Source of the DNA: Bacteroidales bacterium
GTDB lineage: Bacteria; Bacteroidota; Bacteroidia; Bacteroidales; JAADGE01
DNA length: 43,192 nucleotides
Assembly: GCA_021108035.1 (NCBI GenBank)
Contig: JAIORQ010000078.1
Location: 1 to 43,192, forward strand
Direction: 5' to 3'
Shown here: positions 1 through 43,192 of the stretch, in pieces
Position numbering within the stretch: the stretch's first letter is position 1
Layout of the letters: the number at the start of each line of letters is the position of its first letter
Made by a program: the position numbers and the translations under genes
The notes under the pieces: model-generated
Seen by the model: the letters and a program-made list of their open reading frames with translations, nothing else
The model's database searches: none
Told to the model about the DNA's origin: nothing

Positions 1-200
1 AAAACAAACGTTCTGTATCTTGTTGATAATCAGCAAAGCATAGCTTAAGTTGACGTGTATGCCTAACGGGACTGAAATTATTTTTCCCAGCACCTCAAAA
101 AGAAATTTAGCCATTTTCTAAGGTCATGGATTGTCAAACATATGTTGGGCTCTGATAAAGAATTTGCATCTTTTGTCAAAAAAGCTAATAGGATTACGGT
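1..200. other. left edge, no gene recognised
   Basis: No supported gene lies here. On the minus strand an ATG at 114 opens a frame of 38 codons (beginning MAKFLFEVLGK) that runs off the left edge without a stop. It could be the 5' end of a gene cut by the window, but its composition does not suggest a family. The plus strand is stopped in all frames near the edge. Confidence 0.3.
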
Positions 201-1343
201 TTAGTTGTTTTCTGAATTCTTTACCGGATTTGAATAGATTTTTAGAAATAAATTATCGCCTTTTTCAGAATTTTCTCTTATACTTTTCAGTTGTTTATTT
301 TTATAATCCAAGAATTTTTCTTTTTCTTGTTTTGTATAGAACGATTTATATATATCTGTTTTATTCAATAAATCATATGCAATATAGTTATTTGGCCATA
401 ATTTATAATTGGAATATATTGATTGGTCTATAAACTCTGCTATTTTAACTATTTGTTGATTTCTTGCAGTTATGGTATCAAGTTTTCTTAATTTTGAATT
501 GATGGTTTTTCCAATTTGCAAATGGATTTTTCCTTTTTGTTTACTTATTCCGTCAATTATACTGTTAATATCTTCGTCTTTTGTCTTTTCATATTTTCCG
601 TTAAAGGTGTTAAGAAGTTCTTTTACTTTAAAATGATCGTTTGGTTCAAATTCATATGAAATTGCGAGTGGTATAATATTTATTTCTTCAATGTTTTCTG
701 CAAGTGATCCGGAACCGGATGAGTTTAACATTTTAATAATACTGCTTTGCGTTTTGTCGTTTCCGTCTTTTGTTCTGCCACCTCTTTGTGCAATCCAAAC
801 AGAGTGTTTTTTATTAAAGATTGTATATCGAATATATTCAGATAGTTGAATTGTTTTTTTTAATAGTTCTCTGGGGCTTCCTTTTCTGTAAACTTTAAAC
901 ATTTTATTGATTTTACCAACTTCATAGACTAACTTATCTTTCATAAGATTATTACCGAAAGAGATTTCAGTTGTAGGGAAATTTTCATTAGTCAAAATAC
1001 ATTGAAAAATTGAGGCATCCAAAAATATATCCCTGTGGTTTGAAATAAAGACATAATTTTTTTCTCTGTCAATATTTTCAATACCGGAATAAGTAAGCCC
1101 TTTTGAAGTATTTTCAATTATTGTATTAATAACATAATACATAATTTTAATCTGAAAATCTTCAATTGAACGGATAGAATTCATTAAATTAAGATAATCA
1201 GGTTTTGAGAAATCAGGGAAGAAATATTTAATTACACTGTAAAATCTTTCATCCTCAGTAATACGCAAAACAGCCGCTTTTGCTTCTGTTTCATTGTATG
1301 GCCTGAATTCATCATAAAAATCAGTTATTTTTATTTTCTGCAT
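201..1343 (-). CDS. 1-acyl-sn-glycerol-3-phosphate acyltransferase family protein
   Basis: This 380-residue protein is probably a membrane-associated PlsC/PlsB-like acyltransferase that moves an acyl chain onto a glycerophospholipid precursor. The catalytic block is visible near residue 102 as SNHRDIFLDAS, the His-Arg-Asp variant common in Bacteroidota members of this family, and a substrate-binding-like block AQRGGRTKDGNDKTQ follows near residue 185. There is no signal peptide or clear transmembrane helix. The ATG start gives the expected N-terminus. On the minus strand TAACTTTG at 1382-1375 resembles a Bacteroidota -7 box upstream. It is divergent from the peptide transporter gene. The exact acyl acceptor cannot be read from the sequence. 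Confidence 0.8.
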   Translation of the reverse strand: MQKIKITDFYDEFRPYNETEAKAAVLRITEDERFYSVIKYFFPDFSKPDYLNLMNSIRSIEDFQIKIMYYVINTIIENTSKGLTYSGIENIDREKNYVFISNHRDIFLDASIFQCILTNENFPTTEISFGNNLMKDKLVYEVGKINKMFKVYRKGSPRELLKKTIQLSEYIRYTIFNKKHSVWIAQRGGRTKDGNDKTQSSIIKMLNSSGSGSLAENIEEINIIPLAISYEFEPNDHFKVKELLNTFNGKYEKTKDEDINSIIDGISKQKGKIHLQIGKTINSKLRKLDTITARNQQIVKIAEFIDQSIYSNYKLWPNNYIAYDLLNKTDIYKSFYTKQEKEKFLDYKNKQLKSIRENSEKGDNLFLKIYSNPVKNSENN

Positions 1344-1471
1344 TTGCTTGAAAATATTATGTGTTTTGGGTGTACAAAGTTATAATTATCCTTTAACTTT
1401 TTTATCATTTTCTTTTATTCTGATAATAAAAATATATTTTCGCATGTTTAGAAACAGTAAATATTGAATAT

Positions 1472-2884
1472 ATGGGAAGATTTGGAAAAGTTATTAAGAA
1501 ATTTCCGAAGATATTTTGGGTTTCAAATTTAATGGAATTATTTGAACGATTTGCATGGTATGGTTTTTACAATGCATTAGCATTATTTCTTATAAACTCT
1601 AAAGATACAGGAGCCCTTGGTTTTACGCCGGCTGAGCAAGGCCTTATTATGGGAACAGGCTCCATGTTACTTTATTTTCTTCCGACTATAACAGGTGCAA
1701 TTGCCGATAAAATCGGATATAAAAAAGTTTTAATTATTTCATTTGGTATGTACATCACCGGCTTTTTGATGATGTCCTATTTTGAATCATTTGCAGCTAT
1801 ATTTGCTGCTTTTTTATATGTAGCTGTTGCCGGAGCATTATTCAAACCGATTATTTCGGGTACAATTGCAAAAGTGACGGATGACGAAACGTCTTCAATT
1901 GGTTTCGGAATTTTCTATATGATGATAAACATTGGCGGTTGGTTAGGTCCTTTAATTGCCGGGATACTTTTTAAAGTAAATTGGAACTATGTTTTTGCGC
2001 TTTCAATGGGCGTTATGGCGATAAATTATGTAATTGTACTTTTCTTTTATAAAGAACCTGTTATTAAAGAAGAAAAAACATCATTAGGACAGAGTATTGC
2101 ACAGGCTTTTAAAAATATTGGAATTGCATTATCTGACTATAAGTATTTGATTTTTTTAATTTTAATGGTCGGTTATTGGACGGCTTTTAATCAATTGTTT
2201 TATACGTTTCCTGTTTTCTTAGAGCAATGGGCAGATTTGTCTAATTTTTTTGGTCATGAAATAACTTCCATTACGATGACTAGTTTTGATGCTTTTTTTA
2301 TTATTCTTTTTCAGTTGATCATATCCACATTTGTGATGCGATTTAAACCGATTAATTCCATTATATCAGGTTTAATTGTTTTAAGTATCGGTGTCGGTTT
2401 AATGTTTTCAACTCAAAACGGATGGTTCTTATTGTTTGCAATATTGGTTTTCAGTATTGGTGAGATGGCAAGTTCGCCTAAATACACTGAATATGTTGGT
2501 AAAATTGCTCCAAAAGATAAAGTTGCTCTTTATATGGGGACTTCATTTTTACCAATTGCTGCAGCTCATCAATTGACAGGTATTTTATCCGGAAGTGTAT
2601 ATGGTAAATTGGCAGATAAAGTTTATTTATTAAAGCAAGAAGTTGCTGTAAGAGGATTAGATATTCCGGAAATTGAAGGTAAGTTTACTCAAAACAAATA
2701 TTTTGAAAGGGCAGGTGAGTTGATGGGCATGGATCAACAGCAATTAACGGATTATTTATGGCAAACATACGAACCTTCACAAGTTATGTATATTTTTGCA
2801 GGCATAGGAATAGGAACAGCTGTATTATTGTTGCTTTATGATAAATTGATTTTGAAAAGTAAAAATAATAACAATAAAAATTAA
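1472..2884 (+). CDS. POT/PTR2-family peptide:proton symporter
   Basis: This 470-residue inner-membrane major facilitator imports di- and tripeptides with protons. The N-terminal helix carries the POT signature ELFERFAWYG (ExxERFxYYG type, near residue 22), and hydrophobic segments spread over the whole length fit about 12 to 14 helices. A soluble insertion near residues 385-425 lies before the last helix. The length matches the family. It stands alone on the plus strand, divergent from the acyltransferase and convergent with arcC. Substrate range is inferred from the family only. Confidence 0.88.
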   Translation: MGRFGKVIKKFPKIFWVSNLMELFERFAWYGFYNALALFLINSKDTGALGFTPAEQGLIMGTGSMLLYFLPTITGAIADKIGYKKVLIISFGMYITGFLMMSYFESFAAIFAAFLYVAVAGALFKPIISGTIAKVTDDETSSIGFGIFYMMINIGGWLGPLIAGILFKVNWNYVFALSMGVMAINYVIVLFFYKEPVIKEEKTSLGQSIAQAFKNIGIALSDYKYLIFLILMVGYWTAFNQLFYTFPVFLEQWADLSNFFGHEITSITMTSFDAFFIILFQLIISTFVMRFKPINSIISGLIVLSIGVGLMFSTQNGWFLLFAILVFSIGEMASSPKYTEYVGKIAPKDKVALYMGTSFLPIAAAHQLTGILSGSVYGKLADKVYLLKQEVAVRGLDIPEIEGKFTQNKYFERAGELMGMDQQQLTDYLWQTYEPSQVMYIFAGIGIGTAVLLLLYDKLILKSKNNNNKN

Positions 2885-2929
2885 ACCTAAATTGAGCGGT
2901 TATTAAAAATGGTATTTTATTTTTAAGTC

Positions 2930-2989
2930 CACAGTAAGCAGTCTTCAGAAGAATTTATTTTGTTAACTGCCTACTGTGAATTGAAGACT
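2930..2989. terminator. interlocking inverted repeats between convergent genes
   Basis: Two inverted repeats cross each other between the convergent POT and arcC genes. The first pairs 2930-2942 with 2966-2978 (13 bases, one mismatch). The second pairs 2940-2947 (AGTCTTCA) with 2982-2989 (TGAAGACT). They cannot form side by side as simple hairpins; they are either alternative structures or a pseudoknot. The right end touches the end of arcC. A bidirectional termination role is inferred from position; there is no strong T-tract. Confidence 0.4.
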
Positions 2990-2993
2990 GAAT

Positions 2994-3953
2994 TTAGTCT
3001 TCATATTCCAATGTTATTTTAGTTCCGTATGATTTATCAGTCAATTTTGTTGCTTCTGTAATCACACTTTTTTTACCTCCGTTTTCAATAAAATTCAGAC
3101 AAGCTCTGATTTTAGGAGACATATTTCCTTCACCAAATTTACCTTGCTTCATATATTTTTCAGCATCAGCCTTATTTAAGAAATCTAACTTTCGTTCGTT
3201 GTGTTGTCTGTAATCAATATAAACATAAGGAACATCTGTTAAAATATAATACTCATCTGCATTAATTTTTGATGCCATTACGGCAGTTGCTTTATCTTTA
3301 TCAATAACTGCTTCTAATGCTCTGATCTGTTTGTTTTCGTCATAATAAACAGGTATTCCGCCACCACCGGAAGCAATTACAACAGCTCCGTTGTCAGTTA
3401 TGCTTTCTATGGTTTTTATATTGAAAATATCAATAGGTTCGGGAGATGCTACAACTCTTCTCCATCCGTCATCAACTTTAGGACTTTCTTTAAATTTCCA
3501 TCCTTTTTCTTTGGTAAGTTTGTCTGCTTGCACTTTCGGATAGATCTTACCTACGCGTTTTGTTGGATTTTGAAATGCCGAATCGTCTTTGCTGACAAGA
3601 ACTTGTGTTACCAAAGTAACAACATCTTTTTCGATACCCTCTTCAATTAAAATATTTCTCAATGTTCGTTCCAACATATAACCGATCCCACCTTGTGAGT
3701 CAGCCACACAGATGTCAAGCGGCATTTGAGGTATGTCATACATTTCAGCTCCGGCATCATTTCTCATTAATATATTTCCTACTTGCGGGCCGTTTCCGTG
3801 GCTGAGGATAACATCATGTCCTTCTTTAATAAAAGGAATAATATTTTTTAGTGTATCATAGGTGTTTTTTTCTTGCTCTTCAATTGTACCTATTTGGTCG
3901 CCTCTTAGGAGAGCGTTACCACCGAGAGCTATAACAATTTTTTTCTTTTGCAT
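2994..3953 (-). CDS. arcC: carbamate kinase
   Basis: This 319-residue cytoplasmic enzyme transfers phosphate between carbamoyl phosphate and ADP, making ATP in arginine or agmatine fermentation. It begins with the family's VIALGGNALLRGDQ loop and continues with ILSHGNGPQVGN, VVASPEPIDI, ASGGGGIPV and AVIDKDKATA, all hallmarks of carbamate kinase. Length is normal for the family (about 310). No arginine deiminase or ornithine carbamoyltransferase gene lies nearby, so it is an orphan in this window. It is convergent with the POT transporter and separated from the rhomboid gene by a short AT-rich repeat. Confidence 0.95.
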   Translation of the reverse strand: MQKKKIVIALGGNALLRGDQIGTIEEQEKNTYDTLKNIIPFIKEGHDVILSHGNGPQVGNILMRNDAGAEMYDIPQMPLDICVADSQGGIGYMLERTLRNILIEEGIEKDVVTLVTQVLVSKDDSAFQNPTKRVGKIYPKVQADKLTKEKGWKFKESPKVDDGWRRVVASPEPIDIFNIKTIESITDNGAVVIASGGGGIPVYYDENKQIRALEAVIDKDKATAVMASKINADEYYILTDVPYVYIDYRQHNERKLDFLNKADAEKYMKQGKFGEGNMSPKIRACLNFIENGGKKSVITEATKLTDKSYGTKITLEYED

Positions 3954-3958
3954 ATTAA

Positions 3959-3986
3959 TTAGATATTAGTATTTAGATATTAGTAT
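3959..3986. repeat. two tandem 14-bp AT-rich units
   Basis: The unit TTAGATATTAGTAT occurs twice back to back just upstream of the arcC start. It resembles the longer TTAGT-rich tract at 14989-15110. Confidence 0.7.
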
Positions 3987-4009
3987 TCAGACAGTTTAAA
4001 TCATTGTAT

Positions 4010-4636
4010 TTAATGTGTTATCTGAAATATAAAATTTTGAATTAATACAGGGTTAAGAATTAAAGGAAAAATTAATCCGAAAGCTGATCCTACAAAATGT
4101 GCATCATGTGCTATATTATCTTTACCTCTCCTGCTCATAAAATATGAATATGCTAAATATAACAAGCCAAAAATATAAGCAGGAATTCTTACAGGAATAA
4201 ATATAATGCCTAAATCTCCCGTAGGGTTTAACAGAATAAAAGTGAAAACGATTGCTGAAACTGCACCTGATGCTCCAACCGAATTGTAATAATGATTATT
4301 TTTATGTTTAAATAAAGAAGGAATTGATGCTATAGGAACAGCCAGAACATACATTAATATATATAAAAAATTTCCATAGTTGTGTGTATCCGGAAAAACT
4401 CTTGCATCAGAAAATGCTTCTTCAATATATATTCCAAAAATCCATAAAACATACATGTTTATGATTAAATGCATCCAACCGTTGTGAATTAATGCATGTG
4501 AAAACAAACGTGCATAATTCTTTTTGTGCCATACCAAATATGAATTAAATTTCAGACGATTAAATAACTCATGCTTATTAAATGCTAAAATTGATATAAC
4601 AGTTGTAATTATGATTAAAAATAATGTTAAATACAT
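4010..4636 (-). CDS. rhomboid-family intramembrane serine protease
   Basis: This 208-residue protein has about six hydrophobic segments and is a rhomboid protease acting inside the cytoplasmic membrane. The catalytic serine is in NSVGASGAVSA (near residue 123) and the catalytic histidine in HDAHFVGSAFG (near residue 180). The second segment has the conserved HNGWMHLIINMYVLW block. It is a compact rhomboid without extra domains. It is followed by arcC and preceded by holA on the same strand, with gaps that do not require co-transcription. The substrate is unknown. Confidence 0.9.
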   Translation of the reverse strand: MYLTLFLIIITTVISILAFNKHELFNRLKFNSYLVWHKKNYARLFSHALIHNGWMHLIINMYVLWIFGIYIEEAFSDARVFPDTHNYGNFLYILMYVLAVPIASIPSLFKHKNNHYYNSVGASGAVSAIVFTFILLNPTGDLGIIFIPVRIPAYIFGLLYLAYSYFMSRRGKDNIAHDAHFVGSAFGLIFPLILNPVLIQNFIFQITH

Positions 4637-4711
4637 CTTCTTGAATTATTTTTTGAAACGGATTGCAAAAGTATAAACTTTATCCTAAATTAAACATTAG
4701 ATTTTTATTTA

Positions 4712-5710
4712 TCAATGTAAAATTTTGAAGATTAGTTCTCTTAAAAGGTCTTTATGAGATGTGCTGATATTATTGTAACCTTTGGCTTTCATATCATATT
4801 TTCTTAATAATGATATAACAGATACAACTTTTTTTGTGTTATATCTTTTTGCTGCTGTTACATAATCTTGAACAAAATAAGGATTTACTCTTAAAACCGA
4901 AGCAACATTATTTTTGGATTTATCTTTAAGGAAATGATATGATAATATTTTTGAGAAATATGAGAATAAAGAAATTATTATCAATATAAAAGGATTTTCT
5001 TTCGGATTTCTTGCAAAATGATCAATAATGCGATTAGCTTTTAATATATTTTGGTCGCGAATGGCATTCTGAAGCTCAAATGTATTGTAATCTTTACTAA
5101 TTCCAATGTTTTTCTCAATATGTTCAGGTGTTATCTGTGTATTTTCAGGTAATGAGATAATAAGTTTGTCAAGTTCATTTGATATTTTGCTTAAATCTGT
5201 TCCCAAAAAATCTGTCAGAAGTTTACTTGATACTTGGCTTATAGAATATTTTCTTTCTTTAAGGTAGTTATTGATCCAAGCCGGTATTTGATTTTCATAC
5301 AGTTTCTTTGATTCAAACAATACAGAGTTTTTGACTAAAACTTTATAGATTTTTTTTCGTTTATCAAGGGTTTTATATTTATAATTGAAAACAAGTATTG
5401 TTGATTTTAACGGTTGCTCGGCATAATAGATCAGATTATCTATACTTTTCAGATTTTGAGCTTCTTTCACAATAATTACTTGATGATTTGCCATCATCGG
5501 AAATCGTTTGGCTGCATTAATAACATCTTCAATTAACAAATCTTTACCATACAGAATTGTTTGGTTAAAAGCTTTCTCAGCTTCATCCAAAACATTAGCG
5601 GCAATGAAATCCGTGATTTTATCTATATAAAATGATTCCTCACCGTATAAGAAATATATTGGCTTATATATTTTATTTTCAAGGTTTTTAATAATATCTT
5701 CAAACTTCAT
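4712..5710 (-). CDS. holA: DNA polymerase III subunit delta
   Basis: This 332-residue protein is the delta subunit of the clamp loader, which opens the sliding clamp during replication. The N-terminus has the diagnostic IYFLYGEESFYIDKI block, followed by a delta-type AAA+ fold with a degenerate P-loop and a C-terminal helical collar (NIGISKDYNTFELQNAI, then NPFILIIISLFSYF). Length is normal. It lies on the minus strand downstream of the sigma-factor operon, with an intrinsic terminator between them, so it probably has its own promoter. Confidence 0.93.
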   Translation of the reverse strand: MKFEDIIKNLENKIYKPIYFLYGEESFYIDKITDFIAANVLDEAEKAFNQTILYGKDLLIEDVINAAKRFPMMANHQVIIVKEAQNLKSIDNLIYYAEQPLKSTILVFNYKYKTLDKRKKIYKVLVKNSVLFESKKLYENQIPAWINNYLKERKYSISQVSSKLLTDFLGTDLSKISNELDKLIISLPENTQITPEHIEKNIGISKDYNTFELQNAIRDQNILKANRIIDHFARNPKENPFILIIISLFSYFSKILSYHFLKDKSKNNVASVLRVNPYFVQDYVTAAKRYNTKKVVSVISLLRKYDMKAKGYNNISTSHKDLLRELIFKILH

Positions 5711-5754
5711 AGCAAAAAAATGATGCGTAAAGTTAGAATATAATTATATGATAG

Positions 5755-5778
5755 AAAAAAAAACCGACAAACTGCCGG
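5755..5778 (-). terminator. intrinsic terminator of the ECF sigma operon
   Basis: Read on the minus strand this is CCGGC-AGTTT-GTCGG followed by nine T. The stem has one G-U pair that would be an A-C mismatch on the plus strand, so it is directed to the minus strand. It lies just after the small secreted protein gene. Confidence 0.75.
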
Positions 5779-5796
5779 ATTTTAATAGGATTTTTT

Positions 5797-6255
5797 TTAA
5801 GGCCTCGGCCCGCGGTTTTTATCATGTGCATGTCGAAGTATCATTCTTTTGAACTCATTTTCAGCATGTTGCAATAGTATTATTTTCATGGGAGATATTA
5901 CTTCTTTAAATTTATTTAAATATACTTTTCCGACTTGAGCCAGTTGGATCTCAATATCAACAAATTTGTCAATTAATGCATTAAGATCATCGTTACTCAT
6001 ATTTAAACTGTTTTGTTGAAAATTATGCATCATTTTTCTCCTTTCATCGTGTAAGTTCTCTCTTTTTTTGTCGAATTCTTCATATAAAGGCATAAATTCT
6101 TTTTTCTCTTTATCGGTAAGTTGTAGTTCTTTTATAATAAAAGCATACTTTTTTTTTCTTATATCTTCTCTTTTTTGCTGATAATTGCCTCCTTGTGCAT
6201 AAGCCAGTCCGCTCAGAATCAGAATTGTTATGATTGTGCTTAATAATTGTTTCAT
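5797..6255 (-). CDS. small exported Spy/LTXXQ-like helical protein
   Basis: This 152-residue protein starts with a clear signal peptide (LLSTIITILILSGLAYA, cleavage near residue 20). A charged helical body follows, with ELQLTDKEKKEFMPLYEEFDKK near residue 43, reminiscent of the LTxxQ helices of Spy/CpxP-type periplasmic proteins. It is the last gene of a sigma factor, membrane protein, exported protein row (6874-7434, 6274-6840, this gene) and ends at an intrinsic terminator. A periplasmic or surface-stress chaperone or sensor role is inferred from these likenesses and from the sigma-factor context. Confidence 0.6.
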   Translation of the reverse strand: MKQLLSTIITILILSGLAYAQGGNYQQKREDIRKKKYAFIIKELQLTDKEKKEFMPLYEEFDKKRENLHDERRKMMHNFQQNSLNMSNDDLNALIDKFVDIEIQLAQVGKVYLNKFKEVISPMKIILLQHAENEFKRMILRHAHDKNRGPRP

Positions 6256-6273
6256 TTTTTAAAATTTAGAATT

Positions 6274-6840
6274 TTATATTTCAGCCAAAATATCTTCATA
6301 GTCAGAGTAATCATCAGAATAATCAATGAAATATTCATAGGCTGCTTCTTGTTCTGTACTGTTTGTTATTTCATCAGTTTCTTCATATGTATATGCAATA
6401 AGTGAATTTGCATCTGTATCTTCAATATAATCGGCAATTTCAATTTCCATTTCAGCACTGTCAACATTGCTGAAGTTAAATATTTCTGCGTATTGAATAT
6501 CTTGATCATAAAAATCACTGTCATTAAATTCAGTTATTGTTTTTTTGCCGTCTAAAACAGATAGTGTTATTTGCCATATTACCAACACTAAAATTATACC
6601 TGCCGCAATTGACAAATATGGTTTAAGCATTTGTATAACACCTGTTAATTTATTATTAATTTTCTTTACACTGAAATTTCTGAAATAATTTTCCGGAACA
6701 ATAAACGGATTTTCATTTCCGTATTCTTCTTTTAATTTTTCTTCGGAGATACGAGTTTGAATTTGATCTGTCAAAGATTCAAAATAATTTTCCGGAACTC
6801 CGAAAGAATTGTTTTTATTTATACCTGTTAATTTTGCCAT
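6274..6840 (-). CDS. single-pass membrane protein with two VPENYF motifs, putative anti-sigma partner
   Basis: This 188-residue protein has two copies of a VPENYF motif (residues about 15-20 and 48-53) in its N-terminal half, one transmembrane helix (about residues 76-93) and a very acidic C-terminal half rich in Asp, Glu and Tyr. VPENYF repeats are common in Bacteroidota proteins encoded directly after ECF sigma factors. The cytoplasmic N-terminus may bind the sigma factor and the outer part sense envelope conditions; this is inference. It lies 33 bases after the sigma gene and 18 bases before the exported-protein gene, consistent with one operon. Confidence 0.6.
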   Translation of the reverse strand: MAKLTGINKNNSFGVPENYFESLTDQIQTRISEEKLKEEYGNENPFIVPENYFRNFSVKKINNKLTGVIQMLKPYLSIAAGIILVLVIWQITLSVLDGKKTITEFNDSDFYDQDIQYAEIFNFSNVDSAEMEIEIADYIEDTDANSLIAYTYEETDEITNSTEQEAAYEYFIDYSDDYSDYEDILAEI

Positions 6841-6873
6841 GTCTGTTATTTGACTCTCATTTTACTGATATGT

Positions 6874-7434
6874 TTAATGGGTTTTTACAAATTCTTCAAC
6901 TTTTTTTACGGCATGGTGATAAGATGCTTTCAGACCGCCGACTGTAACATCAAGAATTTCAGCCATGTCTTTATATTTTATTTCATCAAAATACTTCATA
7001 TTGAATACGATACGTTGTTTTTCAGGGAGATTAAGAACAGCTTTTTGCAGAATTAATTGTGCTTTATCGCCATTGAAATATTCATCAGATTGCAAAGTAT
7101 TGCTTAAATAGTCTTCGTAAATTTCGAAAGAATCTTCAGCTTTTTTCTTTTTTTTATTTATAAACGTAATTGATTCATTGGTAGCAATTCGAAATAACCA
7201 TGTATAGATTTTAGAATCTCCTTTGAAGTTTTCCAAATATCGCCATACTTTAACAAAAGTATTTTGCAGAACATCATCAGCGTCTTCGTGAATCAAAACT
7301 ATTTTTCTGATGTGCCAATATAAACGTTCTTTATACTCTTCAACTATTTGATTAAAAGCTGATGTTATATCTTTTTCTTTCAATAAATGAGATATTTGGC
7401 TTTCTGTATTTGTCGAATTCATATTATGATTCAT
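6874..7434 (-). CDS. ECF-type RNA polymerase sigma factor
   Basis: This 186-residue sigma-70 family protein contains region 2 near residues 28-95 (YWHIRKIVLIHEDADDVLQ, then IYTWLFRIATNESI) and region 4 near residues 130-180 (LPEKQRIVFNMKYFDEIKYK and a helix-turn-helix ending ASYHHAVKK). It directs RNA polymerase to an envelope-stress-type regulon. The first of two close ATG codons is used. It heads the operon with the VPENYF membrane protein and the small exported protein. Confidence 0.9.
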   Translation of the reverse strand: MNHNMNSTNTESQISHLLKEKDITSAFNQIVEEYKERLYWHIRKIVLIHEDADDVLQNTFVKVWRYLENFKGDSKIYTWLFRIATNESITFINKKKKKAEDSFEIYEDYLSNTLQSDEYFNGDKAQLILQKAVLNLPEKQRIVFNMKYFDEIKYKDMAEILDVTVGGLKASYHHAVKKVEEFVKTH

Positions 7435-7507
7435 GTATTATCTTTTGACTTGCAAAATTTATAAAGGTTTAAAAGATGTTCCGACAGATATAGAATTTAT
7501 TGAGATA

Positions 7508-8281
7508 TTACCATTTTATTTTTTCTTTATTCAGAAAAGCAGCAATACCTTTTTTACAATCATTTGTTGCTCTGCTTTCTGCATTAATCTTTGCCGCATA
7601 TTTTAATGCTGAATTATAATCTGTATCTTGAACTTTGTTAATCAATTGTTTAGTAAGTTTTAAAGATTCTTCGGAAGTGTTATTTATGAGTTCTTGAGCA
7701 AAGTTAAATACTGTTTTTTTAATCTCATCTTTATTAATTACCTTATTGAAAATATTCATCTCTTTTGCTTGTGATGCAGTGATTATTTTTCCGGTAAGAA
7801 GTAAATCTTTTGCTTTGGCTTCACCAATTTTCCTAATTAAAAAAACACTTACAATTGCCGGAACAAAACCAATGGATACTTCCGTATAGCCGTATTTTGC
7901 TTCCGGAACAGAGAAAATAAAATCGCAAACCGTTGCAAGGCCTGCACCGCCTGCAACAGCATGTCCTTCAACTTGTGCGATAAAAACTTTTTTTGAAATA
8001 TATATCATCCGGAATAATTCCATTAAATTCTCTGAATCTTTAAGATTTTCATCATAAGAATTTGTTTGCAAGCTTTGAAGATATTCAAGATCTGCTCCGG
8101 CACAAAAGGCTTTGCCTTCGGCTTTCAGAATAATAATTTTTGCATTATTATCATTTTCGGCAAGTTTAACTGCTTGTTTTAATTCATCAATTAATTGAGC
8201 ATTAAGTGCATTTCTCTTTTCGGGACGGTTTAGAGTAATGTATCCGATTCGGTCTTTAGTTGTAAGAGAAATATATTGCAT
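7508..8281 (-). CDS. enoyl-CoA hydratase/isomerase family protein
   Basis: This 257-residue cytoplasmic crotonase-fold enzyme acts on an acyl-CoA thioester. Two oxyanion-hole blocks are visible, AFCAGADLEYL near residue 58 and HAVAGGAGLATVCDF near residue 107, and a glutamate in YTEVSIGFVPA near residue 133 occupies the usual catalytic region. Full family length. No other beta-oxidation or polyhydroxyalkanoate gene is near, so hydratase, isomerase and related activities cannot be told apart. Confidence 0.85.
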   Translation of the reverse strand: MQYISLTTKDRIGYITLNRPEKRNALNAQLIDELKQAVKLAENDNNAKIIILKAEGKAFCAGADLEYLQSLQTNSYDENLKDSENLMELFRMIYISKKVFIAQVEGHAVAGGAGLATVCDFIFSVPEAKYGYTEVSIGFVPAIVSVFLIRKIGEAKAKDLLLTGKIITASQAKEMNIFNKVINKDEIKKTVFNFAQELINNTSEESLKLTKQLINKVQDTDYNSALKYAAKINAESRATNDCKKGIAAFLNKEKIKW

Positions 8282-8292
8282 TGGTTAAAAGA

Positions 8293-9732
8293 TTATGTTT
8301 TTTCGTATTTTATGATTTTATATAAGGTTTTCAGGTCAATCAATTTAAATGCAAATGCACTTAAAATTCCTACAATCATTGTTACTGTAAATGCAATCGG
8401 TCGGTTAATGATGTATTCATTTGAAATATATGCAGAAAGAATAATCCAAAGAATAAAAGCAAAAATCACTGCAAGGATTTTATATCTTGGTTTAAAACCA
8501 AAAACTTTATGAGCTATATATACTTGCAGTCCGGCACTTAATGTTTGCGTAGCAAGACTGGCAATTGCTGCACCGTATGCTTTAAAGTTAGGAATTAATA
8601 TAAAATTCAATATCAGATTTAAAATTACACCTGTCCCTGCCATTATATTCAGTTCTTTAAGATTGCCGTTAGCTGTAAGTAAAGTTCCGAAGATATATGA
8701 AGTTGCTATCGGCACAAATCCCAGAATTAATATTCCGAAAACTTTTGATGATTCTGCAATGTGGTCTTCATATAAAACATATATAATATCGGTTTTATAA
8801 AAGAAAAGATTTACTGCTATAATAATTGCCGGGATTACAAGAAGCAAGAATGATATTTTTAACAAACGGGCAATATTTTCTTTATTTACAAGCATTTTTG
8901 CAAACATCGGCAACAGGAGTATTGAAAATAAAAAGGCATATTGCGATGCAGCATCCAAAATTCTGAAACCGTGAGCATATATCCCGGCTTGAGTTGCACC
9001 GTCTTCCAACAATCTTTCAATCATCACACTGTCGATTCTGGTGTAAGATGTCATTAAAAGAACTAATAAAGCATAAGGATAACTTTTTCTTAATATAACC
9101 AAGAAGAATTTAAAATTAAAATTCAGTTGCAAGCCTATTGATTTTGCTTTAACTATAAAAAAGGCGACTATAGCTGTAAAAATGTAAGATGCAGATTGTG
9201 AGTAGATTAACCAATCTATTTTAAATGTTTCAGAATAATTTAGGAGGAGATAACCAACAATTATGATCATCAGCAATCGATCAAGCACAGATAAAATACT
9301 GTCAGTTTTAAACAATTGCAATCCTGAAATATTGGAACGCATGTATAATATTAATGACAACAGAAATTGATTTCCGGCTAAAACAAGTAAAAACTTAATT
9401 TGTCGGCTGTTATAATCAATAAAAAATGCACCAATCAAAATAAGCAAAAAATAAAATACACCGAGCAAAAATTTAAGCCCGACAATATTTGAGAAATGTT
9501 TGCTGAGTAATTGGTTATGGCGGGCAATGTTTCTGTTATTAAAATTTGTAATTCCGAGGTCAAGAAAAATATTCAGTAAAAGAGAGAAGTTGAATAAGGC
9601 AAAATAAAATCCGTATTCAGATGCACCTACCGTATTCTGAACTGTTATATCTATTCCGAAAATCCAGAAAGGTTTGATCAATAAGTTTAATGAAACTAAA
9701 AAGATCAGATTTATTATGAATTTTTTTCTCAA
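8293..9732 (-). CDS. polysaccharide flippase (MATE/MOP superfamily, Wzx-like)
   Basis: This 479-residue membrane protein with about 12 to 14 hydrophobic segments belongs to the oligosaccharide flippase group that moves lipid-linked glycans across the inner membrane. The N-terminal block NTVGASEYGFYFALFNFSLL and the later LTANGNLKELNIMAG and LIPNFKAYGAAIASL blocks are typical. The start codon is TTG; no in-frame ATG lies near. It ends 11 bases before the enoyl-CoA hydratase gene, and methyltransferase and glycosyltransferase genes lie divergently beyond it, which supports a surface-glycan role. Confidence 0.85.
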   Translation of the reverse strand: MRKKFIINLIFLVSLNLLIKPFWIFGIDITVQNTVGASEYGFYFALFNFSLLLNIFLDLGITNFNNRNIARHNQLLSKHFSNIVGLKFLLGVFYFLLILIGAFFIDYNSRQIKFLLVLAGNQFLLSLILYMRSNISGLQLFKTDSILSVLDRLLMIIIVGYLLLNYSETFKIDWLIYSQSASYIFTAIVAFFIVKAKSIGLQLNFNFKFFLVILRKSYPYALLVLLMTSYTRIDSVMIERLLEDGATQAGIYAHGFRILDAASQYAFLFSILLLPMFAKMLVNKENIARLLKISFLLLVIPAIIIAVNLFFYKTDIIYVLYEDHIAESSKVFGILILGFVPIATSYIFGTLLTANGNLKELNIMAGTGVILNLILNFILIPNFKAYGAAIASLATQTLSAGLQVYIAHKVFGFKPRYKILAVIFAFILWIILSAYISNEYIINRPIAFTVTMIVGILSAFAFKLIDLKTLYKIIKYEKT

Positions 9733-10137
9733 ATTTTAGAATTCTATAAAATAAGCTAACAAAAGTAGTAATATTTAGCTACCTATTTTTAATTTTGGCA
9801 ATTTAATTATGTAACTATTAATAATTAAATTCAAGATTATTGAAATTTGACTGTTTATATTAAAGTTCTCCAAGTTAGATTATTTTATTGTTTAATTGCA
9901 ATAAAGCACATTTTTATTATAAATCTGTTAGAGAAACCACTTTGTTAAATTGAAAAAGATTTTATAAGAAAACTCGGAGAAGTTTAAAATTAAATTATCA
10001 TCTTTGTAAAATATTTAATTTGTTAACAAGTTTTTAAACTTTACAAATAATAATATATTTTCATTTAAACTTAATATAATACAGATTGGTATATAGGAAT
10101 AGTTTTTATTATAATTGTTGACAAATTTAAAATTAAA
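9733..10137. other. divergent intergenic region
   Basis: This AT-rich region separates the divergent flippase and methyltransferase genes and should contain promoters for both. One spaced inverted repeat is visible, 9863-9876 against 9971-9984 (12 of 14 bases pair). I see no RNA gene or coding frame. Confidence 0.5.
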
Positions 10138-10830
10138 ATGATTCTGAAAGAAATAAATAAAAAACTATTAATTTTACCGGAAGATACAGCATCTCCTATA
10201 AAAACTTTGGAAGCAAAGTTTATATATCACTTTTTACTGAAAAAAAAAATTACAACAACTTTAGAAACAGGGTTCGCTTATGCTAAATCTGCTTCTCATA
10301 TTATTGCAGCAACAAAATCAAAACACATTGCCATAGACCCTTTCCAAAAAAACTATAAAGATCTGGGATTAAAAAATATAAAATCCTTGGATTTTGATAA
10401 GTATTTAACTTTCTACAATGATTACTCACATAATATATTACCACAATTAGTTAAAGAAAACAGTCAGTTTGAGTTTATTTTCATTGATGGTGATCATAAA
10501 TTCGACGGAGAATTTGTTGATTTTTATTATGCTGACCTACTTTTAAAAAATAACGGATACATTTTATTGCATGATACATGGATGCGAAGCACAAGACTTT
10601 TAATGTCATTTATTAATTCAAACAGAAAAGATTACAAGTATATAAAGACACCACTTAGAAATTTTGCGTTATATCAAAAAAATGGAGAGGACTCAAGAAA
10701 TGGTATGCATTTTAAAGAGTTCTATACATTCAAGTCATTCCTGACGTTTAATATTATCATGTGGTTAACGACAGGAAAAGATAATTTTATTAAGAGAATC
10801 GTTTATAAAATCAAAGAAAAACTAAAATAA
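10138..10830 (+). CDS. class I SAM-dependent methyltransferase
   Basis: This 230-residue protein has a Rossmann methyltransferase core: TTLETGFAYAKSA as the SAM-binding motif (near residue 40), HIAIDPFQKNY as the acidic second strand, and FIFIDGDHKFDG near residue 115, typical of Methyltransf_24 enzymes that act on sugars or small molecules in surface-polysaccharide loci. The C-terminal 40 residues are basic and hydrophobic. It lies next to a flippase, a glycosyltransferase and a second methyltransferase, so glycan decoration is the likely role. Confidence 0.78.
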   Translation: MILKEINKKLLILPEDTASPIKTLEAKFIYHFLLKKKITTTLETGFAYAKSASHIIAATKSKHIAIDPFQKNYKDLGLKNIKSLDFDKYLTFYNDYSHNILPQLVKENSQFEFIFIDGDHKFDGEFVDFYYADLLLKNNGYILLHDTWMRSTRLLMSFINSNRKDYKYIKTPLRNFALYQKNGEDSRNGMHFKEFYTFKSFLTFNIIMWLTTGKDNFIKRIVYKIKEKLK

Positions 10831-11132
10831 ATTAGTGACAGCAAAAATTGATTCCCTGTCAGAATTAATATAATCAATTTGCCTTTTATCATAAACCGAC
10901 AATAAAGTATGCTTAATTAAATAAGTATAAAATATAATATTTATTCAGATGTTCTTGCCGTTCATAATCCATCGTATTTATTTTAAAAATCCGGAAAGAT
11001 TAAATGAAACTAAAAAAAGGTCAGATTTTGTGAAGTTATTTTTTCCTATGTGATAGGATTTAAAAAATATTACACAAAGACAGTAATTATTAGTTGTCTG
11101 TTTTTAATTTTAAATATTGTTTATAATATACG
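10831..11132. other. intergenic region with a short unidentified frame
   Basis: About 300 bases without a supported gene. A 34-codon frame from ATG 10949 to TGA 11053 (MFLPFIIHRIYFKNPERLNE...) could be a remnant of a transferase gene, but nothing identifies it. The sequence CCCTGTCAG near 10856 matches part of the palindrome at 12272-12294. Confidence 0.35.
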
Positions 11133-12254
11133 ATGAAGATAGCTGTAAATACACGTTTACTTATAGAAAATAAATTAGACGGAATAGGTTGGTTTACTTT
11201 TGAAACCTTAAAACGAATTACTCAAAATTATCCTGAACATGATTTTTATTTTCTTTTTGACAGAAAATATTCCGAGAAATTTATTTTTTCTGATAATATT
11301 ACTCCAATTGTTATTAATCCGCCTGCCAGGCATCCGTTCTTATGGTATTTGTGGTTTGAATTTTCGGTAAAGAAAACCTTAAAGAAAATTAATGCTGACT
11401 TGTTTTTATCTCCTGACGGATATTTATCATTATCTTCAGATGTGAAACAAATTTCTGTAATTCACGATATAAACTTTGTTCACAGACCTCATGATTTACC
11501 TTATTTAACAAGAAAGTATTGTAATTATTTTTTTCCGAAATTTGCCGAAAGAGCATATAAAATTGCAACTGTTTCAGAATATTCAAAGCAAGATATTATT
11601 GAACAATATTCAATTAGCGAAGATAAGACTGATGTTGTTTATAATGGTTGTAATGAGATGTATAGACCTGTTGAAGAAGATATCAAGCAAAGAACAAAAC
11701 AAAAATATTCCGAAGGAAAAGATTATTTTATTTTTATCGGATCTTTACTTCCGCGAAAAAATATTGCAAGATTATTTCAAGCTTTTGAAAAATTTAAAAA
11801 AGAGACTCAATCTGATTTTAAACTTGTAATTGTAGGGGCAAAAATGTTTATGACAAAAGATATTGAATATGCTTATTCCGAATCAAAATATAAAGATGAT
11901 ATTATTTTCACGGGAAGATTAAGCCCTGAAATTTTGCATCAGGTTTTGGCTTCAGCTTATGCAATGACATTTGTGCCGGTGTTTGAAGGTTTCGGAATTC
12001 CGCTTATTGAGGCAATGAATTGTGATGTTCCCGTAATAAGTTCAAATAAGACCTCTTTGCCTGAAGTTGCCGGAGATGCGGCACTTTATGTTGACCCGTT
12101 TTCGGTTGATTCTATAAAAGATGCGATGATTAAAATAACAGAAGATGAGAGTTTCCGACTTGCATTAATTGAAAAGGGGAGAATAAGGAAAGAGTTATTC
12201 AGTTGGGATAAAACGGCTGACAAACTTTGGGATGTGATTGAGAGGAGTTTTTGA
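11133..12254 (+). CDS. glycosyltransferase family 1/4 protein
   Basis: This 373-residue GT-B enzyme transfers a sugar from a nucleotide donor during surface-glycan synthesis. The C-terminal domain shows FIGSLLPRKNIARLFQAF (near residue 200) and the retaining-GT4 motif PVFEGFGIPLIEAM (near residue 283) with the paired glutamates. The N-terminal domain starts with NTRLLIENKLDGIGWFT, as in mannosyl- and related transferases. It is followed 55 bases later by a methyltransferase on the same strand. Confidence 0.88.
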   Translation: MKIAVNTRLLIENKLDGIGWFTFETLKRITQNYPEHDFYFLFDRKYSEKFIFSDNITPIVINPPARHPFLWYLWFEFSVKKTLKKINADLFLSPDGYLSLSSDVKQISVIHDINFVHRPHDLPYLTRKYCNYFFPKFAERAYKIATVSEYSKQDIIEQYSISEDKTDVVYNGCNEMYRPVEEDIKQRTKQKYSEGKDYFIFIGSLLPRKNIARLFQAFEKFKKETQSDFKLVIVGAKMFMTKDIEYAYSESKYKDDIIFTGRLSPEILHQVLASAYAMTFVPVFEGFGIPLIEAMNCDVPVISSNKTSLPEVAGDAALYVDPFSVDSIKDAMIKITEDESFRLALIEKGRIRKELFSWDKTADKLWDVIERSF

Positions 12255-12271
12255 ATATAACCAAGTATCCC

Positions 12272-12294
12272 TGTCAGGATTCTAAACCCTGACA
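12272..12294. repeat. short intergenic palindrome
   Basis: TGTCAGG (12272-12278) pairs exactly with CCTGACA (12288-12294) around a 9-base loop, between the glycosyltransferase and the next methyltransferase. No T-tract follows directly, so a plain terminator is uncertain. A half-copy occurs near 10856. Confidence 0.5.
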
Positions 12295-12309
12295 AGGATA
12301 ATCTTTAAT

Positions 12310-13092
12310 ATGCAACAATTAATAAAATATCTTAAATATAAACTAACGGCAAAGCACAGAAAAGGCTACAGCATTCATTCACCTTTTTTGTATGATTTGA
12401 TTAGGAATGTAATATGCAAAAAAACAAATTATTATGCTTTGGATGATATTGCCCAACTTCGTTATGAACTTTTATCATGCAATGAAACAATTGAAGTAAT
12501 AGATTTTGGTGCAGGTTCCAAAGTGTTTAAATCGAACATTAGAAAAATTAAAGATATTGCAAAGTATTCAGCAATTAATGAGAAGTTCGGTGAAATGATG
12601 TTTCGATTAATTGATTATTTTAAACCTCAAACAGTTTTAGAACTCGGGACTTCATTAGGTATCGGAACTTCATATTTGGCAATGCCGAACAGCAAAGCAC
12701 AAGTTTATACCATTGAAGCTTGCCCGGAAACAGCAAAAAAAACATCTGAAAATTTTGAAGAACTAAATATAAATAATATTCATCAAATAATTGGGAATAT
12801 AAATGATGAATTGCCGGGCTTATTAAACAACATTGATAAATTAGATTTCGTATATTTCGACGGAAACCATCAAAAAGAAGCAAGTTTGAATTATTATAAT
12901 CAATGTTTGCAAAAAGCACATAACGATACAATTTTTTATTTTGATGATATTCATTGGTCAAAAGGAATGGAAGAAGCATGGGAAGAAATAAAAGCAAATA
13001 AAGATGTTACTTTAACTGTTGATTTATTTTTCAGCGGAATAGTTTTTTTCAAGAAAGAATTGTCGAAGGAGGATTTTATTGTTCGGTTTTGA
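12310..13092 (+). CDS. SAM-dependent methyltransferase
   Basis: This 260-residue protein has a methyltransferase core in its second half: TVLELGTSLGIGTSYLA (near residue 108), VYTIEACPE as the acidic strand, and LDFVYFDGNHQKEASLNYY near residue 180, which is typical of O-methyltransferase-like enzymes. The N-terminal HRKGYSIHSPFLYDLI block is a hallmark of a Bacteroidota subfamily. It closes the surface-glycan block. The substrate is not known. Confidence 0.78.
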   Translation: MQQLIKYLKYKLTAKHRKGYSIHSPFLYDLIRNVICKKTNYYALDDIAQLRYELLSCNETIEVIDFGAGSKVFKSNIRKIKDIAKYSAINEKFGEMMFRLIDYFKPQTVLELGTSLGIGTSYLAMPNSKAQVYTIEACPETAKKTSENFEELNINNIHQIIGNINDELPGLLNNIDKLDFVYFDGNHQKEASLNYYNQCLQKAHNDTIFYFDDIHWSKGMEEAWEEIKANKDVTLTVDLFFSGIVFFKKELSKEDFIVRF

Positions 13093-13163
13093 CAATTTAA
13101 AATTGCCTACAGAATACATTCTAATTTACAGGAAAGTAATATCTTTACAAAAATTAAATTATA

Positions 13164-13397
13164 ATGACAACATTAACCGAAATCAAAAACAGATTAATTG
13201 ATAGAATATTAATCTCAAAAGATGAAAAGTTTTTGAAAGCAATTGAAAATATTTTTGTAAGTGTCCAAAAAGAAGATACAGTTTCTATGACATCAGAACA
13301 GATTGAAATCTTAAATATGAGCGAACAAGATATAAAAGACGGAAACCTTATTTTTGAAACTGAACTTATAAAAGCTGATGCTCAATGGATGCATTAA
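13164..13397 (+). CDS. antitoxin of a ParE/RelE-type toxin-antitoxin pair
   Basis: This 77-residue, mostly helical acidic protein resembles the small antitoxins that precede ParE/RelE toxins in Bacteroidota (MTTLTEIKNRLIDRILISKD). Its last 13 bases overlap a second frame that encodes a broken toxin (see 13385-13511), the usual overlap of such operons. A TATCTTTA box at 13140-13147 could be a -7 element. The family is assigned mainly from the toxin fragment, so the function is inferred. Confidence 0.55.
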   Translation: MTTLTEIKNRLIDRILISKDEKFLKAIENIFVSVQKEDTVSMTSEQIEILNMSEQDIKDGNLIFETELIKADAQWMH

Positions 13398-13511
13398 AAT
13401 TATTTTGGACTTCAACAGCAATAAAACAAAGAAATCATATCTTTGATTATTGGAATAAAAGAAATAAAAGTACCGGATAATAGTTTAGAGGCAAAAAACA
13501 AATACAAATGA
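13385..13511 (+). pseudogene. frameshifted, truncated ParE/RelE toxin remnant
   Basis: From ATG 13385 the frame reads LFWTSTAIKQRNHIFDYWNK and stops at 13480 after 31 codons. Removing one G from the GG at 13475-13476 restores a frame reading STDNSLEAKNKYK up to the TGA at 13509. The text matches the first third of Bacteroidota ParE/RelE toxins; the rest, with the catalytic or gyrase-contact region, is missing because the next gene begins here. The toxin is therefore dead. Confidence 0.6.
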
Positions 13512-14407
13512 AACCAAAGTTACCCGATAACTATAAAGAAATATTAAAACAACTGAAAGAAAAGATTGCTCAATCACAGGTAAAAACTGTAATTGCAGCA
13601 AACAAGCAAATGCTTTGGTTGTATTGGCAAATAGGAGATGAAATTATAAAACAACAAAAATTACAAGGCTGGGGAGCAAAAGTTATTGACAAACTTTCTG
13701 TCGATTTGAGAAGTGAATTCCCGAAAGTGAAAGGATTTTCAGTGCGGAATCTCAAATACATGCAAAAATTTGCATCATATTACAAACCGGGAATTATTAG
13801 AATTTATACAGACTTGTTCGAAAAACTAAAAAAAGGTGTATTTGTGCAAGAACTTACTGCACTTTTGCAAAACAATGAAATTGAGAACAATACAATTGTG
13901 CAAGAACCTATTGCACAAATTATCGAACAAGATTTTTTGCAATCACCTGTTGCAAATCTTACATGGACACACCATATTGCAATAATGGATAAATTGAAAG
14001 AATATCCGCAAATATTTTGGTATACTGTAAATACGATTGAACACGGTATCAGCAGTAATGTTTTAAAGATGCAGATAGAGGGTAAATTGTATGAAAGGCA
14101 AGTGCAAAACAAAAAAATAACAAACTTTAAAAATACACTGCCTGCACCACAATCATGTTTTGCAAATTATTTGATGAAAGACCCGTATCTTTTTGATTTT
14201 GTACAAGTAAAAGATAACCCAACAATAGACCTGATACTTTGCAAAGGGAAAAATGAAGTTGTTGCAGAATATTCACTACAAGGGTATAAAAGCCCAATAG
14301 GAATTGCAGAATACATTTTAAGCAAAATGATACCGGAAGAAATAAAATCTGAACTTCCCTCTATTGAGGAAATTGAAGAAAAATTGCAGGAAATAGACAA
14401 TAAATAA
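13508..14407 (+). CDS. DUF1016 (YhcG-like) protein with the PD-(D/E)XK core deleted
   Basis: The N-terminal DUF1016 domain (residues about 8-110: LWLYWQIGDEIIKQQ, GWGAKVIDKLS, FSVRNLKYMQKFA) and its linker (LTWTHHIAIMDKLKE, LYERQVQNKKITNFKNTLP) are intact. Family members then have roughly 100 residues with a PD-(D/E)XK nuclease core between KDPYLFDF and DNPTI. Here KDPYLFDFVQ (224-233) joins directly to VKDNPTIDLILCKGKNEVVA (234 onward), so the catalytic residues are absent while the reading frame is kept. The product is probably not a nuclease. It lies directly after the broken toxin-antitoxin pair. Confidence 0.82.
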   Translation: MKPKLPDNYKEILKQLKEKIAQSQVKTVIAANKQMLWLYWQIGDEIIKQQKLQGWGAKVIDKLSVDLRSEFPKVKGFSVRNLKYMQKFASYYKPGIIRIYTDLFEKLKKGVFVQELTALLQNNEIENNTIVQEPIAQIIEQDFLQSPVANLTWTHHIAIMDKLKEYPQIFWYTVNTIEHGISSNVLKMQIEGKLYERQVQNKKITNFKNTLPAPQSCFANYLMKDPYLFDFVQVKDNPTIDLILCKGKNEVVAEYSLQGYKSPIGIAEYILSKMIPEEIKSELPSIEEIEEKLQEIDNK

Positions 14408-14463
14408 TAATTTTTAAAGAATTTGGGATTTTATTTACAAATTATCAGTTAACCAATTATTCT

Positions 14464-14994
14464 GTGAAACCAAACTTCCAAACCATATTAAACAGTGACA
14501 GCTCCAGAGCAACTGCTGATATTGCAACTGAAGCAATTGCAGATGTTCCGGAATATTTTAAGGAAGTTCTGTATATTAGTTTAAACGCAAAACCGCCTGT
14601 TAATTGGCGTGCTGCACGTGTAGTTTCTTTAAGTGCAGAGGAATATCCCGAATTATTTATACCTTATGTAAATGAGATTGCACAACTGTATTCAAGTTTT
14701 AAAAATGACGGTTTAAAAAGGAGTTATGCTTGGTTATTATCAAGATATGCAAAACATTTCAATGAAGAAAGCCAATCAGATTTAATAGAAGTTTGTTTTG
14801 ATTATATGCTTTCTGATGAGAAAATTGCAGTTAAATATAATTGTATGAAATTGTTGTTTGAAATGACTAAAATTATTCCGGAATTAAAAGGAGAATTACT
14901 CGCAGCCCTTGAATTCAATTTGTCAGAAGGTATTTTCAGAATGAACGGAGAATTGAAAAAAATCTATAATGCTGTTGATGTGCAGGTTATTTAG
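14464..14994 (+). CDS. helical HEAT-like protein of unknown function
   Basis: This 176-residue soluble protein is almost entirely alpha-helical with repeating amphipathic helices (residues about 20-150) in the manner of HEAT repeats, for example PVNWRAARVVSLSAEEYPEL. It lacks signal peptide and membrane segments. The start codon is GTG at 14464, the only plausible start. I do not recognise a function. A TTAGT-rich repeat tract begins at its stop codon and separates it from the acyl-CoA reductase. Confidence 0.65.
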   Translation: MKPNFQTILNSDSSRATADIATEAIADVPEYFKEVLYISLNAKPPVNWRAARVVSLSAEEYPELFIPYVNEIAQLYSSFKNDGLKRSYAWLLSRYAKHFNEESQSDLIEVCFDYMLSDEKIAVKYNCMKLLFEMTKIIPELKGELLAALEFNLSEGIFRMNGELKKIYNAVDVQVI

Positions 14995-15110
14995 TGTTAT
15001 AGTTATTTGGTAATATTGTGAATTAGTTATTTAGTATTTTAGTGAGTTAGTTATTTAGTAATTTAGTGAGTTAGTAATATAGATATTTAGTAAAATTAGT
15101 GTTTTTGTTA
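14989..15110. repeat. degenerate TTAGT/TTATTTAG tandem tract
   Basis: This intergenic tract is made of irregular repeats of TTAGTTATTTAGT and TTAGTGAGTTAG. The 18-base stretch TGAGTTAGTTATTTAGTA is followed by close variants. It fills the gap between the helical protein gene and the acyl-CoA reductase gene. Confidence 0.75.
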
Positions 15111-15124
15111 TAGTTTTAATACAA

Positions 15125-16126
15125 ATGAAATTAAGAAAATGTATAGATGCTTTTTCAAGATTAGGGGAAGCGATTTATAAAAATAAGGAAATATTAAAAT
15201 CCGGAAATCATAATCCGTGGTTTACGGATGAAAATATTGATTATTCTTTAAATGAGATAAGTCAATCTTTAAGCAAAGAAAATCTCGAAAAATGGGTTTC
15301 AATGTATCCTGACTTGCAATTTTCAAATGAGAGTAAAAGGGCGGGAGTGATCACTGCCGGGAATATTCCGCTTGTCGGATTTCATGATTTTTTGTCTGTG
15401 CTTATCAGCGGAAACAAGTTTGTAGGGAAGTTATCTTCCAAAAATGATAAGTTGTTGCCGAAAATTATTGATATGTTGATTGATATTGAAGCTGAATTTA
15501 AAGATTATATTAGTATTACTGCTGACAGATTGAAAAATTTTGATGCTGTTATTGCAACCGGCAGTAATAATTCAGCACGATATTTTGAATATTATTTCGG
15601 CAAATATCCGCATATAATCAGAAAGAACAGAAATTCTGCAGCAGTACTTTCAGGAAATGAAACAGATGAGGAGTTAAGATTATTGGCAGATGATATTTTC
15701 TTATATTTTGGTTTAGGTTGTCGAAGCGTTTCAAAATTGTTTTTGCCTGACGGCTATGATTTAGACAGAATTTTCAGGAATTCATTAAAACATAAAGACG
15801 TTATCAAACATAATAAATATGCTAATAATTACGATTATAACAGAACAATTTATTTGATGAATTTAACAGAATTTAAAGATAACGGTATTATGCTGATGAA
15901 AGAAGAAATCAGTATGGGATCTCCAATTTCAGTCGTGTATTATGAGAATTATTCAAAGATTGAAACCGTTAAACAAAGGCTTGAAATTGAGAAAGATAAA
16001 ATTCAATGTGTAGTTGCTGAAGATGGTTTGATTAAAGATGCTGTTTCGTTTGGGAACAGTCAGAAACCAAAATTGTGGGATTATGCAGATAACATTGATA
16101 CAGTTAATTTTTTAATGAATTTATAA
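15125..16126 (+). CDS. acyl-CoA reductase (LuxC-type)
   Basis: This 333-residue aldehyde-dehydrogenase-fold enzyme would reduce a fatty acyl-CoA to aldehyde with NADPH. It shows the LuxC-type block GVITAGNIPLVGFHDFLSVL (near residue 77), a nucleotide-binding VIATGSNNSARYFEYYFG, and the catalytic-cysteine region FGLGCRSVSKLFLP (near residue 200). The family is common as a single gene in Bacteroidota without luciferase genes; none are present here. The physiological substrate is unknown. Confidence 0.87.
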   Translation: MKLRKCIDAFSRLGEAIYKNKEILKSGNHNPWFTDENIDYSLNEISQSLSKENLEKWVSMYPDLQFSNESKRAGVITAGNIPLVGFHDFLSVLISGNKFVGKLSSKNDKLLPKIIDMLIDIEAEFKDYISITADRLKNFDAVIATGSNNSARYFEYYFGKYPHIIRKNRNSAAVLSGNETDEELRLLADDIFLYFGLGCRSVSKLFLPDGYDLDRIFRNSLKHKDVIKHNKYANNYDYNRTIYLMNLTEFKDNGIMLMKEEISMGSPISVVYYENYSKIETVKQRLEIEKDKIQCVVAEDGLIKDAVSFGNSQKPKLWDYADNIDTVNFLMNL

Positions 16127-16168
16127 AATTAAAATATTTAATTTACGTTAAACATAAAATATTAAATA

Positions 16169-16951
16169 ATGGAAAATTTTAAATGGTTAGACAAATGGTA
16201 TTCAAAACATGTTATTGAAAATCACAAAGAAAATATTTCTTTGGAAATAAAAAACAGTAGCGATATGGGGTGGATCCTTAAAGTTGATTTTAGGATTACT
16301 GATTATAAGCACTTGAAATTAATGAATGAGTCAAAAAAAGTTTCTGATTATAACTATTTTAGAATTGAAGCTCAAGATAAACAATTTTATGGTGAGGCTG
16401 ATTTTACTAAATTAGATTTTTTAATCGGAAAATTCAGAGCATTTGTAGGTGAAACAGATATTCATTCTCTTGAGAATGATTTTTTCCTGAATCCTGATAT
16501 TCAAAGTTTTATTTTTGAAGAAGAAAAAGATTCATTAATATTTTTGCATTATACTTATGAAAAAGAAGTTGCCGAAAAAATTATCAATACAGGTTTTAAC
16601 TTCAGTGTTGCTTTTGATAAAACTACAACAAGCATGTATAATGATCCCATTGACATAAATTATAACCATTTGGTAAGGAAACCATTCGGAAAATTTGTTA
16701 TAGTGATTTGTATTTCAAAAGAAATCTATCATAAATATTCGAAGTTGGTATCAAAATCAGGAAACAGATATTTGAAAGTTGAAGAGATATTATCTGAAAA
16801 ACCTGTTTCTAAAAATGAATTGTCTGAAGATGTATATACCTTAAATCGTAAATTTATTAAAGGTTTCTTCAATTATACAACAGGTGAAATTATTTCAAAT
16901 AAGGAATTTAACAGCAAATATGATTCTGATCAATTTCGGAAAAATATTTAA
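16169..16951 (+). CDS. Imm53-like domain protein with an extra C-terminal domain
   Basis: Residues 1-95 (LDKWYSKHVIENHKENISLE..., then DMGWILKVDF and GEADFTKLDFLIGKFRAFVG) resemble immunity protein 53 of polymorphic toxin systems, which usually begins WLQxWY and has a xxPGW strand. Residues about 110-260 form a second domain starting FLHYTYEKEVAEKIINTGF; this His-containing opening resembles ADP-ribosyltransferase-like folds, but the rest is not diagnostic. No toxin gene is adjacent. Both assignments are from memory of family patterns and need a profile search. Confidence 0.45.
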   Translation: MENFKWLDKWYSKHVIENHKENISLEIKNSSDMGWILKVDFRITDYKHLKLMNESKKVSDYNYFRIEAQDKQFYGEADFTKLDFLIGKFRAFVGETDIHSLENDFFLNPDIQSFIFEEEKDSLIFLHYTYEKEVAEKIINTGFNFSVAFDKTTTSMYNDPIDINYNHLVRKPFGKFVIVICISKEIYHKYSKLVSKSGNRYLKVEEILSEKPVSKNELSEDVYTLNRKFIKGFFNYTTGEIISNKEFNSKYDSDQFRKNI

Positions 16952-16964
16952 TAAGAATATCACC

Positions 16965-18839
16965 TTAATCCTTCGTCAATTTATGCGGATTGATCATGTT
17001 TTCAGGAGATAAAATATTTTTAAGTTCTTCTTCAGAAAGAAGTCCTCGTTCAAGTGTAAGATCATAAACACTCTTTCCGGTTTCAAGAGCCTCTTTTGCT
17101 ATGGAACTGCTGTTTTCATAACCTATTACCGGATTTAGTGCTGTTACAATACCAATGCTGTTTCTTACCACATTCTCAATATGTTCTTTATTTGCTGTAA
17201 TACCGTCAATGGTTCTGTATCTTAAAACTGACATCCCGTTTTTAAGCATCTCAATAGATTCAAATAAACTTTGGACAATAACGGGTTCCATAACATTTAA
17301 TTCCAATTGTCCGGCTTCGGCTGCCATTGTAACCGTTATGTCATTACCGATAACCTTAAATGCAATTTGATTAACAACTTCGGGAATCACAGGATTAACT
17401 TTCCCCGGCATAATGGATGAACCGGGTTGAACGGCAGGAAGATTAATTTCATTAAGCCCGGCACGCGGTCCCGAAGATAACAAACGTAAATCATTCATTA
17501 TTTTTGATAATTTTATAGCCAAACGTTTCAAAGCAGAGGAAAACATAACAAATGCTCCTGTATCTTGTGTTGCCTCAACCAAATTTTCGGCAAGTTTGAT
17601 ATCTAAACCTGTAATTTCTCGCAAATGTCTTATAACTGCCGGGCTGTATTTCGGATCGGCATTTATCCCTGTTCCTATCGCAGTAGCCCCCATATTCACA
17701 CATAACATTAAATCTGCATTTCGTGCTATTCTCTCAATTTCTTCTTCCAAAGTTGATGCATATGCTCCGAATTCCTGCCCGAGTGTCATGGGAACAGCAT
17801 CTTGAAGTTGGGTTCTTCCCATTTTAAGAATATCATTAAACTCATCTGCTTTTTTCTTAAAAGAATCAACCAAAAGTTTAAGCTCTTTATTTAAAGAAAT
17901 ACTGCTGTTTATGAGTGCAATTTTAACTGATGTCGGATAACTGTCGTTTGTTGATTGTGAGAGATTTATGTGGTTATTGGGGTGGATGTATTGATATTCA
18001 CCTTTTTCTTTGCCCATACGCACTAATGCAAGGTTAGCAATAACTTCGTTGGCATTCATATTAGTTGATGTACCGGCACCGCCTTGAATCATATCAACAA
18101 CAAACTCTTTATGATATTTTCCGTGTAAAAGTTCATCACATCCAAAAACAATAGCTTCAGTTACATCGTCCGGTAATAATCCAATTTCGTTATTTGCTTT
18201 AGCTGCAGCTTTTTTAACCATGGCAAATGCGGTAACAATATCCGAGTAAAAACTGATGCTTATACCTGAAATGTTAAAGTTTTCTCTTGCACGCATGGTT
18301 TGAATACCGTAATAAAATTCATCCGGAACGTTTCTGTATCCTAATAAATCATGCTCTTCTCTTGAATGTCCGGAAACATACTGTGCTCCCACGTTCATTA
18401 AACGTGTGTTTGCGTGACTCATCCTTCGAGAAATGATTTGTGCTACTTCAGTGAAAATTTTAACGGCTATTATTCCTTCATTATTCAAAAGTTCTTTCAG
18501 TACTTCGGCTTTTATTTGATAGATATCAGAGTCAGTTAGTGTTTTTGCAGAAGTAGAGCGGGGAGAATCATCCACAATGGCACCTTCGCCGATAAAGTCA
18601 TATTTTTGAAATTGAGTAACTTGCTTAACCTCTCCGAATACAGATGTTTTGTATAATTCAACTTCGCCTTTATAAATAAAATAGATATAATCTCTTTTAA
18701 AACTTTCTTCATAGAGAATAGAATTTGCCGGATATTTTTTTAATTCAATGATCTTGATAATTTTTTCAAGTTCATCATCATTAAACTTATCGAAAAGTTC
18801 AATTTTTTTTAAAAATGATTTTAGTTTGTTGTTTTCCAT
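16965..18839 (-). CDS. aspA: aspartate ammonia-lyase with N-terminal cyclic-nucleotide-binding domain
   Basis: This 624-residue fusion has a CRP-like cNMP-binding beta-roll at residues about 12-140 (phosphate-binding-cassette-like [17 protein letters not shown]) and a full aspartase at about 155-624. The lyase shows [22 protein letters not shown], the lyase-superfamily signature [12 protein letters not shown] and the NAAELGQ-like [13 protein letters not shown]. Aspartase splits aspartate into fumarate and ammonia, feeding fumarate respiration. The extra domain suggests allosteric control by cAMP or a related ligand, which is inference. Normal aspartases are about 470 residues. The start overlaps the 3' end of the upstream MNT gene by 19 bases. 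Confidence 0.9.
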
Positions 18840-19237
18840 GTTGTAATTGAATTAATTTTGCAAAATAGTATTATTTTCCTGAATAAGTTAATTCCGGTTA
18901 ATTTGTTAATAAAAATTGTTTTTTTTGTTTGATTGTTTTTACTGTAAAATAATTTACCGATTCGGTGGATATGTTCTAGTAAGTCGGGATTATTGATTTG
19001 GTTATATAAGGATAAATCAAAAATATATGGCAAAAGTAACTCATCAAGGGCCCAACTTATTTTGTTTAAAAGCCTAATGTTCAGTTTTTCGCCTTTTAGA
19101 GTAAGATCAATATCGGAAGCAGGATCAGACGTTTCTTTAGCACGTGAACCATATAAAATAGCTTCTTCTACTTCATCGAAAGAAGATAATACCTTAATAA
19201 TTGCTTGTAAATTTTCTTGTTTTAATCCGTATTTCAT
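18821..19237 (-). CDS. MNT-type nucleotidyltransferase (antitoxin of a HEPN-MNT pair)
   Basis: This 138-residue protein has the minimal nucleotidyltransferase motif [18 protein letters not shown] (G30-S31 with D42 and D44). In HEPN-MNT modules this protein modifies and silences the HEPN RNase. The typical domain ends near residue 100 ([13 protein letters not shown]); the remaining 38 residues look like read-through into intergenic sequence up to a stop inside the aspA start region, suggesting loss of the original stop. It follows the HEPN gene with a 2-base gap. Confidence 0.82.
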
Positions 19238-19239
19238 AA

Positions 19240-19704
19240 TTAGCGTTCGAATAAATCATTTTGCTTTCCGGTTTTTAAGGCTTCCATCATTTGTTCAAAT
19301 TTTAGATACAACGGATAATAGTCTTCAATAATCAATTTAACTATTTCGTTTGAAGTTTCTTCATTGTATGTATGTGAGCTAAGATTCCTGCTTTGAATCA
19401 TATCTAACCATACGGAAGCATCGTTTTCATTATTAATCAGTTTCATTTTAAATGCTTCTCTGGTTGCATCTCTTGAACCTCTAACATCTTTATTACCTTG
19501 ATATTCGGCATAATCTTTCATTACGTTCCATGCCAATTCGTGAGTATATTCAAAACGTTTTATCAGAGCCTCTTGTATTATATTATCTATGTCATCAGTG
19601 TAGTCGGTATCAGTATCAGACAAAATATCAATAGCACGGCTTAATTGTTGCAGTGCTTTTCTGTAATTTGATAATCGTTGTTCCCATCTAATATCTTGTT
19701 CCAT
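19240..19704 (-). CDS. HEPN-domain protein, HI0074 family (toxin of a HEPN-MNT pair)
   Basis: This 154-residue all-helical protein belongs to the nucleotidyltransferase substrate-binding (HI0074) family. It shows the block EALIKRFEYTHELAWNVMKDY near residue 45 and the HEPN RNase motif RNLSSH (R106 to H111, Rx4-6H). With the downstream MNT protein it forms a type VII-like toxin-antitoxin module acting on RNA. The HEPN gene comes first and the MNT gene follows after two bases, the usual order. Confidence 0.85.
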   Translation of the reverse strand: MEQDIRWEQRLSNYRKALQQLSRAIDILSDTDTDYTDDIDNIIQEALIKRFEYTHELAWNVMKDYAEYQGNKDVRGSRDATREAFKMKLINNENDASVWLDMIQSRNLSSHTYNEETSNEIVKLIIEDYYPLYLKFEQMMEALKTGKQNDLFER

Positions 19705-19794
19705 AGTTAACTTTTATGTTTTAAAATTATAAGAATATTATTTTTCCTTGTCTTTAATAATAACTTCTTCCATTTTTTTGTAAAATTTAATGAG

Positions 19795-21855
19795 TTAAAA
19801 CTTAATTCTCAGCTGAAATTTAACCTCTGATTTATTATTGCCTTGAATTTCGTCATAACTTGAGCCTATAACATCTCTGTCGGTATAATTTGTATTGGCA
19901 AAACGCAACCAAATATCTATAAAATCTTTAACCACAGTATATTTTAATGTTAAATATGTTCGGAGTCCTGTACCGCTGTATCCGGGTATAGAAAAACCGT
20001 AAAGAATATCATTTTCATAGGCATATATTCGTGCATCATATTCAGCATCGAAAAAAGCTACTCTCATACTAAAGTTAAGAGGGAATGTTTCAAATTTATA
20101 ATTAACATCTTGATAAATAAGGAAACCTGTTTTTTCTTCTTCGCTGTCATCCTTAAATTCAGACAGTTCGAGTCTGTTTTTCAAGATTAGGTTTTTTGAT
20201 AATGAATAAGTTATATGATATCTGAATTGTCTTTTTTGTGTAATTTGCAAAGGTGCAACTCCGGTAAAATCATCTGAAGGATTTTGATGTTTTGATTCTT
20301 GTTTATATTTTACATACATATCTACATAACGGTTAAGACTGTAATCAACTTGAGTAAAAAAATCTACTCCCGATGAAGGTGCGTAGGTTCTGTATTTTAA
20401 CCATGGAAATTTATAAGTATCAAAATAAGCTGAAATTTTCCAATTCCTGACAGGATGTATTTCCGTTCCGAAATATACACCGTTTTCATTGCTTGTTTTT
20501 GATTGTTCAGCAAATCCGGCTGCATAATATGCTTGATAATCTTTAGTATAATATCTTTGAAGAATTGCCAAAGACATTTGAGGAGCAAGTTTCATCATTG
20601 CTGAATTTAATAAAGCATAACCACCGTTCATACTGATTGCTTCTTCACCGAAGAAATAAATATTTTTGAAGCGTGTTTGGTAATCAATGCTCGCATTTAA
20701 GCCGTGGTTCCCTTGAAATTCAAATTGATTATATGCATTGGGTGTTTTGTTTAATTCTGCACCAAAGAAATATTCAATATAGGAAGCACCGAATTTGAAC
20801 TTCGGATGTTTCCATTTAATATTACCTCCGTATATAAATTCCGAAACAGAATGCTTATCTGTTAATTCACCGTCATTTCTATGCAAGCCTGTGGTTTGAA
20901 AAGATGTTACAATTTGTTCTTCTTCTGTAAGACTATCTGCCAAATCTATATTTCCGTCAATATATTTATATGAAACAAATCCTGTAATGTTAAACTTGCC
21001 GATTTTTGCGGTAGTACCAATGCCTCTCATAAATTTATTTTCATCTGTTGATGAGTACTTTCTTAAGCCATCATATTTTTTCTTTACAGACATAACATAT
21101 GATGATTTACCTGTTGAGAATCCGGACCAAGCTATCAGTCCTTGTCCGAATCGAACTTGATAATCACCAAGTGTTATGGTTTTAAATTTCCAAATATCAT
21201 TCACTTGCAAGTGTGCATTGTAATAGTCGAAACCTTGCTTTTGTGAATTTTTGAAAAATGCTTCTCCGGCATCTTTTTCAGCAACAAAACCAAATTTAAT
21301 TTTTCGTTTGTAATCAAATTGATATCGTGTATAATACTTAAACCTGTTACCTTGGTATTGTTTGTCATCATTTGGTTCATCAGTATATCCTTTTTGTTCT
21401 TGCAAAAGAAATTGAGTTCTTAAAAATAAGTTGTTGCTGCCGTATTTAATTGCCTTTCTAAAATCTGGAATTTGTTTTTCCGACTTTGGTTCAACAATAA
21501 TAAAAGGTAATATTCTTTTTATATCGTCTAATGAAAAACTTTCCAATAGTTGCAGTTCATAAATGCTTATCATTTCACCGGCAGTTCTGTGGTATTCCAA
21601 AATATCTTCTATATGAAAATCAGAAAGAAATTGAAATTTTTCGAGATCTTCTCTTGTTGCTGTATTAAGGTTTAGAGGATTTTCAGCAAAATAATATAAA
21701 TCCTCATATAATGAAGTATAATCTAATTCATCATCACTTGATTCCGCAATTTCTTCAATAAGAGTTTCAATAATCTCTTTATCAGGAATTTGAGCAAACA
21801 ATCTTGATGTTGTGAAAACTATTAACAGAATAATGCATATATTTTTAAAGGTCAT
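19795..21855 (-). CDS. outer-membrane protein with N-terminal helix-hairpin-helix domain
   Basis: This 686-residue protein has a signal peptide (ICIILLIVFTTSRLFAQ), a helix-hairpin-helix segment at about residues 57-115 (PLNLNTATREDLEKFQFLSD, then SIYELQLLESFSLDDIKRI) and about 550 residues of alternating amphipathic strands rich in Tyr and Phe, ending LKFQLRIKF as in outer-membrane beta-barrels. Such ComEA-like/beta-barrel fusions are widespread in Bacteroidota; DNA binding at the cell surface is possible but unproven. Its flank upstream carries a large inverted repeat. Confidence 0.75.
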   Translation of the reverse strand: MTFKNICIILLIVFTTSRLFAQIPDKEIIETLIEEIAESSDDELDYTSLYEDLYYFAENPLNLNTATREDLEKFQFLSDFHIEDILEYHRTAGEMISIYELQLLESFSLDDIKRILPFIIVEPKSEKQIPDFRKAIKYGSNNLFLRTQFLLQEQKGYTDEPNDDKQYQGNRFKYYTRYQFDYKRKIKFGFVAEKDAGEAFFKNSQKQGFDYYNAHLQVNDIWKFKTITLGDYQVRFGQGLIAWSGFSTGKSSYVMSVKKKYDGLRKYSSTDENKFMRGIGTTAKIGKFNITGFVSYKYIDGNIDLADSLTEEEQIVTSFQTTGLHRNDGELTDKHSVSEFIYGGNIKWKHPKFKFGASYIEYFFGAELNKTPNAYNQFEFQGNHGLNASIDYQTRFKNIYFFGEEAISMNGGYALLNSAMMKLAPQMSLAILQRYYTKDYQAYYAAGFAEQSKTSNENGVYFGTEIHPVRNWKISAYFDTYKFPWLKYRTYAPSSGVDFFTQVDYSLNRYVDMYVKYKQESKHQNPSDDFTGVAPLQITQKRQFRYHITYSLSKNLILKNRLELSEFKDDSEEEKTGFLIYQDVNYKFETFPLNFSMRVAFFDAEYDARIYAYENDILYGFSIPGYSGTGLRTYLTLKYTVVKDFIDIWLRFANTNYTDRDVIGSSYDEIQGNNKSEVKFQLRIKF

Positions 21856-21872
21856 TGTATTATTATTTATAA

Positions 21873-21946
21873 GTTGTTCAATTGTTTCATTGCTACACTG
21901 TTAAATTGTTAAAAAACAGCAATGTAGCAATTGAACAATGTAACAA
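21873..21946. repeat. imperfect long inverted repeat
   Basis: About 31 bases at 21873-21903 pair imperfectly with 21915-21946 (TTGCTACA against TGTAGCAA, with flanking TTGTT/AACAA) around a short loop. It lies upstream of the helix-hairpin-helix protein gene. It may be a transcript-processing hairpin or a small repetitive element. Confidence 0.5.
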
Positions 21947-22049
21947 TTTTATACTTTATTAACACCCGACAATGCCGGCTTTTTTTCGGAAACTTCCTAA
22001 AAAACTAATAATTTTAGGTGTAAACTATTCGTAAAAATAATAAAACATT

Positions 22050-23165
22050 CTAATTTTCAAACATTTCATCAAAGCCATTTCCTAATGTGTAATTTTTTGT
22101 CCATTTTTTAATTTGGTTAATTTTATATGGAATGATGTCATATTGAATTAATTTATTAAGAATCCTTATTTCAAAACCGCCTATCTTTCCGTCTAATAAA
22201 AAACCTAATATCAACAATTGCCCGACAGCTAATTTAATATCTTCGGGCAGGCTTTTTACTTTCTTAAAATAATTTTCAGAGAGTTTATGCTCATCTTTAA
22301 TTGCAATTTCGAAGATATTCAAAAAATGCTTTGCATAAATCAAATCAGTAGGATAAAAGCTTTTTTTAGTGATGGCAATATATTCGAATGTATCATAAAG
22401 CAATCCGGTAAAAACATCATTATCTTTATATTTATTGAGAAATCGTTTCCCTGTTTTATTCATTTGCTTTAAAGCTTGCATTCTCATATCGGCTTTTCTC
22501 ACAACTATTGCCGATGCATAAGCATTCCATAGTGCGTATATCGGAATTCCCGCTAAATCGATTACAGCTCTGATTGCAAGTCTCCCGAGAACACGTTTTA
22601 AAACTATTCTGAAAACAAAATTTGATAATAATGCTTTTATCAGAAAGAATGCTCTTAAAAATAATACACTTGTTTTGGAAAAGTTTTGGTAAGGATTAAT
22701 TCCTACTTCTGTAAACTTTTTTTGATCTTTGCCCAAACCTATATAAACAAGTTCTTGGGTTTCAATATTTTCTTTATCCGCTTTATAACCGTAAACAGAA
22801 GCAATTTTACTCACAGATTTTAAATCTCCTTTCATAAGCAGCCAGATTTCAATTCCTACAAGCACAAAACCATACAGTAACTCAAAAATTGATACCTCAA
22901 AACGGAAGTTGATATACGGAATTGTGTATTCAGTATTAATGAAATAATCGGGAAGTATGTATTGTGGCAGATATAGGATAATTACACCTAAAGCACCGTA
23001 AAAAGCAGCTGTTAAGATCGTTTTGTTTTTGATCTTTTTAACTTCTTTAAGCTGATTATTTTTCTTTACTGAAATTTTTTCGGAGAACCTTTCAGATTCT
23101 TTTATAAAATATTTTTCAGCAATTTTATCAGTTATGTCTCTTATGTTAGTATTTATTTTAGTCAA
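22050..23165 (-). CDS. uncharacterised membrane protein
   Basis: This 371-residue protein has a basic, coiled N-terminus, two strong transmembrane segments near residues 50-70 and 90-110, then weaker hydrophobic stretches near 165-215, and a soluble helical C-terminal part ending in a TerB-like helical pattern (AVGQLLILGFLLDGKIGGFEIRILNKLIQ). The start codon is TTG at 23165; no in-frame ATG lies near. I do not recognise a function. It lies between the helicase and the helix-hairpin-helix protein genes on the same strand. Confidence 0.6.
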   Translation of the reverse strand: MTKINTNIRDITDKIAEKYFIKESERFSEKISVKKNNQLKEVKKIKNKTILTAAFYGALGVIILYLPQYILPDYFINTEYTIPYINFRFEVSIFELLYGFVLVGIEIWLLMKGDLKSVSKIASVYGYKADKENIETQELVYIGLGKDQKKFTEVGINPYQNFSKTSVLFLRAFFLIKALLSNFVFRIVLKRVLGRLAIRAVIDLAGIPIYALWNAYASAIVVRKADMRMQALKQMNKTGKRFLNKYKDNDVFTGLLYDTFEYIAITKKSFYPTDLIYAKHFLNIFEIAIKDEHKLSENYFKKVKSLPEDIKLAVGQLLILGFLLDGKIGGFEIRILNKLIQYDIIPYKINQIKKWTKNYTLGNGFDEMFEN

Positions 23166-23230
23166 AGATGTTATTCGTTTATTAAATATTATTTTTAAAA
23201 ACTTTTTTTTGCAAAACTTTTGTCAGAAGT

Positions 23231-23278
23231 TTGATGCCGGAAGCCGGGAGTATTTAAACCCCTGACACCCGGTATCAA
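23231..23278. repeat. hairpin downstream of the helicase gene
   Basis: TTGATGCCGG at 23231-23240 pairs with CCGGTATCAA at 23269-23278 with one mismatch. It follows the helicase gene on the minus strand and could end its transcript, although no clear T-tract follows. Confidence 0.4.
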
Positions 23279-23294
23279 GCTTCAAACTATAAAA

Positions 23295-24755
23295 CTAATC
23301 AAATATCTCATTTTCATAAAAAAATTCTTTTCTGAAATTAACTAAATCTAATTCATTTGTGGGTCTGGTAAAAGCAGTATAGAGCCATCTTAAAAATTCT
23401 TTATTTATCATTTCTTCGGTAATCCAACCTTGATCGACAAATACTTTTTTCCATTGTCCGCCTTGTGCTTTATGACAAGTAACTGCATAAGCAAATTTTA
23501 CTTGCAAAGCATTAAAAAAGGGATGTTCTCTTATTTTTTCAAATCGTTTCTTTTTACTTCCGATATCAGAAAAATCTTCTTCAATTTTTCTGTAAAGTGC
23601 AATGTTTTGTTCGTAGGAAAGAGATGCTGTTTCAGAACTCAATGTATCTAAAATTATCTTCGCATCAATTTCAAGGTCTTTATAATCATAAAACCTTAAT
23701 GTTACATCTGCAAATCTGTATCCGTATCTTTCTGTATATCTTTTTATTTTTACAATTTCAGCTGTATCACCGTTTGCTATAAAATCAATTTCATCATAAT
23801 CTTCACTCCAAAAATAATTATTTTTTACAATCATAAGAAGATCTCCTGCGGTAATTTCTTCTTCTCTGTATAATACTGAAGCTCTGATACCTTGATTAAA
23901 CCGATTTGCTCTTTTATTGGACCTGCAAATAATTGCAACTTCTTGTTCTGAATATTTACCGTATGCATCAGAAATTTTTTCTATAAGATCGGCACCGCTG
24001 ATTCTGTTTATATCATCGAAACCTTCCAGTTTAATTTTAGGGAAACCTTTAAATTCAACTTTTACTTCATATTGCATGCTTTTACTTAAAAGTTGCCTAA
24101 TTTTCGTAGCATTATAAAGTGTTCCGGAATCTTGAGCTTGTCTCACAACTTCGGTAAGTTCATGTTCTGTAACATCATATCCGTAAGTTTGAAGTTCTTT
24201 TAAATCAAGAGCCGGACTGATATCTAACTTAACCGGAGGAAGTTGTGCAGTATCGCCTATCAGAATTAATTTACAAGATTTATTATTGTAAACATATCTA
24301 ATAAGGTCATCTAATAATTTACCGCTTCCGAAAGCAGAATTTTCAAAACTGCTGTTTGAAATCATTGAAGCTTCATCGACAATAAAAAAAGTGTTTTTAT
24401 GCAAATTTATATCTAAAACAAATTTACCGAAACCGGCATTTGCAGATTTTTGTCTGTATATTTTTTTATGAATGGTAAATGCACCGGTTTTTGCATAGCT
24501 GCATAATACTTTAGCAGCTCTGCCTGTTGGTGCCAACAGTACAGATTTTAATTCTAATTTCTTTAGTGCATTAACTAAAGCTGCAATAATGCTCGTTTTT
24601 CCTGTCCCGGCATATCCTTTTAATAAAAATATTTCATTTTCGTTGCTTGAACCTGAAACAAAATTTGCTAATTTTACAATAAGTTCTTTTTGGCCTTCTA
24701 AGGGTTCAAAGACTAATGCATTTATTATTTCGTTATATATAAAATCATTCAACAT
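23295..24755 (-). CDS. RecD-like ATP-dependent DNA helicase
   Basis: This 486-residue superfamily 1 helicase has Walker A GYAGTGKTS (near residue 47), motif Ia LAPTGRAAKVL, Walker B FIVDEASMIS (near residue 123), motif III IGDTAQLPPV, and the C-terminal UvrD_C_2 block AVTCHKAQGGQWKKVFV followed by RWLYTAFTRPTNELDLVNF. It is a short RecD2/Dda-like enzyme without an N-terminal helix-hairpin-helix domain. It probably unwinds DNA in repair. An adjacent inverted repeat marks its upstream flank. Confidence 0.9.
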   Translation of the reverse strand: MLNDFIYNEIINALVFEPLEGQKELIVKLANFVSGSSNENEIFLLKGYAGTGKTSIIAALVNALKKLELKSVLLAPTGRAAKVLCSYAKTGAFTIHKKIYRQKSANAGFGKFVLDINLHKNTFFIVDEASMISNSSFENSAFGSGKLLDDLIRYVYNNKSCKLILIGDTAQLPPVKLDISPALDLKELQTYGYDVTEHELTEVVRQAQDSGTLYNATKIRQLLSKSMQYEVKVEFKGFPKIKLEGFDDINRISGADLIEKISDAYGKYSEQEVAIICRSNKRANRFNQGIRASVLYREEEITAGDLLMIVKNNYFWSEDYDEIDFIANGDTAEIVKIKRYTERYGYRFADVTLRFYDYKDLEIDAKIILDTLSSETASLSYEQNIALYRKIEEDFSDIGSKKKRFEKIREHPFFNALQVKFAYAVTCHKAQGGQWKKVFVDQGWITEEMINKEFLRWLYTAFTRPTNELDLVNFRKEFFYENEIFD

Positions 24756-24796
24756 TTTATTACATTTTCATTCAAGTTATTAGATTATTTATTTAA

Positions 24797-24936
24797 TATA
24801 TGAGTTTAGCTTAAAAAAGTAAAAAATCGTTCAACAGGTGCACAGCAACTTTAATAATTAGATAGAAATCAGAATGATAATTTTTTGCATTTTGCAGAAT
24901 TAGTTGCTTTGCACCTTTTTAAACTGAGCTCATATA
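24797..24936. repeat. 140-bp imperfect inverted-repeat element
   Basis: The ends TATATGAG (24797-24804) and CTCATATA (24929-24936) are complementary, and an inner pair, 24836-24850 against 24902-24916, matches at 14 of 15 bases. Together they form a long imperfect hairpin between the divergent helicase and membrane-protein genes. It has no coding capacity and may be a MITE-like element or a structured RNA. No clear target-site duplication is visible. Confidence 0.5.
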
Positions 24937-24983
24937 ATATACATTTGAATAATCTTTTTTAATTATATAAAATTAAACCAAGT

Positions 24984-25018
24984 TTTGTTAATTTAAAAAG
25001 ATATTTTTTTTAAATTTG
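24984..25018 (+). promoter_or_regulatory. Bacteroidota-type promoter
   Basis: TTTG at 24984-24987 and TAAATTTGC starting at 25011 match the Bacteroidota housekeeping promoter, with a 23-base spacer at the long end of the accepted range. Transcription would begin near 25025, about 20 bases before the ATG at 25045. Confidence 0.65.
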
Positions 25019-25044
25019 CATGCGAACAAAAAATCTTATTTATA

Positions 25045-25965
25045 ATGACAATTTATATTATTATTCTGATTGTTGCAACTGTTGGTGTTGCATTAGTTAC
25101 ATTTATTGAAAGTTTATCAAAAAATAAACTTATTAAATATGGGTCATATGTTGTCTATTTTTTACTTATTGAATTAATTCTTTATGCTGTTACAGAAAGT
25201 ATTACTATTCCGGCTGTTATTTTAGTTGTCGTAATTTTAATTATTATATTGATATTATTAATAAAAGGAAGTTTTATTATTTCATCCGGAAACAGAACAA
25301 TAAAATATATAATAAGTTTTGTTTTTTTGGCGGCAGCAATCTTTACGGGATATTCTTTATATGACAGTATAATGAATCCTATCAGGTTCAATAAAGAAAT
25401 GAACAAAAGATATCAAGAAACCGTTGATGAGTTGAAAAGAGTAAGAACAGCCCAAGTTGCTTACAAAAATGAGTATAATAAATATACAAAGTATATGGAC
25501 AGTTTAAAATTTTTTGTTGAGAACGGTTCAATGACAGTTATCAGACAAGAAGGTGATGTACCTGATTCAATATACTTGCAACAAGGAAATAATTTAATAA
25601 AAGCTGAAATTGAATGTTTAAAGTTAGGAATACCGGGATTTAAAAGAGATACAGTAAAAGAGAAGATTATTGATACACTTTTTAAGGATTATGATATAAA
25701 CAGATTTGGTATTGTGCCTTTTACAAACGGTTCTGTATTTGATATGGATACTGCTTCAATTGAAGCAGGTGGTTTAACAATCAATATATTTGAGGCAAAA
25801 GTTACAAATTTGGAATTGTTAAAGGGAATGGATAAACAATTAATCCTGAATCTTGATGATAATGCTATTCAAAACAGCAAATATCCCGGATTAAAAGTAG
25901 GTTCTCTTGAAGAGAATAATAATAATGAGGGAAATTGGGATAAAGAATTTGATCTTAAAAAATAA
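25045..25965 (+). CDS. membrane protein with a C-terminal soluble domain, unknown function
   Basis: This 306-residue protein has about four N-terminal hydrophobic helices (residues 3-18, 31-45, 49-75 and 90-105), a short coiled-coil (residues about 115-150, NKRYQETVDELKRVRTAQVAYKN would be its core) and a soluble C-terminal domain that ends in an Asn/Glu-rich tail. A recognisable Bacteroidota promoter precedes it and a terminator-like hairpin follows. It is encoded upstream of the DUF3822-rsmD pair. I do not recognise the family. Confidence 0.6.
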   Translation: MTIYIIILIVATVGVALVTFIESLSKNKLIKYGSYVVYFLLIELILYAVTESITIPAVILVVVILIIILILLIKGSFIISSGNRTIKYIISFVFLAAAIFTGYSLYDSIMNPIRFNKEMNKRYQETVDELKRVRTAQVAYKNEYNKYTKYMDSLKFFVENGSMTVIRQEGDVPDSIYLQQGNNLIKAEIECLKLGIPGFKRDTVKEKIIDTLFKDYDINRFGIVPFTNGSVFDMDTASIEAGGLTINIFEAKVTNLELLKGMDKQLILNLDDNAIQNSKYPGLKVGSLEENNNNEGNWDKEFDLKK

Positions 25966-25979
25966 GTTTGATTTACGAT

Positions 25980-26046
25980 GTTATTTTGAAAATCCGTTAG
26001 TTAATTGACTTGATGTCAAAATAACCGGCGGATTTTATTTTTTTTG
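25980..26046 (+). terminator. terminator with two interlocking inverted repeats
   Basis: AAAATCCG (25989-25996) pairs with CGGATTTT (26029-26036) and is followed by ATTTTTTTTTGG, which fits an intrinsic terminator. A second inverted repeat, GTTATTTTGA (25980-25989) with TCAAAATAAC (26016-26025), crosses it, so the two stems compete or form a pseudoknot. Confidence 0.6.
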
Positions 26047-26107
26047 GTATATTTTATGCTATAAATAAAAGGAAATTAAAAATCATTAAATTGATATTAA
26101 AATTCGT

Positions 26108-26962
26108 ATGAAAAATTTTTTTGTATTTAATGAAGGTTTCTCTAAAAGTAAGACATCTTCTTACATTTTATCTTTACAATTAGATGAAAAGGGATATTCT
26201 TATACCATTATTGATACTGTAGGTAAAATATATGCAGCCGTTAATCATCATAACTTTGATAAAAAACTTGCAGATAAAAGCATTTCAGAGAAAGCAGAAT
26301 CAATGATAAAAGAGGATCTGTTTTTAAGTAAAAACTATAAAGCTGTATATTTCAGTTTAATAACACATAAATCAACACTTGTTCCCAATGAACTTTTTAA
26401 CAGAAATAACATTAAACAGTATTTTACATTTAATCATTACTTAGATGAATATGAAGAATTGCATTTTAATTTTATTGAACAAATAAATGCATATAATATA
26501 TTTGCCGTCCCGTCAGACTTGACAACCTTATTAGTAAATAAATTTCCGGAAATCATTTTTGTTCATCAGAATAATACAATTATTTCGGATATTGTAGAAA
26601 GAGCGAAGAAAAAAAAATATAAGATGCCCTTAATCAGCATTAATGTAAATCAGAATTTATTTGATATTGCTATTTATAAAGATGATAAATTTGTATTATT
26701 AAATTCTTATCTTTTTAATGATGAAAATGATTTAGTATATTATGTAATGAATACATTGACTCAATTTGGTATTAAGCCGGCAAAATCATACATTAATTTA
26801 TCCGGTTTTGTTGAAAAGAATACAAAATTTTATAAATTAATTCGAGAATTTTTTCCGAATATTAATTTATTAAAGTTAGAATCAGAAATATCATATAACT
26901 TTATTGATGTTGACGAGCATCTTGTTTACATTTTGTTGAATCTTCATAATGCGTATAATTAG
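26108..26962 (+). CDS. DUF3822 family protein
   Basis: This 284-residue protein has an actin/ribonuclease-H-like alternation of strands and helices and belongs to the DUF3822 family, which in Bacteroidota is nearly always encoded just before rsmD. Typical blocks are YILSLQLDEKGYSYTIID at the start and LISINVNQNLFDIAIYKDD near residue 180. Its function is unknown. Its 3' end overlaps rsmD by 14 bases, showing translational coupling with the rRNA methyltransferase. Confidence 0.75.
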   Translation: MKNFFVFNEGFSKSKTSSYILSLQLDEKGYSYTIIDTVGKIYAAVNHHNFDKKLADKSISEKAESMIKEDLFLSKNYKAVYFSLITHKSTLVPNELFNRNNIKQYFTFNHYLDEYEELHFNFIEQINAYNIFAVPSDLTTLLVNKFPEIIFVHQNNTIISDIVERAKKKKYKMPLISINVNQNLFDIAIYKDDKFVLLNSYLFNDENDLVYYVMNTLTQFGIKPAKSYINLSGFVEKNTKFYKLIREFFPNINLLKLESEISYNFIDVDEHLVYILLNLHNAYN

Positions 26963-27488
26963 AGGTAAGTATAAAGGGAAGATAATTTCACCTCCAAAAG
27001 GATTTAATTCGCGCCCCACAACTGATTATGCAAAAGAATCATTATTTAATATTATTGAAAGCAGAGTAAATATTCAGAGTTTAAGAGTATTGGATATTTT
27101 TTCCGGTTCCGGAAACATAAGTTTTGAATTTCTGTCAAGAGAATGCAAAGAAGTTGTTTCAGTTGAGAATAATAAGAAATATTCAGATCATATAAGAAAA
27201 CAGATATCTCAATTATTTCCGAAAAAAGGGAAAGTTATTTGCACTGATGCTTTTAAGTTTTGTCAAAAATCAGATTTAGATTTTGATATTATTTTTGCTG
27301 ATCCTCCTTTCAATCATAAAGATATTAAAACAATTCCCGATCTTATTTTGAATAATAAAAGTTTGAATAATAAAGCTTTAATTATTGTTGAACACCCGAA
27401 TGAAATTAATTTCTCTGAACATTCAAATTATATTGAAACAAGGAGATACGGTAATATCAGTTTCTCTTTTTTTCAAAAAGACGAATAA
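26949..27488 (+). CDS. rsmD: 16S rRNA (guanine(966)-N(2))-methyltransferase
   Basis: This 179-residue enzyme methylates G966 of 16S rRNA. The N-terminal MRIIRGKYKGKIISPPKG and RPTTDYAKESLFNII blocks, the SAM-binding VLDIFSGSGNISFEFLSR (near residue 45) and the catalytic DPPF in IIFADPPFNH (near residue 116) are all present. Length is normal. It overlaps the DUF3822 gene by 14 bases and is followed by tRNA-Asp. Confidence 0.93.
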   Translation: MRIIRGKYKGKIISPPKGFNSRPTTDYAKESLFNIIESRVNIQSLRVLDIFSGSGNISFEFLSRECKEVVSVENNKKYSDHIRKQISQLFPKKGKVICTDAFKFCQKSDLDFDIIFADPPFNHKDIKTIPDLILNNKSLNNKALIIVEHPNEINFSEHSNYIETRRYGNISFSFFQKDE

Positions 27489-27512
27489 TTAATTATAAAA
27501 AACAGATATTTT

Positions 27513-27543
27513 TTTGCAGAATAAAAAAAAGATTTACATTTGC
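27513..27543 (+). promoter_or_regulatory. promoter of tRNA-Asp
   Basis: TTTG at 27513-27516, an 18-base spacer and TACATTTGC at 27535-27543 match the Bacteroidota promoter consensus. It lies 18 bases before the tRNA. Confidence 0.75.
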
Positions 27544-27561
27544 ACACGCAAAAAGCGAAAA

Positions 27562-27636
27562 GGTCCGGTAGTTCAGTTTGGTTAGAATACATGCCTGTCA
27601 CGCATGGGGTCGCGAGTTCGAGTCTCGTCCGGACCG
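27562..27636 (+). tRNA. tRNA-Asp (anticodon GTC)
   Basis: The acceptor stem GGTCCGG pairs with CCGGACC (27629-27635) with discriminator G. The anticodon stem CATGC/GCATG encloses CTGTCAC with GTC, and the T arm is GCGAG-TTCGAGT-CTCGT. The CCA end is not encoded. The 3' part from 27621 is repeated at 43092, marking an integration site. Confidence 0.97.
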
Positions 27637-27670
27637 CAAATTGAAAAGATAAAAACCTGTTAGTCATTAG
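27621..27670 (+). repeat. left attachment repeat (attL) in the tRNA-Asp 3' end
   Basis: This 50-base stretch covers the last 16 bases of the tRNA and 34 bases downstream. It recurs in the same orientation at 43092-43141 with 48 of 50 identical bases (differences at the T after CCGCAAA and at the G in AAAAGAT). A tRNA 3' end repeated at a distance is the classic signature of a site-specific integration by a tyrosine recombinase. Confidence 0.85.
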
Positions 27671-27686
27671 ATTAACAGGTTTTTTG
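27651..27686 (+). terminator. terminator of tRNA-Asp
   Basis: AAAACCTGTTA pairs with TAACAGGTTTT around a short loop and continues into a T-run (27680-27685). The left arm and loop are part of the attachment repeat. Confidence 0.8.
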
Positions 27687-27751
27687 TTTTTTAGGCGGCT
27701 AAAAATGGATTTAAGTTTATTACTAAAAAAAAGGGATCAAGTAAAAAATCT
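27671..27751 (+). repeat. post-tRNA repeat, copy 1
   Basis: The 39 bases 27671-27709 recur exactly at 29292-29330. After a 27-base stretch found only here, the 15 bases 27737-27751 match 29331-29345. Copy 2 therefore lacks 27 bases between two GGA triplets. Together with copy 2 it brackets the split HipA module. Confidence 0.8.
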
Positions 27752-27818
27752 CAATAGAAGAGCCTTGGTAGTTTGTTGTCACTATGTTATGATGCATTAT
27801 GTATCAGGGTAATACCGA

Positions 27819-28205
27819 TTAAACCGGTAAGAGTTCAAACGGATTTGTTATTGTTTTATGACCGAATAATTTCAACAGTTCAACCGAATCTTTTTCATTA
27901 ATGTTTGCTTCATTAATTTTTTTATAGATATAGGGTTGATTTATTGCCGGGATACGTGCAGCAAAAAACGGCCATAATTGATTGTCTTTATATTCTTTAT
28001 CTTTATCAGGAAAATCAGTAATCGGCTTAATTTTCAGTTTTTTAAAATCATCAGTATATTTAAATAACCACCGGCCGTCAGCATAAGTTAAAATACCGAT
28101 TATGATGTTTTGATACTTCAAATGAAATTCTCCGTTACTGTTTTCCGGAGTATCTGAAAATTCCATTTCCTCTGTCTTCCAAAGTTTTTTTATCTTATTA
28201 ATCAT
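27819..28205 (-). CDS. HipA N-terminal-domain protein (HipS-like)
   Basis: This 128-residue protein corresponds to the separate N-terminal subdomain of HipA: NIIIGILTYADGRWLFKYTDDF near residue 30 and PITDFPDKDKEY, then WPFFAARIPA near residue 80. In HipBST systems such a small protein (HipS) is the antitoxin of the kinase HipT. Here it is the second gene, 17 bases after the kinase gene, the reverse of the described hipB-hipS-hipT order, and no HipB-type DNA-binding protein is encoded beside it. Confidence 0.75.
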   Translation of the reverse strand: MINKIKKLWKTEEMEFSDTPENSNGEFHLKYQNIIIGILTYADGRWLFKYTDDFKKLKIKPITDFPDKDKEYKDNQLWPFFAARIPAINQPYIYKKINEANINEKDSVELLKLFGHKTITNPFELLPV

Positions 28206-28222
28206 TTTTCAAAGTTAAAAAG

Positions 28223-29230
28223 TTAAAAGATTTTAACAATACGATTATACCTATACATTAAACATTTTTTGATTAATGTTCTTCTTTCGTTACTTAACAA
28301 TAGTGAAAATTCTTTTTCAATCAGTTCAATAACGGCATTAAAAGTGTTTTTGTTAATAAATTTTTGAACTTGTTCTTTTGTTAAGTTTACCGGAACAGAT
28401 TTCATATTTTCAAGCAAATCAAAATGATTTATACTTGATTTGTCATCCCAACCGGTTTTCGGTGAACAATTTTCACTGTATTTTTTTATTGTAGATTCTA
28501 AACGGTTTTTATCGTTAAATATTTCAATAATCTTTTGTTCTTGATAATTCCAGAACAAACCACGTGCTGTATCGAAAATTTTGGAGAATACCGGTCTTTC
28601 TTTCCCCAACAAGTTACGAATAATTCCCCAATTATAAAAATGTCTGTCATTATTTCCTATAAAAGCATCAAAAACAAGTAGGCTTATGAAGTCATTAAAC
28701 AAATTTTCTGCATCGTTCGGAAAAAAAGATTTTAGTGTTTCTTTTGTGAATTGAACCGTAAAAAATGAGGGGGATAATTTATTCTGTTCTACTTCTTCAA
28801 CAAATTTTCTGTCATGTAAATAACCTGCATATAAATCGGCACCATGTTCGAGAGTTTGTTCTTCTGTTTTTTTGATGAAGTATTTTGATAAGAACCGGAT
28901 TTGCCCTCCTAACCAAGCTAATTCAGAATGAGATATTTTAAAGCCCATTACTTCGCCTATTCTGTTTAAGAGATATTCTGTTATACTTTCAACCGGATAA
29001 TGTTTGTGACCAAGCTTTGCTATGTATAATGACCATGTTTTAGGTTTTGCTTTTATTGCCTCACCATAATGATATAATCGGATAAAGTCTTTGGGAGCAT
29101 CACCCGTTATTGTATAACCTTTTTCAATATGATATTGATGTTTTTTAGCGGTTAAAATACTGTTCGGTTTTGGGTTGTAACCGCTGTGTTTGAGGATTGG
29201 AAGTTCTGTTATGTGTTTTATTTTAGTCAT
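28223..29230 (-). CDS. HipA-like (HipT/CtkA-type) serine/threonine kinase
   Basis: This 335-residue protein is a HipA-fold kinase without the N-terminal subdomain found in full HipA. The catalytic loop reads FIGNNDRHFYNWG (D195, H197, N200) and the metal-binding aspartate lies in KIFDTARGL (D220). The N-terminal nucleotide-binding part includes KTWSLYIAKLGHK and LNRIGEVMGFKISHSELAW. HipA-type kinases phosphorylate aminoacyl-tRNA synthetases and stop growth. Its partner is the HipS-like protein downstream. Targets are not shown by the sequence. Confidence 0.82.
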   Translation of the reverse strand: MTKIKHITELPILKHSGYNPKPNSILTAKKHQYHIEKGYTITGDAPKDFIRLYHYGEAIKAKPKTWSLYIAKLGHKHYPVESITEYLLNRIGEVMGFKISHSELAWLGGQIRFLSKYFIKKTEEQTLEHGADLYAGYLHDRKFVEEVEQNKLSPSFFTVQFTKETLKSFFPNDAENLFNDFISLLVFDAFIGNNDRHFYNWGIIRNLLGKERPVFSKIFDTARGLFWNYQEQKIIEIFNDKNRLESTIKKYSENCSPKTGWDDKSSINHFDLLENMKSVPVNLTKEQVQKFINKNTFNAVIELIEKEFSLLLSNERRTLIKKCLMYRYNRIVKIF

Positions 29231-29291
29231 TTGTTAATATTTGTTTATTTTAGATTTCAAAGAACAAATTTATCAATTAATAATTAAAAAC

Positions 29292-29345
29292 ATTAACAGG
29301 TTTTTTGTTTTTTAGGCGGCTAAAAATGGATCAAGTAAAAAATCT
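29292..29345 (+). repeat. post-tRNA repeat, copy 2
   Basis: The 54 bases equal copy 1 (27671-27751) minus a 27-base stretch. It is directly followed by the recombinase remnant, as expected if this sequence once lay at the tRNA-proximal end of an integrated element. The HipA pair sits between the two copies. Confidence 0.8.
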
Positions 29346-29501
29346 GGGGGATATATAAAATCAAGCATAAATCATGCAGCTGCAACATCAGGCCGGTTTT
29401 TAATAAAAGAACTCATGGGACATGCCTATATAAAAACCTCTATGATATATATTCATACTTCACAAGAACAGATTAGGAAAAAACTGAAAAGCACAAAGTA
29501 A
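29316..29501 (+). pseudogene. tyrosine recombinase (integrase) C-terminal remnant
   Basis: An open frame without a start codon ends in ELMGHAYIKTSMIYIHTSQE, then QIRKKLKSTK and TAA at 29499-29501. This equals the C-terminus of XerD-type integrases, LxGHxxxxTTxxYTH, with the catalytic Tyr in MIYIHTS and His in MGHA. The text before it (NHAAATSGRFL) is a degraded trace of the HxxR box. The body of the gene is gone, so the enzyme is dead. Confidence 0.8.
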
Positions 29502-29503
29502 TA

Positions 29504-29556
29504 TAACTATCTTTCTCCACTTTTGTTTGTAAACCGGCAAAAGATAGTTATCTTTG
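29504..29556 (+). promoter_or_regulatory. promoter with palindromic operator of the AbiE-like operon
   Basis: A perfect 11-base inverted repeat, TAACTATCTTT (29504-29514) and AAAGATAGTTA (29540-29550), flanks the -33 box TTTG (29526-29529) and touches the -7 box TATCTTTG (29549-29556; spacer 19). AbiEi antitoxins are known to repress their own operon through inverted repeats at the promoter, so this is a likely operator. Confidence 0.65.
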
Positions 29557-29573
29557 TCATAAATATATATATT

Positions 29574-30326
29574 GTGGTAAAGGATGTAAAAATAAGTCAG
29601 TTCATTAATTTTTTTAATAACAGTAATCGGATTACGAAGTCTGATATTTGGGAATATTTTCGCAAAACCGAAAAGGATATTACTGAAAATACTTTAAAAT
29701 GGCGTATTCACAATTTAAAAAAAGAGAATGTAATTAAATCTGTCGGCAGAGGTATATATGCAATTACAGATAAAACGGCATACAAACCGGAGCCTGATAA
29801 TTTGTTAAAAAAAGTAAGTAAAATATTCCTGTCAAGATATGATGAGATAAATTATTGTGTTTGGAATTCAAGTTGGTTATACGATTTTATGATTCACCAA
29901 CCGTTTACATCATTTTATGTGTTTGAAGTTGAAAAAGAAGTTTGTAAAGAGACATTTAATTTATTTAAAGATGAAAGCTTAAACGCATTTTATCAACCCA
30001 ACGAAGATTTAATTGACAATTATGTTTCCGGCAGTAAAAATGCAATTATTATTAAACCTCTAATATCAAGGTCGCCAATCAATAAAAAAGGCAGAGTGAA
30101 CATAGCTTCTGTTGAAAAGATTTTAGTTGATATTTATTGTGACCAAGATATTTATCCTGTTTTTAACTTATCTGAACAAGTAAATATTTTTGAAAACATG
30201 ACGGATAGTTACATTGTTAATTTTTCAAAACTTATAAGCTACGCAAAAAGAAGGAATAGGGAAGAAGTTTTGAAAGCTTTTATTAATAATAATTTTGATA
30301 ATTTATTAAATGATGTTTTACAATGA
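29574..30326 (+). CDS. AbiEi-like antitoxin with winged-helix domain
   Basis: About 250 residues from GTG 29574; an upstream TTG at 29523 lies inside the promoter and is rejected. The N-terminal part is a winged helix (VKISQFINFFNNSNRITKSD, then TLKWRIHNLKKENVIKSVGRGIY with the usual RGxY wing), and the rest is the antitoxin body (NYCVWNSSWLYDFMIHQPF, VNIASVEKILVDIYCD). It is related to type IV AbiE antitoxins or the DUF6577 group. A palindromic operator lies upstream, and the reading frame overlaps the toxin by 17 bases. Confidence 0.7.
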   Translation: MVKDVKISQFINFFNNSNRITKSDIWEYFRKTEKDITENTLKWRIHNLKKENVIKSVGRGIYAITDKTAYKPEPDNLLKKVSKIFLSRYDEINYCVWNSSWLYDFMIHQPFTSFYVFEVEKEVCKETFNLFKDESLNAFYQPNEDLIDNYVSGSKNAIIIKPLISRSPINKKGRVNIASVEKILVDIYCDQDIYPVFNLSEQVNIFENMTDSYIVNFSKLISYAKRRNREEVLKAFINNNFDNLLNDVLQ

Positions 30327-31083
30327 TTTTAAAGGAATCATAAAAGGGGATATTCCAAAAGCGCACTATAAGTTTTATTGGACAGAAGAAAGAAAAGATT
30401 ACATTTTGTTAGATATTTTATTTGAGGAGCATAAATATCCTAAAATAATTCAAACCGAAATTCAAACTGATTGGCTAATTTCAGAAGCACCATACTCAAT
30501 TGTTAATATTCCGACAAAAGAAGTAATTCTCGGAGACAAACTGACAGCATTTGCACCTAACACCACAGGAGTTCCTTACGGAAAAAATAAAGAAACAGAA
30601 ATTATTAAACAATTGTTTGATGTTTCTGTTTTAACCGATGAAGTTGATAATCTTAAAATAGTTTACGATTCTTTTATTAAGATTGCAGAAAATGAAATAA
30701 CATACAGAAATCTTAATATTACACCTTCTGATGTATTAGATGATATTTTTGAAACAGTATTACTTATTTCCAAAAGGGAAAGAAATACAACAGAGCCGGA
30801 TAAATCAAAATTTAAAGAATTACAAAAAGGTTTAAGAAGTTTCGGAAACTTCTTGATTAAAGGAGGTTTCAGGATAGAACATGCAATTGAAGCATCTGCA
30901 AAAATTGCTTGGCTTGCCGTGAAATTAAAAAATAGAGATTTTTCTCCTATTACATATTATGATAACAGCTTTAAATTGCAAGAACTAACAAACACAAACC
31001 CTAATTTTGCTCATATTAATAAGCTTAAAAGAAGTAATAACCCGGCATATTATTATTGGTGGAATTGTTTGAATGACTTATAA
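30310..31083 (+). CDS. AbiEii-like nucleotidyltransferase toxin, probably N-terminally truncated
   Basis: This 257-residue protein carries the central and C-terminal parts of an AbiEii toxin: YILLDILFEEHKYP near residue 31, the family block ILGDKLTAFAPNTTGVPYG (73-91) and IIKQLFDVSVL. The N-terminal catalytic segment of the family (GGTAL..., then a DxD-containing strand such as SEDIDL) is absent: the frame begins MMFYNDFKGIIKGD just before the YILLDIL strand. Either the toxin lost its catalytic residues or the start is shared with a rearranged antitoxin end. It is translationally coupled to the antitoxin. Confidence 0.65.
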   Translation: MMFYNDFKGIIKGDIPKAHYKFYWTEERKDYILLDILFEEHKYPKIIQTEIQTDWLISEAPYSIVNIPTKEVILGDKLTAFAPNTTGVPYGKNKETEIIKQLFDVSVLTDEVDNLKIVYDSFIKIAENEITYRNLNITPSDVLDDIFETVLLISKRERNTTEPDKSKFKELQKGLRSFGNFLIKGGFRIEHAIEASAKIAWLAVKLKNRDFSPITYYDNSFKLQELTNTNPNFAHINKLKRSNNPAYYYWWNCLNDL

Positions 31084-31195
31084 TTCTATTGTAAAATGGG
31101 TATATTTCCACTAATGATTTGCCTGATTCCGAATCGTTCTTGAAATTGTTCCGAATTGTTTAAATCCTGATTGTTCTGCTTTATTATACCATTGT

Positions 31196-31343
31196 TCTGA
31201 TTTCGGGCATCTTTGTCAAGTTGAATTGGTTTGTGCAAAAGGTTATTGCCAAGCTCATAAGAATAGGTTTTGGGGGAATGTTAGGGTTGGGATTGGGTTT
31301 TAAAAAATTATGAAAGCATTTTTGCAGGTAATAAATAAATTTT
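31196..31343 (+). repeat. Cys/His-rich coding repeat, copy 1
   Basis: In frame it reads SDFGHLCQVELVCAKGYCQA, then HKNRFWGNVRVGIGF and a stop. The frame is open from 31127 but has no start codon. The downstream part contains the last codons of the DUF4143 ATPase on the other strand. Copies 2 (32714-32863) and 3 (32990-33067) are diverged relatives. The nearest known family is not recognised. Confidence 0.65.
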
Positions 31344-32561
31344 AATTTTTTGGTTATTTGCAACCGGAATAATCTCGTTTCCGGAGTAAAATACATAAGC
31401 TCTAAATAAATCACCTTTGTAGTTTTCTGCAAATTTAAGTATGCCGGCAATATCTTTTTTCCCGATTACTGATTTAGATTTTACTTCAACAGCAATTGTT
31501 TTATTATCGGAATTTTTTAAAATAAAATCAACTTCATTTTTTCTTAAATCTCGGAAATGATAAATATTTACTTTGTCGTTTACAAAACTACTTTGTTTTT
31601 GTAGCTCTGTATAGATATAATTTTCTGTAAGTTGCCCTAAATAGTTTTCTTCTCTGCTGATAAGTTTTTCTTTTGAAATATTTAAAACTGAAGAGGCTAA
31701 ACCGGTATCGGAGAAATGCAGCTTTTTTTGCTTTATAACTTGTTTTACAATGTTTTCGGAATAATTCGGAACTTGTTTAATAATAAACATTGCTTCTAAA
31801 AGTGATATGTATTTTTGAACAGTTTTAAAATCAAGTTGTAATTTTTTTGCAATAGTATTAGTATTTAACAAATTTGAGTTGTTTGCAGCTAAAACAGTAA
31901 CTAAATCAAGCATTCTGTTGTTTTTCTTTATATCGAAGAATATATCTGCATCTTTTAAAATCCTTGATTCTAAATAACTTTTAAACCAAACATCACTGAT
32001 GTCTTTGTCAAGATTTTGCACTTCGGGAAAACCTCCGGAAATTATTCTTTGAATAAAATTATTAAATGATTTATCTTTAAATTTGCTGCTAAAATCAACA
32101 AGTTCTGAAATATTATCAGCAAACATTAATTCAATAATATTTTCGGAATAATTGTTTATTTCTGCAACCGAAAGATTATAAAGTTCGTAATGCAACATTC
32201 TTCCTGCAAGTGATTCAGTAATTCTGACATTTTTATAAAAATCCGATGAACCTGTAAGTAGATACATCCCTTTTTCATTTACGGTATCTACTTTCTGTTT
32301 GATGTACGGAATAAGTTCCGGAGCATATTGAATCTCATCAATAATTATAGGAGAGCTGTAAAAATCAATAAAATTTTGAGGATCTGATTTTGCAGCTTGT
32401 AATTTTTGCGGATCATCTAATGTTATATAATTTATATTTTTTTCTTCTGCTGTTTGTTTTACTAATGTTGTTTTTCCACATTGTCTTGCACCGTTTATTA
32501 AAGTAATACGACTATTGTCAAACCCTTTTATTATTTTACTTTTTGCCTTTCGTTCAAACAT
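31308..32561 (-). CDS. AAA ATPase with DUF4143 domain
   Basis: From ATG 32561 this gives 417 residues; an extended frame starting 96 bases upstream is rejected because a TATCTTTGC box lies at 32579-32571. It has Walker A INGARQCGKTTLV (near residue 22), Walker B SPIIIDEIQYAPE, the sensor block LLTGSSDFYKNVRITESLAGR, a central winged helix and the C-terminal nuclease-like DUF4143 domain (FRDLRKNEVDFILKN, AVEVKSKSV). These ATPases are frequent and often multicopy in Bacteroidota; function unknown. Its 3' end lies in a repeat that is also found beyond its 5' end. Confidence 0.88.
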   Translation of the reverse strand: MFERKAKSKIIKGFDNSRITLINGARQCGKTTLVKQTAEEKNINYITLDDPQKLQAAKSDPQNFIDFYSSPIIIDEIQYAPELIPYIKQKVDTVNEKGMYLLTGSSDFYKNVRITESLAGRMLHYELYNLSVAEINNYSENIIELMFADNISELVDFSSKFKDKSFNNFIQRIISGGFPEVQNLDKDISDVWFKSYLESRILKDADIFFDIKKNNRMLDLVTVLAANNSNLLNTNTIAKKLQLDFKTVQKYISLLEAMFIIKQVPNYSENIVKQVIKQKKLHFSDTGLASSVLNISKEKLISREENYLGQLTENYIYTELQKQSSFVNDKVNIYHFRDLRKNEVDFILKNSDNKTIAVEVKSKSVIGKKDIAGILKFAENYKGDLFRAYVFYSGNEIIPVANNQKIKIYLLPAKMLS

Positions 32562-32570
32562 TTTTTTATT

Positions 32571-32579
32571 GCAAAGATA
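32571..32579 (-). promoter_or_regulatory. -7 box of the DUF4143 ATPase gene
   Basis: TATCTTTGC on the minus strand lies 9 bases upstream of the chosen ATG, so the transcript would be nearly leaderless. No clear -33 box is seen. Confidence 0.5.
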
Positions 32580-32580
32580 A

Positions 32581-33067
32581 GTTTTATTTTTCCGTAATCT
32601 AATTTTTACACCTGCTAATTCCAATTTATACGACATTAAAATCCAAATATTATACAACTAAATTCCGAATTATACCCTTTTAAGTATCCAAAGAGGGCAA
32701 GTTTTTAGGTCAATCTGATTTCGGGCATCTTTGCCAGGCTGAATTGGTTTGTGAAGCCGGTTTTTGTCAAGTTCATAAGAATAGGTTTGGAGGGAATGTT
32801 AGGGTTGGTATTGGGTTTTAAAAAATTATGAAAGCATTTTTGCAGGTAATAAATAAGTTTTATTTTGGTATAATCCAATATTTGCGCATACGAAATCCAA
32901 TTTATACGACATTAAAATCCAAATATTGCACAACTAAATTCCGAATTATACCCTTTAAAGCTACAAAAGAGGGCAAGTTTTTTGGACAATCTGATTTTGG
33001 GCATTTGTGTCAAGCGGAATTGGTTTGTGAAGCCGGTTTTTGCCAAGTTCATAAGAATAGGTTTGGA
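32581..33067 (+). repeat. two diverged 276-bp tandem units with Cys/His-rich coding repeats (copies 2 and 3)
   Basis: The first unit starts at GTTTTATTTT 32581 and the second at 32858. Both contain CCAATTTATACGACATT (32621 and 32897) and the frame QSDFGHLCQAELVCEAGFCQ with HKNRFG (copies at 32714 and 32990). Copies 2 and 3 differ at four codons of HLCQA without amino-acid change (CTT/TTG, TGC/TGT, CAG/CAA, GCT/GCG), showing that this is or was coding sequence. An 89-codon frame from ATG 32828 to 33097 includes copy 3 but begins in the previous unit, so it is likely chimeric. The rest of 32658-33257 holds no other gene. Confidence 0.7.
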
Positions 33068-33257
33068 AAAAACATGAAAATTGAGATTGATTTTTGAAAA
33101 ATTTTAAATTACTTTATTTGGAAGTTAAATGCTTATTTTTTAATTTTGAGAAAATAAAATTTATAATTCTTTATTTTAATTCATTAAGTTTTAAAACATC
33201 ATATTTAATTATGGTATGTAAAACTAAAATGTTTTTTTCTGCAAATAAGTTATTTTA

Positions 33258-34004
33258 ATGCTTGAAATTAAGGACATATATAAATCATTTGGTGAGCAGA
33301 AAGTACTTCAAGGTGCAAATATGTCAATTAAGCAAGGAAAGATATACACAATGGTGGGGGGAAACGGAACCGGGAAAACCACACTTTTTAATTTAATTAC
33401 CGGTTTTCTTAAGCCTGACAAAGGAGAGATTTTGCTTAGTAACAAACGACTTGATAAACTTTCTCCGATTAAAATTAATTCTAAAGGAATTACTAGAACA
33501 TTTCAAGATTTGAGAATTATTAATCAATTAACTGTAAAAGAAAATATCTTATTATCATTCAAAAATAATCCCGGAGAAAAAATATTTAACTCATTTTTGC
33601 CTTACGGGATTTTTAAAAAGAAATATGATGACTTTTTAGAAAAAACGGAATTGATTCTTGAGAAAGTCCATTTGAAAGTAGTTGAGAATAACCTTGCAGA
33701 TGAAATTTCATATGGACAACAAAAACTGCTGACCATCGGATGTTGTCTTGCTAACGATGCACAACTTCTGTTATTGGATGAACCTGTTGCCGGAATTGAT
33801 AAAGATAATTATACAAGAATTTATGATCTGATTTTAGGACTAAAAAAAGAAGGAAGAACTATTTTGCAAATAGAACATAATCACAAATTTGTTGAAAGTC
33901 TATCTGACGAGATTTTGTTTTTAAATACCGGGAAAGTAGTTGCATTTGAGAATTACAAATCATTTGTTAATGACCAAATTGTAAAAGAAACTTACTTTAA
34001 TTAA
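33258..34004 (+). CDS. livG: branched-chain amino acid-type ABC transporter ATP-binding protein LivG
   Basis: This 248-residue cytoplasmic ATPase belongs to the LivG group of the HAAT importers. It has Walker A GGNGTGKT (34-41), the LivG-type segment GITRTFQDLRIINQLTVKEN, signature ISYGQQK, Walker B LLLLDEP and an H-loop in IEHNH. Length is normal. It is the first gene of a row of ten + strand genes; its stop overlaps the livF start by one base. Confidence 0.88.
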   Translation: MLEIKDIYKSFGEQKVLQGANMSIKQGKIYTMVGGNGTGKTTLFNLITGFLKPDKGEILLSNKRLDKLSPIKINSKGITRTFQDLRIINQLTVKENILLSFKNNPGEKIFNSFLPYGIFKKKYDDFLEKTELILEKVHLKVVENNLADEISYGQQKLLTIGCCLANDAQLLLLDEPVAGIDKDNYTRIYDLILGLKKEGRTILQIEHNHKFVESLSDEILFLNTGKVVAFENYKSFVNDQIVKETYFN

Positions 34005-34645
34005 TGTTAGAAATAAAAAACATATCATCCGGTTACGGTAAAAAGCAAGTGCTTTATAATGTTTCTTTACATGTTAAAAAAGGTGAAGTTGTGTTGCTTA
34101 CCGGTGGCAACGGCTCCGGCAAGTCAACTTTATTAAAGTGCATTTATAATCTGCTTCCTTGTTGGTCAGGAGAGATATTTTTCAAAGGAGAAAAGATAAA
34201 CAGTTTAATACCATCTGATTTAATTAGTAAAGGTATTGTTTATATTCCTCAAAAGGATTTCTATTTTGAGAACCTTACGGTTGAAGAAAATCTGCAAATA
34301 TCAGGAAATATTTTACCCAAAACAGAATTAAAAGAAAGAATTGCAGAAGTATATGAATTAACCGGATTAACCAAATTCAGAAAGCGTAAACCCTTTGATT
34401 TAAGCGGGGGGGAACGTAAAATATTGGCATTCTGTATGGGTTTAATTCACAATCCGAAATTTTTATTATTTGATGAGCCGTTTGCCGGTGTAGATGCCAA
34501 AAATACTGCCACTTTACTAAAACTTTTTAAAGAGACAATAATAAATACTGAAAACAGCATAATAATTGTAGAGCATAAAGATGATGCCAAGCAATTATTC
34601 ACTCGAAAAATAAATATGGAATTAGGAATAATTAAATCAAATTAG
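34004..34645 (+). CDS. livF: branched-chain amino acid-type ABC transporter ATP-binding protein LivF
   Basis: This 213-residue partner ATPase has Walker A GGNGSGKS (34-41), Q-loop YIPQKDFYFENLTVEENL, signature LSGGERK, Walker B FLLFDEPFAGVD and H-loop VEHKDD. It is about 20 residues shorter than typical LivF at the C-terminus. It pairs with LivG to drive the LivH/LivM permease encoded downstream. One base separates it from the next gene. Confidence 0.86.
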   Translation: MLEIKNISSGYGKKQVLYNVSLHVKKGEVVLLTGGNGSGKSTLLKCIYNLLPCWSGEIFFKGEKINSLIPSDLISKGIVYIPQKDFYFENLTVEENLQISGNILPKTELKERIAEVYELTGLTKFRKRKPFDLSGGERKILAFCMGLIHNPKFLLFDEPFAGVDAKNTATLLKLFKETIINTENSIIIVEHKDDAKQLFTRKINMELGIIKSN

Positions 34646-34646
34646 A

Positions 34647-35294
34647 ATGGAGAAGAATTTATTGCTTTTTTCAGGTTCTTCTGACCCAACAATGGGGGAG
34701 TACCCAAAACGATATGATTTAATAATTTCGGAAGCAAAAGAGAGAGGGTATAACTATGTTCAATTATTGAATTGGATCGGTCAAAAATCATCGAATACCA
34801 AAGGTGTGTTTTCAATGCAAAACGCATTAATTGATGCAATCCCTACAATTCAGAAATATAATGAATTAAAACATAGTTTTGATATAATTGCATTCAGTTG
34901 GGGGTGCGGTGTTGCTTTAAGAAGTTTGCAATCTTTTGAACACCTGAAATATTTAAATAAAATTATTCTATGGGGAATAACTCCATATTGGAAAGAGTAT
35001 GAGGTAATGGAAATAAATAAATACAAATCAACTATTGATGCTTATAATTATTGTGGATGTATTGTTGATAATGATTATTTCAAACATCAAGTTCCGGTTG
35101 AATACTTATTACACAACTATAATAGAAAAACTCAATTAAAAATTGGTGCAGGATGTAAGGGTGGCGATAATATTTTTTTGAAATATGTTGAAAATATCAT
35201 TGAAAATCCATTAATTAGTTTTTATTACCTTAAAAATATCGGACATGTTGTTACTTCGTTTGATAAAGATTATATTAATTTTATGTTTAATTAA
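34647..35294 (+). CDS. alpha/beta-hydrolase-like protein
   Basis: This 215-residue soluble protein fits a minimal alpha/beta-hydrolase: strand LLLFSGSSDPT at the start, nucleophile elbow IAFSWGCGVAL with Ser84 (small-x-Ser-x-small) and a C-terminal histidine in NIGHVVTS (H200); an acid may be in GGDNIF or IVDNDY. It lacks a signal peptide. Placement between livF and livK with 1- and 16-base gaps implies a role tied to the transported substrate, for example ester or thioester hydrolysis; this is inference. The family is not recognised exactly. Confidence 0.55.
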   Translation: MEKNLLLFSGSSDPTMGEYPKRYDLIISEAKERGYNYVQLLNWIGQKSSNTKGVFSMQNALIDAIPTIQKYNELKHSFDIIAFSWGCGVALRSLQSFEHLKYLNKIILWGITPYWKEYEVMEINKYKSTIDAYNYCGCIVDNDYFKHQVPVEYLLHNYNRKTQLKIGAGCKGGDNIFLKYVENIIENPLISFYYLKNIGHVVTSFDKDYINFMFN

Positions 35295-35310
35295 CTTAAA
35301 TTGAAAAAAT

Positions 35311-36402
35311 ATGAGAAAGTACATTTTATTTATTTTAGCAGCACTTTTATTTTTTTCTTGCGACACATCTAATGATGAAATTGTAATCGGAGCAATTTTA
35401 CCCCTTACCGGTGATGCTGCAAGTTATGGAATATCGGCTAAGGAAGGTTATGAGTTAGCAATCCAAGAAGTTAATTCAAATTATCCTGATAGAACTATTT
35501 TGCTTAAATTTGAGGATAGCAAGGCTCTTCCCAAAGAAGCTGTAAATGCTTACTTGAAATTAAAAAGTACCTTTGCCCCATCAATATTTTTTGGTTTGTT
35601 ATCTAGCCCTGAAGTATTATCAGTTGCTCCTATGGCTGAAAAAGACAAAACAATTATATTTTCGTCAGGGGCTTCTTCACCCTTAATTTCGTTATCAGGT
35701 GATTATATCTTTAGAGATGTACCTTCTGACTTACTTGAAGCCGGGCTTATGGCAGAAACTGCAATTAACGAGTTAGGTATTAATAAAATAGCTATTATCT
35801 ATATTAATAGCGATTATGGTATTGGCGTATTAAATAAGTTTAAAGAAAGATTTGAGGAGTTAGGAGGAGAGTTAGTTGCCGAAGAATCATATAATTCAAA
35901 TCAAACTGATTTTAAGACGTATTTATTAAAAATAAAAAACAGTCAGCCTGACGGTATTTATTTTATTGGTTACAAAGAGCTTGGTCGTATAGTTAAACAA
36001 GCAAAAGAGTTAAATGTAGAAGCTCAATATTTAAGTAATGCACTTTTTGAAGATCCTGAAATATTAGAAATTGCAGGAAATGCTGCTGAAAATTTAATTT
36101 TCACCACCTTTTATTTTGATTCAGAAAGTACAGACCCCAGAACCAGTGAATTTGTTAAGAATTATAAAAATAAATATGGCAAGTCTCCTGATGGTTTTGC
36201 CGTAGCTGCATATGACGCAATACATGTCGTATTTAAAGCATTAGGGAATAAAGAAGTGAATTCAGAGACTATAAAATCAAGCCTGTATCAACTAAATGAG
36301 TTTAACGGATTACTTGGGAAATTTAAATTTGATAAGAATGGTGATGTTATTTTACCTGTTAAATTAAAAATTGTTAAAAATAATGAATTTATCAACTATT
36401 AA
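35311..36402 (+). CDS. livK: branched-chain amino acid-type substrate-binding lipoprotein LivK
   Basis: This 363-residue protein has a lipoprotein signal with lipobox LFFSC (Cys17), so it is anchored in the envelope. The mature part is a type I periplasmic binding protein (Peripla_BP_6): EIVIGAILPLTGDAASYGIS at the start, AVAPMAEKDKTIIFSSG-like VAPMAEKDKTIIFSSGAS, KIAIIYINSDYGIGV and FAVAAYDAIHVVFKAL. It delivers the ligand to LivH/LivM. The ligand could be an amino acid, a short amide or another small acid; the sequence does not decide. Confidence 0.9.
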   Translation: MRKYILFILAALLFFSCDTSNDEIVIGAILPLTGDAASYGISAKEGYELAIQEVNSNYPDRTILLKFEDSKALPKEAVNAYLKLKSTFAPSIFFGLLSSPEVLSVAPMAEKDKTIIFSSGASSPLISLSGDYIFRDVPSDLLEAGLMAETAINELGINKIAIIYINSDYGIGVLNKFKERFEELGGELVAEESYNSNQTDFKTYLLKIKNSQPDGIYFIGYKELGRIVKQAKELNVEAQYLSNALFEDPEILEIAGNAAENLIFTTFYFDSESTDPRTSEFVKNYKNKYGKSPDGFAVAAYDAIHVVFKALGNKEVNSETIKSSLYQLNEFNGLLGKFKFDKNGDVILPVKLKIVKNNEFINY

Positions 36403-36414
36403 TTAATTGTTATT

Positions 36415-36573
36415 ATGCCGGGATATAAAGGAAAAAAGGAATTATTTCCAAAAAAATATATTGATAATTTGAATCAAAAATACTCAAAGCATTTAGATAA
36501 ACTTATCAAAAAATACCAACAAATCAGTTACAATGAGCGAGATATTATCAGAAATTCAGCAAAAGGCAAATGA
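36415..36573 (+). CDS. small lysine-rich ORF
   Basis: The 52-codon frame (MPGYKGKKELFPKKYIDNLN onward) begins 12 bases after livK and overlaps the isoprenyl synthase start by 41 bases. It is very basic and helical in the middle (QKYSKHLDKLIKKYQQ). Its position inside a tight operon supports it, but a chance frame cannot be excluded. Confidence 0.4.
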   Translation: MPGYKGKKELFPKKYIDNLNQKYSKHLDKLIKKYQQISYNERDIIRNSAKGK

Positions 36574-37537
36574 AACAAATGCTTTGATTCTTGATTATAT
36601 CAAACAAAATAATGATATCATTAATCATGATTTGTTTCCTATTTTTGAATATGCACTTGAAATTATTTCAGTTTATCGGGAAAGGGCTTTTATTATTAAA
36701 ACAGTAGGCAGTTACGTTGGCTTGCCGTCAGAAATAATGAAACCTTTAATGATTTCTGCTGAATTGATTATTTTGTCTGCATATATTAAAGATGATATTA
36801 TTGATGAAGCTATAACAAGAGATGGTATGAAGACAGTTCATCAAAAATATGGACTAAAAAGTGCAATTTTGATGTCAGATATTATACTTGGTATTGGATA
36901 CAAATTAATATATGACTCTATCGAAAAATATAAATTAAATTTAGAACTCATAAATTTTATAAACAGAGCTTACCTAAATCTATGTATCGGGCAATCCAAA
37001 AAAAATATTAATATTGTTGACATTTCTCCTGAGAAAGTTGAAAGACTGGCATTTTTAAGAGCCGGTGATATAATAGGAACATTTTCAAGTTTGCCTGCTT
37101 TAATAATTAACGACAAAAAGCTGACTAAATCGTTTTATGATTATGGCAGATGGCTTGGTATTTCTCTTCAATTTAAAAATGATTTTGAAGATTTTTCGAT
37201 TAATGATACTCATTTTGATAATTCAAATTTTCAGGATATAATATTCAAACAGCCGAACATTTTATTATCTTATTTTTCAAATCACTATACTTCCATTACG
37301 AACACAAAAAAAAAGGTATTTGATAAATATTGGGGAAACCAAAATAATTCTTTTGTTTCTCAACAAGATAAAGAACAAATTATAGAACTGTTTGCAGAGT
37401 ATAATATAATAAATGATGCATATAACCATTTGGGAAAATTATGCGAAAATTCTATCCATGCAATAAAAAACCTTAAGATATCACCTGAAAAAACTACTCT
37501 TTTAGAGTTTATTAAACTTATTTATCATTTGAATTGA
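36533..37537 (+). CDS. isoprenyl diphosphate synthase (polyprenyl synthetase family)
   Basis: This 334-residue protein has an isoprenyl-synthase fold. The first aspartate-rich motif is DDIID (87-91) in IKDDIIDEAITRDG, and the second is NDFED (216-220) in LQFKNDFEDF, a weakened DDxxD. Such enzymes condense isopentenyl diphosphate with allylic diphosphates to make polyprenyl chains. Its place inside a Liv transporter operon is odd. The changed second motif could alter chain length or activity. The next gene starts five bases downstream. Confidence 0.8.
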   Translation: MSEILSEIQQKANETNALILDYIKQNNDIINHDLFPIFEYALEIISVYRERAFIIKTVGSYVGLPSEIMKPLMISAELIILSAYIKDDIIDEAITRDGMKTVHQKYGLKSAILMSDIILGIGYKLIYDSIEKYKLNLELINFINRAYLNLCIGQSKKNINIVDISPEKVERLAFLRAGDIIGTFSSLPALIINDKKLTKSFYDYGRWLGISLQFKNDFEDFSINDTHFDNSNFQDIIFKQPNILLSYFSNHYTSITNTKKKVFDKYWGNQNNSFVSQQDKEQIIELFAEYNIINDAYNHLGKLCENSIHAIKNLKISPEKTTLLEFIKLIYHLN

Positions 37538-37542
37538 TTATT

Positions 37543-39045
37543 ATGAGTGAGAAACTAAAAAATATTTTCAACATTAATTATAAGGTAGAAATTGCATTAG
37601 TTCTTTCTATTTTACTTATTGCTTGTTTTTCGACAAATGGTTTAGATTCAGCATACTATGAAATGATAATTTTATTTGTATTAATTATTTTGCTATTTAT
37701 TTGTATTTACATTAAAAAGATATATTCTTTAGTTTTTCCTGTTTATTTATTATTAAGTTTAGTTTTATCCTTATTTACTGCACACTTAGCCTTTAAGTAT
37801 AATAATGTATCAGTTAATGAGTATTGGTATTTCATTGAAGGGATATATAAATATCATTTTTTATATAATCTTATTAGTTTTCTTTCATTTTTATTATTAG
37901 GGATTCTATTTTACAAAAGTAGTTTCGCAAAATACATAAAATTGAAAATACATAATACTCCTATTTATTTTATAAGGAAAATTGCAACTAATACCGAGTA
38001 TTTTATTATTGCAATAATTATTGCAGGTCTTAGCCCTATCATTTTAACTTATTTAGCAAATGACTTATTAGATGAGAAAATTCATGGTTCGTTTCTTGGT
38101 GTTTCTTATACTATAGTTGGAATATTCTTTACTATCCTGATTTACTTCAAGATGAAAGATAAAACAATAACTCTTATTGAGTATATGAATACATTTATTA
38201 GAATATTGGAGCATTCGGCAACAAATGACAAGGTCTTTATAATTGCTCCTACTTTATTCGTAGGTCATGAACATAGTAAAGGGCTACATGGAAGATTTAA
38301 AGAGACATTGTTTGAAAGAATAGAATTGAACGTAGATATTAATATAGCAAACCTGCCTATTCAAAATAAAAAATTGGAACTAATATCTGATTCTGATACA
38401 AATATTTTTTTAAAAAATATTAAATATGGATTGGTAAGGACGGATAAGTTAAGTGAAAAAAATGATAATAAATATAAAAGTGCAAAGAAATTTCTTTTTA
38501 ATAAAGGTTTAGTGCAAAAAAAAATTGTAGATAAAGACGGCATAACTCCAGAAGAAAAGAAAAAGAATGAACTCTTAAGACAAGAAATAAATAAAAATAA
38601 AGGGTTGTTTGATTTTCACTGGGATTATTATAATTTTTTAAATAATAAATCAATGAATGAACGAAAGATTGCTATTCATTATCAAGAACTAATTTCATTT
38701 TATCAAAAATTATTATTCAAATTAGATGAAAATAAGCATAGTAATAAAATAAAGAAACTCCATTGGAATTATTATAATAACCCTTATTTAAATAAATCAT
38801 ATTTTGATAAGGCTAATAATTTCCAAGATAAAAGAGAAAAGGAATCAAATAATTCTTTTAAATCAAATTTTTTTGCTGTTGCTAATGTTACTCAAGGTAT
38901 GTACTATTTTGGTCAATATAGAATTTTCAATGATAGAGATCAAGAATTTCATGGGACTGTCTTTGATAATAAACTTATTGGGAATCAGATGGATAAACTT
39001 TTAAGCGATTTTATTAAAGAATATCCTGAAAATCTAATAAATTGA
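37543..39045 (+). CDS. multi-spanning membrane protein with large cytoplasmic domain, unknown
   Basis: From ATG 37543 this gives 500 residues (a TTG nine bases upstream overlaps the previous stop and is less likely). Six or so hydrophobic helices occupy residues about 15-205. A soluble region from residue 230 begins with the strand KVFIIAPTLFVGHEHSKG and is very lysine/asparagine rich, with two copies of a HWxYYN pattern (FHWDYYNF and LHWNYYNN). The final 50 residues (TQGMYYFGQYRIFNDRDQEF onward) look like a folded domain. I do not recognise the family. Its operon place suggests a partner of the isoprenyl synthase or of the transporter. Confidence 0.6.
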   Translation: MSEKLKNIFNINYKVEIALVLSILLIACFSTNGLDSAYYEMIILFVLIILLFICIYIKKIYSLVFPVYLLLSLVLSLFTAHLAFKYNNVSVNEYWYFIEGIYKYHFLYNLISFLSFLLLGILFYKSSFAKYIKLKIHNTPIYFIRKIATNTEYFIIAIIIAGLSPIILTYLANDLLDEKIHGSFLGVSYTIVGIFFTILIYFKMKDKTITLIEYMNTFIRILEHSATNDKVFIIAPTLFVGHEHSKGLHGRFKETLFERIELNVDINIANLPIQNKKLELISDSDTNIFLKNIKYGLVRTDKLSEKNDNKYKSAKKFLFNKGLVQKKIVDKDGITPEEKKKNELLRQEINKNKGLFDFHWDYYNFLNNKSMNERKIAIHYQELISFYQKLLFKLDENKHSNKIKKLHWNYYNNPYLNKSYFDKANNFQDKREKESNNSFKSNFFAVANVTQGMYYFGQYRIFNDRDQEFHGTVFDNKLIGNQMDKLLSDFIKEYPENLIN

Positions 39046-39072
39046 AATGTCATAGCAAATCAAATTAAAAAA

Positions 39073-39948
39073 ATGCCACAATTAATTGTAAATATTTTAT
39101 TAACAGTAAGTGTTTATCTAATAACTGCTCAATCATTTCTATTAATATATCAAACATCAAAGTTTTTTAACATAGCTCATGCAGCAATAATTACATTTGG
39201 TGCTTATTTTACATTTACTTTTTCTCAAATATTATCTTTTCATATAATTCCTTCAATTGCTTTATCTGTATTCATTTCAATTTTGATAGGAGTTGGAACA
39301 GAATTTTTTGTTTTTCGATTTCTACGTAAGAAAAATAATCATCCCTATATTATGTTAATTAGTTCATTAGGGATTTATATTGTTTTTCAAAATCTTATTT
39401 TAATCATTTGGGGTTCGCAAACTAAATTAATTCGACCTTCACAAGTTAATGTAGGAAATGAATTTTTTGGTGCCTATATAACAGACATTCAAATAAGTAC
39501 TATTATTATTGTTATTCTGCTGTTTACAGGAACAATTGTTTTCTTGAATAAAATAAATTTAGGCAAACAAATGCGTGCAGTTTCTTCAAATAGAGAGCTT
39601 GCAAATATATTTGGAATTAAGTCAAACAACGTTATTCTGTATTCATTTGGTATTGGTTCAGGTTTGGCTGCAATAGCCGGTATTTTAGTTGCATTTGATA
39701 CCGATATGATTCCGACTATGGGTTTTAATTTACTTCTGTATGGTGTTGTAACTATGATAATTGGCGGAATTGGTAGCACCGGAGGTTTAATAGCCGGCTC
39801 TTTATTGCTTGCTAGTGCTCAACATCTCGGAGCATATTATATTGACAGTATATGGATGGATACCATTGCATATATAATTCTAATATTATTTCTAATTTGG
39901 AAACCTTTAGGTTTTAGTGGCAAAAGGCTTAAAAAGATTGAGTTGTAA
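39073..39948 (+). CDS. livH: branched-chain amino acid-type ABC transporter permease LivH
   Basis: This 291-residue inner-membrane permease has the LivH start pattern LLTVSVYLITAQSFLLIYQT, the NIAHAAIITFGAYF block (LivH LAHGAxxMxGAY type), the coupling segment GKQMRAVSSNRELANIFGI and the conserved GGIGSTGGLIAGSLLLASAQ. About eight helices. It is separated from its partner livM by the two Septu-like genes. The following ATPase starts 36 bases downstream in AT-rich DNA. Confidence 0.9.
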   Translation: MPQLIVNILLTVSVYLITAQSFLLIYQTSKFFNIAHAAIITFGAYFTFTFSQILSFHIIPSIALSVFISILIGVGTEFFVFRFLRKKNNHPYIMLISSLGIYIVFQNLILIIWGSQTKLIRPSQVNVGNEFFGAYITDIQISTIIIVILLFTGTIVFLNKINLGKQMRAVSSNRELANIFGIKSNNVILYSFGIGSGLAAIAGILVAFDTDMIPTMGFNLLLYGVVTMIIGGIGSTGGLIAGSLLLASAQHLGAYYIDSIWMDTIAYIILILFLIWKPLGFSGKRLKKIEL

Positions 39949-39984
39949 TTATTTAAATTTGTAAAAAAATTAATAATAATATAT

Positions 39985-41250
39985 ATGTTTTTAAAAGAAA
40001 TACATCTAAAGAATTTCAGGAATTTTGATTCCTTAAGCCTGTCATTTGATAAACAGGATATGAAGAATTCGGTCAGAAAGTGGACTGTTATTCTGGGAGA
40101 AAATGGAACAGGAAAAAGTGGTATATTAAAAGCGATTGCCTTAATAATTATGGGTAGTGATGCATTAGCAGAACTGATCGGAAAACCTGAAGATTGGATC
40201 AAATATGGAAAAGATTACTGTGAAGTTACGGCTGTTATTACAACAAAGGAAAATGAAATCAGCAATTTAAAGCTGCTGATAAACAGGGGCGAATCGCTCT
40301 CGGAGATATTGAAAAAAAACGAAAAATCGTTACAATTAATTGACAGGGCAATAGACCATGCAACAAGAAACTATTTTATTGTAGGATACGGAGCTACAAG
40401 AAAGTTAAGTACCGCAAATATACAAAGCTCGAAACGAAACATTTATCGTTATAACAGAGCACAAAGTGTTGCCACATTATTTAATCCGGACGCATCGCTG
40501 CATTCCCTCGAATCATGGGCAATGGATCTTGACTATCGAAAAGAAGGAAGCGGCTTAAAAACCGTTAAGCAAGCACTTGATAAATTTTTGCCCGGTGTAA
40601 CTTTTTATAAAATTGATAAGGAAAACAGGCAATTGTTGTTCAAAACACAGGATGGTATTATCCCTCTTTCCTTGTTAAGTGATGGTTATCAAAATATGGC
40701 CGGTTGGTTGGCAGACTTATTATATCACGTTACTAACAGTTTTGATGATTATGAAACAGCATTGAAAGCAAGGGGATTATTGTTGTTGGATGAATTGGAA
40801 CTCCATTTACATCCTGTTTGGCAAAAAGAATTATTCACATTTATTAACAGATTATTGCCTAATTTCCAAATAATCACTACCACACATTCTCCACTTACTG
40901 CTCAACAGGCAGGGGAAAACGAATTGATTTATCTGGAAAGAATCAAGGGAAATATTGTCGCTAATCAATTTGAAGGATCGCCCCGGAAACTTCTTTTACA
41001 CCAGTTACTTACTTCTGATGTTTTCGGACTTTCAACTGATGAGTCGGTCTATGTTGAAAAGTTAAAAGCAGAATACAAACAATTAAAGAGCAAAGAAAAG
41101 AAATCTGAAAAAGAGAAAAAAAAGTTAACGGAGTTGAAAGAAAGCATTGAATTGCTGCCAAAAAATCCTATGTCAAACAGTTTTTTAACATCAGAGATGA
41201 AGGACCAGTTAACTGAAATCAGAAAATCACTTAAAAAAGATTTAAGATGA
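39985..41250 (+). CDS. ptuA: Septu-like anti-phage ATPase (PtuA-like)
   Basis: This 421-residue ABC/SMC-like ATPase has Walker A GENGTGKS (38-45) after the RecF-type opening LKEIHLKNFRNF, the signature-like LLSDGYQNM, Walker B LLLLDELELHLHP (D269-E270) and the switch histidine in TTTHSP (H301). The C-terminus is a charged helical tail. With the HNH protein it forms a PtuA-PtuB pair (Septu), a known phage-defence system. The genes overlap by four bases (ATGA). The pair is visibly less AT-rich than the Liv genes, which suggests separate acquisition. Confidence 0.82.
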   Translation: MFLKEIHLKNFRNFDSLSLSFDKQDMKNSVRKWTVILGENGTGKSGILKAIALIIMGSDALAELIGKPEDWIKYGKDYCEVTAVITTKENEISNLKLLINRGESLSEILKKNEKSLQLIDRAIDHATRNYFIVGYGATRKLSTANIQSSKRNIYRYNRAQSVATLFNPDASLHSLESWAMDLDYRKEGSGLKTVKQALDKFLPGVTFYKIDKENRQLLFKTQDGIIPLSLLSDGYQNMAGWLADLLYHVTNSFDDYETALKARGLLLLDELELHLHPVWQKELFTFINRLLPNFQIITTTHSPLTAQQAGENELIYLERIKGNIVANQFEGSPRKLLLHQLLTSDVFGLSTDESVYVEKLKAEYKQLKSKEKKSEKEKKKLTELKESIELLPKNPMSNSFLTSEMKDQLTEIRKSLKKDLR

Positions 41251-42098
41251 TAAAACTGGAAAGAATAAGAACAGAAGAAGCAATCCACGAAAACTTCAGA
41301 GGAGACAAGCGTGTTGAATTTGAAAAAGAGTTGTTGTCAGAACACAGAAAAGTTTGCAGAAAGGAAATTGAAAAGCATAAATTCCCAAGCAAATGGGGTG
41401 TTGTAAAAGATCAGCTTTTTGAAGAAACATTAAAAAAGTGTGCATACTGCGAATCTCCCACAGCTGTTGTAGCATACGGAGATGTAGAGCATTACCGTCC
41501 AAAAAGTAAATATTGGTGGCTGGCTTATAATTATGATAATTATTTGGTTTCCTGCACAATTTGCAATCAAAAATATAAAAAAGCGAAATTCCCCATTTTG
41601 AACCATAAGATGAATGCTCCCCCGATAAAGTCAAATACAACTGATGATTATATTGATAAGAAAGCAGGCTCTTTCACTCCTGATCCCCTGAATAGTAATG
41701 AAGGTTTGGACATAAATGAGTTTATCAAAATGCATAAGGATGAACGTCCGTTACTAATTAATCCCTATTTTGATGATCCGCAGAAATACTTTATCTGGAA
41801 TGTGGATACTACATTGGAAGAAGTTGAATTGGTTCCTGTAACAAATGATGATTTTTCAGAGAAATGTGTCAAAGCTGCGGAAGATGCTTATGGTTTAAAC
41901 AGAGATGAATTGAAAAAACTCAGGTATGAGGTTTATTTAAATTACAGCACACATAAACTGATTGTGTGTTATATTGGAATTCCCGGACCTGTTAAAGAAA
42001 AAAGTCAGATTATAATCAATAGGTTATTGGAAGACAATCAACCTTATGCAGGCATGTTGAAATATTTTGAAAATATACCGGTAACTGAACTACCGTAA
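41247..42098 (+). CDS. ptuB: Septu-like HNH endonuclease (PtuB-like)
   Basis: This 283-residue nuclease has a zinc-bound HNH core: CAYC (65-68), DVEHYRPKS (79-87, the DxEHxRPK motif), WWLAYNYDNYLVSC and CTICNQK (103-109). This text is typical of PtuB and retron-associated HNH nucleases (TIGR02646-like). It is coupled to ptuA by an ATGA overlap. Its stop TAA at 42096-42098 is immediately followed by the livM ATG at 42099. Confidence 0.85.
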   Translation: MIKLERIRTEEAIHENFRGDKRVEFEKELLSEHRKVCRKEIEKHKFPSKWGVVKDQLFEETLKKCAYCESPTAVVAYGDVEHYRPKSKYWWLAYNYDNYLVSCTICNQKYKKAKFPILNHKMNAPPIKSNTTDDYIDKKAGSFTPDPLNSNEGLDINEFIKMHKDERPLLINPYFDDPQKYFIWNVDTTLEEVELVPVTNDDFSEKCVKAAEDAYGLNRDELKKLRYEVYLNYSTHKLIVCYIGIPGPVKEKSQIIINRLLEDNQPYAGMLKYFENIPVTELP

Positions 42099-42959
42099 AT
42101 GGAATATATTCTGCACATATTAATTATGATTTTACTGTATGTAATGCTCTCCCAAAGCCTTACATTAACTGCCGGATATTCCGGTTTAATCTCTCTTGCT
42201 CATGCCGGTTTTTATGGAATTGGTGCTTATACATCTGCAATACTTTCTGTAAATTACGGTCTTCCTTTTTTGGTAACTTTACCATTAGCAATGTTAATAA
42301 GTGGAATACTTGCAGTTTTTGTTTCTGTTATTGCCTTACGAACTGTTGATGATTATTTTATTATTATCACTCTCGGCATTCAGGTTGTTGCTTTTTCTGT
42401 TATGAACAACTGGATGGATTTAACCAATGGTCCGCTTGGTATTCCGGGTATTCCGGTAATTTCAATTTTGGGGTTTGAGTTAAGCAGCAAAATATCATTT
42501 CTTATTCTTGCTTTAATCTTAACTGCTTTAACGTTCTACCTGCTCAGGAACATTACAAAATCTCCTTTTGGACGGATTCTAATTGCCCTAAGCGAAGATG
42601 AAATCTTTACTAAAAGCCTTGGCAAAAAAGTTTATCTGGCAAAAATTACCGGGTTTACTATTGGTGCAATGTTCGCTGCAATTCCGGGTGTTTTATATGC
42701 ACATTACATAAGTTACATTGATCCTACAAGTTTTACGGTTGACGAATCCATTTTTATTTTATCAATTGTAATTATTGGGGGTATGAGAAATTTATGGGGT
42801 TCGGCAATTGCAGCAACAGTTTTAATTATTTTACCGGAAGCATTAAGATTTATAGGAATGCCAAGCAATATTGCAGCAAATATGAGACAAATAATATATG
42901 GGCTTGCACTTGTAATTATGATGTTTAAATTTGGTAAAGGTTTTGTAACTAAAAACTAA
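42099..42959 (+). CDS. livM: branched-chain amino acid-type ABC transporter permease LivM
   Basis: This 286-residue inner-membrane permease has the LivM opening MLSQSLTLTAGYSGLISLAH, then GAYTSAIL, the LRTVDDYFIIITLGIQ segment, the coupling region GRILIALSEDEIFTKSLGKK and the typical SIVIIGGMRNLWGSAIAAT and MRQIIYGLALVIMM ends. It completes the transporter with LivH, LivG, LivF and LivK. The ATG directly abuts the ptuB stop, so its translation may depend on the Septu genes. Confidence 0.9.
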   Translation: MEYILHILIMILLYVMLSQSLTLTAGYSGLISLAHAGFYGIGAYTSAILSVNYGLPFLVTLPLAMLISGILAVFVSVIALRTVDDYFIIITLGIQVVAFSVMNNWMDLTNGPLGIPGIPVISILGFELSSKISFLILALILTALTFYLLRNITKSPFGRILIALSEDEIFTKSLGKKVYLAKITGFTIGAMFAAIPGVLYAHYISYIDPTSFTVDESIFILSIVIIGGMRNLWGSAIAATVLIILPEALRFIGMPSNIAANMRQIIYGLALVIMMFKFGKGFVTKN

Positions 42960-43091
42960 CAATCATAATAAGAATTGAAAATTGAGACTTATTTAAGAGT
43001 CCAAACAGACCTCGTGATATATTATTGATATAAATTATTTTTTTAACAATACAAGTGATAGGTAGTCAGCGAGTTAATGTGTTTCAATCAA
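42960..43091. other. intergenic tail between livM and the right repeat
   Basis: AT-rich DNA without a supported gene or a strong terminator hairpin. Confidence 0.4.
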
Positions 43092-43141
43092 AGTCTCGTC
43101 CGGACCGCAAACTGAAAAAATAAAAACCTGTTAGTCATTAG
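43092..43141 (+). repeat. right attachment repeat (attR)
   Basis: This repeat matches 27621-27670 at 48 of 50 bases, covering the last 16 bases of tRNA-Asp (AGTCTCGTCCGGACCG) and the left arm of its terminator. No complete tRNA is present here. The match begins and ends sharply. The remaining bases to the window end (43142-43192) contain no identifiable gene. Confidence 0.85.
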
Positions 43142-43192
43142 GGACATTCGGGAAATATAAGAAATTCAAAAAAATCAGTCTGAAATTTTGGC

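Follow-up and report, generated by a model that had tools for sequence, protein, structure and literature searches.

A Liv-type importer operon of a Bacteroidales bacterium whose binding-protein gene appears to be exchanged together with its neighbours

Gene organization of the importer cluster

The window, i.e., the entire 43,192-nucleotide stretch that was analysed, contains a cluster of ten genes, all confirmed and all on the plus strand, in which five Liv genes are interleaved with five non-Liv genes. The importer genes encode a LivG-type ATPase (33258..34004; PF00005, 4.4e-30), a LivF-type ATPase (34004..34645; PF00005, 1.2e-32), the type-I periplasmic binding protein LivK (35311..36402; PF13458, 3.4e-53; PDB 3td9, 2e-45), a LivH-type permease (39073..39948; PF02653, 4.3e-34) and a LivM-type permease (42099..42959; PF02653, 4.3e-40). 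By Pfam, this is the make-up of a HAAT importer, with two BPD_transp_2 permeases, two ABC ATPases and one type-I binding protein, and the families, gene order and coordinates bear out the earlier claim that all five Liv components are present and interleaved with non-transport genes. The Liv names follow gene order and Pfam family membership; no curated NCBIfam cut-off was reached by any of these proteins, and the top models, each under its cut-off, were LivG and UrtE for the two ATPases and UrtB for LivH, the two Urt models being those of urea importers. LivH and LivM are the only BPD_transp_2 proteins found in the genome. The lipoprotein-type Cys17 of LivK is invariant in six of six aligned sequences. 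Ser99, which we take to be a pocket residue, is Ser in 31 of 36 LivK proteins, and the position that presumably holds the usual acidic amine-binding residue is Asp or Glu in 11 of the 36 and Ala in the window LivK.

The first non-Liv gene (34647..35294) belongs to no Pfam or NCBIfam family. Its structure model (pLDDT 74.3, pTM 0.79) has alpha/beta hydrolases as best Foldseek PDB matches (E about 1e-6, TM 0.50-0.72), and Ser84, Asp174 and His200, our own assignment of the catalytic triad, are kept in its single known relative in a two-row alignment. This relative is encoded next to a radical-SAM giant and a receiver-like protein, in a gene group that belongs to a different type of importer. A search for hydrolase relatives on plasmids gave nothing useful, and a giant protein from a Nostoc plasmid did not match the giant proteins carried by the related loci described below. 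LivK is followed by a polyprenyl synthetase-fold enzyme (36533..37537; PF00348, 4.9e-19, and motif comparison) and a 503-residue membrane protein (37534..39045), for which hydropathy indicates six hydrophobic segments in residues 14-205 and then about 300 further residues. Pfam, PADLOC and NCBIfam searches of the membrane protein revealed no kinase or other known domain, single-sequence queries found no relatives, and its AlphaFold model was unusable (pLDDT 38.9). These three genes agree with the sequence-only reading; the other two of the five extra genes proved to be a Septu pair. The spacings of 0 to 36 bases, or overlaps, described in that reading hold except between LivK and the synthase, where a 130 bp gap contains a 52-codon ORF (36415..36573, plus strand), a candidate only that may be no gene.

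Promoter-like matches occurred at chance level (62, where shuffled sequences gave 60.1, sd 7.6), terminator-like sites numbered 7 vs 3.5 (sd 2.2) after shuffling, and a tandem repeat search gave nothing informative. The contig ends at 43192, shortly past LivM.

Septu pair and flanking tRNA repeats

The Septu pair consists of a PtuA ATPase (39985..41250; PADLOC PDLC00295, 5e-130) and an adjacent PtuB HNH nuclease (41247..42098; PDLC00339, 4.2e-32), and scored below the cut-offs of retron-type NCBIfam models. As in Septu (PtuAB), the two genes are adjacent and overlap by 4 bases; the difference is their placement within a transporter operon, at the LivH-LivM junction, where the first base of LivM directly follows the last base of PtuB (42098/42099). 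In related operons LivH runs directly into LivM, with an overlap of 1 base in L041, L042, L043 and L046 and of 4 bases in L044. The pair looks like a separate insertion and is predicted to be an independent defence module. Because Septu stands as a module by itself and the two permease genes overlap in relatives, a reading in which all ten genes act together was rejected; the ten genes probably do not form one functional unit. Defence or toxin modules were also found at other Liv junctions, i.e., PDC-S02 in L065, HerA in L071 and AbiE in L069. AbiE and HipA-like genes neighbour the cluster in the window.

The cluster lies between two tRNA-Asp repeats. A tRNA-Asp(GTC) gene was located at 27562..27637 (plus strand; ARAGORN, Rfam), and its last 17 nt together with 33 nt downstream form the left direct repeat (27621-27670, plus strand). 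The right copy of this tRNA 3' end (43092..43141, plus strand) is identical at 48 of 50 positions and lies 15471 bp away, a direct repeat of the tRNA 3' end at the far boundary, as would be expected of a tRNA-site integrative island. The larger ORFs that lie between the two repeats include no integrase-like gene, and 51 bases of contig follow the right repeat. Near such loci elsewhere, tRNA genes were found in one of 32 fetched stretches.

Comparison of the prenyl synthase with ComQ

ComQ prenylates the ComX signal of Bacillus. The window synthase, a member of the polyprenyl synthetase family, has an intact first DDxxD motif (DDIID) and a ComQ-like pseudo second motif (NDFED). ND occupies the second motif in both LivK-adjacent synthases, and DD is found there in 19 of 19 other synthases from nine genomes; since the comparison synthases were chosen by a pattern that included the first motif, only the second offers a fair comparison. 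Section 7 of PMC5331326 states that ComQ requires ND or GD (NDxxx/GDxxx) at this position. By its motifs the window enzyme is ComQ-like, and prenylation of Trp is a putative activity. One further genome (L034) also has LivK next to a prenyl synthase, with kinase- and receiver-like genes after it (HATPase and receiver matches below cut-off). The first DDxxD motif of the L034 synthase is lost, and the LivK proteins of the two synthase loci are just 28% identical.

The 52-codon ORF encodes no Trp and no Cys, so no ComX-like peptide is seen there. Among ATG ORFs of 20-80 codons with Trp in the last 12, the plus strand of 36301-39100 holds one, of 39 codons, inside the membrane protein gene. The locus lacks an adjacent pre-peptide of 52-73 residues with Trp near the C terminus, as in ComQXPA, and a ComX-like peptide was dropped as a candidate. 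Family searches likewise gave no ComP-type kinase or ComA-type regulator, and no kinase domain in the membrane protein of the window. Compared with Bacillus ComQXPA (PMC4008528, PMC5331326), the window shares the synthase fold, the intact DDxxD, the ND second motif and a multi-helix membrane protein adjoining the synthase, and L034 shares the kinase- and receiver-like genes after the synthase; the window differs in having no peptide with a C-terminal Trp, a membrane protein without a kinase domain, and an ABC importer. The abstract of a 2014 census reports no ComQXPA outside Firmicutes (PMC4008528).

Related operons carry different genes beside LivK

LivM relatives with 81-91% identity occur in four other genomes. 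LivM-like importers are uncommon here, in line with the sequence-only reading: of 393 genomes in the order, 13 match the window LivM at E<=1e-20, the genome of the window included, a count of matches to this LivM that more distant HAAT permeases would escape. Across LivM relatives from 91% to about 30% identity, the importer is kept and the LivK-adjacent genes (the cargo) differ. The cargo includes radical-SAM and B12-radical-SAM proteins, methyltransferases, PLP enzymes, RelA/SpoT, GGDEF, TIR and kinase/receiver-like proteins. In all 37 loci with a LivK and a gene string (mechanical ORFs on the same strand with gaps <=250 bases), a non-Liv ORF adjoins LivK. A recognisable small-molecule enzyme is present in 30 of the 37, radical-SAM in 19 of those 30; signalling, regulatory or nucleotide-handling domains occur in eight loci, with TIR/SEFIR or RelA/SpoT in three (L043, L051, L058). 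No enzyme was recognised in the other seven, of which L070 and L080 were not put through Pfam. In L035 and L036, LivK is paired with a TonB-receptor-like protein. About 70 cargo proteins of the relatives were given to Pfam, out of a total of 145 non-Liv ORFs of >=130 residues.

The 37-locus set is made up of loci with a found LivK, and therefore omits L031, L033, L045, L057, L059, L061-L064, L069, L073, L079 and L082; also outside are L041, where a contig end leaves a fragment of LivK, L038, on a contig of 3 kb, and L039, whose LivK score was weak; the last two look uninterrupted where seen. Some loci share a genome (L044/L054/L081, L051/L056 and L058/L080). All 23 titled records are metagenome assemblies, and a search for related loci in viral contigs gave nothing useful.

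Non-transport genes thus recur inside or beside related Liv operons. A neighbourhood search, proposed in the sequence-only reading, supported the association for the synthase (L034) and for the general pattern; for the membrane protein, single-sequence queries gave no relatives. The premise that Liv operons are normally limited to transport genes did not survive, as enzymes flank the Liv block in seven of the eight judgeable comparison HAAT loci (nine fetched). The Liv block itself is uninterrupted in all eight. Compared with HAAT (Liv/Urt) operons, the present ones have the same five components with family-typical Pfam domains, but their importer genes are interrupted in 26 of 37 loci and LivK is decoupled from LivM. 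A further system with a variable region was also compared; a periplasmic-binding-protein domain is possible in that region, the core genes differ as far as the available passages show, and the words ABC transporter and solute-binding are absent from its paper's text. No description of operons like the present ones was found in the portion of the open-access literature searched.

LivK follows its neighbours rather than LivM

Among 157 pairs from 31 loci with LivM identity >60%, the median LivK identity is 33% (25-48), whereas in six ordinary comparison pairs of two operon types (LivM >=58%) LivK lies within 1-3 points of LivM. The 31 loci exclude L036, L053, L058, L060, L070 and L074, where LivK or LivM was short or fell outside the gene string. 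For 15 of 36 loci, the locus with the most similar LivK also carries a homologue of a LivK-proximal gene, vs 2.2 expected, and none of 5000 permutations reached 15; L070, whose LivK has 158 residues, belongs to the 37 loci and not to the 36 LivK of the pocket and neighbour tests.

The LivM data reject the cargo-sharing groups {L042,L054}, {L043,L058}, {L052,L068,L076} and {L050,L060} (p_AU <=0.006), in tests that left out the long branches L035, L037 and L080 and used quick trees, with groups picked after the LivK identities were known. In the LivK tree, likewise a quick one, {L042,L054}, {L043,L058} and {L050,L060} are starred sister pairs; L052-L068 is also starred, and L076 and L075 join it in a starred group of four. 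L052, L068 and L076 have a radical-SAM neighbour in common. There are counter-cases: the LivK proteins of L051 and L071 are 57% identical and share no cargo, and the starred LivK group {L030,L035,L049} has no shared cargo. From these comparisons, LivK and the neighbouring genes appear to be swapped as one cassette, as they would be if every receptor were specific for a molecule connected with the adjacent enzyme.

Discussion

The reading we prefer, at slightly less than even probability, is a HAAT importer with an exchangeable cassette, probably for signalling, with Septu as an independent insertion. The cassette would comprise LivK as receptor, an enzyme producing or altering a small amino-acid-like ligand, and a responder inside the cell or in its membrane. 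In the window, the ComQ-like prenyltransferase would prenylate a small acceptor, and the product would leave the cell and be captured by LivK, whereupon LivHMGF would import or sense it. The hydrolase may trim or destroy the product, and the six-helix membrane protein may be the responder. Other genomes would use the same scaffold with different enzymes and responders, like signalling dialects, and Septu would have inserted at the LivH-LivM junction as a defence module of its own. The gene anatomy, its recurrence, the exchange of LivK along with adjacent genes and the ComQ-like motif are observed; we infer that LivK binds what the enzyme makes, that this product is secreted and that the cassette has a signalling output.

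Co-movement of LivK and cargo would also arise in nutrient uptake, if LivK takes up an outside substrate that the cargo enzymes process, the two moving together because they share it. The metabolic enzymes flanking most comparison HAAT loci and the TonB-receptor-like partners of LivK in L035 and L036 are consistent with this reading. However, radical-SAM or B12-radical-SAM proteins in 19 of 37 loci, together with RelA/SpoT, GGDEF, TIR and kinase/receiver-like proteins, are not catabolic, and LivK is as similar as LivM in the six comparison pairs; we consider nutrient uptake unlikely, though the strongest of the rivals. Slightly less probable is an insertion hot spot, i.e., an operon often hit in mobile islands by inserts without a common function. 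The tRNA-Asp repeats around the cluster and the defence or toxin modules at Liv junctions (Septu here and those of L065, L071 and L069) point that way, as does GC, which varies by gene from 0.236 (membrane protein) to 0.348 (PtuA), although 0.241-0.354 is the range over 31 other genes of the window. An exchange that takes in LivK along with the adjacent genes would not be expected of a passive landing site, and the recurrence of radical-SAM enzymes also argues against it.

The same junction modules, the TIR/SEFIR and RelA/SpoT cargo, and the AbiE and HipA-like neighbours in the window would suit an immune or competition sensor, in which LivK would sense a molecule that is foreign or stems from damage, and TIR, RelA/SpoT or Septu would halt growth or kill. 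This is the least probable alternative, and a rather improbable one, as the recognised cargo is largely of biosynthetic type and TIR/SEFIR or RelA/SpoT is confined to the three loci named above. More tentative than the exchangeable signalling cassette itself is the wider proposal that these operons of Bacteroidota and related bacteria form a class of communication systems, polymorphic and coupled to an importer, that has not been described before, with a prenylated amino-acid-type signal as the window allele.

Unlike the comparison HAAT operons, this importer operon has a swapped receptor and a near-constant permease. If LivK and the neighbouring enzyme are matched, each locus would identify an enzyme together with a receptor for the product or the substrate of that enzyme. 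Such pairs would help to find ligands for radical-SAM enzymes that are still uncharacterised, and might reveal a form of communication between bacteria. Under the wider proposal, interchangeable cassettes would give neighbouring strains different chemical dialects, and the window allele would extend isoprenyl signalling beyond Firmicutes.

A Liv operon with interleaved genes

The Liv cluster of the window (33258-42959, forward strand) lies on contig C78, which ends at 43192, of a 4.96-Mb genome. It runs LivG, LivF, an alpha/beta hydrolase, LivK, a prenyl synthase, a 503-residue membrane protein, LivH, PtuA, PtuB and LivM, with successive intergenic gaps of -1, 1, 16, 130, -4, 27, 36, -4 and 0 bases. 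A genome search for BPD_transp_2 proteins found LivH and LivM and no others. The five Liv names rest on Pfam family and layout, because all five proteins fall short of the curated NCBIfam cut-offs. Matches to LivH were found in 8 of 79 genomes at E<=0.001 (own genome counted), and in one of 13 congeners.

The genes between LivH and LivM were identified by PADLOC as PtuA (5e-130) and PtuB (4.2e-32). In the closest relatives no gene separates LivH from LivM, their ends overlapping by one base (L041, L042, L043 and L046) or four (L044); the simplest reading is thus that the Septu pair was inserted here. GC content in PtuA and PtuB (0.348 and 0.345) is near that of LivM (0.340) and exceeds the values for LivH (0.291), the synthase (0.270) and the membrane protein (0.236); this is weak evidence for insertion, because 31 other window genes range from 0.241 to 0.354. 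Other modules occupy Liv junctions elsewhere: PDC-S02 in L065, HerA in L071, AbiE in L069, and what we take by eye to be PIN-like or HicAB-like toxin genes in L045, L060, L070 and L073. LivH and LivM share a gene string in 33 loci, window included; this junction is occupied in seven of them. In L045 (8207-10828, on the contig also holding L027), only the first 96 residues of LivF remain, joined in frame to LivM, reflecting a deletion or an assembly error; a two-gene toxin-like insert lies behind its LivG.

Recurrence and cargo of related operons

LivM searches found relatives at E<=1e-20 in 13 of the order's 393 genomes, and the species-genome collection gave 23 loci, fragments among them. At E<=1e-60, hits came from 6/98 and 16/294 genomes of two other classes and 14/395 of the phylum. 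All these sets overlap and include the source genomes of the queries. Most of these assemblies are labelled Bacteroidia or Bacteroidetes, Chlorobiaceae, Ignavibacteriae or Kapaibacterium; three labelled otherwise (L042 Proteobacteria, L050 Eubacteriaceae, L062 Verrucomicrobia) may be misbinned.

Gene strings were drawn for 37 LivK-bearing loci from mechanical ORFs on the same strand with gaps <=250 bases. A non-Liv ORF immediately adjoins LivK in all 37, and in 26 other genes break up the Liv block. The Liv order is G-F-K-H-M in the window clade; alternatives are H-M-G-F-K followed by cargo (non-Liv genes) and cargo followed by K-H-M-G-F. On a Nostoc carneum plasmid (L087), H-M-ATPase-LivK precedes a 975-residue hypothetical protein, a layout like that of the Bacteroidota giant loci; this protein had no sequence match in the cargo set.

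Enzyme cargo was recognised in 30 of the 37 loci. Radical-SAM or B12-radical-SAM enzymes account for 19, nine by Pfam (L030, L032, L042, L044, L047, L048, L051, L052, L055) and ten by similarity to these, directly or via another protein (L037, L050, L060, L065, L068, L071, L072, L075, L076, L078). Eleven loci (window, L034, L043, L046, L053, L054, L056, L067, L074, L077, L081) carry a methyltransferase, aminotransferase, PALP enzyme, class-II tRNA-synthetase-like protein, prenyl synthase or thioesterase. No enzyme was recognised in L035, L036, L049, L058, L066, L070 and L080, the last two lying outside the Pfam scan; the partner in L035 and L036 is a TonB-receptor-like protein. Signalling, regulatory or nucleotide-handling domains occur in eight loci: RelA/SpoT (L043, L058), SEFIR (L058), TIR (L051), GGDEF (L049), sigma54-type (L047), metallophosphoesterase (L050 and, by similarity, L060), and HATPase (E=3e-5) with receiver (E=0.0013) in L034, both under Pfam cut-offs. 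A sequence search of the PDB found no relative of the L034 kinase-like protein.

LivK is exchanged together with its neighbours

The sequence-only reading had suggested that importer, synthase, hydrolase and membrane protein may form one system. Comparison across loci establishes a recurrent cassette structure in which LivK is exchanged along with neighbouring genes. LivM is 92% identical between L049 and L054, LivK 21-22%; across 157 pairs (31 loci) with LivM >60%, median LivK identity is 33% (25-48). Among 36 control pairs from nine plasmid HAAT loci, the six with LivM >=58%, which stem from two operon types only, show LivK within 1-3 points of LivM.

L050 and L060, which have both cargo genes in common, are 68% identical in LivK and 83% in LivM. 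In permutations adjusted for LivM identity, 13, 11 and 3 of 2000 reached the observed excess at cargo E <1e-15, 1e-30 and 1e-50 (unadjusted, 40, 19 and 3). Of 31 classed loci, 14 had the same enzyme class as the locus with the nearest LivK (5.6 expected; 11 of 5000 permutations), and of 36 loci, 15 shared a homologous LivK-proximal gene with it (2.2 expected; 0 of 5000); stricter cut-offs gave 10 against 1.4 (0 of 5000) and 6 against 0.9 (5 of 5000).

Groups starred in a quick LivK tree were {L042,L054}, {L043,L058}, {L050,L060}, {L052,L068}, {L051,L071}, {L052,L068,L075,L076} and {L030,L035,L049}; the window and L034 were not united. The LivM data rejected all six groups tested: {L042,L054}, {L043,L058}, {L052,L068,L076}, {L050,L060} (p_AU 0.006), {L051,L071} (p_AU 0.002) and {window,L034}. 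In reverse, three LivM-based groups were tested on the LivK data; two were rejected and {L049,L054} was not (p 0.087). Counting against a strict LivK-cargo rule, L051 and L071 have 57% identical LivK yet no common cargo detected, and none was detected in {L030,L035,L049}, a group containing long branches.

The synthase, hydrolase and membrane protein

The window synthase belongs to PF00348; its first motif reads DDIID and its second NDFED. Among 21 PF00348 proteins from nine genomes, comparison proteins being picked by first motif, the second motif begins ND in the window and L034 enzymes, both adjoining LivK, and DD in the other 19. According to PMC5331326, ComQ, which prenylates a tryptophan of ComX, keeps the first motif, and its second must have N or G, then D, DDxxD being unsuitable. 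Like ComQ-ComP-ComA, L034 has a synthase followed by kinase-like and receiver-like genes; unlike it, L034 is without ComX. Because its first motif is lost, the L034 synthase may lack the same kind of activity. LivK of the window and L034 are only 28% identical. Because a search beside the window synthase found no peptide with a C-terminal Trp, its acceptor would be a small molecule rather than a peptide.

Modelling places the window hydrolase among the alpha/beta hydrolases; it matched in one other genome of 228 (34%). That relative belongs to a cluster at 7258-19499 of L116, where it lies between permease-like and ATPase genes of a different, non-HAAT ABC importer, the importer type and permease being read by eye. 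Next come a radical-SAM-like giant of 1798 residues related to that of L076 (1e-145) and a protein that by eye is receiver-like and includes an ATPase-like part. Six hydrophobic segments lie within the first 205 residues of the membrane protein. Searches of the genome and sequence collections gave no relatives of it; its position suggests that it may be the responder.

Island boundaries and other window features

The last 17 bases of a tRNA-Asp and 33 downstream (27621-27670) are repeated 15471 bp away at 43092-43141, where 48 of 50 bases agree (score 45, against <=14 in 200 shuffles). HipA-like genes, AbiE, an AAA_14/DUF4143 gene and the Liv cluster lie between the repeats (27562-43141 overall); the larger ORFs there included no evident integrase. 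At the end of the contig, 50 bases (43141-43190) show a 94% match to another contig of this genome, C84.

An identical 40-nt repeat (27671-27710 and 29292-29331) flanks two HipA-like genes, suggesting that these are an inserted unit of their own. The AAA_14/DUF4143 gene is flanked, and in part overlapped, by repeats 153 nt long (69-90% alike) and 276 nt long (81% alike) at 31196-31348 and 32556-33142, which reach to just upstream of LivG. Further upstream, one ORF (16965-18839) is, by eye, an unusual fusion of a cyclic-nucleotide-binding domain and an aspartase/fumarase-type lyase. Two small adjoining genes (18821-19704) appear to be a nucleotidyltransferase/HEPN-type pair. An Imm53-like immunity protein (16169-16951, E=7.6e-13) adjoins a LuxC-like acyl-CoA reductase (15125-16126, E=8.1e-8).

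Ligand and function

Pocket positions of LivK, putatively assigned by analogy with leucine-binding protein structures, include the usual carboxylate-binding serine, kept in 31 of 36 aligned proteins, and the usual acidic amine-binding position, where 11 of 36 have Asp/Glu and the window protein has Ala. This pattern would fit ligands with a constant carboxylate-like group that differ elsewhere. Matched nutrient use seems rather unlikely, that the locus is a passive hot spot slightly more so, and immune sensing is the least probable of the readings weighed. We tentatively favour, as the likeliest, the reading that the cassette makes a small molecule and senses it as a signal.
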